The notes beneath the pieces were generated by a model. The model was not told where the DNA came from and did no database searches. It worked only from the letters and a program-made list of their open reading frames with translations. Below, one piece after another: positions 1 to 64,000 of a DNA stretch of 64,000 bases (its first letter is position 1; the number at the start of each line of letters is the position of its first letter). Location: contig NZ_ML660189.1 of assembly GCF_007483665.1 (NCBI RefSeq), positions 62,001-126,000 of the forward strand, given 5' to 3'. A program made the position numbers and the translations under genes. This DNA comes from Catellatospora sichuanensis (lineage in GTDB: Bacteria > Actinomycetota > Actinomycetes > Mycobacteriales > Micromonosporaceae).

Positions 1-554
1 GCCGCCACCGGAGCCGTCACCGCCACGACCGCGGCGACGGCGAGGAAGGTGGTGGTCGCACCGAGCTCGGCGTACGCGAACAGCCCGCCCATCGCCGCGC
101 CGAGGAAGCCGCCGATGCTGTACACGGCGTGGAACGAGGACATGATCGGCGCCTGCCAGGCCCGCTGCACCTCGACGGCGGCAGCGTTCATGGCGATGTT
201 GAGCAGTCCGTGCGCGGTGCCGAACGCCAGCAGGCAGCCGGCCAGGACCGTCAGGTTCGGCGCGAACGCGGGGGAGACCAGCAGCAGACCGTCGGCGAGC
301 ACGACGGGCAGCAGCAGCCGGCCCGTGCCGTACCGGTCGACCAGTCGCCCAGCGGCCTGCATGCCGATGATCGCCCCCGCGGCGAAGGCCAGCAGGCCCA
401 GGCTGAGCGCGCCGTCGCTGAGCGCCAAGCCCTGCTTGATCGCCGGGATGCGCGCGGTCCAGGTGCCGAGGATCACGCCGTAGAGTCCGAAGAGCAGGCA
501 GACGGCCAGCCGGGCCCGGTGCGGCGGGACGTGGTCGTGCAGTAGCGAGGTCAT
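1..554 (-). CDS. MFS transporter, YbjJ-like (3' end cut by window)
   Basis: The first 184 residues of a major facilitator protein read leftward off the window edge. The start is an ATG with a GGAG box about 9 nt upstream. The N-terminus contains GTWTARIPAIKQ, a signature I associate with the YbjJ-like MFS group, and is followed by alternating hydrophobic helices, with a loop DRYGTGRLL matching the MFS loop 2-3 motif. It should be an inner-membrane exporter or sugar-type permease; the substrate cannot be told. It is divergent from the epimerase gene at 773, with about 220 nt between them. Confidence 0.85.
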   Translation of the reverse strand, partial: MTSLLHDHVPPHRARLAVCLLFGLYGVILGTWTARIPAIKQGLALSDGALSLGLLAFAAGAIIGMQAAGRLVDRYGTGRLLLPVVLADGLLLVSPAFAPNLTVLAGCLLAFGTAHGLLNIAMNAAAVEVQRAWQAPIMSSFHAVYSIGGFLGAAMGGLFAYAELGATTTFLAVAAVVAVTAPVA

Positions 555-772
555 GGGGTCCGTCTCCGAGGGGCGCGGGCCGGGGAAGCCGCTTTGGGCG
601 CGAACGTCATGAATGTATGTGCTTCCTGCGCCGCCCGCAGCCCGGTCGTCCCGGCGCCGGAGGCTGTATGCTGCGCAGTGCCCTGGCCAGGCCCTGGGTT
701 CGAGCGGCGTGCCCGCTCGTGGCCGGCCGGGAGCTGACGAGTGCCGGTCGAGAACTGCGGGAGCCGAAAATC

Positions 773-1666
773 ATGTCGAACGAGACGCTGCTGGTCACCG
801 GTGGTGCCGGTTTCGTGGGCACACACCTCATCCGGGCGCTGCTGGACACCCGCCCGACCGCGCGGATCGTGTCCGTCGACAACTACTTCACGGGCCTGCA
901 CGAGAACGAGATCGTCGACGAGCGGGTCAGCTACCTCGACGGCTCGACGGTGGACATCTTCAAGATCTGGGCGGAGCACGGCTTCGAGTCCCCGAAGATG
1001 GTGTTCCACCTGGGGGAGTACGCCCGGATCGTGCAGTCGTTCGACGAGTTCGACCGCACCTGGGAGTACAACGCCCACGGCACCAAGGAGGTCATCCGCT
1101 TCGCCGCCCAGCAGGGCGCGCGGCTGGTCTACTCGGCGTCCAGCTCGAAGTTCGGCAACGAGGGCAAGGACGAGCACCTCAACCCGTACGCCTGGACCAA
1201 GGCCAAGAACGTCGAGCTGATCAAGAACTACGGCGAGTGGTACGGCCTCGACTACGTGATCACGTACTTCTACAACGCCTACGGCCCGGGGCAGATCAGC
1301 GCCGGCACCTACGCGACCGTACTCGGCATCTTCGAGCGCCAGTACCTGGCCGGTGAGCCGCTGACCGTGGTCGCCCCCGGCACCCAGACCCGCGACTTCA
1401 CCCACATCTCCGACATCATCTCCGGCATCCTCGCCGCCGCCGAGGGCGGCAAGGGCGACGGCTACCTGCTCGGCTGCGGCCGGGAGTGGGAGCTGACCGA
1501 GGTCGCGAAGATGTTCGGCACCGAGTACGTGATGATCCCGGCCAAGCGCGGCGAGCGCACCCACGGCCGCGCCGACAACTCGAAGGTGCGGGACCTGGGC
1601 TGGGAGCCGAAGGTGTCGCTGGACCGCTACATCGCCGACTTCGTGCGCGACAACCCGCGCCCCTGA
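773..1666 (+). CDS. NAD-dependent epimerase/dehydratase (extended SDR)
   Basis: This 297-aa cytoplasmic extended SDR has the Rossmann motif TGGAGFVGT at residues 9-17 and the catalytic pair Tyr139/Lys143 in YAWTK, preceded by a Ser-rich SASSSKF stretch that supplies the catalytic Ser. This is the architecture of UDP-glucose 4-epimerase and nucleotide-sugar dehydratases. I chose the ATG at 773 because the Rossmann fold begins a few residues later and a GGGAG box lies 8 nt upstream. An in-frame ATG at 617 would add 52 residues with no SDR features. The gene stands alone, 14 kb from the polysaccharide locus, and the exact sugar substrate is unknown. Confidence 0.88.
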   Translation: MSNETLLVTGGAGFVGTHLIRALLDTRPTARIVSVDNYFTGLHENEIVDERVSYLDGSTVDIFKIWAEHGFESPKMVFHLGEYARIVQSFDEFDRTWEYNAHGTKEVIRFAAQQGARLVYSASSSKFGNEGKDEHLNPYAWTKAKNVELIKNYGEWYGLDYVITYFYNAYGPGQISAGTYATVLGIFERQYLAGEPLTVVAPGTQTRDFTHISDIISGILAAAEGGKGDGYLLGCGREWELTEVAKMFGTEYVMIPAKRGERTHGRADNSKVRDLGWEPKVSLDRYIADFVRDNPRP

Positions 1667-1674
1667 TCCGGTGA

Positions 1675-1713
1675 ACTGCGGGCCGTGTCCACCAAGCGGA
1701 CGCGGCCCGCAGT
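1675..1713. terminator. Bidirectional hairpin terminator
   Basis: A 16-bp inverted repeat (arms 1675-1690 and 1698-1713, one G-T type mismatch, 7-nt loop) lies between the convergent epimerase and regulator genes. It is followed by TCGTTT on the plus strand. GC-rich hairpins with little or no T tract are usual at actinobacterial 3' ends. Confidence 0.75.
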
Positions 1714-1746
1714 CTCGTTTCGGCAGCGGGGCGGCGGGCGCGGGGC

Positions 1747-2694
1747 TCAGACCCAGCCGCGGCGGGCCGCGATGGCGCCGGCCTGGAAGCGGTTCGCCGC
1801 GCCGAGCAGCTCGTACAGTCGGCTGATGCGCCGCCGCATGGTGCGCACCGACCAGTCCAGCTGCCGTGCCACGGCCTCGTCCTTCAGCCCGCTGACCAGC
1901 AGCGTCAGCAGTGCCCGGTCCTCCTCGGACACCGGGTCCTCGGCCGGGGCGAGCAGCGGCACGGCCGCCCGCCAGCACAGTTCCCAGTAGTCGATCAGGC
2001 CGTCGAGCAGCGTGGACGGCCGGATCACGGCCGCCCGCACCTCGGACAGGTCCAGCGACAGCGGCATCAGCGCGATGCGCCGGTCGGCGATCGCCAGCTT
2101 GATGCGCAGGCCGGGCAGAACCCGCGCCTGCTCACCATGGCTGATCAGCTCGCGGATGTCGTCGAAGACGCCGGGCCACTCCAGGGCCTCGGGCGCGTAC
2201 ACCGCCCGGTACTGCACGCCGCGGGCGATACCGGTCTGCTCGATCGGGTTCGAGGTGGTCAGCGCGTACGGCGGTCGGTCGAGCGTGATGACCTCCTCGC
2301 GGGCCTCCTGCTGGATCTGCACGAACCACCGGCCCAGCGCCTCGCTGCCGGTGACGATCTCGATCTCCTCGCCGCTGCCGGAGTGCGCCGCGGCGAACAG
2401 CATCGCCAGCTGCGCGGCGGCGGCCTGCACGTGGTCCAGTTCCGCGGACCGGGCACGGATCAGCGCGGCGACGGCCGCCTGCGGCTCGATCGCGGCATAC
2501 CGGCGGCGGTTGCCGGCCAGCCGCCCGACCAGCCCGTGGTCGCGCAGCCGGTCCAGCGCGCGGGCGACCCGCTCGGACGAGCAGCCGAGCTCCTCGGTCA
2601 GGTCGGCCGGGGAGGCGGTGCGGCGGACCAGGATGGCGCGGTAGACGGCCTCGTCGAAGGGGTCGACACCGGCGGGAGTCAGGTCGGAGGGCAT
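1747..2694 (-). CDS. Two-HTH transcriptional regulator (TrmB-like N-terminus, LuxR-type C-terminus)
   Basis: This 315-aa DNA-binding protein carries an N-terminal winged-helix (residues about 15-75: AVYRAILVRRTASPADLTEEL, GCSSERVARALDRLRDHGLV) of TrmB type. A middle ligand-binding-like region follows. The C-terminal LuxR/GerE helix-turn-helix (about 250-315) contains LLVSGLKDEAVARQL and SVRTMRRRISRLYELLGA. I placed the start at the ATG at 2694; the longer frame reads back through the intergenic region and into the divergent subtilase gene. Proteins of this type are often divergent from secreted peptidases in actinobacteria, and here the partner is the subtilase at 2786, which it may control. 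The ligand is unknown. Confidence 0.85.
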   Translation of the reverse strand: MPSDLTPAGVDPFDEAVYRAILVRRTASPADLTEELGCSSERVARALDRLRDHGLVGRLAGNRRRYAAIEPQAAVAALIRARSAELDHVQAAAAQLAMLFAAAHSGSGEEIEIVTGSEALGRWFVQIQQEAREEVITLDRPPYALTTSNPIEQTGIARGVQYRAVYAPEALEWPGVFDDIRELISHGEQARVLPGLRIKLAIADRRIALMPLSLDLSEVRAAVIRPSTLLDGLIDYWELCWRAAVPLLAPAEDPVSEEDRALLTLLVSGLKDEAVARQLDWSVRTMRRRISRLYELLGAANRFQAGAIAARRGWV

Positions 2695-2785
2695 GGGCAG
2701 ATCTTGGCCTAACTGTGCCACCGGCAGCAACGGGCCAGCAGAGATCATTGCGCCGGCCAGGCAAAGACCGTTAGACCGCTTACCT

Positions 2786-6970
<4,185 letters not shown>

Positions 6971-6975
6971 GAGAA

Positions 6976-7024
6976 AGGAAGGGCATCTTCTGCATCGCTC
7001 AGCGATGCAGAAGATGCCCTTCCT
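6976..7024. terminator. Long perfect palindrome, likely terminator and copy of a dispersed repeat
   Basis: Arms of 24 bp (6976-6999 and 7001-7024) pair perfectly around one base. The outer part AGGAAGGGCATCTTCT matches the palindrome at 63843-63893 (AAGGAAGGGCACCTTCT). It starts 5 nt after the subtilase stop and can fold on either strand. Confidence 0.8.
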
Positions 7025-7058
7025 GACACCGTTGCCGTGTCGGCACCACATCTCGCCC

Positions 7059-7106
7059 GCGGCTGCTCGTTTCGGGACGCTCATGCGTCCGGAAACGAGC
7101 AGCCGC
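7059..7106. terminator. Second strong hairpin between convergent genes
   Basis: A 22-bp inverted repeat (7059-7080 and 7085-7106, one mismatch) surrounds a TCAT tetraloop, 35 nt after the first palindrome. It would terminate the leftward dehydratase transcript, with the 6976-7024 element serving the subtilase. Confidence 0.75.
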
Positions 7107-7141
7107 AGCGCGCCTCAGCCGCTCGGGCAGCGAGCCCGCCT

Positions 7142-8881
7142 TCAGTGGGAGTCGCGCGGGACCTCGGAGCCGCGGCAGCCGGTGAGGAAGTCGAAGTCTG
7201 CCCCCTGGTCGGCCTGCTGCACGTGGGCGCGGTAGAGCCAGCGGTAACCCGACCGGTCCGCAGCGCCGGTGCGTTCGGTCCAGCTCGCGGCACGTTCCGC
7301 CAGTTCCTCGTCGGGCACGAGCAGGTCGAGGGTGCGCGCCGGCACGTCGAGCCGGATCCGGTCGCCGGTGCGGACCAGGGCGAGCGGTCCGCCGACGGCC
7401 GCCTCCGGGGACACGTGCAGGACGACCGTGCCGAAGCCGGTGCCGCTCATCCGCCCGTCGCTGATCCGCACCATGTCGGTCACGCCCTGCCGGAGCAGCC
7501 GGGTCGGGATCGGCACGTTGGCCACCTCCGGCATGCCGGGATATCCCCTCGGGCCCGCGCCCCGGACCACGATCACGTCGTCGGCCGCCACGTCCAGGTC
7601 CTCGTCGTCGCAGACGGCGTGGTAGTCCTCCGGCGAGTCGAAGACGACGGCGCGGCCCTCGTGCACCAGCAGGTGGGGCGAGGCCGCCGACTGCTTGAGC
7701 ACCGCACCGCGCGGGCACAGGTTGCCGGTCAGCACGGCGGTGCCGCTGCCGGCCGCCTGCAGTGGCTTGTCCCAGGGGCGGATCACCTCGTCGTTCCAGC
7801 ACCCGGCGTCGGCGACCTCCGTCCCGACGCCGCGGCCGGTGACGGTGACCGCGTCGCCGTGCAGCAGTCCCGCCTCGGCCAGCCGCCGCAGCACCACCGG
7901 CAGCCCGCCTGCGTAGCAGAAGTCCTCCATCAGGAAGCGGCCCGTCGGCATCAGGTCGACCAGGGTCGGCACCTGCCGGATCAGCCGGTCGAAGTCGTCG
8001 AGGCCCAGCTCGACCCCGACCCGTCCGGCCAGCGCGAGCAGGTGCAGCACCGCGTTGGTCGAGCCCCCGATCGCGGCGTTGGCCCGTACCGCGTTCTCGA
8101 AGGCCGCCCGGGTCAGCACGGCGCTGGGCCGCAGGTCCTCCTCGACCATCGCGACGATGCGCCGCCCGGCGGCCTGGGCCGTCTCGTATCGGCGCGAGTC
8201 GACCGCGGGCCAGCTCGCCGAGCCGGGCAGCTGCATGCCCAGGGCCTCGGCCAGGCACGCCATGGTCGAGGCGGTGCCCATCGTCATGCAGTGACCGTTG
8301 GAGCGCGCCATGCAGCCCTCGGCCACCGCGCACTCGGCGACGGTCATCCGGCCGGCCTTCACCTCGGCCTCGAACTTCCAGACGTGCGTGCCCGACCCGA
8401 CGTCCGCGCCCTGGAACTTGCCGTTGAGCATCGGCCCGCCGGTGACCATGATCGCGGGCAGGTCCACGCTGGCGGCAGCCATCAGCAGGCCGGGTGTGGT
8501 CTTGTCGCATCCGGACAGCAGCACCACCCCGTCGAGCGGGTTGGCCCGGATCAGCTCCTCGCCCACCATCGCCACCAGGTTGCGGTACAGCATCGCGGTG
8601 GGGCGCATCAGCGTCTCGCCGGTCGCCATCACCGGGAAGACCAGCGGGAAGCCGCCGGCCTGCCATACGCCCTGCTTGACGGAGTCGGCGACCCGGTCCA
8701 GATGGGCGTTGCACGGTGCCAGCTCCGACCAGGTGGACGCGATGCCGATCACCGGCCGGCCGTCGAAGACCTCGGGTCCGTGGCCCTGATTGCGCATCCA
8801 GGACCGGTAGACCATGCCAGAACGCCCCTCGGCGCCGAACCAGTGCCGACTGCGCCGCGTCGGCTGGGCCCCCGCGTCCAT
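7142..8881 (-). CDS. IlvD/EDD-family sugar-acid dehydratase (L-arabinonate dehydratase-like)
   Basis: This 579-aa dehydratase converts a sugar acid to its 2-keto-3-deoxy form. The three expected Fe-S cysteines are present, in APCNAHL, SGCDKTTPG and GHCMTMGTAST. The start MDAGAQPTRRSRHWFG, the segment VKQGVWQAGGFPLVFP and the length fit the pentonate dehydratase branch rather than branched-chain amino acid IlvD. The ATG at 8881 has a GGAGG box 5 nt upstream; the same frame stays open much further but there is no reason to extend. It is divergent from a KdaD-like enzyme, which supports a pentonate pathway. Exact substrate (L-arabinonate, D-xylonate, other) is open. Confidence 0.88.
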   Translation of the reverse strand: MDAGAQPTRRSRHWFGAEGRSGMVYRSWMRNQGHGPEVFDGRPVIGIASTWSELAPCNAHLDRVADSVKQGVWQAGGFPLVFPVMATGETLMRPTAMLYRNLVAMVGEELIRANPLDGVVLLSGCDKTTPGLLMAAASVDLPAIMVTGGPMLNGKFQGADVGSGTHVWKFEAEVKAGRMTVAECAVAEGCMARSNGHCMTMGTASTMACLAEALGMQLPGSASWPAVDSRRYETAQAAGRRIVAMVEEDLRPSAVLTRAAFENAVRANAAIGGSTNAVLHLLALAGRVGVELGLDDFDRLIRQVPTLVDLMPTGRFLMEDFCYAGGLPVVLRRLAEAGLLHGDAVTVTGRGVGTEVADAGCWNDEVIRPWDKPLQAAGSGTAVLTGNLCPRGAVLKQSAASPHLLVHEGRAVVFDSPEDYHAVCDDEDLDVAADDVIVVRGAGPRGYPGMPEVANVPIPTRLLRQGVTDMVRISDGRMSGTGFGTVVLHVSPEAAVGGPLALVRTGDRIRLDVPARTLDLLVPDEELAERAASWTERTGAADRSGYRWLYRAHVQQADQGADFDFLTGCRGSEVPRDSH

Positions 8882-8949
8882 GTCCACCTCCGGCCGTGCG
8901 CCGACGTGCGGTGACCTGTCCGGTGCCGCGACGACCGCGCTGGGATTAC

Positions 8950-8964
8950 GTGTATCGGACACAC
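8950..8964. promoter_or_regulatory. Candidate operator between the divergent sugar-acid genes
   Basis: GTGTATCGGACACAC contains the inverted pair GTGT/ACAC around a 5-nt centre and lies in the 129-nt gap between the dehydratase and FAH-family starts. A TAGGGT hexamer follows immediately on the plus strand. A GntR- or IclR-type regulator is plausible, but none is encoded nearby. Confidence 0.35.
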
Positions 8965-9010
8965 TAGGGTCTGCTGACATGTCGGCACCACAGCCCGCCG
9001 AGGCTCGGTC

Positions 9011-9901
9011 GTGAACATCGTCAGATACCGGGTGGCCGGTGCGCCGGACGTCCGTGTCGGCCTGCACGCCGAGGGCGAGGTCACCGAGCTGCGCGGCGTC
9101 GCGTCGCTGGCGGAGCTGTGGCGGCTGCCGCTGGCGCAACTGCGCGACCGGCTGTCGCAGCAGGAGTCGGGCCCGGCGCTGCCGCTGGCGCGGGTGCGGC
9201 TGCTCGCGCCGGTCGACGGAACCACCGAGGTATGGGCGAGCGGCGTCACCTACCGTGTCTCCCGCGAGGCCCGGATCGAGGAGAGCGAACGAGCCGCCGA
9301 CGTGTACCAGCTCGTCTACGACGCGGCCCGCCCCGAACTGTTCTTCAAGTCGGCGGCCTGGCGGGTCCGCGGCCCCGGCGAGGCGATCGGCGTACGCGCG
9401 GACTCCGAGGTGGACGTCCCCGAGCCGGAGCTCGCCCTGATCGTCAACCGGTTCGGCGAGATCGTCGGCTACACGATCTGCGACGACGTGTCCTCGCGCA
9501 CCATCGAGGGCGAGAACCCGCTGTACCTGCCCCAGGCGAAGATCTACTACGGGGCCTGTGCCCTCGGCCCGTGGATCACGCCCGCCTGGCAGGTGGCCGA
9601 TCCGTACGATCTGGACATCGCACTGGCGATCACGCGCGACGGGGACACCGCCTGGCAGGGCGCCGCTGGCACCTCGCGTCTGCACCGCCGGCTCGACGAC
9701 CTGGTCGGCTACCTGATGCGCGGCGACGAGCACCCCGACGGCGTGGTGCTGTCCACCGGCACCTGCCTGGTCCCGCCCACCCCGTTCAGCCTGCGCGACG
9801 GCGACACCGTGCGCATCACCATCGGCTCGATCGGCACCTTGACCAACTCCGTCCGGCGCGGCCTGCCCGCGCCCGACGGCGCACAGCCCGCGGAAATCTG
9901 A
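9011..9901 (+). CDS. FAH-family enzyme, 2-keto-3-deoxy-D-arabinonate dehydratase-like
   Basis: This 296-aa protein has an FAH-fold catalytic domain. Segments resembling the KdaD-type dehydratases of the FAH superfamily are VWASGVTYRVSREARIEE, RPELFFKSAAWR, PEPELALIVNRFG and DDVSSRTIEGENPLYLPQAK; Glu and Asp residues here would bind the divalent metal. Its pairing with the divergent sugar-acid dehydratase suggests consecutive steps from a pentonate to a ketoglutarate semialdehyde. The expected semialdehyde dehydrogenase is not in the window. The start is GTG with only a weak GAG box. A plain 2,4-diketo-sugar-acid hydrolase is the main alternative. Confidence 0.82.
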   Translation: MNIVRYRVAGAPDVRVGLHAEGEVTELRGVASLAELWRLPLAQLRDRLSQQESGPALPLARVRLLAPVDGTTEVWASGVTYRVSREARIEESERAADVYQLVYDAARPELFFKSAAWRVRGPGEAIGVRADSEVDVPEPELALIVNRFGEIVGYTICDDVSSRTIEGENPLYLPQAKIYYGACALGPWITPAWQVADPYDLDIALAITRDGDTAWQGAAGTSRLHRRLDDLVGYLMRGDEHPDGVVLSTGTCLVPPTPFSLRDGDTVRITIGSIGTLTNSVRRGLPAPDGAQPAEI

Positions 9902-9908
9902 GGAAACG

Positions 9909-10889
9909 ATGCACGACGAGATCAACCGGCTGTTGGCGGCCGCGCCCATGCCGGCGGTGGCCGTCAGCGTCTTCGACCGCACCACGACCCGGTTCAGCGA
10001 GGTCACCGGCACGGCCGACGTCACCACCGGCAGACCGGCCGGCAGGCACGACTGGTGGGACCTCGCCAGCGTGACCAAGACGCTGGTGACGCTGCCTGAG
10101 GTGCTGGCACACCTCGACCTCGACAGCCCGCTCGCCGCGGTGTGGCCTGCCGCGAGCGGCCACCCCGTCGGCCGGGCGACGGTCGCACAACTGCTCTCGC
10201 ACCAGGCGGGCCTACCCGCGGTCCGGCAGTTCTTCCGCACGGCGGCCACCAGGCAGGAGATCGTCGCGCAGGCCGTGGCGACCCCGCTCGTGCGCGAACC
10301 CGGGAGCGGGGCGGAATACAGCGACCTCGGGTTCCTGCTGCTCGGCGAGGCGGTCCAGGACCACACCGGGCTGAGCCTGGACGAACTCACCCGGCGGCGC
10401 AGCGACCTGCGGTACGGGCCGGTGCCCGGCGCCGCCGTCGCCACCGAGATCTGCGCCTGGCGCGGTCGGCTGGTCGTCGGCGAGGTGCACGACGAGAACG
10501 CGTACGCCATGGGCGGTGTCGCCGGCCACGCCGGTGCGTTCGGCACCCTGGCGCAGGTCACCGCGGCGGCACAGGCCTGGTTGGCCGAGGCGGTGCTGCC
10601 GCCGCACCTGCACCGCGCCGCGACCCGCTGCTGGGCGGCGAACAGCTCGGACGAGCGCTTCGGGCTCGGCTGGTGGCTGCCGCCGACCCGGGGCATCGGC
10701 GGGCCTTCCGCGGGCGCGGGCTCCTTCGGCTGCTCGGGTTTCGTCGGCAACAGGATCTGGCTGGAACCCGCGCGCGGCTACGGCGTGGTCGTCCTCAGCA
10801 ACCGTGTCCACCCCTCGCGCGAGCACCCGGAGCCGTTCCGGGAGTGGTGCATCGGCCTGCTCGAAGCCGTGGCGGCCCAGCACAGGTGA
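9909..10889 (+). CDS. Serine hydrolase, beta-lactamase/S12 family
   Basis: This 326-aa protein has the family's SxxK motif as SVTK (residues about 54-57, after WWDLA) and a tyrosine motif YSDLG (about 138). An AYAMGGVAGHAG segment resembles the third motif region. No signal peptide is seen, so it is probably cytoplasmic and acts as an esterase or amidase rather than a classic beta-lactamase. The gene follows the FAH-family gene by 7 nt with a GAGGAAAC ribosome site, so the two are co-transcribed; it might open a lactone or ester feeding the same route, which is inference. Confidence 0.85.
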   Translation: MHDEINRLLAAAPMPAVAVSVFDRTTTRFSEVTGTADVTTGRPAGRHDWWDLASVTKTLVTLPEVLAHLDLDSPLAAVWPAASGHPVGRATVAQLLSHQAGLPAVRQFFRTAATRQEIVAQAVATPLVREPGSGAEYSDLGFLLLGEAVQDHTGLSLDELTRRRSDLRYGPVPGAAVATEICAWRGRLVVGEVHDENAYAMGGVAGHAGAFGTLAQVTAAAQAWLAEAVLPPHLHRAATRCWAANSSDERFGLGWWLPPTRGIGGPSAGAGSFGCSGFVGNRIWLEPARGYGVVVLSNRVHPSREHPEPFREWCIGLLEAVAAQHR

Positions 10890-10937
10890 CCTGCCGCCAG
10901 CTGGCGCGGACCGGCCGGGCGCTGCGGCGGCCACCGG

Positions 10938-11951
10938 TCAGAACGAGCAGTTGACCAGGTGGCACTCGGGGGTCAGCGGGACGTCGAACATCGCCTCGAC
11001 CCCGTCGCGGATGTGCGCGGCGAACTTCAGCACGTCCGCGGTGGTCGCGCCGCCCCGGTTGGTCAGGGCGAGGGTGTGCTTGGTGGAGAGCGCGACGGTG
11101 CCGTCGCCCCACTCGGTCCCGTAACCCGGGCCGAACCCGGCGTGCTGGATGAGCCACGCGGCGTGGAGCTTGGTGCCGTCGGCGTCCGGCTGGCTGGGGC
11201 AGGCGCGCGCGCGGGCCGGCACCTCGGCGAGCACCGGGTTGAGGAAGAACGACCCGACACTCCAGGTGTCGTGGTCGGCGGCGTCCAGGACCATCTTGCG
11301 GGCGCGGCGCTGCTCCAGGATCGCCTCGCGTACGTCGGCCGGGTCCGCGGTGCCCCCGACCTCGATCGACAGCCGCTCGGCGACCGCGGGGAACGTGATC
11401 GGGGCGGACTGCCCGCCGCGGCGCAGCCGGAACGTGACGTCCAGCACGACCCAGCGGTCGCTGTGCTTGAAGACCGACTGCCGGTGGCTGCCGAACCCGC
11501 ACCGTTCCGGTGTCCAGCGCTCGACCTCGCCCGTCGTACGGTCGAACACGGACAGCGACTCCAGCACGTCCGAGGTCAGGGTGCCGTACGCGCCGACGTT
11601 CTGCACGGGCGTGCCCCCCACCGAGCCGGGGATGCCCGACAGCGCCTCGACCCCCGCCAGGCCCTCGGCCAGCACGGTGCGCACGAGGTGATCCCACTCG
11701 ACCCCGGCGGCGGCGGTGACCAGCTCGCCGTCGATGTCGAACTCCGCCGACGCCATCCGGACGACTGTGCCGTCCCAGCCGACGTCGCCGACGACCAGGT
11801 TCGAACCGCCACCCATCACCAGCAGCGGCTCGGCGGTCCGGTCCGCGTCCCGGAGCAGCTCGATCGCGTGCGGCGTGCTGCGGGCGACTTCCAGCCGTCC
11901 TATCGGGCCACCGACCCGCATCGTGGTCAGATCAGCAAACGTGATGGTCAC
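10938..11951 (-). CDS. murB: UDP-N-acetylenolpyruvoylglucosamine reductase
   Basis: This 337-aa FAD enzyme reduces UDP-GlcNAc-enolpyruvate to UDP-MurNAc with NADPH in peptidoglycan synthesis. The FAD-binding PCMH domain shows LVMGGGSNLVVGD and GVEALSGIPGSVGG. The active-site Arg lies in FGSHRQSVFKH, the proton-donor Ser in WSVGSFFLNPV and the C-terminal Glu in LTPECHLV. It starts with GTG. A TAGGCT hexamer ends 7 nt before the start and no RBS is seen, so the mRNA is probably leaderless. Its 3' end faces the serine hydrolase gene. Confidence 0.96.
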   Translation of the reverse strand: MTITFADLTTMRVGGPIGRLEVARSTPHAIELLRDADRTAEPLLVMGGGSNLVVGDVGWDGTVVRMASAEFDIDGELVTAAAGVEWDHLVRTVLAEGLAGVEALSGIPGSVGGTPVQNVGAYGTLTSDVLESLSVFDRTTGEVERWTPERCGFGSHRQSVFKHSDRWVVLDVTFRLRRGGQSAPITFPAVAERLSIEVGGTADPADVREAILEQRRARKMVLDAADHDTWSVGSFFLNPVLAEVPARARACPSQPDADGTKLHAAWLIQHAGFGPGYGTEWGDGTVALSTKHTLALTNRGGATTADVLKFAAHIRDGVEAMFDVPLTPECHLVNCSF

Positions 11952-11958
11952 AGGCCCG

Positions 11959-11964
11959 AGCCTA
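11959..11964 (-). promoter_or_regulatory. -10 element for leaderless murB mRNA
   Basis: TAGGCT on the minus strand ends 7 nt before the GTG start of murB, so transcription should begin at or next to the start codon. Confidence 0.55.
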
Positions 11965-12065
11965 CCGAGGGATCAGCTCACGCCGGTCGGCGGTCGCCCG
12001 CGTGCGCGACGCTCGCGAAGCACCGGCCCTCGCCAACTCGGCATGCGTGGCATCATCTGGATTCC

Positions 12066-12443
12066 ATGACGTACCTTCACCCGACGCAGACCGGGCGGCT
12101 CACCGTGCTCGGCGGGGTCGCCCTGCTCACAGGCATTGTCGGCCTCATCTGGCTCGGCAACCTCGACCGCCGCGACGCACATCTGGCGCCTGCGCTCAAC
12201 TGGTTGGTCATCCTCTCGTTCGCGCTGTTCGTCGTGGTGTGCGCGGCCGGACTCTTCGGGTGGATCATGCGGGAGCACGAGGTGTGGCGGCACGCGGGCG
12301 GCCCGGCCGAGAGCTTCAGCCGCGCGAACGGCCAGGCGAAGGCCGACCGCTCCGCCCAGGTCAGGCCCCAGTACCGCGACGTCGACGCGTTCCGCTACTC
12401 CGACGCCCCCGAGGCCGGCGAGGACAAGGGCCGCCAGGGGTAG
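12066..12443 (+). CDS. Small two-helix membrane protein of unknown function
   Basis: This 125-aa protein has transmembrane segments at about residues 12-31 (LTVLGGVALLTGIVGLIWLG) and 44-66. A charged cytoplasmic tail of about 55 residues follows, ending in DKGRQG. No catalytic motif is visible. The ATG at 12066 is the first that makes sense; the frame upstream is antisense to murB. It lies divergent from murB with about 110 nt between and converges on the VOC gene. Confidence 0.7.
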   Translation: MTYLHPTQTGRLTVLGGVALLTGIVGLIWLGNLDRRDAHLAPALNWLVILSFALFVVVCAAGLFGWIMREHEVWRHAGGPAESFSRANGQAKADRSAQVRPQYRDVDAFRYSDAPEAGEDKGRQG

Positions 12444-12455
12444 CGCCCCGTCCGG

Positions 12456-12872
12456 CTATTTCCCGCTGGGCTGGTTGAGGCGGATCATGTTCCCGGCCGG
12501 GTCGCGGAACGCGCAGTCCCGAACGCCGTACGCCTGGTCGGCGGGCTCCTGGAGCACCTCGGCGCCCGAGGCGCGGATGTGCTCGAAGGCGGCGTCGACG
12601 TCGTCGGTGGTGAGGATGAGCCCGCGCAGCAGACCCTTGGCCAGCAGGTCGTACTCCTTCTGCTTGTCCTCGGCGGAGGCGTCCGGGTGGGAGTCGGGGG
12701 TCTCGATGGTGATCTCCAGGTCGGGCTGGCCCGGCGGCGAGACGGACACCCAGCGCATGCCCTGGTAGCTGACGTCGGTGCGCACCTCGAAGCCGAGCAC
12801 GTCGCGGTAGAACCCCAGGGCCCTGTCGTGGTCGTCGACGATGAGGAAGCAGTGGGAAACCTTGATGTCCAT
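12456..12872 (-). CDS. VOC-family (glyoxalase/dioxygenase fold) protein
   Basis: This 138-aa protein has two beta-alpha-beta-beta-beta halves: HCFLIVDDHDRALGFYRDVL begins the first and GLILTTDDVDAAFEHIRASG the second, ending in FRDPAGNMIRLNQP. The metal-ligand pattern (His near the start, Glu in LEITIE, Glu/Gln in the second half) is broadly kept, but the reaction cannot be deduced; roles in this family include glyoxalase, antibiotic resistance and ring cleavage. ATG 12872 was chosen over the upstream GTG at 12881 because a TAACGT hexamer ends exactly 7 nt before it, a leaderless arrangement. Confidence 0.85.
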   Translation of the reverse strand: MDIKVSHCFLIVDDHDRALGFYRDVLGFEVRTDVSYQGMRWVSVSPPGQPDLEITIETPDSHPDASAEDKQKEYDLLAKGLLRGLILTTDDVDAAFEHIRASGAEVLQEPADQAYGVRDCAFRDPAGNMIRLNQPSGK

Positions 12873-12879
12873 GCAGCTC

Positions 12880-12885
12880 ACGTTA
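12880..12885 (-). promoter_or_regulatory. -10 element for leaderless VOC gene
   Basis: TAACGT on the minus strand, 7 nt upstream of the ATG at 12872; no RBS is present. Confidence 0.5.
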
Positions 12886-12908
12886 CAGACGGGAGCCCGG
12901 CCCGGGCT

Positions 12909-14219
12909 TCACCCTTGCTGAGCGGTGTCGCGCCGATCCGACGGGGCACGGCGACGGCGCAGCCGTATCAAGATGTACCCGAGGGCCAGCACCGCGATCG
13001 CCCACCCGGCTCCGACGAGCAGCGGCCGGTAGCGGTGGACCAGCGGGCCGGGGTCCGGCGGGCCGGGCTGCCGCGGGGTCCACTGCACCCGGCTGGAGGC
13101 CACGGTGAGTGCGCCGACCGTGTCGGTCCTCGGCGTGCGCATCAGAATCTCCGCCACCTCGGTCAGCCGCACCACGTCGCGGCCCATCGTGACGATCGGT
13201 GCCCCGTCGGCCCAGTCCAGGATGATCGGTTTGGCGAAGGTCTGCTCCCGTTCGGGCATCCGGGTCAGCATGGCCTGCCACTGCAGGCACCGCCCGGTCA
13301 CGCCGGTGTCCGCGTCCAGCAGGCACAGGTCCATCATGTCGACCGCGATGCTCCGGCCGTCCGGCGTCCAGGCGAGCTGCCCGGCGATGCCGCCTGTCAT
13401 GGACAACGACCGGGTCCAGCCCACCCCGTGCTCGCGCCCGTAGGTGTAGAGGTCACCGCGGCGCTGCACGATCAACGTCGAGCCGTCCGGCGACAGTGCG
13501 GCCTGCACCTCGCGGGGCAGCGGTCCGTCGGCCAGCGGCGCCGACCACGCCACGGCGCCGGACGGCAGGTCGACCACGTTGATCGCACCGCGCACCGGAT
13601 GCAGGTACGACGGGTTGTCCCAGCTGACGAGCACGGCCTGGCGGCTGTCCGGCGAGAACGCCAGCGGCGTGCCGGCCTCCAGCGTCCGCGCGTCACCCGT
13701 CGCCACGTCGAGGAGCCGAGTGTGCTGACCGTGGCCGGTCATGACGTATCGCCCGTCGGGGGACAGCTCGACCGTTCCGTCCCAGTGGTCACCGGCGTCG
13801 GACAGGTCGTAGGCGCGATAGGCGTCATCAGGGCCGACCAGCGTCAGCGGCCCGATGGGGTGCGGCACACTCTCCCCGCGCTCCATGTCGACCGTGTAAC
13901 CGATGTCGAAGCCATCGTTGTCGAAGGCGACCAGTGCCCGCCGCAGCGGCGCATGCCGGATGTCGGCCGTCCATGCCGGTGCGTGCACGATGTGGGCGGG
14001 CAGGGGGTCCACGGTGGTGTCGGTGGCCGCCGGCGTCGGTGGCAGGGCGATCTGCGCGGCCAGGCCGATACTGCTGAGCGCCAAGGCGGCGGCGGCCAGC
14101 CCGGTCAGGCGGTGGCGGAGCCGGTCGCGGCGCGCCCGGTCGAACAGGCCCGATGGCACCGGTACCGACGGAGAGCCGTCGGCGACCTGGTGCAGGGCGT
14201 CGCGTAGCGCGTTCGTCAT
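12909..14219 (-). CDS. Membrane-anchored beta-propeller protein, sigma-factor partner
   Basis: This 436-aa protein has a short cytoplasmic N-terminus with a basic patch (FDRARRDRLRHRL). A transmembrane helix at about 38-60 follows, then a large external WD40/TolB-like domain with repeats such as VELSPDGRYVMTG, LAFSPDSRQAVLVS, AALSPDGSTLIVQ and LAWTPDGRSIAVD. A C-terminal membrane helix (about 395-418) precedes an RRRR cluster. The start codon overlaps the upstream ECF sigma gene by 4 bp (ATGA), so translation is coupled. That position is usually held by an anti-sigma factor, but I see no zinc anti-sigma motif (HxxxCxxC). I infer it is a sensor or membrane partner of the sigma factor. Confidence 0.82.
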   Translation of the reverse strand: MTNALRDALHQVADGSPSVPVPSGLFDRARRDRLRHRLTGLAAAALALSSIGLAAQIALPPTPAATDTTVDPLPAHIVHAPAWTADIRHAPLRRALVAFDNDGFDIGYTVDMERGESVPHPIGPLTLVGPDDAYRAYDLSDAGDHWDGTVELSPDGRYVMTGHGQHTRLLDVATGDARTLEAGTPLAFSPDSRQAVLVSWDNPSYLHPVRGAINVVDLPSGAVAWSAPLADGPLPREVQAALSPDGSTLIVQRRGDLYTYGREHGVGWTRSLSMTGGIAGQLAWTPDGRSIAVDMMDLCLLDADTGVTGRCLQWQAMLTRMPEREQTFAKPIILDWADGAPIVTMGRDVVRLTEVAEILMRTPRTDTVGALTVASSRVQWTPRQPGPPDPGPLVHRYRPLLVGAGWAIAVLALGYILIRLRRRRAPSDRRDTAQQG

Positions 14220-14743
14220 CGGGCCGGCACCTCCTGTGGCAGCCGGCCGTCGACCAGCTGCGCCAGTTGCGGGTTGAGGGCACGCAGCCGCATCAGCGCA
14301 TGCCGGGTCTGGCTCTTCACCGTGCCGACCGAGCAGCCGAGCACCTCCGCCGTGTCGGACTCGCTGCGGTCCTCGTAGTAGCGCAGCACCAGCACCGCCC
14401 GCTGCTTCGGCGTGAGGCGGCGCAGCGCGAGGTCGAGCACGACCCGGGTGTCGTGGCACGGTTCGGTGGCGGCCGTCTGCGGCGGCTGGTCGGTCAGCAG
14501 CTCCGGGGGTCGTCGTCGCAGCGCCCGCCACCGGGACACGGACTGGGTGTAAAGGACGCGCCGGACGTACGCCTCCGGGTCGTCGAGCCGGCTCCACCGC
14601 ACCGCGGCCCGCGCCAGCGCCGACTGCAGCAGGTCCTCGGCGTCCTGACGATGGCCCGTGAGCAGGTATGCCGTCCGTCCGAGCGCGGCCGAACGGCCGG
14701 CCACGAACTCCTCGAACGCCGCCCGCGCCTGTGCTGTGTCCAC
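14216..14743 (-). CDS. SigE-family ECF RNA polymerase sigma factor
   Basis: This 175-aa protein contains only sigma regions 2 and 4. Region 2 runs from FVAGRSAALGRTAYLLTG through DAEDLLQSALARAAVRW; region 4 is LTPKQRAVLVLRYYEDRSES followed by the HTH AEVLGCSVGTVKSQ. It matches the actinobacterial SigE subfamily in length and sequence style. It starts with GTG, and a GGGAGG ribosome site lies 4 nt upstream. It is the first gene of a two-gene operon with the membrane propeller protein and is divergent from the gene at 14840. Confidence 0.93.
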   Translation of the reverse strand: MDTAQARAAFEEFVAGRSAALGRTAYLLTGHRQDAEDLLQSALARAAVRWSRLDDPEAYVRRVLYTQSVSRWRALRRRPPELLTDQPPQTAATEPCHDTRVVLDLALRRLTPKQRAVLVLRYYEDRSESDTAEVLGCSVGTVKSQTRHALMRLRALNPQLAQLVDGRLPQEVPAR

Positions 14744-14803
14744 GACACCTCCCTCTCAACTGACGCCTGGCGTGCAGGCCGTGGAGGGAACCGCTTCAGC
14801 CGG

Positions 14804-14832
14804 TTGGCAGACGATCTTCTCCGCCTCACAAT
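14804..14832 (+). promoter_or_regulatory. Promoter with -35 and -10, leaderless
   Basis: TTGGCA (14804-14809), a 17-nt spacer and CACAAT (14827-14832) are followed after 7 nt by the ATG at 14840. This spacing favours 14840 over the ATG at 14831, which lies inside the -10 region. Confidence 0.5.
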
Positions 14833-14839
14833 GAGCGCC

Positions 14840-15280
14840 ATGCTGACGTTTGACGAGGCGTGGCGCAAGAGCACCACCCAGGAATGCGACTGCTGCGGAA
14901 ACGCCAGCCGACGCACGTGGACGATGGTCGACCGCGATGCTCGGCCGTACGCGGTGTTCTTCGCGGCCTGCTACGACCACGGACACGAGCGCGAGACCTG
15001 GATCGACGTCACCTTCGGCACCTGGGGCCAGGGCGCCGACCACCACGACCACGTGACCTTCGGCTGCCGGTTCGGCCGTGTGGCAGGCAGCGAGGCTCCC
15101 GCGGCGACGGCGGTCGACGCCGCCCGGGTCGCTCCGGACGACCCGCTGTTCGGCCAGAAGCTCAGCCGTGCAGAAGCGCTGTCACACCCTCGCGTCAAAG
15201 AGTTCTGGGAGGTCGTCGACCTCATCGTGCTGCACGACCCGCTCGTGCACCAGCACCACTACGGGCACGCGCCCGCCTGA
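14840..15280 (+). CDS. Hypothetical protein with N-terminal CxCC motif
   Basis: This 146-aa soluble protein is of unknown function. The N-terminus MLTFDEAWRKSTTQECDCCG carries a CDCC cluster that could bind a metal. The centre is rich in His/Asp (CYDHGHERETWIDVTFG, GADHHDHVTFGCRFG) and the C-terminus is helical, ending in HQHHYGH. I do not recognise the family. Codon use is typical of the genome. Start chosen by the promoter at 14804; ATG 14831 is an alternative. It is divergent from the sigma factor gene and converges on rmlC. Confidence 0.7.
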   Translation: MLTFDEAWRKSTTQECDCCGNASRRTWTMVDRDARPYAVFFAACYDHGHERETWIDVTFGTWGQGADHHDHVTFGCRFGRVAGSEAPAATAVDAARVAPDDPLFGQKLSRAEALSHPRVKEFWEVVDLIVLHDPLVHQHHYGHAPA

Positions 15281-15314
15281 GGTCCACGCCGCACGACCAG
15301 GCAGAAGTTCCGGC

Positions 15315-15914
15315 CTAGCGGCTCCGCAGCGACGTCGTGTACGCCATGCAGTCGGCGTACACCGGCAGGATGCCCGCCGCGGCCGCTTCGGCGAGCGTGG
15401 GTGCTTCGGCGTCGCGGGGCGACAGGATCGGCGAGCCGGTCGGCCAGTCGATGGCCAGCTGCGGGTCCAGCGGCGACACGGTGAACTCGCGCCCAGGCTG
15501 GTAGCCCTCGGAGCACAGGTAGGCCACGACCGCCGACTCGGACAGCACGCAGTAGGCGTGCCCGAGGCCCTCGCCCAGGTACAGCGCGTTGAAGGAGGTG
15601 TCGTCCAGCCGGACGGCCTCCCACTGGCCGAACGTGGGCGAGCCGACGCGCACGTCGACCACCACGTCGACGATCTCGCCGCTGACGCAGATCACGTACT
15701 TCGCCTGGCCGGGAGGCACCTGGGCGAAGTGCACCCCACGCAGCACGTTCCGGGCCGAGCGGGCGAGGTTGGCCTGCGCCAGCCGCAGCGGATGGCCGGC
15801 CGCGTCGGCGAACAGGTCCGAGCGGTACCACTCCAGGAACATGCCCCGATCGTCGGAGTGCTGGCGGGGATCCATCCGCCACGCGCCCTCGATCGACAGC
15901 GGTGTCAGCTTCAT
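15315..15914 (-). CDS. rmlC: dTDP-4-dehydrorhamnose 3,5-epimerase
   Basis: This 199-aa cupin epimerises dTDP-4-keto-6-deoxyglucose, the third step to dTDP-L-rhamnose. The catalytic His is in [10 protein letters not shown] (compare GLHYQ in classical RmlC), and the active-site Tyr is kept in [10 protein letters not shown], which argues for true 3,5-epimerase rather than a 3-epimerase variant. The substrate-binding stretch [16 protein letters not shown] is also present. Its ATG overlaps the stop of rmlA by 4 bp. It is the distal gene of the leftward rmlA-rmlC pair at the left edge of the polysaccharide locus. Confidence 0.93.
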
Positions 15915-16792
15915 CGGCCCGCCTCCGCAATCCGGTACTGCACCAGGTCGATCAGGTAGCTGCCGTAGCCGCTCTTGACCAGCGGCTCGGCCAGTATGCG
16001 CAGCTCGTCGTCGCTGATGTAGCCGGCACGCCAGGCCACCTCCTCGACACAGCCGACCTTCAGGCCCTGCCGCTCCTCGATCACCCGGACGAACTCGGCC
16101 GCCTGCATCATGGACTGGAACGTGCCCGTGTCCAGCCATGCCGTGCCACGGTCCAGAACCGTCACGGTGAGCTCGTTCCGGCGCAGGTAGACCAGGTTCA
16201 CGTCGGTGATCTCCAGCTCGCCGCGGTCGCTCGGCTTGAGGTCCCGGGCGATGTCGACCACCTGGTTGTCGTAGAAGTACAGGCCCGGAATGGCGTACCG
16301 GGATTTCGGCGCGACGGGTTTCTCCTCGATGGACACCGCGCGGCCGTCGACGAATTCGACCACGCCGTATTCCGACGGGTTGGCCACGTGGTGGGCGAAG
16401 ATGCGCGCACCGTGGTCGCCGACGCTGCCGGCGAGCTGGCGCCCGAGGCCGCCGCCATAGAAGATGTTGTCGCCGAGAATCAGCGCGACCGATTCGTCGC
16501 CAATGAATTCAGCGCCGATGACGAATGCCTGGGCAATACCGGCCGGAACCGCTTGTGTCGCATATCCGATCGAGATTCCCCATCTGCGGCCGTCGCCGAG
16601 CAGTCGCTCGAATTGCGGCCTGTCGTCCGGTGTCGTGATGACCAGGATCTCCCGCACACCGGCCATCATCAGCGTGCTGAGCGGGTAATAGACCATCGGC
16701 TTGTCGTACACCGGCATCAGCTGCTTGGACACTGCCTGGGTGACCGGCCAGAGGCGGGAACCGGTACCACCGGCAAGGATGATGCCACGCAT
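15911..16792 (-). CDS. rmlA: Glucose-1-phosphate thymidylyltransferase
   Basis: This 293-aa cytoplasmic nucleotidyltransferase makes dTDP-glucose from glucose-1-phosphate and dTTP. Motifs are [16 protein letters not shown] (nucleotide loop), [18 protein letters not shown] and [10 protein letters not shown]. It is of the RmlA type, with the EKP site in [15 protein letters not shown] start at the ATG at 16792, the usual MRGIILAGG; an in-frame TTG at 16801 has an AGGA box 10 nt upstream and remains possible. The 5' third has fewer G/C third positions than its neighbours. Divergent from rmlB; the starts are only 41 nt apart. Confidence 0.94.
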
Positions 16793-16815
16793 GATGTGCA
16801 ACGTACCGGAGTCCT

Positions 16816-16825
16816 ACTCTAGAAT
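16816..16825. promoter_or_regulatory. Overlapping divergent -10 elements of rmlA and rmlB
   Basis: The palindrome TCTAGA sits inside two opposed hexamers: TAGAAT (16820-16825, plus strand, 8 nt before the rmlB ATG) and TAGAGT (16821-16816, minus strand, toward rmlA). One DNA patch therefore appears to serve both operons. Confidence 0.5.
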
Positions 16826-16833
16826 CCAAAGCC

Positions 16834-17817
16834 ATGAAAATCCTGGTCACGGGAGGAGCCGGTTTCATCGGTTCCGAATACGTGCGCAATGTCCTCGGTG
16901 ACGTCTACGGCGATGTCGATACGACGGTGACCGTTTTGGACAAGCTGACCTATTCCGGCAACATCGCGAACCTCGACGTCATCCGCGCGGACCCGCGCCT
17001 CACGTTCGTGCAGGGCGACATCTGCGATCGCGCGCTCGTGCACGACGTGATGCCCGGTCACGACGCGGTGGTCCACTTCGCGGCGGAGACCCACGTCGAC
17101 CGCGCGGTGCATGAGCCGGCCGCGTTCGTGCAGACCAATGTGGTCGGTACCCAGGTGCTGCTGGAGGCCGCGCACCGGCATGGCGTCGGGCGCTTCGTGC
17201 ACGTCTCCACCGACGAGGTTTACGGCTCGATCGAGCAGGGCTCGTGGACCGAGGACTGGCCGCTGGCCCCGCGCTCGGCGTACTCCGCCGCGAAGGCGGG
17301 CTCCGACCTGCTCGCGCTGGCGTACCACACCACCTACGGCCTGGACGTGGTGGTCACCCGCTGCTCCAACAACTACGGGCACCACCAGTTCCCGGAGAAG
17401 GTCATCCCGCTGTTCGTGACCAACCTGCTCGACGGCGGCACCGTGCCGCTGTACGGCGACGGGCTCAACATCCGCGACTGGCTGCACGTCTCCGACCACT
17501 GCCAGGGCATCAACCTGGTGCTGGCGAAGGGTCGGGCCGGGGAGATCTACCACATCGGCGGCGGCACCGAGCTCAACAACCGCGAGCTGACCGAGCGGCT
17601 GCTGACCGCGACCGGGCGGGACTGGTCTGCGGTGACCTACGTGGCCGACCGCCAGGGGCACGACCGGCGCTACTCGCTGAGCATCGAGAAGATCCGCGCC
17701 GAGCTGGGCTACGAGCCGGCGGTCTCGCTGGAGGACGGCCTGGCCAGCACGGTCGCCTGGTACCGCGACAACCGGACGTGGTGGGAGCCGCTCAAGGCAC
17801 GCGCGGTGATCGGTTGA
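16834..17817 (+). CDS. rmlB: dTDP-glucose 4,6-dehydratase
   Basis: This 327-aa NAD-dependent extended SDR carries out the second step of the dTDP-rhamnose pathway. It shows TGGAGFIGS at residues 6-14, catalytic Tyr150/Lys154 (YSAAK), the RmlB signature STDEVYGSIE with its Asp-Glu pair, and CSNNYGHHQFPEKVIPL. No ribosome site is present; a TAGAAT hexamer 8 nt upstream indicates a leaderless mRNA. The stop codon overlaps the rmlD start (TTGA), so rmlB and rmlD are translationally coupled. Confidence 0.95.
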   Translation: MKILVTGGAGFIGSEYVRNVLGDVYGDVDTTVTVLDKLTYSGNIANLDVIRADPRLTFVQGDICDRALVHDVMPGHDAVVHFAAETHVDRAVHEPAAFVQTNVVGTQVLLEAAHRHGVGRFVHVSTDEVYGSIEQGSWTEDWPLAPRSAYSAAKAGSDLLALAYHTTYGLDVVVTRCSNNYGHHQFPEKVIPLFVTNLLDGGTVPLYGDGLNIRDWLHVSDHCQGINLVLAKGRAGEIYHIGGGTELNNRELTERLLTATGRDWSAVTYVADRQGHDRRYSLSIEKIRAELGYEPAVSLEDGLASTVAWYRDNRTWWEPLKARAVIG

Positions 17818-18710
17818 TCCGGGTGCTCGTCACCGGCGCCGGCGGCATGCTGGGCGGTGACCTCGTCGCCGCGCTGCGGGGCGAGCCCGGCTTCAGCGTC
17901 GTCGGCTTGCGCCGGGACGAGCTCGACCTGCGTGAGGCAGCCGCGGTGCGCGCCGCGGTGGCCGGGGCGGACGTGGTCGTCAACACCGCCGCATGGACAG
18001 ACGTGGACGGTGCCGAGGCCGACGAGGCCGCCGCCACCGCCGTCAACGGCACGGCCGTGGCGGTGCTCGCGGGAGCCTGCGCGGACCGCGGCGCCCGGCT
18101 GATCCAGATCTCGACGGACTACGTGCTGCCCGGGTCGGGGCAGACCGGCCCGTGGCCGGCGGACGCGCCCACCGGGCCGCTCAACGCGTATGGCCGCAGC
18201 AAGCTCGTGGGGGAGCTGGCCACTCGGGAGCTGTTGCCGGACACCGGCTACGTCGTGCGCACCGCGTGGCTCTACGGTGCGCACGGGCGCAACTTCCTGT
18301 CCACCATGCTGGCGCTGGCGCAGACCCGGCCCACCCTGTCCGTCGTCGACGACCAGCACGGCCAGCCGACGTGGACCGTCGAGCTGGCCCGGCAGCTGAT
18401 CGGCCTCGCGGCGGCGGCCGTGGCCGGGCGTGCGCCCGCCGGCATCTACCACGGCACCGCCGCGGGCGAGACGACCTGGCACGGGTTCGCCCGCGCCATC
18501 TTCGCCGCCACCGGCCTGGACCCGGATCGCATCACTCCCGTCACCTCGGCGCAGTTCCCGCGACCCGCGATGCGGCCGGCGTACAGCGTGCTTGCACACG
18601 AAATGTGGGCCGGCACCGGCGTGCCGGTGCAGCCGGACTGGCAGCACCAGCTGCGGCAGGCGCTCGCCGCCGGGGTCGGCCGGCCGGTGGGCGAGCCGAC
18701 CCGCGTCTGA
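17814..18710 (+). CDS. rmlD: dTDP-4-dehydrorhamnose reductase
   Basis: This 298-aa SDR performs the last step to dTDP-L-rhamnose. Motifs: VLVTGAGGMLGGDL (nucleotide binding), NTAAWTDVDGAEADE, STDYVLPG and the catalytic YGRSK. I start at the TTG at 17814, which overlaps the rmlB stop; GTG 17823 is the alternative and would remove three residues before the glycine-rich loop. An 11-bp stem terminator follows at 18720, so rmlBD is a two-gene unit. Confidence 0.93.
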   Translation: MIRVLVTGAGGMLGGDLVAALRGEPGFSVVGLRRDELDLREAAAVRAAVAGADVVVNTAAWTDVDGAEADEAAATAVNGTAVAVLAGACADRGARLIQISTDYVLPGSGQTGPWPADAPTGPLNAYGRSKLVGELATRELLPDTGYVVRTAWLYGAHGRNFLSTMLALAQTRPTLSVVDDQHGQPTWTVELARQLIGLAAAAVAGRAPAGIYHGTAAGETTWHGFARAIFAATGLDPDRITPVTSAQFPRPAMRPAYSVLAHEMWAGTGVPVQPDWQHQLRQALAAGVGRPVGEPTRV

Positions 18711-18719
18711 CGGCGCCGA

Positions 18720-18748
18720 CGGCGGGACGGTATGCCGCCGTCCCGCCG
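18720..18748 (+). terminator. Terminator after rmlBD
   Basis: An 11-bp perfect stem (18720-18730 with 18738-18748) and 7-nt loop begin 10 nt after the rmlD stop. There is no T tract. Confidence 0.65.
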
Positions 18749-18991
18749 ATCAGGTGCACAGTCGTCCAGACGATGTATTGTCCGGGAACGACTGTGGGGG
18801 GAATGCCCGCTTGCACGACGGGGGCTCAGCCGTAACGCCAATCTTGATTGCTTTGTAGTCGGTCCATTGCGGAATGTCAGTTTGCTGACCCCTGTGATGC
18901 GGCGGCGACCATAGACTCGGCGGGTCGTGCAGCCACGGAGAGGACACGCCCGGCCAATGCGCAACTGGGCCGGTGCTGGGGGGGATCGAGT

Positions 18992-20542
18992 GTGAGCATC
19001 ACCCAGACCTTGACCAAAACGCCAATCAATGCTGGATCACACGAGGAGGCCGAGGAAGGCATCACCGTCGTGCTGCCCCGGGTGCCCTCGGGCAACCAGG
19101 CCGGGTTCGCGCGGGTGAACTGGGAGACCGGATATGTCCGGCTCGCATTGCTGTGCGACTTCATGGTCGCCGCCTTCGCCGCGGTTTTCGCCGTCTACGT
19201 CCGGTTTGGTCAGACCTGGAACGATCCCTGGAACCGCATCCACGTCGCCATCGCGGTGCTGTTTCCGCTGGGGTGGCTGACGGCGCTGCTCGTGTCGCGT
19301 GCGTACGACTCGCGGTACATGTTCCTGGGCAACGAGGAATACCTGCGCGTGCTGCGCTCCGCGATGTGGCTCACCACGATCATCGCGTTCGCGTCGTACA
19401 TGTTGAACCTCAACATCTCCCGGGCGTATCCGTTGATCGCCATTCCGATGGTGGTGGCGCTGGCCCTGGTCTGCCGGTATCTGCTGCGTCGCGGGCTGCA
19501 CCGACGCTGGGCCGGCGGGCGCCTGCTGCGCCGCGTCATCGTGGCCGGGCACGAGCAGGCGGTGTGGGAGTTGACCGCGCAGCTGCGCCGCGAGCGTTAC
19601 CACGGTATGGAGGTCGCGGGCGTCTGCCTGCCCTCCGAGCCGAAGCTGGCGGCCGCGATGCTGGGCCGCGGGCAGCGCCATCCGCGGGTGTACGGCACGC
19701 TCGACGTCAACCAGGTGGCCCACGCCGTCGCGGCTTCCGGCAGCGACACGGTCATCGTGCTGCCGTGTCCTGAGTTCGGCAGCAACGCGGTCCGGCGGCT
19801 CGCCTGGAAGCTGGAGCGTGACGAGATCGACCTGATCCTGGCCAGCGCCCTGATCGACGTCACCGGCGACCGGACGACCATCCGGCCCGTGGTGGGACTG
19901 CCGCTGCTGCACGTGGAGCACGCCCGGCTCAAGGGCGGCGGGCGCTACCTCAAGGAGGCGGTCGACTTCGTCGGCGGGCTGGCCGGCACGTTGCTGCTGC
20001 TGCCGTTCCTCGCCGTGATCGCGATGCTGATCAAGATCACCCCGGGCGGACGCGGTGCGGTGATCTTCCGGCAGGTGCGGGTGGGCCGCAACGGCGCTCC
20101 GTTCCAGATCTACAAGTTCCGCACCATGTACGTCGACGCGGAGAGTCAGCTGCACAAGTTGCGGGCGCTGAACGAGCACGACGGCTCGCTGTTCAAGATG
20201 CGCGCGGACCCGCGGATCACCCCGATCGGGCGCTGGCTGCGCAAGTACTCGCTCGACGAGCTGCCGCAGCTGCTCAACGTGCTCAAGGGCGACATGTCGC
20301 TGGTCGGCCCGCGACCGCCGCTGCCGACCGAGGTGGCCCAGTACGGCTTCGAGATGCGCCGGCGGCTGCTGGTCAAGCCGGGCCTGACCGGCCTGTGGCA
20401 GGTCTCCGGCCGCTCGGATCTGCCCTGGGCCGAGGCGGTGCGGCTGGACGTCCACTACGTCGAGAACTGGTCGTTGTGGATGGACCTGCTGATCCTGGCC
20501 CGCACCGCCCGGGCGGTGCTCAAGGGCACGGGCGCCTACTAG
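18992..20542 (+). CDS. Polyprenyl-phosphate glycosylphosphotransferase (WcaJ/CpsE-like)
   Basis: This 516-aa membrane enzyme transfers a sugar-1-phosphate to undecaprenyl phosphate and so starts repeat-unit assembly. The N-terminal half has four to five membrane helices (about 50-165), followed by a CoA-binding-like/Rossmann region. The C-terminal bacterial sugar transferase domain (about 315-516) has a re-entrant helix and the motifs FRQVRVGRNG, IYKFRTMYVDAE, LRKYSLDELPQLLNVLKGD and KPGLTGLWQVSGRS. GTG 18992 has a GGGGGGGA ribosome site 6-7 nt away; the frame runs further upstream without membrane or family features. First gene of the assembly operon. The transferred sugar is not determinable. 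Confidence 0.93.
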   Translation: MSITQTLTKTPINAGSHEEAEEGITVVLPRVPSGNQAGFARVNWETGYVRLALLCDFMVAAFAAVFAVYVRFGQTWNDPWNRIHVAIAVLFPLGWLTALLVSRAYDSRYMFLGNEEYLRVLRSAMWLTTIIAFASYMLNLNISRAYPLIAIPMVVALALVCRYLLRRGLHRRWAGGRLLRRVIVAGHEQAVWELTAQLRRERYHGMEVAGVCLPSEPKLAAAMLGRGQRHPRVYGTLDVNQVAHAVAASGSDTVIVLPCPEFGSNAVRRLAWKLERDEIDLILASALIDVTGDRTTIRPVVGLPLLHVEHARLKGGGRYLKEAVDFVGGLAGTLLLLPFLAVIAMLIKITPGGRGAVIFRQVRVGRNGAPFQIYKFRTMYVDAESQLHKLRALNEHDGSLFKMRADPRITPIGRWLRKYSLDELPQLLNVLKGDMSLVGPRPPLPTEVAQYGFEMRRRLLVKPGLTGLWQVSGRSDLPWAEAVRLDVHYVENWSLWMDLLILARTARAVLKGTGAY

Positions 20543-20627
20543 CGCCGATGAGCCGCTCCACGGCGGCGGTGACGCACATCCGGAGGCCTGTCGCAAGGTC
20601 GACATTAGGTGAGCGCTCGCCGCCGCC

Positions 20628-20646
20628 GTGACTAGGTTGTAGTCAC
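20628..20646. promoter_or_regulatory. Inverted repeat upstream of the WecG-like gene
   Basis: GTGACTA and TAGTCAC flank GGTTG, 66 nt before the next start. It is a 7-bp arm operator-like or weak hairpin element; nothing else identifies its binder. Confidence 0.35.
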
Positions 20647-20712
20647 CGGCGATCGCCGAGTGTGCCTCGCGTGAACACGTGGTTCGGCGAGGCCGATTTC
20701 CTGAGGATGACG

Positions 20713-21489
20713 ATGAACGATTCCGTGCACCGAGAGCGTGTCGTGCTCGGTGGGATCACTGTTGACCTGCTCAGTGACGACGGGCTCATGACGGCCGTGC
20801 GCGACGCCCTCGAAAGCGGCGATCGCGGGCGGACGCTGGCGATCGCGTCCGCCAACATCGACCACATCCACCACTTCGCCGGCTCCGGCGACCTGCACGG
20901 GTCGACGCCGGACGTCGACTGGCTGGTCCTGCTCGACGGGGTGCCGCTGGTCCGGAAGGCCAGCCGGCTCACCGGTCGCGACGAGGCGAAGCTGTCGGGA
21001 TCGGATCTTCTTCCGCGCATGGTCGAGCTCGCCGAACAGGCCGGTGCCACGCTGGGATTCCTCGGCGGCACGCCGGCGATGCACGGCAGGCTCGGCCTCG
21101 CGTTGGCCGAGCGCCACCCGACGCTGAAGGTGGTCGGGCAGTGGACGCCGAGCCGTGAGGTGGTCAACGACCCGGTCGGCAGCTCCGCACTCGCCGGCGA
21201 GATCCGCCAGGCGGGGCCGGAGATTCTGGTCGTGGGGCTCGGCAAGCCGCGTCAGGAGCGGTGGATCGCACGTCATGGCGCCGCGACCGGGGCCCGCGTC
21301 GTGCTCGCCTTCGGCGCCGCTGCCGACTTCCTGGCCGGGACCGTCGATCGCGCGCCCGACTGGGTGGTCGCCATGGGGGCGGAGTGGGCGTTCCGTCTGG
21401 TGCGTGAGCCTCGTCGGCTCGCCCGACGCTATCTCGTCCAGGGTCCGCCGGCGTGGTGGAAGCTGCGAACCAGGTCATATCTACCTTGA
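20713..21489 (+). CDS. WecG/TagA/CpsF-family glycosyltransferase
   Basis: This 258-aa peripheral membrane glycosyltransferase (GT26) usually adds the second sugar to a polyprenyl-linked acceptor. Recognised elements are ASANIDHIHHFA, DWLVLLDGVPLV, LPRMVELAEQ, LGFLGGTP, EILVVGLGKPRQERWI and GAAADFLAGTVDRAP. The ATG at 20713 has a GAGG box 6 nt upstream; an ATG two codons earlier overlaps that box. It follows the initiating phosphotransferase after 170 nt, fitting an early step in repeat-unit assembly. Confidence 0.92.
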   Translation: MNDSVHRERVVLGGITVDLLSDDGLMTAVRDALESGDRGRTLAIASANIDHIHHFAGSGDLHGSTPDVDWLVLLDGVPLVRKASRLTGRDEAKLSGSDLLPRMVELAEQAGATLGFLGGTPAMHGRLGLALAERHPTLKVVGQWTPSREVVNDPVGSSALAGEIRQAGPEILVVGLGKPRQERWIARHGAATGARVVLAFGAAADFLAGTVDRAPDWVVAMGAEWAFRLVREPRRLARRYLVQGPPAWWKLRTRSYLP

Positions 21490-21550
21490 TCAATGAAGTT
21501 CGACGACGTCGCCTGTGCCCGGTCGAGCTGTCCGCCCCCGAGGAGATGAT

Positions 21551-22420
21551 GTGAACCGCTCCGCCGCCCGAGGATCTGTCGTCATTCCGGCGCACAACGA
21601 GGAAGCCGTGCTTGCGGCCTGCCTTGATTCGCTGGCCGGAGCCTTCGCCGACGGCGAGCTGGAGGGTGTGGTGGTCGCGAACGGGTGCACCGACGCGACG
21701 GCTGACCTCGCGCGGTCCTATCCAGGTGTGCACGTGGTCGAGCTGGCCGAGGGTTCGAAGCCCGCCGCGCTGCGCGCCGGCGAGCGGACCGTGTCGGCCC
21801 TTCCCCGCATCTACCTCGACGCCGACGTGGTGCTGCCCCTCTCGTCCGCCCGCACCCTCGTCGACCGCCTCACGCCGGGGCTCGGCGGTGACGTGGCGCT
21901 CGCCGCGCGGCCGCCCGTCCGCTATCGGCAGCAGACCTCGGACGGCCTGGTGCGCCGCTACTACCGGGCCCGGGCGCAGATTCCGGCGCTGCAGCGATCA
22001 CTGTGGGGTGCCGGTGTGTACGCGGTGTCGGCCGAGGGCCGCCGGCGCTTCACGGAGTTTCCCGACCTGGTCGCCGACGACCTCTGGATCGATCAGCTGT
22101 TCGCGCCTGAGGAGATCGAGATCGTCGAGTGCGAGCCGGTGACGGTGACGACGCCCGGCGACGTGTCCAGTCTGCTGCGCATCCTCCGGCGGACCTACCG
22201 TGGCAAGTCGGAGTTCCACGCCGCCGCGCCGACGGCGCGCGAGACCGCCGGGGACACCGCCCGGGACATCCGCAAGCTCGCGTTCGGGTCCACCACCGGC
22301 CTCGTCGACGCCGCCACCTATTCCGGGCTCGTGGTGACGGCGCGGCTCGCGTCACGCCTGGCGCCCCGGCAGCGAAACGGCTGGGAACGCGATGCCAGCT
22401 CCCGTACGGACGTGAGGTGA
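21551..22420 (+). CDS. Family 2 glycosyltransferase
   Basis: This 289-aa GT-A enzyme has the nucleotide-binding start SVVIPAHNEEAVLAACLDSL and the metal-binding DxD as YLDADVVLP. VADDLWIDQLF supplies the second acidic motif. A C-terminal amphipathic region suggests membrane association. Its GTG start follows a GAGGAG site by 5 nt. It is 3 nt upstream of the next glycosyltransferase gene and clearly in the same operon. Donor and acceptor are unknown. Confidence 0.9.
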   Translation: MNRSAARGSVVIPAHNEEAVLAACLDSLAGAFADGELEGVVVANGCTDATADLARSYPGVHVVELAEGSKPAALRAGERTVSALPRIYLDADVVLPLSSARTLVDRLTPGLGGDVALAARPPVRYRQQTSDGLVRRYYRARAQIPALQRSLWGAGVYAVSAEGRRRFTEFPDLVADDLWIDQLFAPEEIEIVECEPVTVTTPGDVSSLLRILRRTYRGKSEFHAAAPTARETAGDTARDIRKLAFGSTTGLVDAATYSGLVVTARLASRLAPRQRNGWERDASSRTDVR

Positions 22421-22422
22421 CC

Positions 22423-23409
22423 GTGGCACCGGACGGAGTTCGCGAACAGGGCCGGCAGCCCGCGCACACGCCAGGCGTGGACGCGACGGCGTTGATCGTC
22501 ACCTACAACAGCGCCGCCGACGTCGGCACGCTGCTCGAAATGCTGCCCGCGGCGGCGGGCAGCCGCCGGTTGCGGGTGATCGTGCTCGACAACGCCTCCG
22601 TCGATCACACCGAGAGCGTCGTCGCCACGTTCCCGGAGGTGGAGTTCGTCAAGGTCGGCTGGAACGCCGGATACTCGGGCGCGATCAACGTCGGCCGCCG
22701 CCTGATCGACAGCGGGTCCAGGGCGACCGTCATCCTCAATCCGGACGTCGTTCCGGCACCGGGGTCGATCCAGGCATTGCTCGAGGCCCTCGAGCGACCG
22801 GGTGTCGGTGCCGCGGTGCCGCGATACGCCGAGCCCGACGGGCATGCGTTCCCGTCACTGCGACGCGAGCCGTCGGTGGGCCGCGCGCTCTTCGACGGTC
22901 TCCTCGGCGCGCACTGGCCAGGCCGACCCGCTCCGCTCTCGGAGATCGTCTGGGATCCCGAGGTGTACCGCAGGCCGGGACCGGCCGCCTGGGCGACAGG
23001 CGCGGTCCTGGCGATCGCCGGCACCGCGGATCGTGCGGTCGGCGCCTGGGACGACGCGCGCTTCTTCCTGTACTGCGAGGAGACCGACATCGCGCGGCGG
23101 CTGCGTGCTGCCGGCTACGTCGTCTGGTACGAACCTCGGGCGGAGGTGGCTCATCGGGGCGGTGGATCGGGCACCGGCGACGCCCTCGTCGCGCTGAACG
23201 CGGTCAACCGGATCCGCTACTACCGCAAATACCACGGCCGGATCGCCACGGCCGCGTTCCGGGCGGCGGTGATGCTCGGCGAGGTGATGCGGGTGCGGCG
23301 CTCGGCGAACCGCAGTGCGCTCCGCGCCCTGGTGCGTCCCGGGACATGGGGAAGCCTGCCCGGCGGCATCCGCGGCATCGCGCCCGCCACGACCCACCAC
23401 GAGGAATGA
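22423..23409 (+). CDS. Family 2 glycosyltransferase, rhamnosyltransferase-like
   Basis: This 328-aa protein has LIVTYNSAADVGTLLEMLP at the start, DNASVDHTESVV, GWNAGYSGAINVG (the N-x-G-x-x-x-G-x-N/R-x-G pattern of WbbL-type rhamnosyltransferases), ILNPDVVP as the DxD equivalent, and FFLYCEETDIARRLRAAG. With rml genes in the locus, dTDP-rhamnose is the likely donor; this is inference. GTG 22423 was chosen for the GAGG box 6 nt upstream, just past the previous stop. Confidence 0.9.
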   Translation: MAPDGVREQGRQPAHTPGVDATALIVTYNSAADVGTLLEMLPAAAGSRRLRVIVLDNASVDHTESVVATFPEVEFVKVGWNAGYSGAINVGRRLIDSGSRATVILNPDVVPAPGSIQALLEALERPGVGAAVPRYAEPDGHAFPSLRREPSVGRALFDGLLGAHWPGRPAPLSEIVWDPEVYRRPGPAAWATGAVLAIAGTADRAVGAWDDARFFLYCEETDIARRLRAAGYVVWYEPRAEVAHRGGGSGTGDALVALNAVNRIRYYRKYHGRIATAAFRAAVMLGEVMRVRRSANRSALRALVRPGTWGSLPGGIRGIAPATTHHEE

Positions 23410-23413
23410 GTTC

Positions 23414-24286
23414 ATGCCACGCTTGGCCATCGTCACACCCAGCTACGCGCCGGACGCCGAGCTGTGCGCCGATCTGGTGCGCTCGGTCCTGGTCCACGGC
23501 TCGGCATCGGTCCAGCACCACATCATCGTCCCGCCGCGGGACCTGAAGCTGTTCGCGCATCTGCGGGACAGCCGGGTGCAGATTCATCCGACCAGTGACT
23601 TCCTGCCGGGCTCGGTGCTGCCCGTGCCGGGGACGAACCTGAACGTCAACCTGCGCCGGCCGTGGCCGCCGATCCGGGGCTGGGTCCTGCAGCAGATCAC
23701 CAAGCTCGCGGCGGCGTCCCACTTCGATGCCGACGTCGTCCTGCTGGTGGACTCGGACACGGAGTTCGTCCGGCCCTTCGGTCCGGAGACCTACCTGCAG
23801 GACGGGGTCGTCCGCTTCTACCGCCTGCCGCACGCGGTCGACAACCAGCTGCCGAGACACGTGCTCTGGCACCACGCTGCGCGCAGGCTGCTGGGACTGC
23901 CGCCGGCAGAGCCGCCCTTCCACGACTACGTCAACATGCCCTGCGCATGGAGCCCCGCGCTGGTGCGCGCGATGCAGCGACGTATCGGTGAGGTCACCGG
24001 CCGGCCCTGGCAGTCGGCGGTCGGCGGCCAGCTGCACGTGTCCGAGATGATGCTGTACGGCGTGTTCGTCGACCACCTGGCCGACGAGTCGGCCCGCGGG
24101 TTCACCCGCTCGGACATGATGTGCCGCAACCACTACGACGAGGTTCCGCTCACCGAGAACGAGCTGAGAAGTTTCAGCGACGACCTGGCCGACGGCGACA
24201 TCGCGGTGATGGTTTCCGCGAAGTCCGGCACACCGCGGTCCGTGCGCCGGTCCGTGTTGGACACACTGGCCCAGCGCAGCGATTAA
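23414..24286 (+). CDS. Glycosyltransferase-like protein (resembles DUF6492)
   Basis: This 290-aa protein opens RLAIVTPSYAPDAELCADLV and carries a DxD-like VVLLVDSDTEFVRP, so a GT-A fold is likely. HIIVPPRDLKLFAHL and QQITKLAAA fit the DUF6492 group found in polysaccharide loci, whose activity is not established. It starts 4 nt after the previous stop with a GAGGAATGA box. It closes the first glycosyltransferase run; a 361-nt gap follows. Confidence 0.8.
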   Translation: MPRLAIVTPSYAPDAELCADLVRSVLVHGSASVQHHIIVPPRDLKLFAHLRDSRVQIHPTSDFLPGSVLPVPGTNLNVNLRRPWPPIRGWVLQQITKLAAASHFDADVVLLVDSDTEFVRPFGPETYLQDGVVRFYRLPHAVDNQLPRHVLWHHAARRLLGLPPAEPPFHDYVNMPCAWSPALVRAMQRRIGEVTGRPWQSAVGGQLHVSEMMLYGVFVDHLADESARGFTRSDMMCRNHYDEVPLTENELRSFSDDLADGDIAVMVSAKSGTPRSVRRSVLDTLAQRSD

Positions 24287-24647
24287 GGCCCGCTGCCCGC
24301 CCTCCGCGGTGCGTGCAGGCCCGGCGCAGAGCGGGCAGGGCGAGCCGGCCGCCGCTGTGCGGATGTCGGTTAACCGACAGGCGCGGTAATCCGACCGGCT
24401 GACGGCCGCGTCGTTTGCCAGCATGGAAGGCGATCGTTCGGAATCCGTCCCTCGGCAGCGGCGATCCGGTCACAACCGTCGTATGGACTGGGCGCGGGCG
24501 AGGCGGACCTGCCATTCTCATCCACACACCACCTCGACGGCCCGGGATGGGTCGCCGCCGCCGCGCTTATCATCGGCGGTGGCGACGACGGCGTCCGATG
24601 CCGTTCGCGTCGGCGACTCCGTTCGGCGAGATCGAAAGGACTCACGG
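24287..24647. other. Gap between glycosyltransferase and polymerase operons
   Basis: I see no gene in this 361-nt gap. It carries a perfect 16-bp palindrome at 24364-24379 and, at its right end, the AAAGGA ribosome site of the polymerase gene. A short GCCCGCT/AGCGGGC pair (24288, 24330) could be part of a weak terminator. Confidence 0.5.
24364..24379. promoter_or_regulatory. 16-bp perfect palindrome, candidate operator
   Basis: TGTCGGTTAACCGACA is fully self-complementary with no spacer, about 270 nt upstream of the polymerase start. It is typical in form of a dimeric TetR- or MarR-type site; no cognate regulator is encoded in the locus. Confidence 0.5.
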
Positions 24648-26111
24648 ATGCGCAAGATACGGGGCACGACGTACGTCGGAAAGGCGCACTCCGGATCATC
24701 GTTGCCCTACGTCGGCCGCGGGCCGTTCAGGAACTGGACACGGCCGCCGCAGTGGCGCCTCGACGCAGGCGGCCTCTCTCCGGACGCCAAGTCCAGCATG
24801 GGATCCCGGCTCATCGCCACGTTCGTCCTGCTGGCCTTCCTGTGCCCGGCCGACATGGTCATCAAAGTGGTCGGCGCGAGCGGGCACGCCGCAGGCCTGT
24901 TCGGGTTGACGCTGCTTGCGTTCTGGGTCGTCTCCAGTCTCCTGGGATTTCACGATCCGCTGCACACGCGACATCCGACGCGCGCCGTCGTCGGGCTGAT
25001 GATCGTTTCGTCCCTGTTGTCGTATGCGGCGATGCCCTTCTACAACCCGACCGAGGTGCAGAGCCTCAGCGCCCTGCGGTGGATGCTGCAGTGGCTGTGC
25101 ATCGCGGGCATCGTGGTGGTCACGGCGGAGTTCATCCGTGCGAAGCGCGACCTGATCCGCGTGGTGCGCGTCCTCGTCTGGGGTGCTGCCGTGTCGGGGG
25201 TCGTCGCCGCGGTCCAGTTCGCCACCGGCTGGGACCCGGCCGGGCTGCTGCGGTCGGTGATGCTCGGGTTCTCGCTCAATGCGGAGATCGTGCTCGACAC
25301 GAGAGGAACGCTCACCCGCGCCATCGGAACCGCCGGGCACCCCATCGAACTCGGCGTGATCGCGGGCATGATCCTGCCGCTGGCGTTCTGGCTTCTGATC
25401 TACGACGAGGAGCGTTCGCGGCTGTCGCGGCTGCTGGCGATCGCCGGGGTGGGCCTCGCGATTCCGGTGTCGGTCACGCGCAGCGCCGTGCTGGCGACGG
25501 CGATCGGGCTGGGCGTCCTCGTGGTGCTGCTGCCGGCCCGGCACCGGATGTGGATCCTGGGCTTCGCCCCGCTCGCCGCCGTGGCGGTGTTCATCTCGAC
25601 GCCGGGTTACCTGCGTACGATCAGCAGTTTCATCATCGCGGGGTCCACCGACCCGTCCGTCATGAACCGAACAAACAACTATCCGATCGTCGAGCGGCTG
25701 GTGACCGAAGCGCCGTGGCTGGGACGCGGCGGCGGCACGTACATCCAGCGTGATCTGACGAAGGTGCTCGACAACGAGTACCTCATGGCGGCGATCGAAC
25801 TGGGCCTCATCGGTCTCGTCTGCATGGTCCTCTACTTCCTCGTGCCGGTCCTGACCGCTCTGAACGCTCGGCGGATGGAGGACTGGACGATGCGTTCACT
25901 GTGCGCCGCGCTGGCAGGCGGTACGCTCGCGGCTGCGGTCTGCGGCCTGACATTCGATTCGCTTTCCTTCGCCCAGTTCGCATGCGTGCACGCGGTCTTC
26001 GTCGGGCTGTGCGGATCGTGCTGGCTGTATTCGACAGCTGACCAACCCGCCGACGACGGCGCGGTGGCGCTCGTCGGCGAGACTGCCAAGCCGGCAGCGT
26101 TCCCAGGTTAA
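24648..26111 (+). CDS. O-antigen ligase/polymerase-like membrane protein (Wzy-like)
   Basis: This 487-aa integral membrane protein has about ten to twelve predicted helices and a large loop in the second half. Family hints are FATGWDPAGLLRS, TRAIGTAGHPIELG and the periplasmic loop NRTNNYPIVERLVTEAPWLGRG, then NEYLMAAIELGLIGL, which matches the Wzy_C arrangement. It should polymerise lipid-linked repeat units outside the membrane. The ATG at 24648 has AAAGGA 8 nt upstream; the open frame before it has no membrane features. Followed after 13 nt by the Wzz-like gene. Confidence 0.87.
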   Translation: MRKIRGTTYVGKAHSGSSLPYVGRGPFRNWTRPPQWRLDAGGLSPDAKSSMGSRLIATFVLLAFLCPADMVIKVVGASGHAAGLFGLTLLAFWVVSSLLGFHDPLHTRHPTRAVVGLMIVSSLLSYAAMPFYNPTEVQSLSALRWMLQWLCIAGIVVVTAEFIRAKRDLIRVVRVLVWGAAVSGVVAAVQFATGWDPAGLLRSVMLGFSLNAEIVLDTRGTLTRAIGTAGHPIELGVIAGMILPLAFWLLIYDEERSRLSRLLAIAGVGLAIPVSVTRSAVLATAIGLGVLVVLLPARHRMWILGFAPLAAVAVFISTPGYLRTISSFIIAGSTDPSVMNRTNNYPIVERLVTEAPWLGRGGGTYIQRDLTKVLDNEYLMAAIELGLIGLVCMVLYFLVPVLTALNARRMEDWTMRSLCAALAGGTLAAAVCGLTFDSLSFAQFACVHAVFVGLCGSCWLYSTADQPADDGAVALVGETAKPAAFPG

Positions 26112-26124
26112 GGAGCTAGACAAC

Positions 26125-27030
26125 ATGGACTTGCTGACACTGTTCGCCACCCTTCGGCGGCATCGTTGGGCCACACTCGTGGTCATGCTCGTCGTGATCG
26201 TCGGCGAGGTGTTCGTCGTCTTCATGGTGCCGACGCGCTATGAGACGAGCGCGGTTTATGTGCTGGTCCAGCCACCGCCCGCCCCCACCGAAGCGCAGAT
26301 TCTGGCCAACCCCGCGCTGGGCAAGTTGAATTCGGACAATCCGCTCCTGCGGGTCGATCCGTACTCCCTCGTAGAAGTCGTCTCACAGCGCATGAGCAGC
26401 GATTTGATCGGCAAGGCGCTCGTCGCCCAGGGCGCGGACGAGGACTACAAGGTCGAGCCGAGCAACCAGATCGGCGGTGGTTCCATCCTGCTGATCACCG
26501 GCACGGGCACGTCGGCCGAGGCGTCCGTGAAGACGCTGGACCTCGTGACAAGCCGGATGCTCAGCGAGTTCAACGCGATGCAGCTCGTCAACCAGGCCGA
26601 CGCCCGCTTCCTCATCCAGGCGCAGCTCGTCAGCAAGAGTGAGACGGAACAGAAGCTGACCGGGACACTGCGATCGGTGATCGTGGTGTTCGTCGCGGGT
26701 CTGGTTCTGCTGTTCGCCGTCATCTCGATCGCGGAGGCCCGCAAGTCGAAGCCCAAGCAGACGACCACGGCCAAGGCGACGGGTGTGGCCGACGCCCCGC
26801 AGATCTGGTTGACGGACCTCGCCGAGTGGCAGCCGGCCGACGCCACTGAGGCGACGACGGTGATACCGAAGATTGCCGACAGTGCGACGGTCCCGGCCGC
26901 GGCACTGATGTCCTCTTCGAACGGATATAGTGCGATGAGTGACGGTGCGGACGGGGCGGGTCCCGGTCCGGTCGATGCGGAAAAGCCCGATGAGGCCATG
27001 GTGGAGAAGGATCCCGATCGCCCCGCGTGA
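26125..27030 (+). CDS. Wzz-like chain-length/copolymerase protein
   Basis: This 301-aa protein has an N-terminal membrane helix (about 15-37) right after MDLLTLFATLRRHRW. An extracellular segment (38-180) follows, then a second helix (about 188-206) and a 95-residue cytoplasmic acidic tail without kinase motifs. That topology fits the polysaccharide copolymerase family. The tail lacks the Walker motifs and tyrosine cluster of BY-kinases, and no separate kinase gene is in the locus. Start: ATG after AAGGAGCTAG. Co-transcribed with the polymerase. Confidence 0.85.
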   Translation: MDLLTLFATLRRHRWATLVVMLVVIVGEVFVVFMVPTRYETSAVYVLVQPPPAPTEAQILANPALGKLNSDNPLLRVDPYSLVEVVSQRMSSDLIGKALVAQGADEDYKVEPSNQIGGGSILLITGTGTSAEASVKTLDLVTSRMLSEFNAMQLVNQADARFLIQAQLVSKSETEQKLTGTLRSVIVVFVAGLVLLFAVISIAEARKSKPKQTTTAKATGVADAPQIWLTDLAEWQPADATEATTVIPKIADSATVPAAALMSSSNGYSAMSDGADGAGPGPVDAEKPDEAMVEKDPDRPA

Positions 27031-27182
27031 CACGTGACCGATTCCGAGGGTCGACGCCGGTCGAGCTTCTCGGCTGAATGTCGGTCTCGAAGAATCGGCA
27101 ATCCGGGGGCGGTGGATGTCGTGATCGAGGCATGCACCGCGTTCGGGTGACGGAATAGAACCGCGACGAACATTGGAGTCGG

Positions 27183-28616
27183 ATGCGACGCGCAGGACTG
27201 CTCAGGCCACGGCCCTTCCATCTCGTCATCGGCCTGGTGGCCGTCGGCCTGGTCGTCACCTCGTCCGCCGTGTTCGGCACGGATCGCGACGAGGCCGGCA
27301 AGGCGCTGCCCAAGTCGCCGGAGACGTGCCTCTCGGCGGCACCGACGGACGCCGGCACGGTGACGGCGCGGCCGTCCGAAGGATCAGCCGGTGGCGCGTG
27401 CGACGTGTCGGTCCGGCTGCAGCCGGTCGACGGGGGCACCGACTACTACGGCCGGTTCACCCATCCGCTGCCTACCGCTGCGTCGTTCTTCCCCATCGGG
27501 GTGTGGTTCGCGAGCGTGGTCGACCCGTCGGACATTGCCATGGACACCGAGGCCGGCATCAACCTGTACGTGGCGCTGACGGAGGACTCCCGGCTCAACA
27601 TGATCAGGGACGCGGGTTCCTACGCCATGACGAACACCCGGATGGGCAACGGTGCCGAGAGCGTCGCCTGGATGCTCGCCGACGAGTTCGACATGACCGG
27701 GGGTCCCGGTGACGGGGCTGTCAAGGGGGATGCCTGCGAGTCGCCGGATACGCCCTGTGGTTACACCCAAATGGAAAAGGCCCGCGCGTCGTTCCCGAAG
27801 GACGGCCGGATGCGGTATGCGAACTACGGCAAGGGTGTGACGTTCTGGGAGACCGACGCGCAGGCAGCGCGCTTCGTGAACGAGTACCAGGACGTCGTGT
27901 CGGCCGACAACTACTGGTTCACCGACCGCAACGTCTGCATCCCGTCGGAGGGCGGGACCTTCTTCATGGAGACCGACCTGGTCGACGGCCGCCTACCGGA
28001 GCATCTGTGCCACCGCGCGGCGAACTACGGCCTGACCATGGACCGGGTCCGCGAGCTGGTGTCGCCGGCCGGCAGCAAGCCGGTGTGGGCCTTCGTCGAA
28101 GTCGGCCATCCGTCGGGGTCTGACCAGGACGCCTGGCCGACGATCAAGCCGGATGAGATCGTGGCCGCGGTGTGGAGCAGCCTGATTCACGGCGCGCGCG
28201 GCATCATCTACTTCAATCACAGCTTCGGCGGCCCGTGCCCGTCGCACAATGTTCTTCGAGAGCGCTGCTATGCGAAGACCCGCGACACGGTGATCAAGCT
28301 GAACGCGCAGATCAAGCGGCTGGCACCGGTATTGAACGCGCCGTTCGCCATCAACGCGGTGACCGCCTCACCCGGTGTCGACGTCGCGACCAAGTGGCAC
28401 GACAACCAGTACCACGTGCTGGCCGGGTCGAAGCAGCACACGTCGCAGACTGCGGATTTCCAGCTTGCCTGCACCGGTGACGGCACTGCCACGGTGATCG
28501 ACGAGGGCAGGACGCTCCCGATCAAGAACGGCCGTTTCACGGACGCGTTCAAGGACGGAAACGCCGTGCACCTATACGAGATCAACGTGCCGGGATGCGG
28601 TTATTCAGCCGGTTGA
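27183..28616 (+). CDS. Secreted or anchored putative glycoside hydrolase
   Basis: This 477-aa protein has an N-terminal signal or signal-anchor (about 13-33, [20 protein letters not shown]). The body looks like a GH-A type TIM barrel: FPIGVWFAS at strand 1, [23 protein letters not shown] with an Asp-Glu pair that could be the acid/base, SADNYWF, and [12 protein letters not shown] with a possible nucleophile Glu. [14 protein letters not shown] follows, then a C-terminal beta-sandwich. I do not recognise the exact GH family. Its place behind the polymerase suggests trimming or release of the polymer. The 3' end overlaps the convergent acyltransferase gene by 16 bp. Confidence 0.65.
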
Positions 28617-29257
28617 CCGGCGCCGACCGGGGTCGCGACGTCCGCGACCTCGGTCAGTGGGGTCTGGAACGGGGTGAGATCGCCGAGCTGATCGATGTCC
28701 CGTTCCCACCACCGCTCGGCGAGCAGCTTCGCGATCGTCTGCTCGGAGAACCGGTACTTCACCACCCGGCCCGGATTGCCGAGCACCACGGCGTAGGGCG
28801 GCACGTCCCGGTTCACCACGGCGCCCGCGCCGATCACCGCACCGTGCCCGATCCGATTGACCTCGGGCAGGATGACCGCGTTGGCGCCGATCCACACGTC
28901 GCTGCCGATATCCAGCGGCCGGTGCTCGACCAGCCACTTGTCGGTCAGGCCGAGCTCCGGGTTGAAGAACAGGCCGCTGGTGCTCTTGAAGGTCAGCGGG
29001 TGGTTGTGGTTGACGATCCGGACATTGGCGGCGATGGAGCAGTACCGGCCGATGGTCGTGTCCCGATCGATCATCCACGGCACGAAGCAGCCGTGGCTGT
29101 ACATGCCGATCTCCACGCCCCAGTACTTCCTGAAGATCTCCCGCAGGGTCGGCGACGTGAACTCGTCGGCCTCCAGCCGGCGTAGGAGCCACAGCACCAG
29201 GCTTCGTACGCGCGGTCGGGGGATCCTGTAGGCGTTGACCAACAATCGCCGGATCAT
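28601..29257 (-). CDS. Hexapeptide-repeat acyltransferase
   Basis: This 218-aa left-handed beta-helix acyltransferase has hexapeptide turns in [39 protein letters not shown] and [20 protein letters not shown]. The close [17 protein letters not shown] is typical of CatB/NodL-type acetyltransferases. The catalytic His lies in [10 protein letters not shown]. It probably acetylates a sugar of the repeat unit. The ATG at 29257 has a GGAGG box 5 nt upstream, deciding against a longer frame. Transcribed leftward, opposite to the glycosidase gene. Confidence 0.88.
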
Positions 29258-29527
29258 TCGGCCTCCTGCCAGATGACGGTCACGGCTCGATGACAACGGC
29301 TTGGCGCGGCACACCCCACCGTGATCGGCGCGTCAAGGCGTTCTCAGCGAATCGGCTGGGAGATTACCAGGTGCGATCGGGCGTGCAGACGGTCGATCGG
29401 GAAGACGACCGACCGTCCAATGTTCGCGCGCAGTCAGCTCACCGGCTGCGCGCGGCCATTGCGCCGGAGATGCGGCGGCGATGGCGGAGGGCGGTGCGAG
29501 CGCCTTCCGCCATCGGCCAGGTGTTGC

Positions 29528-30361
29528 TCACACCGTGTTCATCTGGCGTGAGATTTTGACGAACTGTGCCGCGTTCGCGACGTAGAACGCCTCCGCATAG
29601 GGCACATACACGCGCAGTGCGCGGTAACGGTTCAGCCCGAGCGCACCGTCGGTGTAGTGCAGGCCTTTGACCTGGGAGGCGTAGAGATCGATGGCGTGCC
29701 GTTTCACGTCGACGACATCGGTGATGTCCACCGCCACGTTCGGCCACAGCGGGGACCAGATCTCGTAGCACCAGACGTCGCCACTCCAGCCGGTCAGCGT
29801 CAACGCCTCTGCCACGCCCATGGCGGCCGCGGTGTGGTCGCGATGGTGGTCCGACACGAACGGGCAGAAGACCTGGTCCGGCGCGATATCGCGCAACAGC
29901 TCCGCCAGCCTTGCGCCGATGCCCGGCTCGTGCAGCGCCATGGCACCCGTCGGGAAGTCCAGCCACTCCACACGCTCGAAGCCCATGTACGCGGCCGCCT
30001 GACGCGACTCCTCCTTGCGCGTTCGATCATCCTCCGGCGAGGCGCCGCCGGCGCAGAAGACGACGCTGATCTCACTGCCCAGTCGCCGGTGCAGGGCCAG
30101 CGTGCCGCCAGGGCCGATCACGTCGTCGTCCATATGCGGCGCCACGACCAGGATGCGCTTGCGCTCCACCGGCCGCAGCTGAACCGGCAGGCGATGGGTC
30201 ACCCGGTGCAGCCTGCGCAGCAGGCGTAGCGCGCCGAACTCGCGTATACGGCGGATGGGCGGGGTATTCAATAACGACACGAATTCCACGTTGTTTACAC
30301 CAGACCACGATGAGGACGGGCGGACATCGGAGAAGAGGAGCCAGGCAGGGTTGACATCCAT
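29528..30361 (-). CDS. PIG-L family deacetylase
   Basis: This 277-aa zinc-dependent N-deacetylase (LmbE-like) has the metal site in ILVVAPHMDDDVIGPGG (His76, Asp78-80) and the second motif in SDHHRDHTAAAMG. The family removes acetyl from GlcNAc-type residues, so with the acyltransferase nearby it could edit N-acetyl groups on the polymer or its precursor. Start ATG 30361 has no good ribosome site; a TAAACT hexamer lies 12 nt upstream, so the start is uncertain by up to about 25 residues. Confidence 0.87.
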   Translation of the reverse strand: MDVNPAWLLFSDVRPSSSWSGVNNVEFVSLLNTPPIRRIREFGALRLLRRLHRVTHRLPVQLRPVERKRILVVAPHMDDDVIGPGGTLALHRRLGSEISVVFCAGGASPEDDRTRKEESRQAAAYMGFERVEWLDFPTGAMALHEPGIGARLAELLRDIAPDQVFCPFVSDHHRDHTAAAMGVAEALTLTGWSGDVWCYEIWSPLWPNVAVDITDVVDVKRHAIDLYASQVKGLHYTDGALGLNRYRALRVYVPYAEAFYVANAAQFVKISRQMNTV

Positions 30362-30738
30362 TCCGAGTGGAGCAGTTTACGGTGGCGCGCGCCGTGCGTT
30401 TGCGATTGCTTGACGGACAGGGCGCGACAATTGGAGATCCGCGGCCGCCGCGCCTTGCGCTGCCGGGGAGTCGTGCCTGCCGGTCATCATCCCTGAACGT
30501 GGCCTCTACGCCAAGCGCAAGTGTCAACACTGCGGGTGAACAGGGGGTCAGGGTTCTCGCGCGTGCCGGTCGGTGTGGAAGCCACCGCCGATACGACGAC
30601 AGTCGGCTACCTGTCGCACGACAGCGAAGCGGAAGCGAACGCTGCGTTCGGTATGGTGTGGCCGGCGAGGGCGTGCATCCGGTTCGGCGTGTCGCGCCGG
30701 CGCGGGGCATGGGCCGCGATGACCTCGAAGGACACGTG
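30362..30738. other. Divergent intergenic region, no gene seen
   Basis: This 377-nt region lies between the deacetylase and flippase starts. An open frame reads through it into the flippase gene, but its composition is not that of a protein domain and the ribosome site AAGGA lies at 30729. It should hold two promoters, which I cannot assign. Confidence 0.5.
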
Positions 30739-32382
30739 ATGACTGCTGATCGCACGGAAACCGCCGCGCCCGGCTTCACCGCCACCGGCGCGCCATCCGG
30801 ATCGGCGCACCGCGACTCCGCCATGGACGAGACGGCCGAGCTGCCGGTGACGATGCGCGTGCCGACGGTCAGGGACGGTCAGGCCACGGAGACGGCGGAA
30901 CCGTCGTCGCCCGCGGTCGAACCGCCGGCGGGCCGGTTGCCGCGCGGGGCCGTGCTGTGGTCGTACGTCCTGACGATCGGCCGCTTCGGGACCACGGCCG
31001 GGGTCACCATCGTCATGGCCAAGTTCCTCGAACCCGCGGATTACGGCCTGGTGGCGCTGGCCATGGTATGGGTCACCTTCGCGCAGTCGCTGTCCCTCCA
31101 CGGGACGGTGCAGGCCATCGTGCAGCGCGAGGAGGTCGACGACAGCCACTTCGACGCGGCCTTCTGGACCACGGCGGGCACGGGCGTGGCGCTGGCGGCC
31201 GTGTTCGCGATCGCGGTGCCGCTGTGGGCGGGGCTGAACCAGACTCCGGACCTGATCCCGATCTGCCTGGCGCTGGCGCCGGTGATGGTGCTCAACGCGA
31301 CGGTCGTGGTGCCCGACGCGATCCTGCGCCGCCAGCTGAAGTTCCGCTCGCTGTCGGTGCGCTGGCTGCTGGCCGGGCTGGTCAGCGGTGTCGTCGGCAT
31401 CGTCGGTGCGATCATCGGCTGGGGTGTCTGGGCGCTCGTGGCACAGCAGCTCGTCATGACCACGTTCTCGGCCGTCGCCGTCTGGATCGCGGTGCAGTGG
31501 CGGCCGCGGTTCCGTCGCATCGGTCCCGCGCTGCGAGAACTGCGGCAGTACTCACTGCACTCGCTGTCGGGCTTCTTCGCCTACTTCGTCGCGATGCGCA
31601 CCGACGCGCTCCTGCTCGGCCCGCTCTTCGGCCCCACCGCCATCGGCCTCTACCGGTTCATCACCCGTATCCCCGAGATGCTCAACGACGTCGCCACCGG
31701 CGGCCTCGCCCAGGTCGCGATGCCCCACCTGTCGCGTGCGGCGCCGTCCCGCGAGGAGTTCGACCGTTACGCCGCCCGATACATCCACACCGGCACGCTG
31801 ATCGCCTACCCGGCGCTGGGTGTCCTCTTCGCGGTCGGTCCGCTGTTCCTGCAGTGGATCGGTCCCCAGTGGACCCCGGCCGGATCGGCGTTCCAGGTTC
31901 TTTGCGTCGCCATGGCGGCGGTCGCACTGGGTCCGCTGATGGGTGCGATCTACCAGGCGGCCGGCCGTCCGGACACGCTGGCAGCGATCAACTGGGCGTC
32001 GGCCGCGGCGACCGTCGCCGGCATGCTGGTAGCGGGAGCGCTGTTCCACGATGCCGATCCCGGCACGCAGGTCCTGGCCATCGCCACGACGTTCGCGATC
32101 CTCCAGTGGGTCACCACCATCGTCGCGCTCGCGCTGATGTTCTCGCAGGTCATGATTCGTTCGATGGCCGCCGGCCTGCGGCCGTCGCTGCCCGCGGCCG
32201 TCGCTGCGGTCGCGGCCGGCGCTGCGGGTCCCGCGGTCCGGCCGCTGCTGCACGGCACGAACGCGACTGTCGGCCTGATCGTCACCGGTGTCGTCGCCGC
32301 CGCGGCGGGTCTGGCGGTGCTGACGGCAACCGAGCGCGAGGTGTCGACGCGCGTCGCCCGGATCGTGCGCGGCCGTCGCTGA
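30739..32382 (+). CDS. Oligosaccharide flippase family protein (Wzx-like)
   Basis: This 547-aa membrane protein of the MOP superfamily has a cytoplasmic N-terminal tail of about 70 residues and then some 12 to 14 helices. Marker segments are SYVLTIGRFGTTAGVTIVMA, KFLEPADYGLVALAMVW and FGPTAIGLYRFITRIPEM, the last typical of polysaccharide flippases. It should move undecaprenyl-linked repeat units across the membrane for the Wzy-like polymerase. The ATG at 30739 has AAGGA 7 nt upstream; a GTG three nt earlier is out of frame. Confidence 0.9.
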   Translation: MTADRTETAAPGFTATGAPSGSAHRDSAMDETAELPVTMRVPTVRDGQATETAEPSSPAVEPPAGRLPRGAVLWSYVLTIGRFGTTAGVTIVMAKFLEPADYGLVALAMVWVTFAQSLSLHGTVQAIVQREEVDDSHFDAAFWTTAGTGVALAAVFAIAVPLWAGLNQTPDLIPICLALAPVMVLNATVVVPDAILRRQLKFRSLSVRWLLAGLVSGVVGIVGAIIGWGVWALVAQQLVMTTFSAVAVWIAVQWRPRFRRIGPALRELRQYSLHSLSGFFAYFVAMRTDALLLGPLFGPTAIGLYRFITRIPEMLNDVATGGLAQVAMPHLSRAAPSREEFDRYAARYIHTGTLIAYPALGVLFAVGPLFLQWIGPQWTPAGSAFQVLCVAMAAVALGPLMGAIYQAAGRPDTLAAINWASAAATVAGMLVAGALFHDADPGTQVLAIATTFAILQWVTTIVALALMFSQVMIRSMAAGLRPSLPAAVAAVAAGAAGPAVRPLLHGTNATVGLIVTGVVAAAAGLAVLTATEREVSTRVARIVRGRR

Positions 32383-32660
32383 GCGTCGACGTCCGGCACG
32401 CGAACCGGGCCTGGAGGTTGTCAGATATGCGACGACCAGGGCAGTTGTGCGCGCTCGGCCATTCAAGCGCGTGACTTCCTCCGGTCCGGACCCGCATCTC
32501 GCCGCCGTGTGGGCGCTGTTCGACCGACCGGCACTGACCCGTTCGGCTGATCGAGAGATATCGATGGCGTGTCGCGCCCGGGCCAGGCGGTCGGGTACGC
32601 TCCGCGGGTGCAAGGGCAGCCGGCCAGGAACGTCCGGCCAGGAATGTAGTGGGTGGGGAC

Positions 32661-32924
32661 ATGCAGATCCGCGAGAAGCTCGTTGACTTTGTGGTCAACA
32701 ATTACCTGTTCGGCGACTCGGCCCGGATGCCGAGCGACCACGAGTCGCTCGTGGACCAGGGCATCGTCGACTCGACCGGCGTCCTGGAGCTCGTGGAGTT
32801 CCTCGAGGAGCAGTTCGGCATCGAGGTGCTGGAGACCGAGACGGTCCCGGACAACCTGGGTTCGATCGCCAACCTGACGAAGTACGTCGAGGGCAAGAAG
32901 GTTGGCAGTGGCCTGGCGCGATGA
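32661..32924 (+). CDS. Stand-alone acyl carrier protein
   Basis: This 87-aa four-helix carrier has the phosphopantetheine attachment motif DQGIVDSTGVLELVEFLEE, with Ser38, and the helix III start FGIEVLETETVPDNLGSI. A GTG four codons upstream is possible, but ATG 32661 has the better GGTGGGGA box. It overlaps the next gene (acyl-AMP ligase) by 17 bp. In this setting it is probably loaded by that ligase and not used in fatty acid synthesis. First gene of a six-gene operon. Confidence 0.9.
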   Translation: MQIREKLVDFVVNNYLFGDSARMPSDHESLVDQGIVDSTGVLELVEFLEEQFGIEVLETETVPDNLGSIANLTKYVEGKKVGSGLAR

Positions 32925-34416
32925 GCGCTTGACCGCCGGCGACCAGCTGCTCGGCCAGGGGCGCCCGGACGATGTCGCCGTCGTGGACGGCCCCCACCGG
33001 TACACCTATCGCGACCTGCGCGCGGCGGTGGCCCGACTGATCGGTGCCCTGGACGCGCTCGGCCTGCCGGCCGGCTCGCGGGTCGCCGTGCTCGGACCCA
33101 ACTCGTTCTTCTGGATCGCGGGCTACCTCGCCGCCATGAAGTCCGGCTGCGTCGCGGTGCCGGTGGCCGACAAGGCCACCCCGGAGGAGGCGCGCCGCAA
33201 CCTGGGCCTGGTCGACGCGGCGGCGGCGTTCGTGGATCGCCGCGCGCTGCGCCGGTTCGGTCCTGTGCTCGAGGGCGTCGCGCTGATCACCGACGAGGCG
33301 CTGACCTCGACGGAGCCGGCGGACCTGCCCGCTCCGGCCGAGTGCGACCTGGATGCCGACGCCGCGCTGATGTTCACCTCCGGCACCACGTCGCGGCCCA
33401 AAGCGGTGCGGGTGACCCACCGCAACATCCTGGCCAACACCGACTCCATCGTCGGCTACCTCGGCCTTCGGGCTGACGACCGCGTGCTGGCGGTGCTGCC
33501 CTTCTACTACTGCTACGGCGCCTCGCTGCTGCACACGCACCTGCGCGTCGGCGGCCGGATCGTGCTGCAGCACTCGTTCGCCTTTCCCGAGACCGCACTG
33601 GATCTGCTGGAGCGGGAGGAGTGCACCGTCTTCGCCGGCGTCCCGTCGACCTTCCAGCTGCTGCTGCGTGCGGCCAGCTTCGCCAGCCGTGAGCTGCCGT
33701 CACTTCGCGTGATCCAGCAAGCCGGCGGGAAACTGGCGCCGGTGCTCGTGAACGAGCTGCTGGAGGCCAAGCACACGGCGCAGCTGTACGTCATGTACGG
33801 CCAGACCGAGGCGACGGCGCGCCTGTCCTACCTGCCATCGGAGCTGCTGCGCAGCAAGCCCGACTCGATCGGCCGGGGCATCCCGGGCGTGGAGCTGCGC
33901 GTGCTCGACGAGGCAGGCCACCCGGTCCGGCCGGGCGAGCAGGGCGAGATCTATGCCCGGGGCGAGAACATCTCCCCGGGTTACCTGGGGGCACCGGAAG
34001 AGTCGGCGGCCAAGTTCACCGCGTCGGGACTGCGCACCGGAGACCTCGCGACCGTCGACGAGGACGGCGACGTCTTCATCCTCGATCGCCGGGACGACTT
34101 CATCAAGTCGTGGGGCTACCGGATCTCCAGCCAGGAGGTCGAGGACTGCGCGCTGCGCATCGACCGGCTCACCTCGGCGGCCGCCGTCGGCGTGCCGGAC
34201 CTGGCGGCCGGCGAGGCGGTCACCCTTTTCGTCGTGGCCCGGCCCGGTGCCGAGGTCACCCCGGAAGAGGTGCTCGCCGTCTGCCGCGAACACCTCGCCA
34301 AGCACATGGTGCCGGCCAGCGTGCTCGTGGTGGACGCCCTGCCGCTGACCGCCAGCGGCAAGGTGGCCAAGGCGCGCCTGGTGACGGCAGCCACCGACGG
34401 CACACCCACGGCATGA
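32908..34416 (+). CDS. AMP-dependent acyl synthetase/ligase, ACP-loading type
   Basis: This 502-aa ANL-superfamily adenylate-forming enzyme has the phosphate loop LMFTSGTTSRPKAVRVTH (about 154-171) and A5 as YVMYGQTEATARLSYLP. The hinge region is GDLATVDEDGDVFILDRRDD followed by IKSWGYRISSQEVE, and the A10 lysine is in LTASGKVAKARL (about 487). It should activate a carboxylic acid and load it on the adjacent ACP; the acid cannot be read from sequence. GTG 32908 has AAGG 6 nt upstream; TTG 32902 is the alternative. Confidence 0.92.
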   Translation: MAWRDERLTAGDQLLGQGRPDDVAVVDGPHRYTYRDLRAAVARLIGALDALGLPAGSRVAVLGPNSFFWIAGYLAAMKSGCVAVPVADKATPEEARRNLGLVDAAAAFVDRRALRRFGPVLEGVALITDEALTSTEPADLPAPAECDLDADAALMFTSGTTSRPKAVRVTHRNILANTDSIVGYLGLRADDRVLAVLPFYYCYGASLLHTHLRVGGRIVLQHSFAFPETALDLLEREECTVFAGVPSTFQLLLRAASFASRELPSLRVIQQAGGKLAPVLVNELLEAKHTAQLYVMYGQTEATARLSYLPSELLRSKPDSIGRGIPGVELRVLDEAGHPVRPGEQGEIYARGENISPGYLGAPEESAAKFTASGLRTGDLATVDEDGDVFILDRRDDFIKSWGYRISSQEVEDCALRIDRLTSAAAVGVPDLAAGEAVTLFVVARPGAEVTPEEVLAVCREHLAKHMVPASVLVVDALPLTASGKVAKARLVTAATDGTPTA

Positions 34417-34440
34417 CGAGCCGATGAGCGAGGGAACGCG

Positions 34441-35364
34441 ATGACGAACACCGAAGTCGAGACCGCCGCGCCGCAGACAGCGCGTTCGCGTGGAGGTTGG
34501 CGCAGGCCCGGCCGGCTGATCGCGGTGGCAGCAGCCGCCGTGGTCCTCGCCGGATCCGGATTCCTGATTCTGAACGGAAAGGACGAGGCTGTGGCCACGG
34601 ACGAAGTGACCGGTGGCGTCGCCGCCAAGGAAGTGACCGCGGCCGATCTGACGAAGGTGAGCCAGACCAGGGTCTTCTTCGGGCACCAGTCGGTCGGGTA
34701 CAACGTGCTCGACGGCGTGGCCGCGGTATACGGTGCGCACAGCCTCACCGCCCCGCCGGTCGAGGAGCGCCGGGATGCGCCCACCGCGACGAGCGGTGTC
34801 GTGGTGCACGCGACCATCGGCGAGAACGGCAAACCGCTCGACAAGATCAAAGACTTCGACGCGCTGATCCGCGGCGGCGTCGGCGCCCAGGTCGACGTGG
34901 CGATGATGAAGCTCTGCTACATCGACATCGCGCCCGGCACCGACGTCGACGCGATCTTCGCGGCGTACCGCGACACCATCGCGGCGCTGGAGCGCGACTT
35001 CCCGAAGGTCACCTTCGTCAAGACCACCGTGCCGCTGACCACGCAGACGGGCCGGCTGTCGCAGCTCAAGCAGTGGGTCAAGGGCACTGCGGACAGCGAC
35101 CTGCTGGGCCCGGCCGCGAACGCGACCCGGGAGCGGCTGAACCAGCTGATCCGCAAGGAGTACGGCGACGCCCATCTCTTCGACGTCGCCGCGGTGGAGT
35201 CCACCGCGCCGGGCGGCGACCGGGTCGGCGGCACCCACGGCGGGCAGCCGTACTTCACGCTCGCGGACGCGTTCGCCTCGGACGAGGGCCACCTCAACGG
35301 CGACGGCGCGCAGCGGGCGGCGACGGCCTGGCTCGCCGCCGTAGCGCAGGCGTCGTCGAAGTAA
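34441..35364 (+). CDS. Membrane-anchored SGNH-hydrolase-like protein
   Basis: This 307-aa protein has an N-terminal anchor helix (about 29-48, IAVAAAAVVLAGSGFLIL). The extracellular body has VFFGHQSVGYNVLDGV near its start and DEGHLNGDGAQRAA near its end, which together resemble the Ser and Asp-x-x-His parts of an SGNH/GDSL fold. Overall identity is not recognised. Its place inside the ACP-ligase operon suggests it moves the activated acyl group to, or removes it from, the exported polymer, comparable in idea to AlgJ/AlgX; that is inference. It starts 24 nt after the ligase. Confidence 0.65.
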   Translation: MTNTEVETAAPQTARSRGGWRRPGRLIAVAAAAVVLAGSGFLILNGKDEAVATDEVTGGVAAKEVTAADLTKVSQTRVFFGHQSVGYNVLDGVAAVYGAHSLTAPPVEERRDAPTATSGVVVHATIGENGKPLDKIKDFDALIRGGVGAQVDVAMMKLCYIDIAPGTDVDAIFAAYRDTIAALERDFPKVTFVKTTVPLTTQTGRLSQLKQWVKGTADSDLLGPAANATRERLNQLIRKEYGDAHLFDVAAVESTAPGGDRVGGTHGGQPYFTLADAFASDEGHLNGDGAQRAATAWLAAVAQASSK

Positions 35365-35372
35365 CCGCGACT

Positions 35373-36047
35373 GTGAACGTCGGTACCGACATCGTCTCGG
35401 TCGCGCGGGTCGCGGCCCTCATGGACCGCAGCGGAGCGGCGTTCCTGCAACGCTGGTTCACGCCGGGCGAGGTCGCGTACTGCGTGGGCAAAGCGGTGCC
35501 GAGCCGGCACGTCGCGGCACGGCTGGCCGCGAAGGAGGCAGTGCTCAAGGCGCTGCCGTTCGCGTGGTCCGGCCCGGTGCCGTGGCGGATGGTCGAGGTC
35601 GTGAACGGCGGGCACGGAGCGCCGGGCATTCAGCTGTCCGGCGCCGTGCTGGCCGAAGCGGAGCAGGCCGGTGTCGTCGAGATCCGCATCTCGATGTCAC
35701 ATTGCGACGAGTACGCCACGGCCGTGGCCATGGTGACCTCGTCCGCACGACGGCCCACGCCGCAGCCGGCGGCGCGGGCCGAAGCCAGCCAGTCGGGCGC
35801 CCAGGTGCGCCCGCTCGAAGCGACAGGTGGTGCCGTGGTGGATCGCGGACAGGTCGAACAGGTCCTGGCCGAGTGGTCGGGCATGGGGGAGGCGGACGCC
35901 GACCCCGAGCTCGCGGCGCTGCGGCTGACGATCCTGTTCGAGGACGTGTTCGACGTGACGCTGACCGACGACGACATCGACCTGGCCGTGCTGAGTGACC
36001 CCGACGCCATGGTGCGGGTCCTCGGCCGCGCCCGTAGCGGAGCGTGA
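35373..36047 (+). CDS. Holo-ACP synthase fused to an ACP-like domain lacking the carrier serine
   Basis: This is a 224-aa two-domain protein. Residues 1-122 are an AcpS-type 4'-phosphopantetheinyl transferase: VGTDIVSVARV (metal ligand Asp6), RLAAKEAVLKAL (Glu55) and ISMSHCDEYA. After a Pro/Ala linker (123-155), residues 156-220 look like a carrier-protein helix bundle (VEQVLAEWSG, LRLTILFEDVFDVTLTDDDI), but where DSL should be it reads DPEL, so no phosphopantetheine can attach there. The start is GTG, 8 nt after the previous stop. It probably activates the ACP at 32661. I cannot see any stop or frameshift separating the domains. Confidence 0.85.
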   Translation: MNVGTDIVSVARVAALMDRSGAAFLQRWFTPGEVAYCVGKAVPSRHVAARLAAKEAVLKALPFAWSGPVPWRMVEVVNGGHGAPGIQLSGAVLAEAEQAGVVEIRISMSHCDEYATAVAMVTSSARRPTPQPAARAEASQSGAQVRPLEATGGAVVDRGQVEQVLAEWSGMGEADADPELAALRLTILFEDVFDVTLTDDDIDLAVLSDPDAMVRVLGRARSGA

Positions 36048-36051
36048 GCTG

Positions 36052-38073
36052 ATGTGCGGGATGTGCGGCGTCGCCTCGTTCGACCAGACTCCTGACCGCG
36101 AGCTGCTGCTGGACATGATGCGGCGGCTGGTGCACCGCGGTCCGGACGGCTGCGGGTACTTCCAGGACGACCGCGTGGCGCTGGGGCACACCCGGCTCGC
36201 CATCGTGGACACGGCCGGCGGGGCACAGCCGATGAGCAACGCCGACGGCAGCCGGTGGGTGTCCTTCAACGGCGAGATCTTCAACTACGTCGAGCTCGCC
36301 GAGGAACTGCGCGGGCTGGGCCACACGTTCCGGACCTCGAGCGACACCGAAGTGATCGTGCACGCGTGGGAGGAGTGGGGCGAGGACTGCTTCCGCCGTT
36401 TCAACGGGCAGTGGGCGGTGGCCCTCTGGGACCGGCGGGCGCGGCGGCTGGTGCTGTCCCGGGACCGGGTCGGCGTCCGGCCGCTCTACTACGCCCGCAC
36501 CCCGTCCGGCCTGCTGTTCGCCTCCGAGGTGAAAGCGCTGTTCGCCGATCCGCGCCTGCCGCGGGCCTTCGATCCGGCAGGTCTCGACGAGACGCTGACC
36601 TACTGGTCCACCGTCGCCCCGCGCACCGTGTTCCAGGGCATCGAGCAGCTGCCGCCGGGACACTACGCGGTGTACGACGAATCCGGGTTCCGCACCGTGC
36701 CGTACTGGCGCATCGAGTTCCCGGACCGGCAGCAGCCGCTGCCGGACCTGCACGAGACCACCGAGTTGCTGCGCGACAAGCTCGTGGAGGCCGCGCGGCT
36801 GCGTTTCCTGCGCAGCGACGTGCCGGTGGGCGCCTACCTGTCGGGCGGCCTCGACTCCTCGATCACGACGGCGGTCGTCGCCCGGTACACCAGGGCCCCA
36901 CTGCACACGTTCTCGCTGCGGTTCTCCAGCGACGAGTTCGACGAGGGCGGCTACCAGAAGATCATGGCCGCGGCGCTGGGCACGCAGCACCACGACATCG
37001 TGGTGGGCCCGCGTGACATCGCCGACGTGTTCCCGGACGTGGTGCGGCACGCCGAGACCCCGTTGCTGCGCGCCGCCCCGGCGCCGCTCTACCTGCTGTC
37101 GAAGCTGGTACGCGACAACGGGTACAAGGTCGTCGTCACCGGCGAGGGCGCCGACGAGGTGTTCGCCGGCTACGACATCTTCCGGGAGGCCCGGGTGCGG
37201 CGCTTCTGGGCCGCCGACCCCGGCTCGGCCAAGCGGCACCGCGCCGCCGAGCTGCTGTACCCGTGGATGGTGCGCTCGCCCGGGCAGGCTCCCGCGTTCG
37301 CGCGCAGCTTCTTCGGCCGCAACCTGGACGCCACCGACCCGGCGCTGTCGCACCGGCCCCGCTGGGACGCGACCGCCGTGCTCAAGCGGATGCTGTCGCC
37401 GCAGCTGCAGGCGGCGATCGGCGACGCGGACCCAGCCGACCCGGCAGGGCTGGCAGGCGCGCTGCCCGACGGCAGCGAGCGCTGGGATCCGCTGGGCCGC
37501 GCGCAGTGGCTGGAGATGACCACGCTGCTGTCCGGTTACATCCTCGCGTCGCAGGGCGACCGGATGCTCATGGCGAACTCGGTCGAAGGCCGGTTCCCGT
37601 TCCTGGACGCCAACGTGCTGGAGTTCGCCGCCACGCTCCCGGCCCGGTACAAGCTCTTCGGGCTGGACGAGAAGCACCTGCTGAAGCGGGCCTTCGCCGA
37701 TCTGGTGCCGGAGGAGATCCGCCGCCGCCCGAAGCAGCCCTACCGGGCACCGGACGCGGCGAGCTTCTTCGCCGCCGGCACCCCGGACTGGTTCGACGAG
37801 GTCACATCCGCGCGTGCGGTGGCCGACGCGGGCGTGTTCCAGCCCGCGCAGGTCGCGGGGCTGGTCGCCAAGTGCCGCCGCACCGGCGGCGAGCAGATGA
37901 GCAACACCGACAGCATGCGGCTCATGGCCGTGATCTCGACTCAACTCACCCACCGGCAGTTCATCGCAGGCGACGGCGGGGCTGCGGCCTCGCCGCTGCC
38001 TGAACTGCAGGTGGCAGTGGATATGACCCGCAGTGACAACGCGTACGACAACCACCATGGAGGCAACGCATGA
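36052..38073 (+). CDS. asnB: Asparagine synthase-like glutamine amidotransferase
   Basis: This 673-aa AsnB-family protein has the N-terminal nucleophile Cys2 in MCGMCGVASFD. The class II glutaminase domain (HRGPDGCGYF, SFNGEIFNY, SSDTEVIVHAWEEWG) covers about 1-210. The synthetase domain has the ATP loop YLSGGLDSS (about 262-270) and VTGEGADEVFAGYD. Length is within the usual 610-680. Here it more likely amidates a carrier-bound acid or a sugar acid than makes free asparagine; similar amidotransferases occur in exosortase-linked polysaccharide loci. Starting at 36061 would also give an MCG start. Stop overlaps the next start by 4 bp. Confidence 0.92.
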   Translation: MCGMCGVASFDQTPDRELLLDMMRRLVHRGPDGCGYFQDDRVALGHTRLAIVDTAGGAQPMSNADGSRWVSFNGEIFNYVELAEELRGLGHTFRTSSDTEVIVHAWEEWGEDCFRRFNGQWAVALWDRRARRLVLSRDRVGVRPLYYARTPSGLLFASEVKALFADPRLPRAFDPAGLDETLTYWSTVAPRTVFQGIEQLPPGHYAVYDESGFRTVPYWRIEFPDRQQPLPDLHETTELLRDKLVEAARLRFLRSDVPVGAYLSGGLDSSITTAVVARYTRAPLHTFSLRFSSDEFDEGGYQKIMAAALGTQHHDIVVGPRDIADVFPDVVRHAETPLLRAAPAPLYLLSKLVRDNGYKVVVTGEGADEVFAGYDIFREARVRRFWAADPGSAKRHRAAELLYPWMVRSPGQAPAFARSFFGRNLDATDPALSHRPRWDATAVLKRMLSPQLQAAIGDADPADPAGLAGALPDGSERWDPLGRAQWLEMTTLLSGYILASQGDRMLMANSVEGRFPFLDANVLEFAATLPARYKLFGLDEKHLLKRAFADLVPEEIRRRPKQPYRAPDAASFFAAGTPDWFDEVTSARAVADAGVFQPAQVAGLVAKCRRTGGEQMSNTDSMRLMAVISTQLTHRQFIAGDGGAAASPLPELQVAVDMTRSDNAYDNHHGGNA

Positions 38074-39065
38074 CCAGCTCGGCCACGGCGTTCGGGCCGG
38101 ACAGCCTGCGGATCGACGCCGATCTGGAGATGGCCCGGATCTCGGCAACGCTGACCCAGTACCTGGCGAACACCAAGCGCCGGGGCATCATCGTCGCCCT
38201 GTCCGGTGGCATCGACTCCAGCGTCGTCGCGGCCGCCTGCGTCGCCGCCGTCGGCAAGGAGCGCGTGTTCGGCCTGCACATGCCGGAGCGCGACTCCTCG
38301 GACGACACGCTGGGACTCAGCCGCCTGGTAGCCGACAGCCTCGGCATCGAGTCGGTGCACGAGGACATCACCCCGCTGCTCGACGCGGCCGGCTGCTACC
38401 GGCGGCGCGACGACGCGATCCGGCTCGTCTGCCCCGAGTACGGCCCGGGGTACAAGTCGAAGATCGTGCTGCCCAGCGTGATCGACTCCGACAGCTTCCG
38501 GCTCTACTCGGTGGTGGTGCAGGCACCCGACGGAACGCAGAGCAAGCACCGCCTCACCACGGAGGCGTACCTCGGCATCGTCGCCGCGACGAACTTCAAG
38601 CAGCGGGTCCGCAAGATGATGGAGTACTACCACGGGGACCGGCTGAACTACGCGGTGTCGGGCACCCCGAACCGGCTCGAGTACGACCAGGGCTTCTTCG
38701 TGAAGCTCGGCGACGGCTCGGCCGACGTCAAGCCGATCGCGCACCTGTACAAGACGCAGGTCTACCAGCTCGCCGACCACCTCGGTGTGCCGGCCGACAT
38801 CTCCGCCCGGCCGTCCACCACGGACACCTACTCGCTGCCGCAGTCGCAGGAGGAGTTCTACTTCTCGCTGCCGTACCAGCGGATGGACCTGTGCCTGTAC
38901 GGCCTCAACAACGGCATCGCCGTCGACGAGGTGGCCGAGGCGACCGACCTGACGGCCGAGCAGGTGCTGCGGGTGTACCGGGACATCGAGCAGAAGCGGC
39001 GCACCTCGAACTACCTGCACCTGGCGCCGCGGCTCGCCGTGGACGTGCCGGAGATCAAGCACTGA
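38070..39065 (+). CDS. NAD-synthase-like PP-loop amidotransferase
   Basis: This 331-aa protein of the NadE/adenine nucleotide alpha-hydrolase fold has the PP-loop IVALSGGIDSSVVAAA (about 41-56) and VSGTPNRLEYDQGFFVKLGD. The segment DVKPIAHLYKTQVYQLADHL also matches NAD synthases. It has no glutaminase domain, so it needs ammonia from solution or a partner. It is longer than typical NadE (about 270) and is coupled to the AsnB gene by an ATGA overlap, so it may be a repurposed paralogue that amidates an adenylated acid. Ordinary NAD synthesis cannot be excluded. Confidence 0.85.
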   Translation: MTSSATAFGPDSLRIDADLEMARISATLTQYLANTKRRGIIVALSGGIDSSVVAAACVAAVGKERVFGLHMPERDSSDDTLGLSRLVADSLGIESVHEDITPLLDAAGCYRRRDDAIRLVCPEYGPGYKSKIVLPSVIDSDSFRLYSVVVQAPDGTQSKHRLTTEAYLGIVAATNFKQRVRKMMEYYHGDRLNYAVSGTPNRLEYDQGFFVKLGDGSADVKPIAHLYKTQVYQLADHLGVPADISARPSTTDTYSLPQSQEEFYFSLPYQRMDLCLYGLNNGIAVDEVAEATDLTAEQVLRVYRDIEQKRRTSNYLHLAPRLAVDVPEIKH

Positions 39066-39534
39066 GTTCGGCTGACGGGCACCCTCCCTCCGCAAGCTTC
39101 CCACCTGATACGACAGGGTGAGGCCTGAGACTGGACCAGTCGCGGAGGCAGGGTGCCCGCGCCCATGACCTGATTCCCGGCGGCGCGCATACCTGCGCCA
39201 CGGGCGACGAGCAGTACGCGGTAGGTGGATCACCGCGTCCACGCCGGAGCGGACGTCGGCGGTAACGTCCCGCAGGTCCACCGCAGCGTGCTCACGCTCC
39301 GTGTCGATGATCGGAGTGTCGCCCAGCCGTCGGCAGGTAGGGCAGGCACCTGTCAGCCCTATCGGGAACTCGACATCTCCCGTGGCATTGCCGCTTCCCG
39401 TCGGTGGCAGCGGGTAGCGTGACATGCACGTCGTGCGGAAGATTCCTACGCTCCGTGATCGACGGCCGCCGCCGCCGTGCCGTTGCGGACGGCCGGCGTG
39501 GCCACGGCGCGTCGCCCACGAAGGAGCAGAGCCG
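39066..39534. other. Intergenic region with long-loop inverted repeat
   Basis: This 469-nt stretch follows the polysaccharide operon. No convincing gene is seen. It contains an 18-bp inverted repeat with one mismatch, arms 39076-39093 and 39142-39159, separated by 48 nt. The distal end holds the AAGGAG ribosome site of the phosphatase gene at 39521. Confidence 0.5.
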
Positions 39535-40386
39535 GTGCCGACCACCGACACGCACGCCCGACCGCCCGGCGCATCGCCACCCCGGCACCGCGTGCCGTGG
39601 CGTGGAGCGCCGCAGGTCTACTGGCTCGTGGTCGCATGCGTCTCGGCAGTGGCCGCGCTGTACTGGGGCGCCGTCAACACCGAGGCCGGACAGGCGTACG
39701 AGGACGCGGTCCTGGAAGGTGCCGCCCAGGCGGCTGGTGGGCTCGCGGACACGCTGGCGCGCGCACTGCTGAAACTGACACCGCTGGTGGCATTCGGCGC
39801 ACTGCTGGGAGCGGTGGTGGTCGGACGGCGTCGGCGCGGATGGGCCACGGTGGTCCTCGCGATCGGCATCGTCGTGGTGAGCGCCGGCATCGTCCAGCTG
39901 CTGAAGCTCACGCTGACCAGGCCGGTGCTGCTCGACGTCGGCGTACGCCGCGCGGACCAGAGCTTTCCCAGTGGCCACACCGCCCTGGCGCTGTCGGTGT
40001 ACGCCGCGACGCTGCTGGCGATACCCGCCCGGCATCGCCGGACCGCGGGCGCGCTGGTCGGGCTGTGGGCCCTCGGCGTCTGCCTCGCGGTCGTGGCGGC
40101 GGACTGGCACCGCCCGAGTGACGTGCTCGCCGCAGCGCTGATCGTCGTCGCGGTGGCCGCACCGGCGTGCGCGCTGGCGGCCGAGCTCAACCCGGTTACG
40201 GACGGCCCTATGCCGGACGCGGGTCGCCGCGTGGCTCTCGTTGCGGGCGGCGTGCTCCCGGTCGCCGCGGCGTCACTGGTCCTGGTCGACGACGGCCCGT
40301 CCGCGCTGTCTCTGGGCCTGGCGGCGGTTCTGGTCTGGGGCACCTGGACCCTGCTCGCCCTGTGGTGGCTGAACCGACGCGGCTAG
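39535..40386 (+). CDS. PAP2-family membrane phosphatase
   Basis: This 283-aa integral membrane phosphatase has the three family motifs: KLTLTRP (about 124-130), FPSGHT (about 144-149) and ADWHRPSDVL (catalytic His about 192). About seven to eight membrane helices are predicted. It may dephosphorylate undecaprenyl pyrophosphate and so recycle carrier for the neighbouring polysaccharide pathway; phosphatidate is another possible substrate. GTG 39535 has AAGGAG 8 nt away; the frame opens earlier with Arg/Pro-rich sequence unlike the family. Convergent with the next gene, sharing 4 bp. Confidence 0.88.
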   Translation: MPTTDTHARPPGASPPRHRVPWRGAPQVYWLVVACVSAVAALYWGAVNTEAGQAYEDAVLEGAAQAAGGLADTLARALLKLTPLVAFGALLGAVVVGRRRRGWATVVLAIGIVVVSAGIVQLLKLTLTRPVLLDVGVRRADQSFPSGHTALALSVYAATLLAIPARHRRTAGALVGLWALGVCLAVVAADWHRPSDVLAAALIVVAVAAPACALAAELNPVTDGPMPDAGRRVALVAGGVLPVAAASLVLVDDGPSALSLGLAAVLVWGTWTLLALWWLNRRG

Positions 40387-40880
40387 GCGTAGCTGTCGAG
40401 CGGAGTCTGCGATTCACGCGCCTCGACGTAGGCGCGTCTGCCGCCGGCGGTGGGCTCGTCCTCGGCGAGGATCTGCACCACGGAAAGGTCCTGCGGAAGG
40501 ACCCGGACCGGAAGCCGTGCCCCGGCCGCGTACCGCTCCAACTGTCGGGCCGGCAGCCGGAAGATCCGGTAGATCCGGTGGCCCGCGGCGACACCGACGC
40601 CCTCGAATTCCAGCAGCATCGCGACCTGGACCAGGCCGTGCTGAGGGTCGGACTCGAACACCACGCTGTCGTGGACACGCGCATGTCCGGACACCGCGTT
40701 GCGGACGAATCGGCGCTCGCGCAGCTTGACCGCGACGGCAGCACCCGCGCCGAGGACCAATGACGCGATCACCGCAAACAGACCGCCGGTCGAGCCTTGC
40801 ACGTATGCCAGCCAGCCGACCGCGCCGAACACCGCCAGGACACCGGCGATGATGAGCCACCCGAGGGTCTTTTTCTGCAC
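40383..40880 (-). CDS. Small two-helix membrane protein, unknown function
   Basis: This 165-aa protein has membrane segments at about 7-26 (GWLIIAGVLAVFGAVGWLAY) and 31-50, then a soluble domain of about 110 residues with beta-rich stretches (HARVHDSVVFES, VQVAMLLEFEGVGV, PARLPVRVLPQDLSVVQIL) reminiscent of small nucleic-acid- or lipid-binding barrels. I do not know the family. GTG 40880 was chosen because TAGCCT ends 8 nt upstream and no ribosome site exists; the frame continues upstream to 40988. Confidence 0.65.
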   Translation of the reverse strand: MQKKTLGWLIIAGVLAVFGAVGWLAYVQGSTGGLFAVIASLVLGAGAAVAVKLRERRFVRNAVSGHARVHDSVVFESDPQHGLVQVAMLLEFEGVGVAAGHRIYRIFRLPARQLERYAAGARLPVRVLPQDLSVVQILAEDEPTAGGRRAYVEARESQTPLDSYA

Positions 40881-40888
40881 GAGCGGAG

Positions 40889-40894
40889 AGGCTA
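40889..40894 (-). promoter_or_regulatory. -10 element for leaderless start at 40880
   Basis: TAGCCT on the minus strand ends 8 nt before the GTG. Confidence 0.45.
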
Positions 40895-41021
40895 GCGGAC
40901 AGACCACTTCCGGAGAAGACCCGGAACGCCTGCGCGACCAGCTCACGTGGAAGCTCCCAGCCCAGACATCCGTGCACGCTATGCGCAAGGTAGGCGCATT
41001 GTTGCGCCACTACCCGAAGAT

Positions 41022-41543
41022 GTGGGCGTGGAGGCAGCGCTGGTAGCTCTCATCGCGGTAGCGGGAACGCTTTTGGGGTCGGTAGTGGCCCATCTTCTTC
41101 AACGCAGGCAGATGAACTGGCGCGATGCCGTCGAGGCAACTGGGCGGTTGCGAGACTTGCACTTGAATACGTACAGCTCGCTTGCAGAGGCCGCAACAGC
41201 GTTCCGAGGTGCGCAGATTCAGCGGTGGCTGGCCGGCGAGAGGCATGGCAAGGACAGCGATCAGTACGCGAGCGCCAAGGCCGAGGCGTTTCGCGTCCGG
41301 GTGGCAGCGCGGGGTGCGATGTTCAAAGTGAGGATGGTTGCTCTCGATGAAGAAGTGGCGAGGCTGGCTGCCGAGCTAGTCGATCATGCCTCGTTCATCC
41401 ATGACGCCGATAGTCGCGAGGATCTCCAGCTGAGGGCGGACCGGTCCCGGCAGGTTCACGATGACTTCATCTCGGCGGCTGCCCGGCAGATCGCCGCCTT
41501 CTCGCAGGCAGGTTCGGAAGGCGGGAGCACAGCCCGATGGTGA
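41022..41543 (+). CDS. Hypothetical protein with N-terminal membrane helix and coiled coil
   Basis: This 173-aa protein has one membrane helix near the start (VEAALVALIAVAGTLLGSVV). A long helical, charged cytoplasmic part follows, rich in Ala/Arg/Glu with coiled-coil-like periodicity. Such short membrane-helix plus coiled-coil proteins are common and undescribed in actinobacteria. The GTG at 41022 or 41028 could be the start; neither has a good ribosome site. Its GC content is lower than the core genes, consistent with the accessory stretch next to tRNA-Arg. Confidence 0.55.
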   Translation: MGVEAALVALIAVAGTLLGSVVAHLLQRRQMNWRDAVEATGRLRDLHLNTYSSLAEAATAFRGAQIQRWLAGERHGKDSDQYASAKAEAFRVRVAARGAMFKVRMVALDEEVARLAAELVDHASFIHDADSREDLQLRADRSRQVHDDFISAAARQIAAFSQAGSEGGSTARW

Positions 41544-41600
41544 TCCGCCGCGGGACAACTTCGGCAGGTATTCGGCAGAGGCAACGCTCACCTGCCCCGG

Positions 41601-42332
41601 TCAGGCCTTGACCAGGATCTCCGTTCTGATCGTGTACAACAGCTGCGCACTGTCGTCCTTGGGCCGACCGCCGTAAAAGACGGCGATGCCGAAGCTGCCA
41701 TAGTCCATCCATCCGCAGGCCACGGCGTCACGGCCACCCTTGTCGTAAATGTCGGCGCACTTGAGCACGCCACCGCGCGGGCGCGCGTCGTACGCCTGCG
41801 CGTTCCTGAGCACCCCGTCGCCCACCATGGCCATGACCTTGTCCAGTTCGCTTTCCGGGTCGAGGACGAGCGCGGTGACGACCACGAGGAAGACCACCTT
41901 CTTCTCGGCCTTCGGGTCGTCCAACTTGACCCCGATCGCGTCCGCGTACTCCCCCCTCTCGGCGTGGATGTCGTCGATCAATTCCTGCTCCAACGCCTGC
42001 AACTGCGGGCTGGTGTCCTTGCGCAAGCCCGCGACTTCCGCGCCGAGCACGGCACGCACCGGGTACTGGTCGCGGATCGGTTCGGTGACGACGGTGAGCA
42101 CCCCACAGCAGCCCAGGCTCAGCACGGTGAGGACGGCGAGCACCCACGGCCACCGCCGTCGGCGTCCTACACCGACGGCGGTGGGCAGGGCGGCGACGTT
42201 CGCCGTACGGCCATGGCCGGACCATGGGCTGAACGGTGGCTGGGGTGGGGTGCCGGGTGGGATCACGCGCGGCACTGTATCGGTCGGCGGCCGGAGCTGG
42301 TTGATGCCTGGAATATGGGCGGTCAGGGGCAT
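41601..42332 (-). CDS. Hypothetical single-pass membrane protein
   Basis: This 243-aa protein has a Pro-rich cytoplasmic N-terminus (residues 1-60). One membrane helix (about 66-85, WPWVLAVLTVLSLGCCGVL) is followed by an extracellular domain with two Cys (ADIYDK region and VACGWMD) near the C-terminus that may form a disulphide. LLYTIRTEILVKA closes the protein. No family is recognised. ATG 42332 is my choice; the frame opens back to 42533 with low-complexity sequence. The C-terminal part resembles small exported proteins of actinomycetes that have no assigned role. Confidence 0.6.
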   Translation of the reverse strand: MPLTAHIPGINQLRPPTDTVPRVIPPGTPPQPPFSPWSGHGRTANVAALPTAVGVGRRRRWPWVLAVLTVLSLGCCGVLTVVTEPIRDQYPVRAVLGAEVAGLRKDTSPQLQALEQELIDDIHAERGEYADAIGVKLDDPKAEKKVVFLVVVTALVLDPESELDKVMAMVGDGVLRNAQAYDARPRGGVLKCADIYDKGGRDAVACGWMDYGSFGIAVFYGGRPKDDSAQLLYTIRTEILVKA

Positions 42333-42472
42333 CCGTCCGGTGGTGTCGGGCCGCGCGGCGGTGAGCACGACGACCTCGGCCCGCCGCGGTGGCCGCCAGA
42401 TAGGCGGAGCGTCCGGCTGGAGCCTGCTCGTGGCTGACGAGCCCACCCGCCTGGTAGCAGCGGCGCGGAGTG

Positions 42473-42682
42473 CTATCGGTGGACGTAGACGCGCACGCCG
42501 TAGCCTGCACGGTCCTGGCCGTACACCCACCACTCCGGCGGCGTCGTGGTCAGCACGTCAATGTGGGACAGCATGACCTGCACGGGTTCCCGCCCGCCCA
42601 GGTCGTGCGGTACCTCCAGCACATCACCGGCCCGAGGGTCCGGGTGGTCGGCGGGCAATTCATAGGTGAATTCTGCGCTCAC
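42473..42682 (-). CDS. Small acidic hypothetical protein
   Basis: This 69-aa protein starts MSAEFTYELPADHPDPRAGD from GTG, with an AAGGGAAG box about 6 nt upstream. The composition is protein-like, with a probable beta barrel (VLEVPHDLG, VQVMLSHIDVL, VYGVRV-like end). No family is recognised. The good ribosome site and regular codon use are the main support. It lies 140 nt upstream of the membrane protein at 42332 on the same strand. Confidence 0.5.
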   Translation of the reverse strand: MSAEFTYELPADHPDPRAGDVLEVPHDLGGREPVQVMLSHIDVLTTTPPEWWVYGQDRAGYGVRVYVHR

Positions 42683-42990
42683 AGACTTCCCTTACCCGCA
42701 ATAGCCAAGGTCTGACAGGTGTTGCCGACTTTTCCTGTGCTCGACATAAGCCTGTATCCGGGCTGCCGATCCCCGCTTTCAACTTCAGCGCGAAAGGTTG
42801 CTTCGCGGCGACGGCTCGGTCGACTTCGGCCCTCTGCCCAGCCCAAACGCGCCCAAGCGCCGATACGAGCGGCCAGCGGCGAGCTACCTGCACGAGGTGC
42901 TCGCTGCCGCGCCTTCGACCCGTGACCTAGGGTGGCGAACGGGACTCCCGTAGAGGCAACGTCAGGGCGGACCTGCCGGGTCTGCCGGGG
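42683..42990. other. Gap without a recognised gene
   Basis: Short open frames on both strands in this 308-nt gap lack ribosome sites and protein-like composition. Nothing else is visible; the right end is the 3' side of vapC. Confidence 0.4.
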
Positions 42991-43395
42991 TCAGAGGATC
43001 CGTAGGCGCTCGTTGGCCTGGCCTGTCAAGTCCGCGATGAGCTCGAAATCCTTGTCCAGGTGAAGCAGGACATGGCCGGCGCGTTCCGCCGCGGCGGCGA
43101 TGAGCAGGTCCGGAATGCCTGGTGCGCGGTGCAGGCCACGATCGGCGAGCTGTAGCTGAACATCTACTGCCCGCTGCTCCATGGCCGGGGTCAGGTACTC
43201 GACGGGCATCAGCGACAGCGGTGGTCGGCCGGAGGCTGTGCGAAGGTCACGAGCGGAGCGGGCGGAGAACCCTACCTCCAGGAGTGTGACAGTGGTGATG
43301 TGGACCGATCCTCGGCCGATGCGATCGGCCCACTCGGCAGCGTCGGGGCTGGCCGATAGCCGAACAAGCGCGGATTTGTCGATCAACCAGGTCAT
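42991..43395 (-). CDS. vapC: VapC-type PIN-domain toxin
   Basis: This 134-aa PIN ribonuclease has acidic metal ligands in WLIDKSAL (Asp near residue 6), VTLLEVGFS (Glu about 42) and [14 protein letters not shown] (Asp about 98); [11 protein letters not shown] carries the fourth Asp. VapC toxins cut tRNA or rRNA when the antitoxin is lost. The ATG at 43395 overlaps the vapB stop by 4 bp; a GTG two codons upstream is possible. Second gene of the toxin-antitoxin operon. Confidence 0.9.
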
Positions 43396-43610
43396 TGCCA
43401 CGCCTGCTGCATGATCTCCTCGTCAGCCAGATCGGCGAAGCTGTTCTCGAACCTGGTCAAATCTTCGATCGAGACGGCGCCAGGCTTGTGGGCGGCCTGG
43501 GTGAGCGTCCGCCGCAGGTATTCGCTTCGTGACAGGCCGAGCCGTCCGGCGTTGCTGTCGAGGGCAGCGACAATCTCATCGGGGACATCACGGATGAGAA
43601 GGTCAGTCAT
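43392..43610 (-). CDS. vapB: VapB-type ribbon-helix-helix antitoxin
   Basis: This 72-aa antitoxin has an N-terminal RHH DNA-binding unit ([20 protein letters not shown], then [13 protein letters not shown]) and a C-terminal toxin-binding tail ([20 protein letters not shown]). It should neutralise the PIN toxin and repress the operon through the palindrome at 43630-43657, which lies 20 nt upstream of its start. ATG 43610 has GGGAG 6 nt upstream. Confidence 0.9.
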
Positions 43611-44010
43611 GATCACTCCCAGCTTGCACGGCGGTGATATCTAATGATATCACCGCCGACGTCGGCGGATCGACCTCGCTGATGGAACCTGCTTGGGCTG
43701 CTGCCGACTGCCGTCCGCGCTCGTCGCCGCCGCCGACGCTTCGTAGTCGAACTCCAGCTCGCACGCATCGCCCGGCCCGGCTCAGGCCCGGCGACGGAAG
43801 TCCGCCGGAGCTGACCGCGATGGCGTCGTGGCGCGTCGGGTACGAGTAGTGCTTCTTGTCGTAGCGATATGTACGAAAGTCGATAATCTGTCTTAGCGGA
43901 TCAGCCAGTGGGCGGGAAGCCGCTTCGCGGCCGGCTGCGAGCTGTGGCGGAGTAGGACGAGAGTTCCGCAGCTCAATGGCCTTCGAGTGCTCATCGATAA
44001 ATTCCGACAT
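43603..44010 (-). CDS. Possible small gene or gene remnant upstream of vapB
   Basis: A 135-codon frame starts MSEFIDEHSKAIELRNSRPT. Its first 65 residues (44010 to about 43815) look protein-like, with mixed codon use and lower GC. The rest becomes Gly/Arg/Ser-rich and runs through the vapBC operator and into vapB, which a real gene would not do. I suspect a truncated gene whose 3' end was lost when the vapBC segment arrived. No RBS is clear. Confidence 0.25.
   Translation of the reverse strand: MSEFIDEHSKAIELRNSRPTPPQLAAGREAASRPLADPLRQIIDFRTYRYDKKHYSYPTRHDAIAVSSGGLPSPGLSRAGRCVRAGVRLRSVGGGDERGRQSAAAQAGSISEVDPPTSAVISLDITAVQAGSDHD
43630..43657. promoter_or_regulatory. vapBC operator: 12-bp inverted repeat
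   Basis: GGCGGTGATATC, then TAAT, then GATATCACCGCC, a perfect repeat directly before vapB. The AT-rich centre also gives a -10-like TTAGAT on the minus strand, so bound VapBC would cover the promoter. Confidence 0.75.
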
Positions 44011-44032
44011 CAGCCGAAAATCGTGTAAAAGG

Positions 44033-44104
44033 TGCCCCCGGCAGGATTCGAACCTGCGCCCCCGCCTCCGGAGGGCGGTGCTCTATCCCCTGAGCTACGG
44101 GGGC
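44033..44104 (-). tRNA. tRNA-Arg (anticodon CCG)
   Basis: The minus strand folds into a standard cloverleaf of 72 nt: acceptor GCCCCCG/CGGGGGC with discriminator A, D-arm GCTC...GAGC, anticodon stem CCGCC/GGCGG with loop CTCCGGA (anticodon CCG, codon CGG), and T-arm GCAGG/CCTGC with TTCGAAT. CCA is not encoded. A TTTT follows 3 nt after the discriminator. Confidence 0.95.
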
Positions 44105-44290
44105 TCAGCGACCGACAAAGAGTAGCAGGTCCCCCTCACGGCATCGAATCGGTATCCGGGTCGGCTGTTCGGCCGATGGCGTGTCGTGTCGATCATCGGT
44201 TTGCGGGCGTTCAATCCGATGCCTGCCGACACAGGTCCAGGCGAGGATGTGGCAGTTGACCCACCTGTCCATCCCCTCGGAGGAACATCC

Positions 44291-44980
44291 ATGCGCCTCG
44301 TGCGGCCTCTTCTCACCGCGGCGATCGCTGCGCTGGCCAGCGTTGCCTTCGCCGGTCCGGCGCACGCGGACACGACCGTGCCGCTGAACCAGACCAAGGC
44401 CGGCAAGACGGTCCTGGCCGATTCGTTCACCCCGCAGCTGTGCGACGACGAGCGGTTCGCTCCCCGCGCCGCGGACGAGGACGGCTGGCACTTCATCCTG
44501 CCGGGCACCGGGGGCGAGTTCGTCAAGATCACATTGACGTTCAAGGACCTGGGCGGCAACACCGTCGTCGTCGAGATTCCGGACGCGGACGACAACCCTT
44601 ACAAGAACGACTTCTACCAGGCGGGTGACGACGGCAAGCACGCGTACCTGTTCACACCGGCCGGCTGGACGCTGACCGCGGGTTCGGCGGTCGTGACCAA
44701 CAGCCCGGACTTCTTCACCCTGAGCCACACCTGCGGTGGCACGCCCGACACCAGCACGCCGACTCCCGGCGGGACGCCTACGCCGGGTGGCGGGACGCCG
44801 ACGCCGGGCACGTCCACGGGCACCCCTGGCCTGACGCCCTCGCCGTCGGATGGGCCGGGTCTCCCGGTGACCGGCGCTGCCGTGACGGTCACCGCCATCG
44901 TGGGCCTGGCGCTGGTCGTCGGCGGGGCAGGGACGCTGTTCCTGGTGCGCCGACGCCGCGATCTGCCGACCGAGGTCTGA
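44291..44980 (+). CDS. Secreted LPXTG-like surface protein
   Basis: This 229-aa protein has a signal peptide (residues 1-27, cut after AHA). A folded N-terminal domain (28-150) has two Cys that could pair (QLCDD and SHTCGG). A Thr/Pro/Gly-rich stalk (TPTPGG repeats, about 150-190) follows, and the C-terminus has LPVTG, a membrane helix and RRRR, the classic sortase signal. It should be covalently attached to the cell wall. A GGAGGA site lies 5-6 nt before the ATG. The ligand or role of the folded domain is not recognised. Confidence 0.85.
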   Translation: MRLVRPLLTAAIAALASVAFAGPAHADTTVPLNQTKAGKTVLADSFTPQLCDDERFAPRAADEDGWHFILPGTGGEFVKITLTFKDLGGNTVVVEIPDADDNPYKNDFYQAGDDGKHAYLFTPAGWTLTAGSAVVTNSPDFFTLSHTCGGTPDTSTPTPGGTPTPGGGTPTPGTSTGTPGLTPSPSDGPGLPVTGAAVTVTAIVGLALVVGGAGTLFLVRRRRDLPTEV

Positions 44981-45013
44981 TCGCCGGCTCGGCCTGACGC
45001 CGACGCGCAGGTA

Positions 45014-45051
45014 CGAGAAGGCCCCGCCGGAACTCCGGCGGGGCCTTCTCG
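45014..45051. terminator. Bidirectional terminator
   Basis: 18-bp perfect arms (45014-45031, 45034-45051) lie between the convergent surface-protein and DUF305 genes. Confidence 0.85.
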
Positions 45052-45061
45052 CGTGTACACC

Positions 45062-45691
45062 TCAACGTTTGGCGAGGGTCGCCTGCAGCTGCTGCATCTC
45101 GGAGATCTCCAGCGACTGACGGGCCTTCATGCCCTTGGCGAGCCAGAGCACGTCGGGGTCGTCGGTCTGGGTCAGCACGGCGTCGACCATGTGCACGCCA
45201 CCCAGGTGATGCTTGATCATCATCTCCAGGAACAGGCGGTCGACGTCCTTGCCGGTGGCGTTCTCCAGCGCGGTCATCTCCTGCGGCGTGGCCATGCCGG
45301 GCATCAGGTTGCCGTTGGTCAGGGCCTTGTCGCCGTCGGGCATCCAGGCCATCGGCCTGGCGTCCGAGTTGATGTTGAGACCCCAGTCCCGCAGCCACTG
45401 GCCCATGATGCCGATCTGGGCCTGCTGGGTCAGCGCGATGTCCTCGCCGAGGGTACGCACCTCGTGTGCGTTGCCCTTCTTCGTGGCGATCATGCCCATG
45501 GCGACGGCCTGGGCGTGGTGGGTCGTCATGTCGCGCGCGAAGCCGGCAGCGGCCGAGTCGTCGGCCGGGGTGCCGGGCGCGGCCAGGCGGGTCACGCCGA
45601 AACCGATGGCGAGCCCGACCAGCAGCGCGAGCGCCACGGAGAGGGCCAGCCCTCGCGTGCTGAACCGAGGGCTGTTCCCCACGTCCGTCAT
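45062..45691 (-). CDS. DUF305 family exported protein
   Basis: This 209-aa protein has an N-terminal signal anchor (about 15-38, ALSVALALLVGLAIGFGV). Two His/Met-rich four-helix units follow: FARDMTTHHAQAVAMGM and LFLEMMIKHHLGGVHM. The family is ferritin-like in shape and often linked to copper or metal handling; the biochemical role is not firmly known. AGGAG lies 6 nt before the ATG. It follows the DUF3105 gene by 10 nt, an arrangement I have often seen in actinobacteria. Confidence 0.9.
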   Translation of the reverse strand: MTDVGNSPRFSTRGLALSVALALLVGLAIGFGVTRLAAPGTPADDSAAAGFARDMTTHHAQAVAMGMIATKKGNAHEVRTLGEDIALTQQAQIGIMGQWLRDWGLNINSDARPMAWMPDGDKALTNGNLMPGMATPQEMTALENATGKDVDRLFLEMMIKHHLGGVHMVDAVLTQTDDPDVLWLAKGMKARQSLEISEMQQLQATLAKR

Positions 45692-45701
45692 GTCGCTCCT
45701 G

Positions 45702-46511
45702 TCAGCCCTGCTGCTGCTGTTGCTGGAGCGCGGCTGCCTGCTCCTCGGTCAGCGGCTTGTCGCCGGTGGCGGTGTTGCCGCCCTGGCACGTCGCACCCGG
45801 TTCCTGGGTGGCGTTGACGCGCAGCGCACCGATGAAGTCGTCGATCCGGGAGTCGCTCGCGGTGTCCACCTTGAGCTGGTACGACCACGCCTGCAGCGAG
45901 ATCGGCTTGTCCAGGTTCTCGACCGGGCTCATCATCATCATTTCCTTGCCCTGGACCTTGGCGGCGAGTTCGGCCACCTGGTCGGCGGGCAGGTCCTTGC
46001 GGTACGTGATCCAGACCGCGCCGTGCTCGAGGCTGTGCACCGCGTGCTCGTTCGGGATGGGTGCGTCGTACACGTTGCCGATGCACTGCTGCCACACGTA
46101 GCTGTGGGTGCCGCCGACCGGTGGGGTCAGCTCGTACTTCTCCTGGTTGTACGTGTGGTTGCTCTTGAGTTCCGTCGTCACGTGGGTGATGCCGTCGATG
46201 GCGCCGGCGCGCGTCTCCCAGTCGTAGCCTGCGCCGCCCGGCTTGAACGCCGCCCAGGCGCCCCAGCCGATGATGCCGACCGCGATCAGACCGACGGCGG
46301 CGAACATGGCGATGGGTCCCCAGTTGCGGCCCTGGTTGACCTTGATTGGCGTGATCGGCTTGCGGGGGCCGCCGCCCTTGCCACCCTTGGCGGGCGGGGT
46401 CTTGCCGCCGGTGGTGGATTTCGTGCCGGGCTTGGCGCCGGCCGCGGGCTTGCCGCCGACCTTCACAACATTGGGGCGGTGCTGCTCCCCGCCTTGCGTG
46501 CTGATGCTCAT
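45702..46511 (-). CDS. DUF3105 family membrane protein
   Basis: This 269-aa protein has a Lys/Gly/Pro-rich cytoplasmic N-terminus (about 1-65). One membrane helix (about 70-90, IAMFAAVGLIAVGIIGWGAW) leads to an external DUF3105 domain with GGTHSYVWQQCIGNVYDAP, NEHAVHSLEHGAVWITYR and KEMMMMSPVENLDKP. The conserved His, Cys and Met suggest metal (copper) binding together with the downstream DUF305 protein. The C-terminus ends in a poly-Gln run. ATG 46511 was chosen; divergent from argS with 86 nt between. Confidence 0.88.
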   Translation of the reverse strand: MSISTQGGEQHRPNVVKVGGKPAAGAKPGTKSTTGGKTPPAKGGKGGGPRKPITPIKVNQGRNWGPIAMFAAVGLIAVGIIGWGAWAAFKPGGAGYDWETRAGAIDGITHVTTELKSNHTYNQEKYELTPPVGGTHSYVWQQCIGNVYDAPIPNEHAVHSLEHGAVWITYRKDLPADQVAELAAKVQGKEMMMMSPVENLDKPISLQAWSYQLKVDTASDSRIDDFIGALRVNATQEPGATCQGGNTATGDKPLTEEQAAALQQQQQQG

Positions 46512-46585
46512 CGTGGTGTCCGTCACATCGAGGGGTGGGCGCGCCCGCCGTGCGGTGGGACGCAGAGGGCCGAAGTCTACCCGGT

Positions 46586-46591
46586 TAGCAT
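46586..46591 (+). promoter_or_regulatory. -10 element for leaderless argS
   Basis: TAGCAT ends 6 nt before the GTG of argS; no ribosome site is present. Confidence 0.55.
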
Positions 46592-46597
46592 GGCCGG

Positions 46598-48247
46598 GTG
46601 ACTCCCGCGAATATCGCCGATGCCGTCCTGACCGCCGCAAAAGCCGTCTTCACGGCCCGCGGCCTCGATCTGGCGGCCCTGCCGGCGGCGGCGACGGTGG
46701 AGCGCCCGCGCAACCCGGAGCACGGGGATTACGCCACCAACCTGGCTCTTCAGGTCGCCAAGAAGGTCGGCGCCAACCCGCGTGAGCTGGCCGCGGGCCT
46801 GGCCGAAGAACTCAGCAAATTCACAGGGATCGCTGCGGTGGAGATCGCCGGGCCGGGCTTCCTCAACATCCGGGTGGACACGGCGGCCGCCGGGGAGCTG
46901 GCCCGCCTGGTCGTCACCCAGGGGCCGGCGTACGGGCACGGCACTGCGCTGGCCGGGCTGCGGCTGAACCTGGAGTTCGTCTCGGCGAACCCGACCGGCC
47001 CGATCCACCTGGGCGGGGTGCGCTGGGCCGCGGTCGGCGACGCGCTGGCGCGGCTGCTCAAGGCGGCGGGCGCGGAGGTCACCACTGAGTACTACTTCAA
47101 CGACGCCGGTGCGCAGATCGACCGGTTCGCCAAGTCGCTGCAGGCCGCGGCCCGGGGCGAGGCGACGCCGGAGGACGGCTACGGCGGCGCGTACATCGCG
47201 GAGATCGCCGAGGCGGTCCGGGCGAAGCACCCGGGGGCCGACGACCTGGAGACGTTCCGGGTCGAGGGCGTCGAGCTGATGTTCGCGCAGATCAAGTCCT
47301 CGCTGAACGAGTTCGGCACGCACTTCGACGTGTACTTCAACGAGAAGGACCTGCACGCCAAGGGCGAGCTGGACCTGGCCCTGGAACGGCTGCGGGCGCA
47401 GGGCCACCTGTACGAGGCCGACGGCGCGACCTGGCTGCGCACCACCGACTTCGGCGACGACAAGGACCGGGTGCTGCGCAAGAGCGACGGCGACTGGACC
47501 TACTTCGCCGCCGACTGCGCCTACTACCTCGACAAGCGGGACCGGGGCGCGGACAAGATCGTCATCATGCTGGGCGCCGACCACCACGGTTACGTGGGCC
47601 GGATGCGCGCCATGTCGGCCTGCTTCGGCGACGACCCGGACGTCAACCTGGAGATCCTCATCGGCCAGCTGGTCAGCCTGGTCCGCGACGGCCAGCCGGT
47701 GCGCATGAGCAAGCGCGCGGGCACCGTGGTGACCATGGAGGACCTGGTCGAGGCGATCGGCGTGGACGCCTCCCGCTACGCGCTGGCCCGCTACAGCAGC
47801 GACTCCCCGATCGACATCGACGTGGACCTGTGGACGCGCGCGACCCGCGACAACCCGGTCTACTACGTGCAGTACGTCGCCGCTCGCACCGCGAGCGTGT
47901 CCCGCAACGCCGCCGACCTCGGGCTGACCCGCGACACCGCGGAGTTCGACCCGGCGCTGCTGGGGCACCCCAAGGAGCTGGAGCTGCTCAAGGCGCTGGG
48001 CGACTACCCGACCGTGGTCAAGAGCGCGGCGGAGCTGCGCGAGCCGCACCGGGTGGCCCGCTACCTGGAGGACCTGGCGGGCGACTACCACCGCTTCTAC
48101 GACGAGCCGGCGTGCCGCGTGCTGCCGCACGGCGACAACCCGATCGAGCCCGGCAACGTCGCCCGGCTCTGGCTCAACGACGCGACCCGCACCGTCATCG
48201 CCAACGGCCTCGGCCTGCTCGGCGTGACCGCCCCTGAACGGATGTGA
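46598..48247 (+). CDS. argS: Arginyl-tRNA synthetase
   Basis: This 549-aa class I synthetase charges tRNA-Arg. The N-terminal Add-1 domain (1-95) is followed by the HIGH-like motif [20 protein letters not shown] (about 130-150). The KMSKS-equivalent is [16 protein letters not shown], and the C-terminal anticodon-binding DALR domain includes [16 protein letters not shown]. Length is normal. GTG start, probably leaderless. First gene of the conserved argS-lysA-hom-thrC run. The window also carries a tRNA-Arg 2.5 kb upstream. Confidence 0.97.
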
Positions 48248-48256
48248 CCTTCCCGC

Positions 48257-49642
48257 ATGAGAGCCCATGAGGCAGGTGCCCTGCACGGCGACTTCGGGCA
48301 CCAGGGACCTTCCTGGCTGCGTACGCCCGCTGACGTGAACGAGCTGATGACGCCGCTGTGGCCCCGCACGGTGCGCAAGGACGAGGCGGGTGTGCTGCGC
48401 GTCGGCGGCCTGGACGTGACCTCGCTGGCGCAGGAGTTCGGCACCCCGGCGTACCTGCTCGACGAGGAGGACTTCCGGGCCCGCTGCCGCGACTTCAAGC
48501 AGGGCTTCGCGGGGGCGGACGTGTACTACGCGGGCAAGGCGTTCCTGTGCCGGGCGATCGTGCGCATCCTGGTCGAGGAGGAGATGAACCTCGACGTGTG
48601 CAGCGGCGGCGAGCTGGCCACCGCGCTGGCGGCGGGCATGGACCCGACCCGGCTCGCGCTGCACGGCAACAACAAGTCGGTACGCGAGCTGACCCGCGCC
48701 GTCCAGGCGGGCGTGGGCCGCATCGTGGTCGACTCGTTCGACGAGATCGAGCGCCTGTCCGCGATCGCCCGGGAGCACGGGGTACGCCCGCGGGTCATGA
48801 TCCGGGTGACCGTGGGCGTGGAGGCGCACACCCACGAGTTCATCGCGACCGCGCACGAGGACCAGAAGTTCGGGTTCTCGCTGGCGGGCGGCAAGGCGTT
48901 CGAGGCGGCAAAGCGCATCCTGACCGAGGACACGCTGGAGCTGCGCGGCCTGCACTCGCACATCGGCTCGCAGATCTTCGACACGTCGGGCTTCGAGGTC
49001 AGCGCGCGCCGGGTGCTCACCCTGCAGGAGCGCATCCGCACCGAGCTGGGCGCCGAGCTGCCCGAGCTGGACCTCGGCGGCGGCTTCGGCATCGCGTACA
49101 CCAGCCAGGACACGCCCTCGCCCGCCGGTGAACTCGCCGAGCGGATGTTCAAGATCGTGGCGGACGAGTGCCGGGGCCTGGGCATCGCCGAGCCCCACCT
49201 GTCCGTGGAGCCGGGGCGGGCCATCGTCGGCCCGTCCACCTTCACGCTGTACGAGGTCGGCACGGTGAAGCCGCTCGACGGGCTGCGCACCTACGTGAGC
49301 GTGGACGGCGGCATGAGCGACAACATCCGTACCGCGCTGTACGACGCGTCGTACTCGGCGACGCTGGCGTCGCGTGCGTCACAGGCCGAGCCGATTCTTG
49401 CCCGCGTGGTGGGAAAACATTGTGAGGCGGGGGACGTGGTGGTGAAGGATGAATTCCTGCCCGCTGACGTCCGGCCCGGAGATCTTATTGCGGTGCCGGG
49501 AACCGGCGCCTACTGCCGGAGCATGGCCAGTAATTACAACCACGTGCCGCGGCCGCCCGTCGTGGCGGTGCGGGACGGGCAGGCACGGGTGATCGTGCGC
49601 AGGGAGACCGAGGACGATCTCCTGGCGTTGGACGTGGGGTAG
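48257..49642 (+). CDS. lysA: Diaminopimelate decarboxylase
   Basis: This 461-aa PLP enzyme (fold III) converts meso-diaminopimelate to lysine. The PLP Lys lies in VYYAGKAFLCRA (about residue 93). GNNKS, LHSHIGSQIFD, LDLGGGFGIAY, EPGRAIVGPS and the active-site Cys region GTGAYCRSMASNYN are all present. Length is usual for actinobacteria, and the N-terminal MRAHEAGALHGDFG fits the family there. It starts 9 nt after argS. Third positions in the last 60 codons are less GC-biased than the rest. Confidence 0.97.
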   Translation: MRAHEAGALHGDFGHQGPSWLRTPADVNELMTPLWPRTVRKDEAGVLRVGGLDVTSLAQEFGTPAYLLDEEDFRARCRDFKQGFAGADVYYAGKAFLCRAIVRILVEEEMNLDVCSGGELATALAAGMDPTRLALHGNNKSVRELTRAVQAGVGRIVVDSFDEIERLSAIAREHGVRPRVMIRVTVGVEAHTHEFIATAHEDQKFGFSLAGGKAFEAAKRILTEDTLELRGLHSHIGSQIFDTSGFEVSARRVLTLQERIRTELGAELPELDLGGGFGIAYTSQDTPSPAGELAERMFKIVADECRGLGIAEPHLSVEPGRAIVGPSTFTLYEVGTVKPLDGLRTYVSVDGGMSDNIRTALYDASYSATLASRASQAEPILARVVGKHCEAGDVVVKDEFLPADVRPGDLIAVPGTGAYCRSMASNYNHVPRPPVVAVRDGQARVIVRRETEDDLLALDVG

Positions 49643-49687
49643 GGCGCGATCTCCGCCCCTGCCATGTTGAGCGTTACGGGAGACGAA

Positions 49688-50974
49688 GTGGCTGACTCGG
49701 TCAAGGTGGCGTTGCTGGGATGCGGCGCCGTCGGCTCGGAGGTCGTACGCCTGCTGCACGAGCAGGCCGACGACCTGACGGCGCGTATCGGCGCACCCGT
49801 CGAACTGGTCGGCATCGCCGTCCGCCGGGCGGGCCGTGACCGCAGCGACCTGCCGGTCAGCACGGACCTGTTCACCACGGACGCTCTCGGCCTGGTCAAG
49901 CGGGACGACGTGGACGTGGTCATCGAGGTGGTGGGCGGCATCGAGCCCGCCCGCACCTGGCTCGTCGAGGCGCTGCGCGCGGGCAAGAGCGTGATCACCG
50001 GCAACAAGGCGCTGCTGGCCGAGGACGGCGGCAGCCTGCACGACGCCGCCGCCGAGGGCGGCGCGGACCTGTACTACGAGGCGTCGGTGGCGGGCGCGAT
50101 CCCGCTGCTGCGCCCGCTGCGCGAGTCCCTGCACGGGGACCGCATCACCCAGGTCACCGGCATCGTGAACGGCACCACGAACTTCATCCTCTCCGCGATG
50201 GACGCCACCGGCGCGGGCTTCTCCGAGGCCCTCGAAGAGGCGACCGCGCTGGGCTACGCCGAGGCGGACCCGACCGCCGACGTCGAGGGCTTCGACGCCG
50301 CCGCGAAGGCCGCGATCCTGGCCAGCCTGGCCTTCCATACCCGGGTGAAGGCCGAGGACGTATACCGCGAGGGCATCACCGAGGTCAGCGCGGCCGACGT
50401 GGCCAGTGCGAAGGCCATGGGCTGCACGATCAAGCTGCTGTGCATCGCGGGCCGCACCGCCGACGGCGGCGTCAGCGTCCGGGTGCACCCCGCGATGATC
50501 CCGCGCACCCACCCGCTGGCGGGCGTCGGCGAGGCGTTCAACGCGGTGTTCGTCGAGGCCGAGGCCGCCGGGCAGCTGATGTTCTACGGCCGTGGTGCGG
50601 GCGGCGCGCCCACCGCGAGCGCCGTGCTCGGCGACCTGGTCGCCGTGGGCCGCAACCGCCTGGCCGGGGTACGCGCCGCCAGCGAGTCCTCCTACGCCGA
50701 CCTCGCCGTCCACCCGATGGGCGACGTCCGCACCCGCTACCACGTCTCGCTGGACGTGGCCGACCGCGCCGGCGTGCTGGCCGCGGTGGCCGGTGTCTTT
50801 GCCCGCCACGACGTCTCCATCGCCACCGTCAACCAGTCGGGCCGCGGCAACGACGCCAGCCTTGTCATCGTCACCCACTCCGCCCCCGACAGCGCCCTCG
50901 CCGCCACCGTCGCCGAACTCCGCACCCTCGACTTCGTCCGCGCCGTGGCCTCCGTCCTCCGCGTGGAGTTCTGA
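49688..50974 (+). CDS. hom: Homoserine dehydrogenase
   Basis: This 428-aa NAD(P)-dependent enzyme makes homoserine for threonine and methionine. The Rossmann motif is VALLGCGAVGSEVVRLL. Catalytic-domain features include VVGGIEPARTWLVEALRAGK and VTGIVNGTTNFILSAMD, with the Lys/Asp residues near ALGYAEADPTADVEG. A C-terminal ACT domain (about 345-425, YHVSLDVADRAGVLAAVAGV) would allow threonine feedback. GTG 49688 has GGGAG 5 nt upstream; ATG 49664 has none. Confidence 0.95.
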   Translation: MADSVKVALLGCGAVGSEVVRLLHEQADDLTARIGAPVELVGIAVRRAGRDRSDLPVSTDLFTTDALGLVKRDDVDVVIEVVGGIEPARTWLVEALRAGKSVITGNKALLAEDGGSLHDAAAEGGADLYYEASVAGAIPLLRPLRESLHGDRITQVTGIVNGTTNFILSAMDATGAGFSEALEEATALGYAEADPTADVEGFDAAAKAAILASLAFHTRVKAEDVYREGITEVSAADVASAKAMGCTIKLLCIAGRTADGGVSVRVHPAMIPRTHPLAGVGEAFNAVFVEAEAAGQLMFYGRGAGGAPTASAVLGDLVAVGRNRLAGVRAASESSYADLAVHPMGDVRTRYHVSLDVADRAGVLAAVAGVFARHDVSIATVNQSGRGNDASLVIVTHSAPDSALAATVAELRTLDFVRAVASVLRVEF

Positions 50975-51132
50975 CGCGGCTGCCGCAGGCAGGCCGCGCG
51001 CGTCGATCATGAACTTGTGGACGTGTCCGACGGCGTGTCACCACCCTGGGACCGTGATCAACCTCTAGGTTGGCGCGGGCCCGGCGGTGGCGGCGCGTGA
51101 AGGGGTGGATGCCCTTGGGATCGACGTCCCGG

Positions 51133-51143
51133 AGGGTGGAACC
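51133..51143 (+). promoter_or_regulatory. T-box-like sequence in the thrC leader
   Basis: AGGGTGGAACC matches the core of the T-box motif and lies 63 nt before the thrC start. I could not draw a stem I with a threonine specifier nor a clear sequestering arm for the AAGGAGG ribosome site, so this may be chance. Confidence 0.2.
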
Positions 51144-51205
51144 TGAGTGGTGATGGCGGCGTCGAGCGGGCAAGGTACTCGATGACACTCGGTAAGGAGG
51201 CCAGC

Positions 51206-52255
51206 ATGTGGCGTGGGTTGATCGAGCAGTACCGGGACCGGCTGCCGGTGACGGACAAGACGCCCGTGATCACGCTGCACGAGGGCAACACGCCGCTGGT
51301 GCCCGCGCCGGTGCTGTCCGACCGCACCGGGTGTGACGTCTACCTGAAGGTCGAGGGCGCCAACCCGACCGGCTCCTTCAAGGACCGGGGCATGACGGTG
51401 GCCGTCTCCACCGCCGTCGAGCACGGCGCGAAGGCGATCATCTGCGCCTCGACCGGCAACACCTCCGCCAGCGCCGCGGCGTACGCCGCCCGCGCCGGCA
51501 TCACCTGCGCGGTGCTCGTGCCACAGGGCAAGATCGCGCTGGGCAAGCTGGCCCAGGCGCTCGTGCACGGTGCGAAGCTGCTGCAGGTCAGCGGCAACTT
51601 CGACGACTGCCTGGCGATGGCGGGCAAGCTCTCCCAGGACTATCCGGTGGCGCTGGTCAACTCGGTGAACATCGACCGGCTGCACGGGCAGAAGACCGCC
51701 GCGTTCGAGATCGTCGACGCGCTGGGCGACGCGCCGGACATCCACTGCCTGCCGGTCGGCAACGCGGGCAACATCAGCGCGTACTGGATGGGCTACCAGG
51801 AGGACGTCGCGGCGGGCAACGCCACGAAGGCCCCGAAGATGTACGGCTTCCAGGCCGCCGGTTCCGCCCCGATCGTCAACGGGGCGGTGGTGGCCAACCC
51901 GTCCACGATCGCCACCGCGATCCGGATCGGCAACCCCGCCTCGTGGACCAAGGCCCTGGACGCGCGTGACGCCTCGGGCGGTCTCATCGACGCCGTCACC
52001 GACCGCGAGATCCTCTCGGCGTACCGGCTGCTCGCCCGCGAGGTCGGCGTCTTCGTCGAGCTGGGTTCGGCGGCCAGCGTGGCGGGCCTGCTGCAGGCGT
52101 GCGCGGCCGGCAAGGTGCCGCACGGCTCGCGCATCGTCTGCACGGTGACCGGCCACGGCCTCAAGGACCCGGAGTGGGCCATCTCCACCGCGCCCGCCCC
52201 GACCACGATCGGCAACGACCCGCTCGCCGCGGCCCGCGAACTCGGCCTCGCCTGA
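51206..52255 (+). CDS. thrC: Threonine synthase
   Basis: This 349-aa PLP enzyme turns O-phosphohomoserine into threonine. [12 protein letters not shown], the PLP lysine in [14 protein letters not shown] (about 57), [20 protein letters not shown] and [12 protein letters not shown] (phosphate loop) are all visible. ATG 51206 sits 5 nt after AAGGAGG; ATG 51182 overlaps a short leader frame and lacks that spacing. A 231-nt gap from hom suggests its own promoter; TAGGTT at 51067 is a weak candidate. Confidence 0.96.
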
Positions 52256-52281
52256 CCGACGCCGACCGCCCCCGGCGCAGC

Positions 52282-52343
52282 TGCAGCTTCGGGGAAAGTG
52301 CACCTTCCGTTCGCGACGACGATGCAGTTTCCCCGAAACTGCA
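52282..52343. repeat. Paired 21-bp palindromes (TGCAGTTTC/GAAACTGCA type)
   Basis: At 52323-52343 TGCAGTTTC-CCC-GAAACTGCA is a perfect palindrome. At 52282-52302 a diverged copy (TGCAGCTTC-GGG-GAAAGTGCA) stands in the opposite centre orientation. The two can also pair with each other into one large hairpin, which may end the thrC transcript. Confidence 0.6.
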
Positions 52344-52398
52344 AACCCCGACGGGGCGCACGTCACAGCGTGCCCGGGGTTCGTGAGATCGCTCTCAG

Positions 52399-53631
52399 GT
52401 GTACGGTGCGTACGTGCTCAGGGTCCTTACGCGTAGCGCCGACTTCCGCCGCCTGTTCCTCGCCGAGGTCATCGTCTTCGGGGCGGACTGGTTCGTCATG
52501 GTTCCGCTGCTGGTGCTGCTCAACAGGGAGACGGGTCAGGGGCTCTGGGGCGGGCTGGCGCTGGCCGTGGAGACCGGCACGGTCGCGCTGCTGCTGCCGT
52601 ACGCGGGCACCATCGCCGACCGGTTCAACCGCAAGCACATCCTGATCGCCTCCAACCTCTCGGCGCTGGTCGCCGTCGGCGGCCTGTTCCTGGTGCGCGG
52701 CCCCGGCGCGGGCCCGATCGCGCTGGTGGCGCTGGGCGCGCTCGCCGCGGCGAAGGCGTTCTACACCCCGGCGGCCAACGCGGCCGTGCCGAACCTCGTC
52801 GACCCCGCCGACATGGGCCCGGCGATGGCCGTCAACGGCACCGCGTGGGGCACCATGACCGTGGTCGCCTCGTCGCTGGGCGGCCTGGTCACCGAGTGGC
52901 TGTCCCCGTACGCCTGCTTCGGCCTGGTCGCGGTGAGCCTGGTGACCTCGGCGCTGCTGACCTCGGGGATCAAGCGGCCGACCCAGGACACGCTGCCGGC
53001 GGTGTCCCGCCCGGCGTTCGCGGCGATCCGCGAGGCGATGGGCTACCTGCGCCGGGAGCCGCGGCTGCTGGCCCTGGTCACCGTGAAGTCGGCGGTGGGC
53101 ACCGGCAACGGCCTGCTGGCCACGTTCCCGCTGATCGCAGCGACGTTCGGGATGGGTGCACGGGGGCTGGGCCTGATGTTCGCGGTGCGCGGCCTGGGCA
53201 GTGTGGTCGGCCCGTTCCTGTTCCGGGCGGCGCTGGCCCGGCCGCACTGGCTGTTCCCGGCGCTGGCGCTGTCCATGTCCACCTACGGCCTGGTCTACGT
53301 CGGGGTGGCCGCGGCGGGCTGGTTCCCGCTGGTGCTGGCGGGCATCTTCCTGGCGCACGCGGCCGGCGGCGGCAACTGGGTGATGTCGAACTACGCGATC
53401 GCCCAGGAGGTGCCCGACGAGCTGCGGGGCCGGGTCAACGCCACCGACACGATGATCGCCATGCTCGCGGTGACCGCCTCGCAGTTGGTCGTGGGCGCGT
53501 TCGTGGACTCGGTGGACTGGCGGGTGCTGGTCGCCTGCTGCGGCGTCACCACGCTGTCCTACGCCGTGGGCTGGTTCCTGGTCACCCGGCGCATCCCGGT
53601 CCAGGCCCCGGTGGCCGCGCTCGCCGACTGA
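52399..53631 (+). CDS. MFS transporter
   Basis: This 410-aa, 12-helix protein has the loop motif GTIADRFNRKHILIASN and the second-half segment LLALVTVKSAVGTGNGLLA. EVPDELRGRVNATDTMIAML is typical of the MFS_3-type (enterobactin exporter-like) group. It is probably a drug or metabolite exporter. GTG 52399 is used; GTG 52414 is possible and neither has a strong ribosome site. Located between thrC and the SPFH gene and not obviously linked to threonine synthesis. Confidence 0.9.
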   Translation: MYGAYVLRVLTRSADFRRLFLAEVIVFGADWFVMVPLLVLLNRETGQGLWGGLALAVETGTVALLLPYAGTIADRFNRKHILIASNLSALVAVGGLFLVRGPGAGPIALVALGALAAAKAFYTPAANAAVPNLVDPADMGPAMAVNGTAWGTMTVVASSLGGLVTEWLSPYACFGLVAVSLVTSALLTSGIKRPTQDTLPAVSRPAFAAIREAMGYLRREPRLLALVTVKSAVGTGNGLLATFPLIAATFGMGARGLGLMFAVRGLGSVVGPFLFRAALARPHWLFPALALSMSTYGLVYVGVAAAGWFPLVLAGIFLAHAAGGGNWVMSNYAIAQEVPDELRGRVNATDTMIAMLAVTASQLVVGAFVDSVDWRVLVACCGVTTLSYAVGWFLVTRRIPVQAPVAALAD

Positions 53632-53637
53632 CCGGGC

Positions 53638-53669
53638 TTGACACTCACTGCTAGCTTAGTGATATCACT
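53638..53669 (+). promoter_or_regulatory. Promoter and palindromic operator of the SPFH operon
   Basis: TTGACA (53638-53643) forms a consensus -35. The palindrome AGTGATATCACT (53658-53669) covers the -10 position, so a bound repressor would block transcription. It contains the same GTGATATCAC core as the vapBC operator. Confidence 0.6.
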
Positions 53670-53690
53670 TCGATAGTAGAGGGAGTCGCC

Positions 53691-54563
53691 ATGCAGCGTA
53701 AGGCGTTCCGGGTCTCCGGGTTCATCATGATCGTCGTCAGCCTGCTGGTGCTGGCCGCCATGATCGCGGTCATCGCTGCCAACGTCGGCGTGCCGGACGC
53801 CGACGACGCCGTCGCCGCCATCGCCCCCGCCGTCGCGGTCGGCACGCTGCTGCTCGTGCTGATCGCGACCGGCTTCATCGTGATCAGCCCGAACGACGCC
53901 CGGGTGATCCAGTTCTTCGGCAAGTACGTCGGCACCATCGGCGAGCCGGGCTTCCACTGGACCTGGCCGCTGACCGGGAAGTCGAAGATCTCCAAGCGGA
54001 TCCGCAACTTCGAGTCCAACCGGCTGAAGGTCTCCGACGCCGACGGCAACCCGGTCGAGATCGCCGCGGTCGTGGTGTGGCGGGTCGTGGACACCTACGC
54101 CGCCAAGTTCGCCGTGGACGACTTCGTGCACTTCGTCGAGGTGCAGGCCGAGACCGCGGTGCGGCACCTGGCCACCAGCTACCCGTACGAGGCGCACGCC
54201 AGCGGCCGGACCAGCCTGCGCGACAGCGCCGCCGCCAGCGAGGAGCTCACCGCCGAGCTGCGCGAGCGGGTCATCCTCGGCGGCGTGGAGGTGGTCGAGT
54301 CGCGGATCACCCATCTCGCCTATGCTGCGGAGATCGCGCAGGCGATGCTGGCCCGCCAGCAGGCGCAGGCCATCGTCGCGGCGCGGTCCACCATCGTGGA
54401 GGGCGCGGTCGGCATGGTCTCCAGTGCGCTGGAGCAGCTGCGCGAGCAGGGCGTCGTCGACCTGGACGAGGAGCGTAAGGCGCACATGGTGTCGAACCTG
54501 CTGGTGGTGCTCTGCGGCGACCGCAACGCGCAGCCTGTCGTCAACACGGGCTCCCTCTACTGA
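53691..54563 (+). CDS. SPFH/Band 7 domain membrane protein
   Basis: This 290-aa protein has two N-terminal membrane helices (about 10-32 and 43-65). An SPFH domain follows ([49 protein letters not shown]), then a helical Ala/Glu-rich C-terminus ([38 protein letters not shown]) that oligomerises in flotillin-like proteins. It should form a membrane microdomain scaffold. GAGGGAG lies 6 nt before the ATG. The next gene, an RHH-like protein, starts 9 nt after its stop. Confidence 0.9.
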
Positions 54564-54572
54564 GGACGCCGC

Positions 54573-54770
54573 GTGCCTGAGCGCAAGAAACTGCTGCTGC
54601 GGCTGGATCCCGCGGTGTACGACGCCGTCGCCCGCTGGGCGGCCGACGACCTGCGCAGCGTCAACGCGCAGATCGAGTACGCCCTGCGGGCGGCGCTGAA
54701 ATCGGTGGGGCGGCAGATCGACCGCCCCACCGCGGGCGTGCCCGCCGACGAGGAGCCGGACGGCGGCTGA
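54573..54770 (+). CDS. Small ribbon-helix-helix-like protein
   Basis: This 65-aa protein reads KKLLLRLDPAVYDAVARWAA, then DDLRSVNAQIEYALRAALK, with the strand-helix-helix pattern of Arc/MetJ DNA-binding proteins. A disordered acidic tail follows. GTG start with a GAGGACGCC box. It lies in one operon with the SPFH gene and probably binds the palindrome at 53658. It lacks any toxin partner nearby, so it is unlikely to be a normal antitoxin. Confidence 0.8.
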   Translation: MPERKKLLLRLDPAVYDAVARWAADDLRSVNAQIEYALRAALKSVGRQIDRPTAGVPADEEPDGG

Positions 54771-54801
54771 GACCGCCGTCCCTCCATAACGGACGGCGGC
54801 G

Positions 54802-55176
54802 CTACAGCGGCGATCCGGGTGCCATGACGGCGTTCTCCACCACCGGCGGTCGGCGCCGCCCGGCGAACACCGCGCCGAGCAGCAGACCCGTCCAGACCAG
54901 GTGGAGCAGCCAGAGGACGAGGCTGACGAAGCTGATCGCGGCGTAGCGCGAGCTGCCGCCCTCCTCGATCACCGAGCGCAGGCCGAAGGTCTGCCACCAG
55001 GTGCTGATCAGGAAGGTCAGCGCGCCCAGTCCGGTCGCCGCGACGGTGAGGCCGGTGGCGGCGGAGCCCAGGCGGGTACGCAGCGCCAGCGCCGCGACCA
55101 GGCCGGCGATCATCAGCAGCACGCCGACGGCCTGCGGCAGGATGACGCCGAGCAGCGACATGTCGAACGATTCCAC
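54802..55176 (-). CDS. Small four-helix membrane protein
   Basis: This 124-aa protein has membrane segments at about 8-30, 37-57, 72-93 and 95-112, with short loops and a C-terminal RRRR flanked tail. No family is recognised; small proteins of this shape often accompany transport or envelope genes. GTG 55176 was preferred because GGGAG lies 6 nt upstream. Convergent with the RHH-like gene. Confidence 0.65.
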   Translation of the reverse strand: MESFDMSLLGVILPQAVGVLLMIAGLVAALALRTRLGSAATGLTVAATGLGALTFLISTWWQTFGLRSVIEEGGSSRYAAISFVSLVLWLLHLVWTGLLLGAVFAGRRRPPVVENAVMAPGSPL

Positions 55177-55296
55177 AGCATGCTCCCGAGGGGTGGGCGA
55201 CCCCGACACCGTATCGAGCGCCCGCCATCCCCGCCCGACCGCATGGCGGCCGATGCCCTCCCCACGCCGCCGACCTGCCGCCGCGCCCAGCCCAGT

Positions 55297-55358
55297 CGCA
55301 ACTTTCAGGACTTGCGGCCTTCGGGGAGTCCTGAGGCCGCAAGTCCCTGAGAGTTGCG
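55297..55358. repeat. Dispersed palindrome B, copy 1
   Basis: Arms 55297-55321 and 55333-55358 carry CGCAACTTTCAGGACTTGCG and its near-complement, with an 11-nt centre. A second copy is at 63106-63164. Confidence 0.75.
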
Positions 55359-55456
55359 GCAGGAGGGATCCGCCGCGGCGGCGATGGGGCCGGGGCCGGC
55401 TCCCGAGGATTGGGCGGCCGGGCCACCGGATGGGCGGGCGGCGCAGGGCGCGGCCC

Positions 55457-55462
55457 TACCAT
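55457..55462 (+). promoter_or_regulatory. -10 element for leaderless thrB
   Basis: TACCAT ends 7 nt before the GTG at 55470 and overlaps the in-frame ATG at 55461, which argues that the GTG is the true start. Confidence 0.5.
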
Positions 55463-55469
55463 GGCCATC

Positions 55470-56372
55470 GTGACGATCTCCTTCGCGCCCGGGGCGTACA
55501 CCGTCCATGCGCCCGCCACCAGCGCCAACCTCGGACCGGGCTTCGACGCCCTGGGCCTGGCGCTCGACCTCTGCGACGAGGTCACCGCCTGGGTGGCCGA
55601 CGACGGCAAGACGACCGTCGAGGTGACCGGTGAGGGCGCGGGCGAGCTGCCCCAGGACGACACCCACCTGGTCGTACGCGCGATGCGGGAGACGTTCGGC
55701 GAGCTGGGCGCCCAGCCCGTCGGCCTGGGCCTGCGCTGCGTCAACCGGATCCCGCAGGCGCGCGGCATGGGCTCCTCCAGCGCCGCGATCACGGCCGGGG
55801 TGACCCTGGCCAACGCGCTGACCGGCGGGCGGCTGACCCGGGCCGACGAGGTGCGCATCGCGGGCCGGATCGAGGGGCACCCGGACAACATCGCGCCGTG
55901 CCTGCTGGGCGGCTTCACGATCGCCTGGACCGAGGCGGGCGGGGCGCGTGCCGTGGCGCTGCCGGTGGCCGCGGAGATCCGGCCGACGGTGTTCGTGCCC
56001 GCCGTACGCGGCCTGACCGCCCACGCACGCGCCGCGCTGCCGGCCACCGTGCCGCACACCGACGCCGCCTTCAACGCGGGCCGGGCGGCACTGCTGACCC
56101 ATGCGCTGACCGGCGCCCCGGGCCTGCTCTTCGCGGCCACCGAGGACCGCCTCCACCAGGGCTACCGGGCTGCGGGAATGCCGGAGACCGCCGCGCTGGT
56201 TGCACAGCTCCGGGAGGCCGGCGTCGCCGCCGTGGTGAGCGGGGCCGGGCCGAGCGTGCTGGCGCTTTCAGCCGTGCCGTCCGGTTTCGAGGCCGGCGGG
56301 AGTTGGTTGGCACACACTCTTGCGGTGTTCGCTGGTGGCGCCCGCGTTTCGGCGGGTAGGATCCCTGGTTAG
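55470..56372 (+). CDS. thrB: Homoserine kinase
   Basis: This 300-aa GHMP kinase phosphorylates homoserine with ATP, providing the substrate of ThrC. VHAPATSANLGPGFDALGLAL (motif 1), IPQARGMGSSSAAITAGV (ATP phosphate loop, about 100) and VVSGAGPSVLALSA (motif 3) are present. I start at GTG 55470 because the N-terminus then fits the family and TAnnnT spacing is right; ATG 55461 adds three residues. thrB is separated from thrC by about 3.2 kb of transporter and SPFH genes. Confidence 0.95.
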   Translation: MTISFAPGAYTVHAPATSANLGPGFDALGLALDLCDEVTAWVADDGKTTVEVTGEGAGELPQDDTHLVVRAMRETFGELGAQPVGLGLRCVNRIPQARGMGSSSAAITAGVTLANALTGGRLTRADEVRIAGRIEGHPDNIAPCLLGGFTIAWTEAGGARAVALPVAAEIRPTVFVPAVRGLTAHARAALPATVPHTDAAFNAGRAALLTHALTGAPGLLFAATEDRLHQGYRAAGMPETAALVAQLREAGVAAVVSGAGPSVLALSAVPSGFEAGGSWLAHTLAVFAGGARVSAGRIPG

Positions 56373-56755
56373 AAACCGGGGCGTATCACCTGTCTTTTGC
56401 AGCATTTCAGACACGCCGAGTAGCCCGGTGTTGCCGCTGGTCTCAGTCGTTGATTACGCTCTAGGCAGCACAGCCGCGAAGCGCCCGATCTTGCGGGGCG
56501 GCGCAACCGGAGCTCGGTTCAGACGGATACGTTCGCCAAACGGCCGTCCACCCCCAGTCCTATGCCTGCCGCAGACTGATCGCACGCTCCAGGCGTGTCC
56601 ACGCCGTCGTATGTGGACGGTGGCGGAACGTCGTCGTGACTGCGCAAAAACTCCCGTAGCGCTCTGGATGAGCACCACGGGTTTCCGAGGCCGCCCGGCC
56701 GCCAACTGTCGCAAGAAGACCCGGGCAGCCCCGGCCAATCGAGGGAAGGAATCCA
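56373..56755 (+). other. Long untranslated leader of rho
   Basis: This 383-nt gap before the rho start holds no gene that I can see. A TAGGAT hexamer at 56357-56362, at the end of thrB, may be the rho promoter -10. If so, the leader is nearly 400 nt and could be a self-control site, as known for E. coli rho; that is inference. Confidence 0.4.
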
Positions 56756-58663
56756 TTGAGCGACACCACCGACATGACGTCGGATGTCTCCCACGTCGCT
56801 GACGACGCCTCCACCGGCCGGCGCCGCCGCTCCGCCGGCAGCGGTCTCTCCGCGAAGCTGCTGCCTGAGTTGCAGACCATGGCAGCGGGGTTGGGTATCA
56901 CGGGCACCGCACGCATGCGCAAGGGCGAGCTGATCGCCGCGATCACGGCCAGCCAGGGCGGTGGCGCACCGCGCCCCCGTGCTGACGTAGCCGCGGCCGC
57001 TGCTCCGGCTCGCGAGGAGGTGCGGGCCGAGGTCCGCGAGGCAGCGGGCGAGCCCGCGCCGACAGCAGCCGAGGGCACCGAGCCGCGTGGCGAGCGTCGT
57101 AGCCGCCGCAACGCTCCGGAGCCCCGTGGTGAGGCGGAGGCACCGGCCGAGGGCCGCGAGAACCGTCGCGAGTCCCGCCGTGAGCGTGCCGAGCGCGGTG
57201 ACCGTCCCGAGCGTGCCGAGCGCGGCGACCGTCCCGAGCGTGCCGAGCGCAACGCCGAGCGCGGGGAACGTCCCGAGCGTGGTGACCGTCCCGAGCGCGG
57301 GGAACGTGCCGAGCGCGGCGACCGGCCGGAGCGCGGGGAGCGTACCGCCGACCGCGGCAACGACCGTGGCGCCGACCGCGGCCCCGACCGGGGCGGCTTC
57401 GACGGCGACGAGGACGGCGACGGCCGTCGCGGCCGGCGCAGCCGGTTCCGTGACCGCCGCCGAGGCCGCGAGCGTGGCGAGACGGTCGGCGCGAGCGGTG
57501 GCGGCGGCGAGCCGCACGTGGGTGAGGACGACGTGCTCGTGCCGGTCGCCGGCATCGTCGACGTCCTGGACAACTACGCCTTCGTGCGCACCACCGGCTA
57601 CCTCTCCGGCCCCAACGACGTCTACGTGTCGATGTCGCAGGTGAAGAAGTACGGCCTGCGCCGCGGCGACGCCATCACCGGCGCCGTCAAGGCCAGCCCG
57701 CGGGACGGCGAGCAGCGGCGGGACAAGTACAACCCGCTGGTGCGCCTGGACACCGTCAACGGCATGGAGCCCGAGGAGGCCCGCCGCCGTGGCGAGTTCT
57801 ACAAGCTCACTCCGCTGTACCCGCAGGACCGCCTGCGTCTGGAGACCGAGCCGCACATCCTCACCACCCGGGTCATCGACCTGGTCATGCCGATCGGCAA
57901 GGGCCAGCGTGCGCTGATCGTGTCCCCGCCCAAGGCCGGCAAGACCATGGTCCTGCAGGCGCTGGCGAACGCGATCACGACGAACAACCCGGAGTGCCAC
58001 CTGATGGTGGTGCTGGTGGACGAGCGGCCTGAAGAGGTCACCGACATGCAGCGCTCGGTCAAGGGCGAGGTCATCGCCTCGACGTTCGACCGGCCGCCGC
58101 AGGACCACACCACCGTCGCCGAGCTGGCGATCGAGCGGGCCAAGCGCCTGGTCGAGCTGGGTCACGACGTGGTGGTGCTGCTGGACTCGATCACGCGTCT
58201 GGGCCGGGCCTACAACCTGGCCGCGCCGGCCTCCGGCCGCATCCTGTCCGGTGGTATCGACTCGACCGCGCTGTACCCGCCCAAGCGCTTCCTCGGCGCT
58301 GCCCGCAACATCGAGAACGGCGGTTCGCTCACCATCCTCGCCACGGCGCTGGTGGAGACGGGCTCCATGATGGACACGGTCATCTTCGAGGAGTTCAAGG
58401 GCACGGGTAACGCCGAGCTCAAGCTCGACCGGAAGATCGCCGACAAGCGCATCTTCCCGGCCATCGACATCGACCCGTCCGGCACCCGCAAGGAGGAGAT
58501 CCTGCTGGCGCCGGAGGAGCTGGTCATCGTGCACAAGCTCCGCAAGGTCCTGCACTCGCTGGACTCGCAGGCGGCCCTGGATCTGCTGCTCGACAAGCTC
58601 AAGCAGACCCGGACCAACATCGAGTTCCTGATGCAGATCGCGAAGTCCACTCCCAACGAGTGA
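56756..58663 (+). CDS. rho: Transcription termination factor Rho
   Basis: This 635-aa RNA-dependent ATPase ends transcription. N-terminal helix bundle (LSAKLLPELQTMAAGLGITG) is followed by a long low-complexity insert (about 75-255) rich in Arg, Glu, Asp and Gly with repeated ERGDRPER units. The cold-shock RNA-binding domain is VAGIVDVLDNYAFVRTTGYL. The ATPase has VSPPKAGKTMVL (Walker A, about 390), VVLVDERPEEVTDM and the R-loop region DSITRLGRAYNL. TTG start with GGGAAGGA 6 nt away. Large inserts at this point are known in actinobacterial Rho. Confidence 0.97.
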   Translation: MSDTTDMTSDVSHVADDASTGRRRRSAGSGLSAKLLPELQTMAAGLGITGTARMRKGELIAAITASQGGGAPRPRADVAAAAAPAREEVRAEVREAAGEPAPTAAEGTEPRGERRSRRNAPEPRGEAEAPAEGRENRRESRRERAERGDRPERAERGDRPERAERNAERGERPERGDRPERGERAERGDRPERGERTADRGNDRGADRGPDRGGFDGDEDGDGRRGRRSRFRDRRRGRERGETVGASGGGGEPHVGEDDVLVPVAGIVDVLDNYAFVRTTGYLSGPNDVYVSMSQVKKYGLRRGDAITGAVKASPRDGEQRRDKYNPLVRLDTVNGMEPEEARRRGEFYKLTPLYPQDRLRLETEPHILTTRVIDLVMPIGKGQRALIVSPPKAGKTMVLQALANAITTNNPECHLMVVLVDERPEEVTDMQRSVKGEVIASTFDRPPQDHTTVAELAIERAKRLVELGHDVVVLLDSITRLGRAYNLAAPASGRILSGGIDSTALYPPKRFLGAARNIENGGSLTILATALVETGSMMDTVIFEEFKGTGNAELKLDRKIADKRIFPAIDIDPSGTRKEEILLAPEELVIVHKLRKVLHSLDSQAALDLLLDKLKQTRTNIEFLMQIAKSTPNE

Positions 58664-58681
58664 GCTGAGCGCAGCGACATG

Positions 58682-58711
58682 AAGGGCCGGCACCGCGAGG
58701 TGCCGGCCCTT
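58682..58711. terminator. Terminator after rho
   Basis: A 13-bp perfect stem with GCGA loop is followed by TTTC on the plus strand, between the convergent rho and hydrolase genes. Confidence 0.85.
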
Positions 58712-58725
58712 TCGCGTGTACGGGA

Positions 58726-59415
58726 TCAGCCCGCCGCGGCCTCGACGATCAGGTCGGTCACCGGGCCGGGCAGCGAGGCGAGCGAGGCGTGGCCCGCGTC
58801 CAGCTCGACGGTCCGCCGGGGGCCCATGCGCTCGGCCATCCGGCGCTGGTTGTCCGGATTGATCATGCGGTCCTGGGTGGAGACCTGATACCAGGTGGGC
58901 TTGGCCCGCCAGGCGGGCGCGGTGATCGTGTCGCCGAAGGTGGAGGCCAGCGGCGCCTTCTGGGTCACCGCCATGACCAGGGCCTCGTCGGCGGGCAGGT
59001 CCTGGCAGAAGCTCTCGTGGAACTTGTCCTGGCGGATCCACAGGTAGCCGTCGGAGTCGGGCGGCCCGACGTTCGCGATGGCCGCGGGCGGCATATCCTG
59101 GGTGACCTGGCCGGGGCTCTCCCCGGCGTCGGGCGCGAACGCCGCGATGTAGACCAGGCCGGTCACGTTGGGCAGGTCCCCGGCCTCGGAGAGCACCGCG
59201 CCGCCGTAGGAGTGGCCGACGAGCAGCACCGGCCCCGGCACCTGGCGCACCATGCGGCGGGTGCGCTCGGCGTCGTCGGCCAGCGAGGTGAGCGGGTTCT
59301 CCACGGCACGCAGCGCGTCGTAACCGCGGCGGTGCAGTTCGACGATGACCTTGGCCCAGTGGGCCGCGCCGCCCCAGAACCCGTGGACCAGGACGATGGT
59401 CGGCTTGTCTGCCAT
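58726..59415 (-). CDS. Alpha/beta hydrolase
   Basis: This 229-aa hydrolase has the oxyanion-hole start IVLVHGFWGGAAHW, the nucleophile Ser69 in LLVGHSYGGAVLS and the catalytic His near 209 in ELDAGHASLAS. The family resembles small esterase-like proteins of soil bacteria such as those named SalL-type or haloperoxidase-like; substrate unknown. No ribosome site; TAGCCT ends 6 nt before the ATG, so the message is likely leaderless. No signal peptide. Confidence 0.9.
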   Translation of the reverse strand: MADKPTIVLVHGFWGGAAHWAKVIVELHRRGYDALRAVENPLTSLADDAERTRRMVRQVPGPVLLVGHSYGGAVLSEAGDLPNVTGLVYIAAFAPDAGESPGQVTQDMPPAAIANVGPPDSDGYLWIRQDKFHESFCQDLPADEALVMAVTQKAPLASTFGDTITAPAWRAKPTWYQVSTQDRMINPDNQRRMAERMGPRRTVELDAGHASLASLPGPVTDLIVEAAAG

Positions 59416-59421
59416 GTACCC

Positions 59422-59427
59422 AGGCTA
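59422..59427 (-). promoter_or_regulatory. -10 element for leaderless hydrolase gene
   Basis: TAGCCT on the minus strand ends 6 nt before the ATG at 59415. Confidence 0.5.
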
Positions 59428-59522
59428 GGTCCGGCAGAGCAGGCGCGTGGCCGGATCGCGAGCCTCCGGAACCAGTCCGGCATCGGGGGATGTGCAATTA
59501 CCTTTCGGGTTCTATTGTTTGT

Positions 59523-59539
59523 CTGAAGTTTTCCTTCAG
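59523..59539. promoter_or_regulatory. Short inverted repeat in AT-rich upstream region
   Basis: CTGAAG-TTTTC-CTTCAG lies 76 nt before the secreted NAGPA fusion gene in a local AT-rich patch. It may be an operator; the arms are only 6 bp. Confidence 0.25.
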
Positions 59540-59614
59540 GCATCCGCGCTGCCGCACGCGCCTCTCCGGATGGGACTGCACTGACGGCAGCACCCACACC
59601 CCCCGGGAGGAACC

Positions 59615-62600
59615 GTGCCTTCGCGAAGGCGGATACACCCCCTGCTCCTTGCCCTCACCACGCTCACCACGGCCGCCGCCACGGCCCTGTCACAGCCCGC
59701 CGTCGCGGCCGCACCTGCCCTCACCGGCACGGCGGCCGCGCTGCTCGGCCCGGCCGGGTCGGCGCAGGACGGCGACGTCGTGGTCGGCTCCGACTACGTG
59801 GACACCCCGACCAGCACCCGCCCCGTCGCCCCCGGGGTCACGCTGACCTCCTTCGACCGCTACGACGCCCGCGGCTTCCTGCGCGCCGACGCGCTCACCG
59901 TGGACCTGTCCGGCAGCGCCACCGTCGACTACGTGTTCCCGGGCGCGGTGGCGGCCACCCAGCCGCTGGCGCAGCAGCTGGCCGCCCGCGACGACAAGCG
60001 GGTCGTCGGCGCGGTCAACGGCGACTTCTTCGACATCAACAACTCGGGCGCGGCGCAGGGCGTCGGCATCCAGGGCGGCGAGCTGATCCAGGCCCCGCTC
60101 GCCGGGCACCACAAGGCCGTCGGCTTCACCTCCGGCGACGTGGGCCGCCTGGTGGAGGTGTACTTCGAGGGCACCGCCACGCCCGAGGGCGGCGCCCCGA
60201 TCACGCTCACCGGCTTCAACACCCACGCCCTGGGCGCGAACGCGGTCGGCGTGTTCACCGGGCTGTGGGGCGACTTCAGCCGCGCCCGGCCGGTGACCGG
60301 TGCGAGCCGGACCACCGAGGTCGTACTGCGCGGCGGCGTGGTCGAGTCGGTCTCGGCGACGCCGGGCAGCGGCCCCATCGCCGAGGGCGCCCAGGTGCTG
60401 CTGGGCCGTGAGGCGGGCGCGGACGCGCTGGCCGCGCTGACCCCGGGCACCCGGGTCACGGTCGCGTACCGGCCGCGCAGCTCCGACGGAGGCGAGCTGA
60501 CCACCGCCATCGGCGGCAACGCCTGGCTGCTGCGTGGCGGGCAGCTCGCCGACGGGGCGGTGGTCGACGCCGACAACCCGCGCACCGCGGTCGGCTTCGA
60601 CGCCACCGGCACGAAGATGTACCTGCTCACGGTGGACGGGCGGCAGGCCGACAGCCACGGGCTGACCCTGCGCGACCTGGCCGTGATGATGCAGCGGCTG
60701 GGCGCGCACGACGCGCTCAACCTCGACGGCGGAGGCTCGTCCACGATGCTGGCCCGCGAGCCCGGCACCGCCGTGCCGCAGCTCGAGAACGCGCCGTCCG
60801 ACGGCAGCGAGCGGCCCACGCCCAACGGCCTGGCGGTGCTGTCGCCGGTCGGCAGCGGGCGGCTGCACGGGTTCTGGGTGGAGACCGCGACCGCGCCGAT
60901 GGCCGCGCCCACGCTCAACGACGTACGCGGCGGGCGGCCGGACCGGGTGTTCCCCGGACACTCCCGCCGGCTGACCGCGGCGGGGTACGACGAGACCTAC
61001 GGCCCGGCCGCGGGCACTCCGTCCTGGAAGGTGTTCCCGGCCCTGTCCGGCCGGGTCGCCGACGGGTCGTTCCGTGGATTGCTGCCGGGCACGGCCACCG
61101 TCACCGCGTACCGCGGCCCGGCGACCGGGCAGCTCACCATGACCGTGCTGAACCGGCTGGAGCGGATCAGTCCCACCACTGGCCGGTTGTCGCTGGCCGG
61201 GGCGGGCAGCACCGGCGGCTTCGGCGTGCTCGGCTTCGACCGCGACGCGCTGAGCGCGCCGATCGAGGCCGACGAGGTCGAGCTGAGCTACGACACGTCG
61301 ATCGTGGACATCGTCCCGGACGGCGCGGGCGGCTTCCGGGTCACCGGCAAGGCCGACGGCGGCACCGTCGTCGAGCTGAAGGTCGACGGGAAGGCGACGC
61401 GGGTCGGCATCACCGTCGGCTCGCGCGAGGTGGTCGTGGCGAACTTCGACGACGCCGCCGCCTGGAAGTGCACCACCGCCCGCGCGACCTGCGCGGTCGC
61501 CGCCGTGCCTGGCCACGACGGGCTGGGCCTGCGCATGTCGTACGACTTCACGCAGTCCACCGGCACGCGTACCTCGTACGCCACCCCGCCCGCGCTCATC
61601 GAGCTGCCCGGGCAGCCGCTGGCCGTCAGCATGTGGGTCAACCCCGAGGCCGGGCGCGGCGAGTGGGCGCGGCTGCAGGTGTACGACGCCACCGGCGCGC
61701 TCGTTCCCGCGTTCAGCGGGCCGTACCTCACTAAGACGGGCTGGCAGAAGATCGAGTTCCCGGTGCCGGCCGGGCTGCAGCACCCGCTGAAGTTCCGCTG
61801 GTTCTACCCCGCGGAGGTCAAACCGGAGGCCTCCTACACCAACGCGATCGTCATCGACGACCTCGCGGTCAAGCTCCCCGCCACCATCGACGTGCCGGCC
61901 GACCCGGCGTACGAGCGGGACTTCGTGATCCGCGACGGCGCGGCGGCGGACGAGAAGTGGCGCTTCGCGGTCATGTCCGACGCCCAGTTCGTGGCCCGGA
62001 ACCCGGACAGTGACCTGGTCCGCAACGCCCGGCGTACGCTGCGCGAGATCAAGGCCGCCGCGCCGGACTTCCTCGTCATCAACGGCGACTTCGTGGACGA
62101 GGCCGCCCCGGCCGACATCGCGCTGGCCAAGCAGATCCTCGACGAGGAACTGGGCGGCACCCTGCCGTACTACTACGTGCCCGGCAACCACGAGATCATG
62201 GGACCGGGCAACCTGGACAACTGGCGGGCCGTGTTCGGCGAGACCCACCGCGTCGTCGACCACCGGGGCACCCGGTTCGTCATGCTCGACTCCGCCAAAG
62301 GCACGCTGCGCGGCGGCGGGTTCGACCAGGTCCTGATGCTGCGGCAGGCGCTCGACGAGGCGGCCGACGACCCGGCGATCGGCTCGGTCGCGGTCTTCTT
62401 CCACCACCCGCCCCGGGACCCCACTCCGGTGCAGGCCAGTGAGCTGGCCGAGGCGAAGGAGGTGGCCACCGTGGAGCGCTGGCTGGCCGACTTCCAGTGG
62501 ACCTCGGGCAAGGGCGCGGCGATGGTGAACAGCCACGTCGGCACGTTCGCGGCCAGCGAGGTCGACGGGGTGCCGTACCTGATCAACGGGAACTCGGGCA

Positions 62601-63034
62601 AGGCGCCGTCCACCTCGCCCGCCGAGGGCGGCTTCACCGGCTGGACGATGGTCGGCGTCGACCCGGTCAGCCCGCTGGAGTGGCTGGTTCCGCGCCTGTT
62701 CCCGCAGGCCGGGGTGGCGGACTGGTTCCACGCCGAGATCCGCCCGCACGTGGACGCGCTGGACCTGACCGCGCCTGCGACGCTCGCCGTCGGCGCGAGC
62801 GGGCCGGTGTCGGCCGTGGTCACCCAAGCCGGGCGAGCCGTGCCGGTGGCCTACCCGGTGTCCGCGGACTGGGCGGGAACGGTCCACATCGGGTCGGCCC
62901 GCACCGCGCCGCGCACCGCGGTGGCAACCTACGACCCGTCGACCGGCCTGCTCACGGCCCTCCGCCCCGGCACCGCCACCCTCACCGTCACCGTCAACGC
63001 CACCACCGCCACCACCTCGATCACCGTCCCCTAA
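59615..63034 (+). CDS. Secreted phosphodiester glycosidase (NAGPA) - metallophosphoesterase fusion
   Basis: This 1139-aa exported multidomain protein has a signal peptide (1-31). Residues about 60-410 form a NAGPA domain with VGAVNGDFFDINNSGAAQGV, AIGGNAWLLRGG and HDALNLDGGGSSTML. Ig-like regions (about 440-600) and a jelly-roll carbohydrate-binding-like domain (VVVANFDDAAAW to IVIDDLAVKLP, about 605-760) follow. The calcineurin-like phosphoesterase (about 785-1020) has VMSDAQF, INGDFVDE, VPGNHEIMG and FFHHPP; a final Ig-like domain ends the protein. It probably cleaves phosphodiester-linked glycans such as wall glycopolymers. GTG start after GGGAGGAACC. A gene of this size with both activities is uncommon. 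Confidence 0.88.
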   Translation: MPSRRRIHPLLLALTTLTTAAATALSQPAVAAAPALTGTAAALLGPAGSAQDGDVVVGSDYVDTPTSTRPVAPGVTLTSFDRYDARGFLRADALTVDLSGSATVDYVFPGAVAATQPLAQQLAARDDKRVVGAVNGDFFDINNSGAAQGVGIQGGELIQAPLAGHHKAVGFTSGDVGRLVEVYFEGTATPEGGAPITLTGFNTHALGANAVGVFTGLWGDFSRARPVTGASRTTEVVLRGGVVESVSATPGSGPIAEGAQVLLGREAGADALAALTPGTRVTVAYRPRSSDGGELTTAIGGNAWLLRGGQLADGAVVDADNPRTAVGFDATGTKMYLLTVDGRQADSHGLTLRDLAVMMQRLGAHDALNLDGGGSSTMLAREPGTAVPQLENAPSDGSERPTPNGLAVLSPVGSGRLHGFWVETATAPMAAPTLNDVRGGRPDRVFPGHSRRLTAAGYDETYGPAAGTPSWKVFPALSGRVADGSFRGLLPGTATVTAYRGPATGQLTMTVLNRLERISPTTGRLSLAGAGSTGGFGVLGFDRDALSAPIEADEVELSYDTSIVDIVPDGAGGFRVTGKADGGTVVELKVDGKATRVGITVGSREVVVANFDDAAAWKCTTARATCAVAAVPGHDGLGLRMSYDFTQSTGTRTSYATPPALIELPGQPLAVSMWVNPEAGRGEWARLQVYDATGALVPAFSGPYLTKTGWQKIEFPVPAGLQHPLKFRWFYPAEVKPEASYTNAIVIDDLAVKLPATIDVPADPAYERDFVIRDGAAADEKWRFAVMSDAQFVARNPDSDLVRNARRTLREIKAAAPDFLVINGDFVDEAAPADIALAKQILDEELGGTLPYYYVPGNHEIMGPGNLDNWRAVFGETHRVVDHRGTRFVMLDSAKGTLRGGGFDQVLMLRQALDEAADDPAIGSVAVFFHHPPRDPTPVQASELAEAKEVATVERWLADFQWTSGKGAAMVNSHVGTFAASEVDGVPYLINGNSGKAPSTSPAEGGFTGWTMVGVDPVSPLEWLVPRLFPQAGVADWFHAEIRPHVDALDLTAPATLAVGASGPVSAVVTQAGRAVPVAYPVSADWAGTVHIGSARTAPRTAVATYDPSTGLLTALRPGTATLTVTVNATTATTSITVP

Positions 63035-63105
63035 CCCCGACCCGACACCCCCCACCCCCGTCCTCGCCTCCCGGCCCCACCGCGCGGCCGGGCCGATCCG
63101 AGCGG

Positions 63106-63164
63106 CAACTCTCAAGGACTCGCGGCCTCAGATGCGCTCTGAGGCCGCGAGTCCTCAAGAGTTG
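63106..63164. repeat. Dispersed palindrome B, copy 2
   Basis: 27-bp arms (63106-63132, 63138-63164; two mismatches), sharing the CAACTCTCAAGGACT-CGCGGCC unit with the copy at 55297. It lies after the fusion gene and before the Uma2 gene. Confidence 0.75.
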
Positions 63165-63219
63165 CGCAGGGCCTGGTGGTCGCCGCGGTCGCTGGACGGC
63201 GGCGGCGGATGGTTGCCGG

Positions 63220-63807
63220 TCAGGGGATGAGGTCGGTGATGGGGATGGTGGCCCAGTCGAGGCGGGGGACCGAGATGTGGTCGCCGGAGTGGAAGACGCC
63301 GGTGGACTCGTACACGTCGGTCTCGTCGAGCTGGTAGGTGTGCACCACGAGTTCCGGTAGCGGCTCGATGCGCCAGTAGCAGGGGATGCCGGCGTCGGCG
63401 TACTCGGCGGGCTTGTGTTTGCGGTCGGCGGTCTGCGTGCCCGGGCTGACGATCTCGACGGCGAGCAGCACGGCCTTGGGCGGGAAGCTGAACCAGTCGA
63501 GGTTCACCGCGTCCCGGCGCACCACCAGCACGTCGGGGTTGCGCCGGTGGTCGTCGGCGAGGCGGATCTCCTGCTCGTGCAGCGCGGTCAGGTGCTCCGG
63601 GCACCGGCGGAGCAGGCTGTTCACGAGCCTCATCATGACGATCTGGTGCCGGGCTGTGGGGGGCGTCATGACGTGCAGCACTCCGTCCACGAGCTCGATC
63701 CGGGAATCCGGGGGCAGGGCGTCGTACTCGTCAGGGGTGACCGTCACCGCGCTCGGCAGCGTGATGTGCGCCCCGTCCTGGGCGACCTTCGGCAACGGCC
63801 TGCTCAT
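63220..63807 (-). CDS. Uma2-family (DUF820) PD-(D/E)XK protein
   Basis: This 195-aa protein has the Uma2 features SRIELVDGVLHVMTPPTARH at the start, NPDVLVVRRDAVN with the catalytic Asp, and VLLAVEIVSPGTQTADRKHK, whose E-I-V-S-P supplies the second acid and Lys. The family has a restriction-endonuclease-like fold and is abundant in cyanobacteria and actinobacteria, but its role is not settled. GAGGACGAG lies just before the ATG. Flanked by palindromic repeats at 63106 and 63843. Confidence 0.9.
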   Translation of the reverse strand: MSRPLPKVAQDGAHITLPSAVTVTPDEYDALPPDSRIELVDGVLHVMTPPTARHQIVMMRLVNSLLRRCPEHLTALHEQEIRLADDHRRNPDVLVVRRDAVNLDWFSFPPKAVLLAVEIVSPGTQTADRKHKPAEYADAGIPCYWRIEPLPELVVHTYQLDETDVYESTGVFHSGDHISVPRLDWATIPITDLIP

Positions 63808-63842
63808 CTCGTCCTCTCACACCGACATCTGTCCATCCATGT

Positions 63843-63893
63843 TAAGAAGGGCACCTTCCTCTACCAATAGCGATAAGAAGGTGCCCTTCCTTA
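63843..63893. repeat. Dispersed palindrome A, copy 2
   Basis: Arms TAAGAAGGGCACCTTCCT (63843-63860) and AGAAGGTGCCCTTCCTTA (63876-63893) with a 15-nt centre containing TACCAATAGCGAT. Related to the palindrome at 6976-7024. Confidence 0.75.
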
Positions 63894-63901
63894 GGGGAGG
63901 G

Positions 63902-64000
63902 TCAGAAGTCGCCTTCGGCGACTTGGAAGACGGTCAGGCCCAGTTCGCGCCACATGCGGACGACCTGGTTGCGGTCGTCGAGGACGGCCACCACGTACCA
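63902..64000 (-). CDS. C-terminal end of a PNKP/HAD-like protein (cut by window)
   Basis: The last 32 residues of a leftward gene end in DDRNQVVRMWRELG and VFQVAEGDF. This ending is typical of the C-terminal phosphatase (HAD) domain of polynucleotide kinase/phosphatase-like proteins. The rest lies beyond the window, so the assignment rests on a short tail only. Confidence 0.55.
   Translation of the reverse strand, partial: WYVVAVLDDRNQVVRMWRELGLTVFQVAEGDF

Follow-up and report, generated by a model that had tools for sequence, protein, structure and literature searches.

A conserved ligase, carrier-protein and amidotransferase operon at the end of a Catellatospora polysaccharide locus and its possible role in acyl supply

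Introduction

The exosortase A-associated ligase (TIGR03098) and amidotransferase (TIGR03108) are of the same enzyme kinds as those of the operon described here, whose relatives, together with an acyl carrier protein (ACP), are found in exosortase loci such as L060. A term search of the text of the 2006 exosortase paper (PMC1569441) gave no match. A related core of asnB, ACP, ligase and nadE genes lies in a row on pSymB of S. meliloti, with 33.6% identity to our ligase and 48% to our ACP. Excerpts of PMC7232532 report that the ligase SMb20650 yields acylated ACP SMb20651 in E. coli and that it is unable to replace FadD for long-chain acids; SMb20651 is also named in excerpts of PMC9386255 and PMC5686131. 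We infer that SMb20650 and SMb20651 belong to the pSymB core locus, because pSymB has a single ACP place (E 0.001). For the glutarimide ACP-AT-AMT loading module, which uses a discrete ACP, an AsnB-type enzyme is proposed to amidate a free carboxylate (excerpts of PMC4853412). In Dlt-type D-alanylation, an aminoacyl group is exported from an ACP via an MBOAT protein (DltB) and an SGNH protein of the DltD type. In the portions of the open-licence PMC literature that were covered no description of the set of ligase, ACP, AsnB and NadE-like enzyme was found, and a search for a link to methanochondroitin returned nothing.

Results and Discussion

Architecture and conservation of the operon

The window, a stretch of 64,000 nucleotides of Catellatospora sichuanensis DNA, contains six ORFs on the + strand that are tightly spaced or overlapping and form a single operon (Table 1), as the initial annotation had described. 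The operon occupies the end of a Wzx/Wzy-type polysaccharide locus, and the setting claimed for it, after flippase, polymerase and glycosyltransferase genes, was found as well, with genes for a Wzx-type flippase, Wzy_C, Wzz, GT2 and an initiating sugar transferase lying upstream.

Table 1. Features of the operon and of the surrounding polysaccharide locus, in window coordinates
Feature	Position	Strand	Basis or remark
ACP with DSTG phosphopantetheine site	32661..32924	+	ATG inside a longer GTG ORF
AMP-forming acid ligase	32902..34416	+	PF00501 (AMP-binding), 267 bits; PF13193
SGNH-fold protein, one N-terminal helix, predicted extracytoplasmic	34441..35364	+	AlphaFold2, Foldseek, conserved residues
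AcpS and ACP-like fusion	35373..36047	+	GTG start chosen
AcpS-type phosphopantetheinyl transferase domain and linker	35373..35822	+	PF01648, TIGR00516; Foldseek to AcpS structures
ACP-like domain without phosphopantetheine serine, fused to AcpS	35823..36047	+	hhalign
AsnB-type amidotransferase, glutaminase and synthetase domains	36052..38073	+	TIGR01536
NadE-like ATP-pyrophosphatase, NF002048 subfamily, without glutaminase domain	38070..39065	+	NF002048
Hexapeptide (LbH) acyltransferase	28604..29314	-	Pfam Hexapep
PIG-L/LmbE-type deacetylase	29531..30361	-	PF02585, 76.9 bits
Wzx-type flippase, directly upstream of the module	30790..32382 (start uncertain)	+	PF13440, 198.8 bits
Remainder of the polysaccharide locus: initiating sugar transferase, WecG, GT2, DUF6492, Wzy_C, Wzz	18848..27030	+	Pfam

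The co-occurrence of the six genes expected in other genomes of the family was confirmed in L012, L013 and L015, where they stand in identical order, with the AcpS fusion split and a hexapeptide gene inserted in L015. Because the same order recurs in these three genomes, the arrangement is not due to chance. In 146.5 kb of control DNA, six of the seven module profiles (NadE, ligase, ACP, AsnB, SGNH and AcpS) had no match, and the sole match of the seventh (hexapeptide) was the window's own gene. The ligase is absent from the stretches read of L014 (about 54 kb) and L017 (about 38 kb), and the SGNH gene of L017 is truncated. Within the genus of the window the cassette is alike (NadE 93-95% and AsnB 87-97% identity) and stays near Wzx, copies of which, 80% and 68% identical, lie near the module in two congeners; unlike the cassette, Wzy (28-29% identity) and some of the glycosyltransferases (28-42%) are divergent.

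A core shared by many phyla

Loci were found via the NadE-like gene, which has relatives on at least 562 stretches in a collection with one genome per species; the best 80 of these at least 562 relatives were taken, and L031 was left out as identical to L015. The counts over the resulting 79 best loci are conditional on NadE, since this gene selected them, and they draw on related loci that are not independent of each other and on many metagenome bins with mechanically called ORFs. The score and flank thresholds for the locus and glycan counts and for the ligase and AsnB/SGNH alignments were chosen in this analysis.

Besides NadE, the ligase is present in 67, the ACP in 65 and AsnB in 67 of the 79 best loci, with all three in 54; for the 51 best loci flanked on each side by at least 4.5 kb, the corresponding numbers are 47, 43, 45 and 39. 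The ligase, the ACP, AsnB and the NF002048-type NadE are a core that occurs in many phyla, exosortase loci included. The initial annotation had taken both AcpS and NadE for additions to a known set; this stands for AcpS, an extra of actinobacterial and spirochaete loci whose combination with the Ser-less ACP is nearly confined to Actinobacteria, and it was abandoned for NadE, which is part of the cross-phylum core, also in exosortase loci. The supposed restriction to Actinobacteria was likewise given up, as 59 of the 79 best loci are non-actinobacterial.

The absence of an exosortase was confirmed, with PF09721 (E 0.001) detected in none of the six module-bearing genomes of the family. The module differs from the exosortase A-associated set in that its ligase (302.8 bits against TIGR03098, cut-off 592.35) and AsnB (423.4 bits against TIGR03108, cut-off 816.9) score far below both cut-offs, and in that it has AcpS, the Ser-less ACP and the SGNH protein. 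It differs from the S. meliloti pSymB core in that AcpS, SGNH and other window genes were not found beside the latter, near which no glycan gene is listed. To our knowledge, no chemistry is known for any complete member of the cassette family.

The ligase and its acid substrate

Which acid might the ligase activate? In an alignment with an amino-acid adenylation domain, Arg307 of the window ligase falls on a residue that is predicted, from the numbering of that domain, to line the acyl pocket. This predicted acyl-pocket site holds Arg in 71 of 71 aligned ligases, namely the window's and those above 550 bits from the best NadE-found loci; lower-scoring ones, such as fragments in L022, L038 and L052 and a 453-bit ligase in L073, were left out. 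An arginine at such a position would be expected to fit an acid with a second carboxylate. At the amine-binding site the window ligase has Cys, and Asp is found there in 26 of the 71 ligases; the acid therefore probably differs between lineages. We propose that the ligase would use ATP to activate a small dicarboxylic acid and would then load it on the ACP.

A ligase for long-chain fatty acids is less likely in view of the invariant arginine and of the S. meliloti relative, which, as reported in PMC7232532, does not sustain the use of long-chain fatty acids in vivo. The same two observations weigh against a wider scheme in which ligase and ACP would carry a long-chain acid for N-acylation, as in the exosortase-linked N-acyl amino acid synthase systems, and AsnB and NadE would have another target, such as a uronic acid. 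A GNAT-like gene near some rhizobial loci (a weak Pfam match, below cut-off) would suit such a scheme, but no FeeM-like N-acyltransferase was seen among the 28 window ORFs in a general Pfam scan, and AsnB accompanies ligase and ACP in most of the best loci. We consider N-acylation with a fatty acid quite unlikely.

The carrier protein and its serine-less counterpart

The ACP is only weakly matched by PP-binding (17.5 bits, under the Pfam cut-off of 20.8), DltC (22.2 bits, cut-off 68) and NF052616 (45.8 bits, below cut-off), and the phosphopantetheine serine of its DSTG motif is present in 15 of 15 aligned sequences, the window included. The AcpS domain, with 73 bits against TIGR00516 (cut-off 59.8), would turn this ACP into holo-ACP; at another place the genome has a further AcpS-like gene, which reaches 57.8 bits, slightly below the cut-off.

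The fusion of AcpS to an ACP that the initial annotation had reported is present, but the ACP half is devoid of the phosphopantetheine serine. This domain aligns with an ACP profile at an hhalign probability of 94%, has Glu at the serine site in the window, and shows Ser in none of 20 aligned sequences, the window included, with a gap in a 21st. Elsewhere, the Ser-less ACP-like protein is mostly encoded by its own gene, directly before asnB. Rather than acting as a carrier, it may dock to the AsnB enzyme or regulate it; a Ser-less ACP coupled to an amidotransferase would, if true, be an unusual example of a carrier protein that has become an adaptor.

AsnB, the NadE-like enzyme and amidation

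AsnB exceeds the cut-off of TIGR01536 (495.6 versus 267.1 bits), and the motifs SGG[LVI]DS and GEG[AS]DE occur in 63 of 63 relatives scoring above 880 bits. The ATP-site motifs of both AsnB and NadE are intact. The NadE-like enzyme resembles NAD synthase in its ATP-pyrophosphatase motif and in scoring above the cut-offs of TIGR00552 and NF002048 (502.7 bits, cut-off 313 for the latter). It differs in about 50 extra residues between the two aligned halves and in its sporadic distribution (6 of 354 genomes of the family), usually in cassette context; the genome also encodes a separate NadE, within a frame of 617 residues. Because the NadE-like gene stands mostly with ligase, ACP and AsnB in the 79 best loci, the name NAD synthase is probably misleading here. 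In the route that we favour, the AsnB-type enzyme would convert the free carboxylate of the ACP-bound acid to a carboxamide, and the NadE-like enzyme might act on a second group or in a second step of the amidation.

HemK-type methyltransferases, a family known for methylating glutamine amides, are encoded in nine of the 79 best loci, and one is annotated in a Mesorhizobium locus. All nine loci lie outside Actinobacteria, and their ligases are of the other type, in which Asp replaces the Cys of the window; therefore this evidence for an amide is indirect for the window. The glutarimide loading module offers a parallel, AsnB-type amidation of a carboxylate on an ACP being proposed in both cases, but the window would load its ACP by an AMP ligase instead of an acyltransferase and has the NadE-like enzyme in addition. 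A Pfam scan of 28 window ORFs showed neither a malonyl acyltransferase nor a polyketide synthase.

Alternatively, AsnB, like WbpS, and NadE could amidate sugar carboxylates, with the ACP branch supplying an unrelated acyl group. Asparagine synthase genes are indeed labelled wbpS in other EPS loci (excerpts of PMC3684757). However, ligase and ACP accompany AsnB and NadE also at loci for which no glycan genes are listed in the vicinity. This points to a single pathway, and the Ser-less ACP-like protein directly before AsnB ties this enzyme to carrier-protein chemistry. We regard the formation of a uronamide as very unlikely.

The extracytoplasmic SGNH protein

The SGNH protein had no match in the Pfam scan, and its one NCBIfam match is weak and unrelated (anti-sigma factor, 17.4 bits, cut-off 100). 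In Foldseek searches its AlphaFold2 model (pLDDT 84.9) retrieved sialate O-acetylesterase, PAF-AH and the periplasmic domain of an LPS acetyltransferase. Ser84 (23/23), Asp281 (23/23) and His284 (22/23), the latter two in an Asp-x-x-His arrangement, are conserved. Membership of the SGNH hydrolase superfamily is supported by the predicted fold, the serine and the Asp-x-x-His motif.

The earlier suggestion that this protein passes the acyl group to the polymer was not borne out. The domain is predicted to lie outside the membrane; MBOAT (PF03062, E 1e-8) had no match in the window's genome (G000), in the module-bearing congeners G087 and G129, or in G075, and matched in only 5 of the 23 genomes searched; and SGNH is present in 24 of the 51 best loci with flanks of at least 4.5 kb. 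The cytoplasmic hexapeptide acyltransferase is the better candidate. On the outer side of the membrane, the SGNH protein could edit the acyl groups of the exported polymer, or move them, as an esterase or a transacylase.

The ligase, the ACP and an extracytoplasmic SGNH protein are parts of the same kinds as in the Dlt system, and the ACP has its weak match to DltC. The window nevertheless differs in its lack of an MBOAT protein and in its ligase, which has Cys instead of Asp at the amine-binding site, and the Dlt scheme provides no role for AsnB and NadE. Because no MBOAT match was obtained in G000, the two module-bearing congeners and G075, we reject a Dlt-like export of an aminoacyl group as extremely unlikely. 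Acyl_transf_3 was considered separately as a conserved membrane partner of SGNH. It matches in 31 of 37 genomes searched. One match falls within L042 and another about 9 kb beyond the module of G129, and the module contigs of G000, G087 and G075 have none; with only some of the matches placed on loci and no such family prominent among the recurrent neighbour clusters, it was discarded.

Glycan setting and proposed function

Two or more of the glycan families sought are found in 44 of the 79 best loci, one in 11 and none in 24, with some short contigs among the loci of these last two groups; absence is weak evidence, because the families sought were those previously observed in these loci, to which genes of the window were added. 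The cassette of Shinella lies beside polysaccharide transport genes. For the cores of S. meliloti and Mesorhizobium, the incomplete gene tables of PLSDB list no glycan gene within 10-12 kb. The initial annotation had named homologues apart from polysaccharide genes as evidence that would count against its reading, and these two cores supply such evidence in part.

Could the core make a small molecule of its own? A soluble or lipid-linked amide, such as a signal, an osmolyte or a lipid head group, would turn the polysaccharide setting into one use or a neighbour effect. The asnB-ACP-ligase-nadE row alone on pSymB, beside transporter, reductase and minCDE genes, the equally solitary core of Mesorhizobium and the 24 loci with no glycan family sought would agree with this. 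Against it stand the 44 loci with at least two such families, the adjoining transport genes in Shinella, and the genus of the window, where the cassette stays alike and near Wzx while Wzy and some glycosyltransferases differ. We think a stand-alone product unlikely, though it deserves some weight.

The observations concern the genes present, their order and conservation, and their predicted folds and motifs; from these we infer each chemical step of the acyl-supply line that we prefer, in which a diacid would be held on the ACP, amidated, and transferred by a hexapeptide enzyme to a sugar of the surface polysaccharide. The initial proposal of an amidated acyl group on ACP in a polysaccharide setting is retained as the best reading of the gene evidence, and we give the full line just short of an even chance. 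More broadly, the core may represent an undescribed cross-phylum pathway, in which a ligase, an ACP and two different ATP-pyrophosphatase amidating enzymes, one of them an enzyme of NAD synthesis that would have taken on a new substrate, would provide a carboxamide acyl unit for surface glycans; the actinobacterial Ser-less ACP would be a non-carrying subunit of the amidotransferase, fused to AcpS in the genus of the window. This wider proposal is possible, and in our view rather doubtful. If true, it would define a common route by which bacteria furnish their surface polymers with amide-bearing acyl groups, would offer a class of substrates to test and would correct the annotation of the NadE-like family; S. 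meliloti, a laboratory strain, is suited to tests of the core.

Candidate enzymes for acyl transfer

For the last step of the acyl-supply line, a cytoplasmic hexapeptide acyltransferase may take the amidated acyl group from the ACP and attach it to a sugar, at an amino or a hydroxyl group, ahead of flipping. A relative 66% identical to the product of the window's hexapeptide gene is encoded between the ACP and ligase genes in L015, and one 63% identical in L018. A hexapeptide gene lies on the same strand and at most 250 bases from the ACP gene in 10 of the 26 best loci with both. Against this role, the hexapeptide enzymes found near the module do not form a single subfamily, the window's gene is located 3.3 kb from the module on the opposite strand, and the closest solved relatives of the window's enzyme are acetyltransferases of the chloramphenicol/streptogramin type, which use acetyl-CoA. 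The PIG-L/LmbE-type deacetylase is a possible partner that would free an amine; as an obligate partner it was dismissed, because the sister locus L012 lacks an orthologue in the syntenic position, which is taken there by two other ORFs, one of them GT2-like by eye.

Organization of the module

The six tightly spaced genes that the initial annotation placed behind polysaccharide genes do form a single operon, in which neighbouring genes overlap or lie at most 24 bases apart. Upstream is a Wzx/Wzy-type set (sugar nucleotide genes, an initiating sugar transferase, WecG, glycosyltransferases, Wzy_C, Wzz and Wzx). The AMP-forming ligase, the AcpS, the AsnB-type and the NadE-like enzymes were assigned by profile matches; the ACP gives a weak profile match, yet the DSTG serine site is present. 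The AsnB motifs are intact in 63/63 relatives scoring above 880 bits. Because the genome carries a second NadE (617-residue frame) and a second AcpS-like gene elsewhere, the module copies of both are likely specialised.

For the 307-residue protein, Pfam gave no match and NCBIfam none of relevance. Foldseek matches of its predicted structure (mean pLDDT 84.9) include a sialate O-acetylesterase, a platelet-activating factor acetylhydrolase and the periplasmic domain of a Salmonella LPS acetyltransferase, and Ser84 (23/23), Asp281 (23/23) and His284 (22/23) are retained in the aligned sequences. We identify it as an SGNH protein with a single N-terminal helix.

Coordinates of the module and of further features in the window and in loci with NadE relatives from other genomes (L numbers)
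Sequence	Positions	Strand	Feature
Window	27183-28616		Secreted-looking 477-residue protein, no Pfam match
Window	32661-39065	+	Six-gene operon
Window	39424-40386		PAP2 phosphatase, past the end of the module
L014	9905-10297		Position in this locus, which lacks the ligase in the stretch read
L017 (Virgisporangium ochraceum)	7127-7342		Truncated SGNH gene, only its two ends left
L030	17307-18101		Second SGNH paralogue of this locus, diverged
L093	11033-12085		Conserved 350-residue protein, no Pfam/NCBIfam match

Distribution and genomic setting

The NF002048 NadE subfamily occurs in 6/354 genomes of the family and in 2/246 across the phylum, own genome counted; it also matches in a control genome, that of the archaeon Methanosarcina acetivorans. 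A five-sequence NadE alignment scanned against 84,980 species genomes gave at least 562 relatives, and the analysis continued with the best 80; since L031 is identical to L015, 79 loci were counted, by record title 20 actinobacterial, 3 from Spirochaetes and 56 others. Further groups among the matches listed are Verrucomicrobia, Planctomycetes, Acidobacteria, Gemmatimonas, Armatimonadetes, Fibrobacteria, KSB1 and several groups of Proteobacteria.

Within about 11 kb, the 79 loci (best 80 of at least 562) contain the ligase in 67, the ACP in 65, AsnB in 67 and all three in 54 cases. Among the 51 loci of the same set with at least 4.5 kb on each side, the ligase is found in 47, the ACP in 43, AsnB in 45 and all three in 39. 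As a control, 146.5 kb of DNA from the flanks of the window and from three other genomes of the family was searched: the profiles for NadE, ligase, ACP, AsnB, SGNH and AcpS had no match, and the hexapeptide profile matched the window's own gene only. All six genes occur in the same order in the window, L012, L013 and L015, the AcpS fusion being split in L015, and the ligase is absent from the stretches read of L014 and L017. The L093 protein directly follows NadE in some Planctomycetes, and its cluster covers 7 loci.

Accessory genes near NadE relatives (79 loci from the best 80 of at least 562)
Family	All (79)	Actinobacterial (20)	Spirochaetes (3)	Others (56)
SGNH	28	15	1	12
AcpS	20	18	2	0
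Hexapeptide transferase	28	16	1	11
HemK-type methyltransferase	9	0	0	9

At least two of the glycan families sought were present in 44 of the 79 loci (best 80 of at least 562), one in 11 and none in 24, the last group including some short contigs. On pSymB of S. meliloti the core (asnB-ACP-ligase-nadE) lies near transporter and minCDE genes, in Mesorhizobium it is joined by a HemK/PrmC gene, and in Shinella it adjoins exopolysaccharide transport genes. With the locus counts, these settings make polysaccharide the commonest setting among the loci examined, but not the only one.

Members of the genus have closely similar cassettes (NadE 93-95%, AsnB 87-97% identity); Wzy is 28-29% and some glycosyltransferases are 28-42% identical, the initiating transferase 77-87%, and in one congener WecG 77% and one GT2 83%. 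Relatives of the 477-residue protein are 30-31% identical in L028 and L037 and 25% at the same locus of the congener G087 (L111). Copies of the PAP2 phosphatase lie about 7 kb past the L012 module (77% identical) and about 8 kb past that of the congener G129 (L113; 58%).

Exosortase-associated relatives of the ligase (TIGR03098) and of AsnB (TIGR03108) are catalogued; the window proteins fall below both cut-offs. As first noted for the window, exosortase is missing here, with no match in 6/6 module-bearing genomes of the family; in L060 one scores above the family cut-off. The individual parts are known already. Searches of open-licence papers brought up no account of the four-gene core set, and there is a real chance that it represents an undescribed pathway.

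A serine-less ACP-like domain

An hhalign comparison places the ACP profile on residues 151-224 of the AcpS gene product (probability 94%), and the structural model has a separate four-helix domain; Foldseek returned AcpS only among the matches listed. The AcpS-ACP fusion of the initial annotation stands for the AcpS part and the ACP-like fold, but its ACP half does not have the phosphopantetheine serine. In the window this site is Glu, and Ser is found in 0/20 aligned domains (a 21st has a gap) vs 15/15 true ACPs. The domain was detected by profile search in 20 of 84 distinct loci (L012-L096), leaving out an extra match in L081, which is a true ACP. It is mostly an ORF of its own, with only a few bases between its end and the AsnB gene (as in L014, L019, L020 and L025), and looks like a partner of AsnB that has no carrier function. 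The serine-less ORF directly before asnB occurs in Actinobacteria and Spirochaetes; in the genus of the window the domain is fused to AcpS.

Ligase substrate and amidation

One Arg is conserved in 71/71 ligases (the window's and those scoring above 550 bits) and aligns with an adenylation-domain position predicted to line the acyl pocket. An invariant Arg there suggests that the acid carries a second negative charge. At the site where amino-acid adenylation domains bind the substrate amine, the window's ligase has Cys, and 26/71 ligases have Asp. Asp is found in 9/9 ligases of HemK loci vs 17/62 others, the HemK loci being related and none actinobacterial.

HemK/PrmC-type methyltransferases lie near the core in L046, L059, L061, L076, L082, L086, L087, L091 and L092. 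As HemK-family enzymes methylate glutamine amides, such genes hint at an amide product in these lineages. For glutarimide antibiotics, one study proposes amidation on an ACP (PMC4853412), a precedent, itself a proposal, for that proposed in the module.

pSymB of S. meliloti strain 1021 has a single ACP place, from which we infer that SMb20650 and SMb20651 are the pSymB ligase and ACP of this analysis. In E. coli, SMb20650 is reported to lead to acylation of the ACP SMb20651, and it is reported to be unable to replace FadD for long-chain acids (PMC7232532).

Transfer of the acyl group

Passage of the acyl group to the polymer through the SGNH protein, as originally proposed, was not borne out: profile searches found no MBOAT match in the window's genome, G087, G129 or a further genome (G075), and Acyl_transf_3 proteins did not turn up regularly beside the module loci. 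We infer instead that the acyl group would be transferred to a sugar in the cytoplasm, and that the SGNH protein would act later, in editing. The hexapeptide fold includes acyl-ACP-dependent transferases such as LpxA. Two loci, L015 and L018, have a hexapeptide acyltransferase gene placed between those for ACP and ligase; of the 26 loci (best 80 of at least 562) that contain both a hexapeptide gene and the ACP, 10 have the two close together on one strand. Two features of the window count against hexapeptide transfer: its gene lies 3.3 kb from the module on the opposite strand, and the nearest solved relatives of the enzyme are chloramphenicol- and streptogramin-type acetyltransferases.
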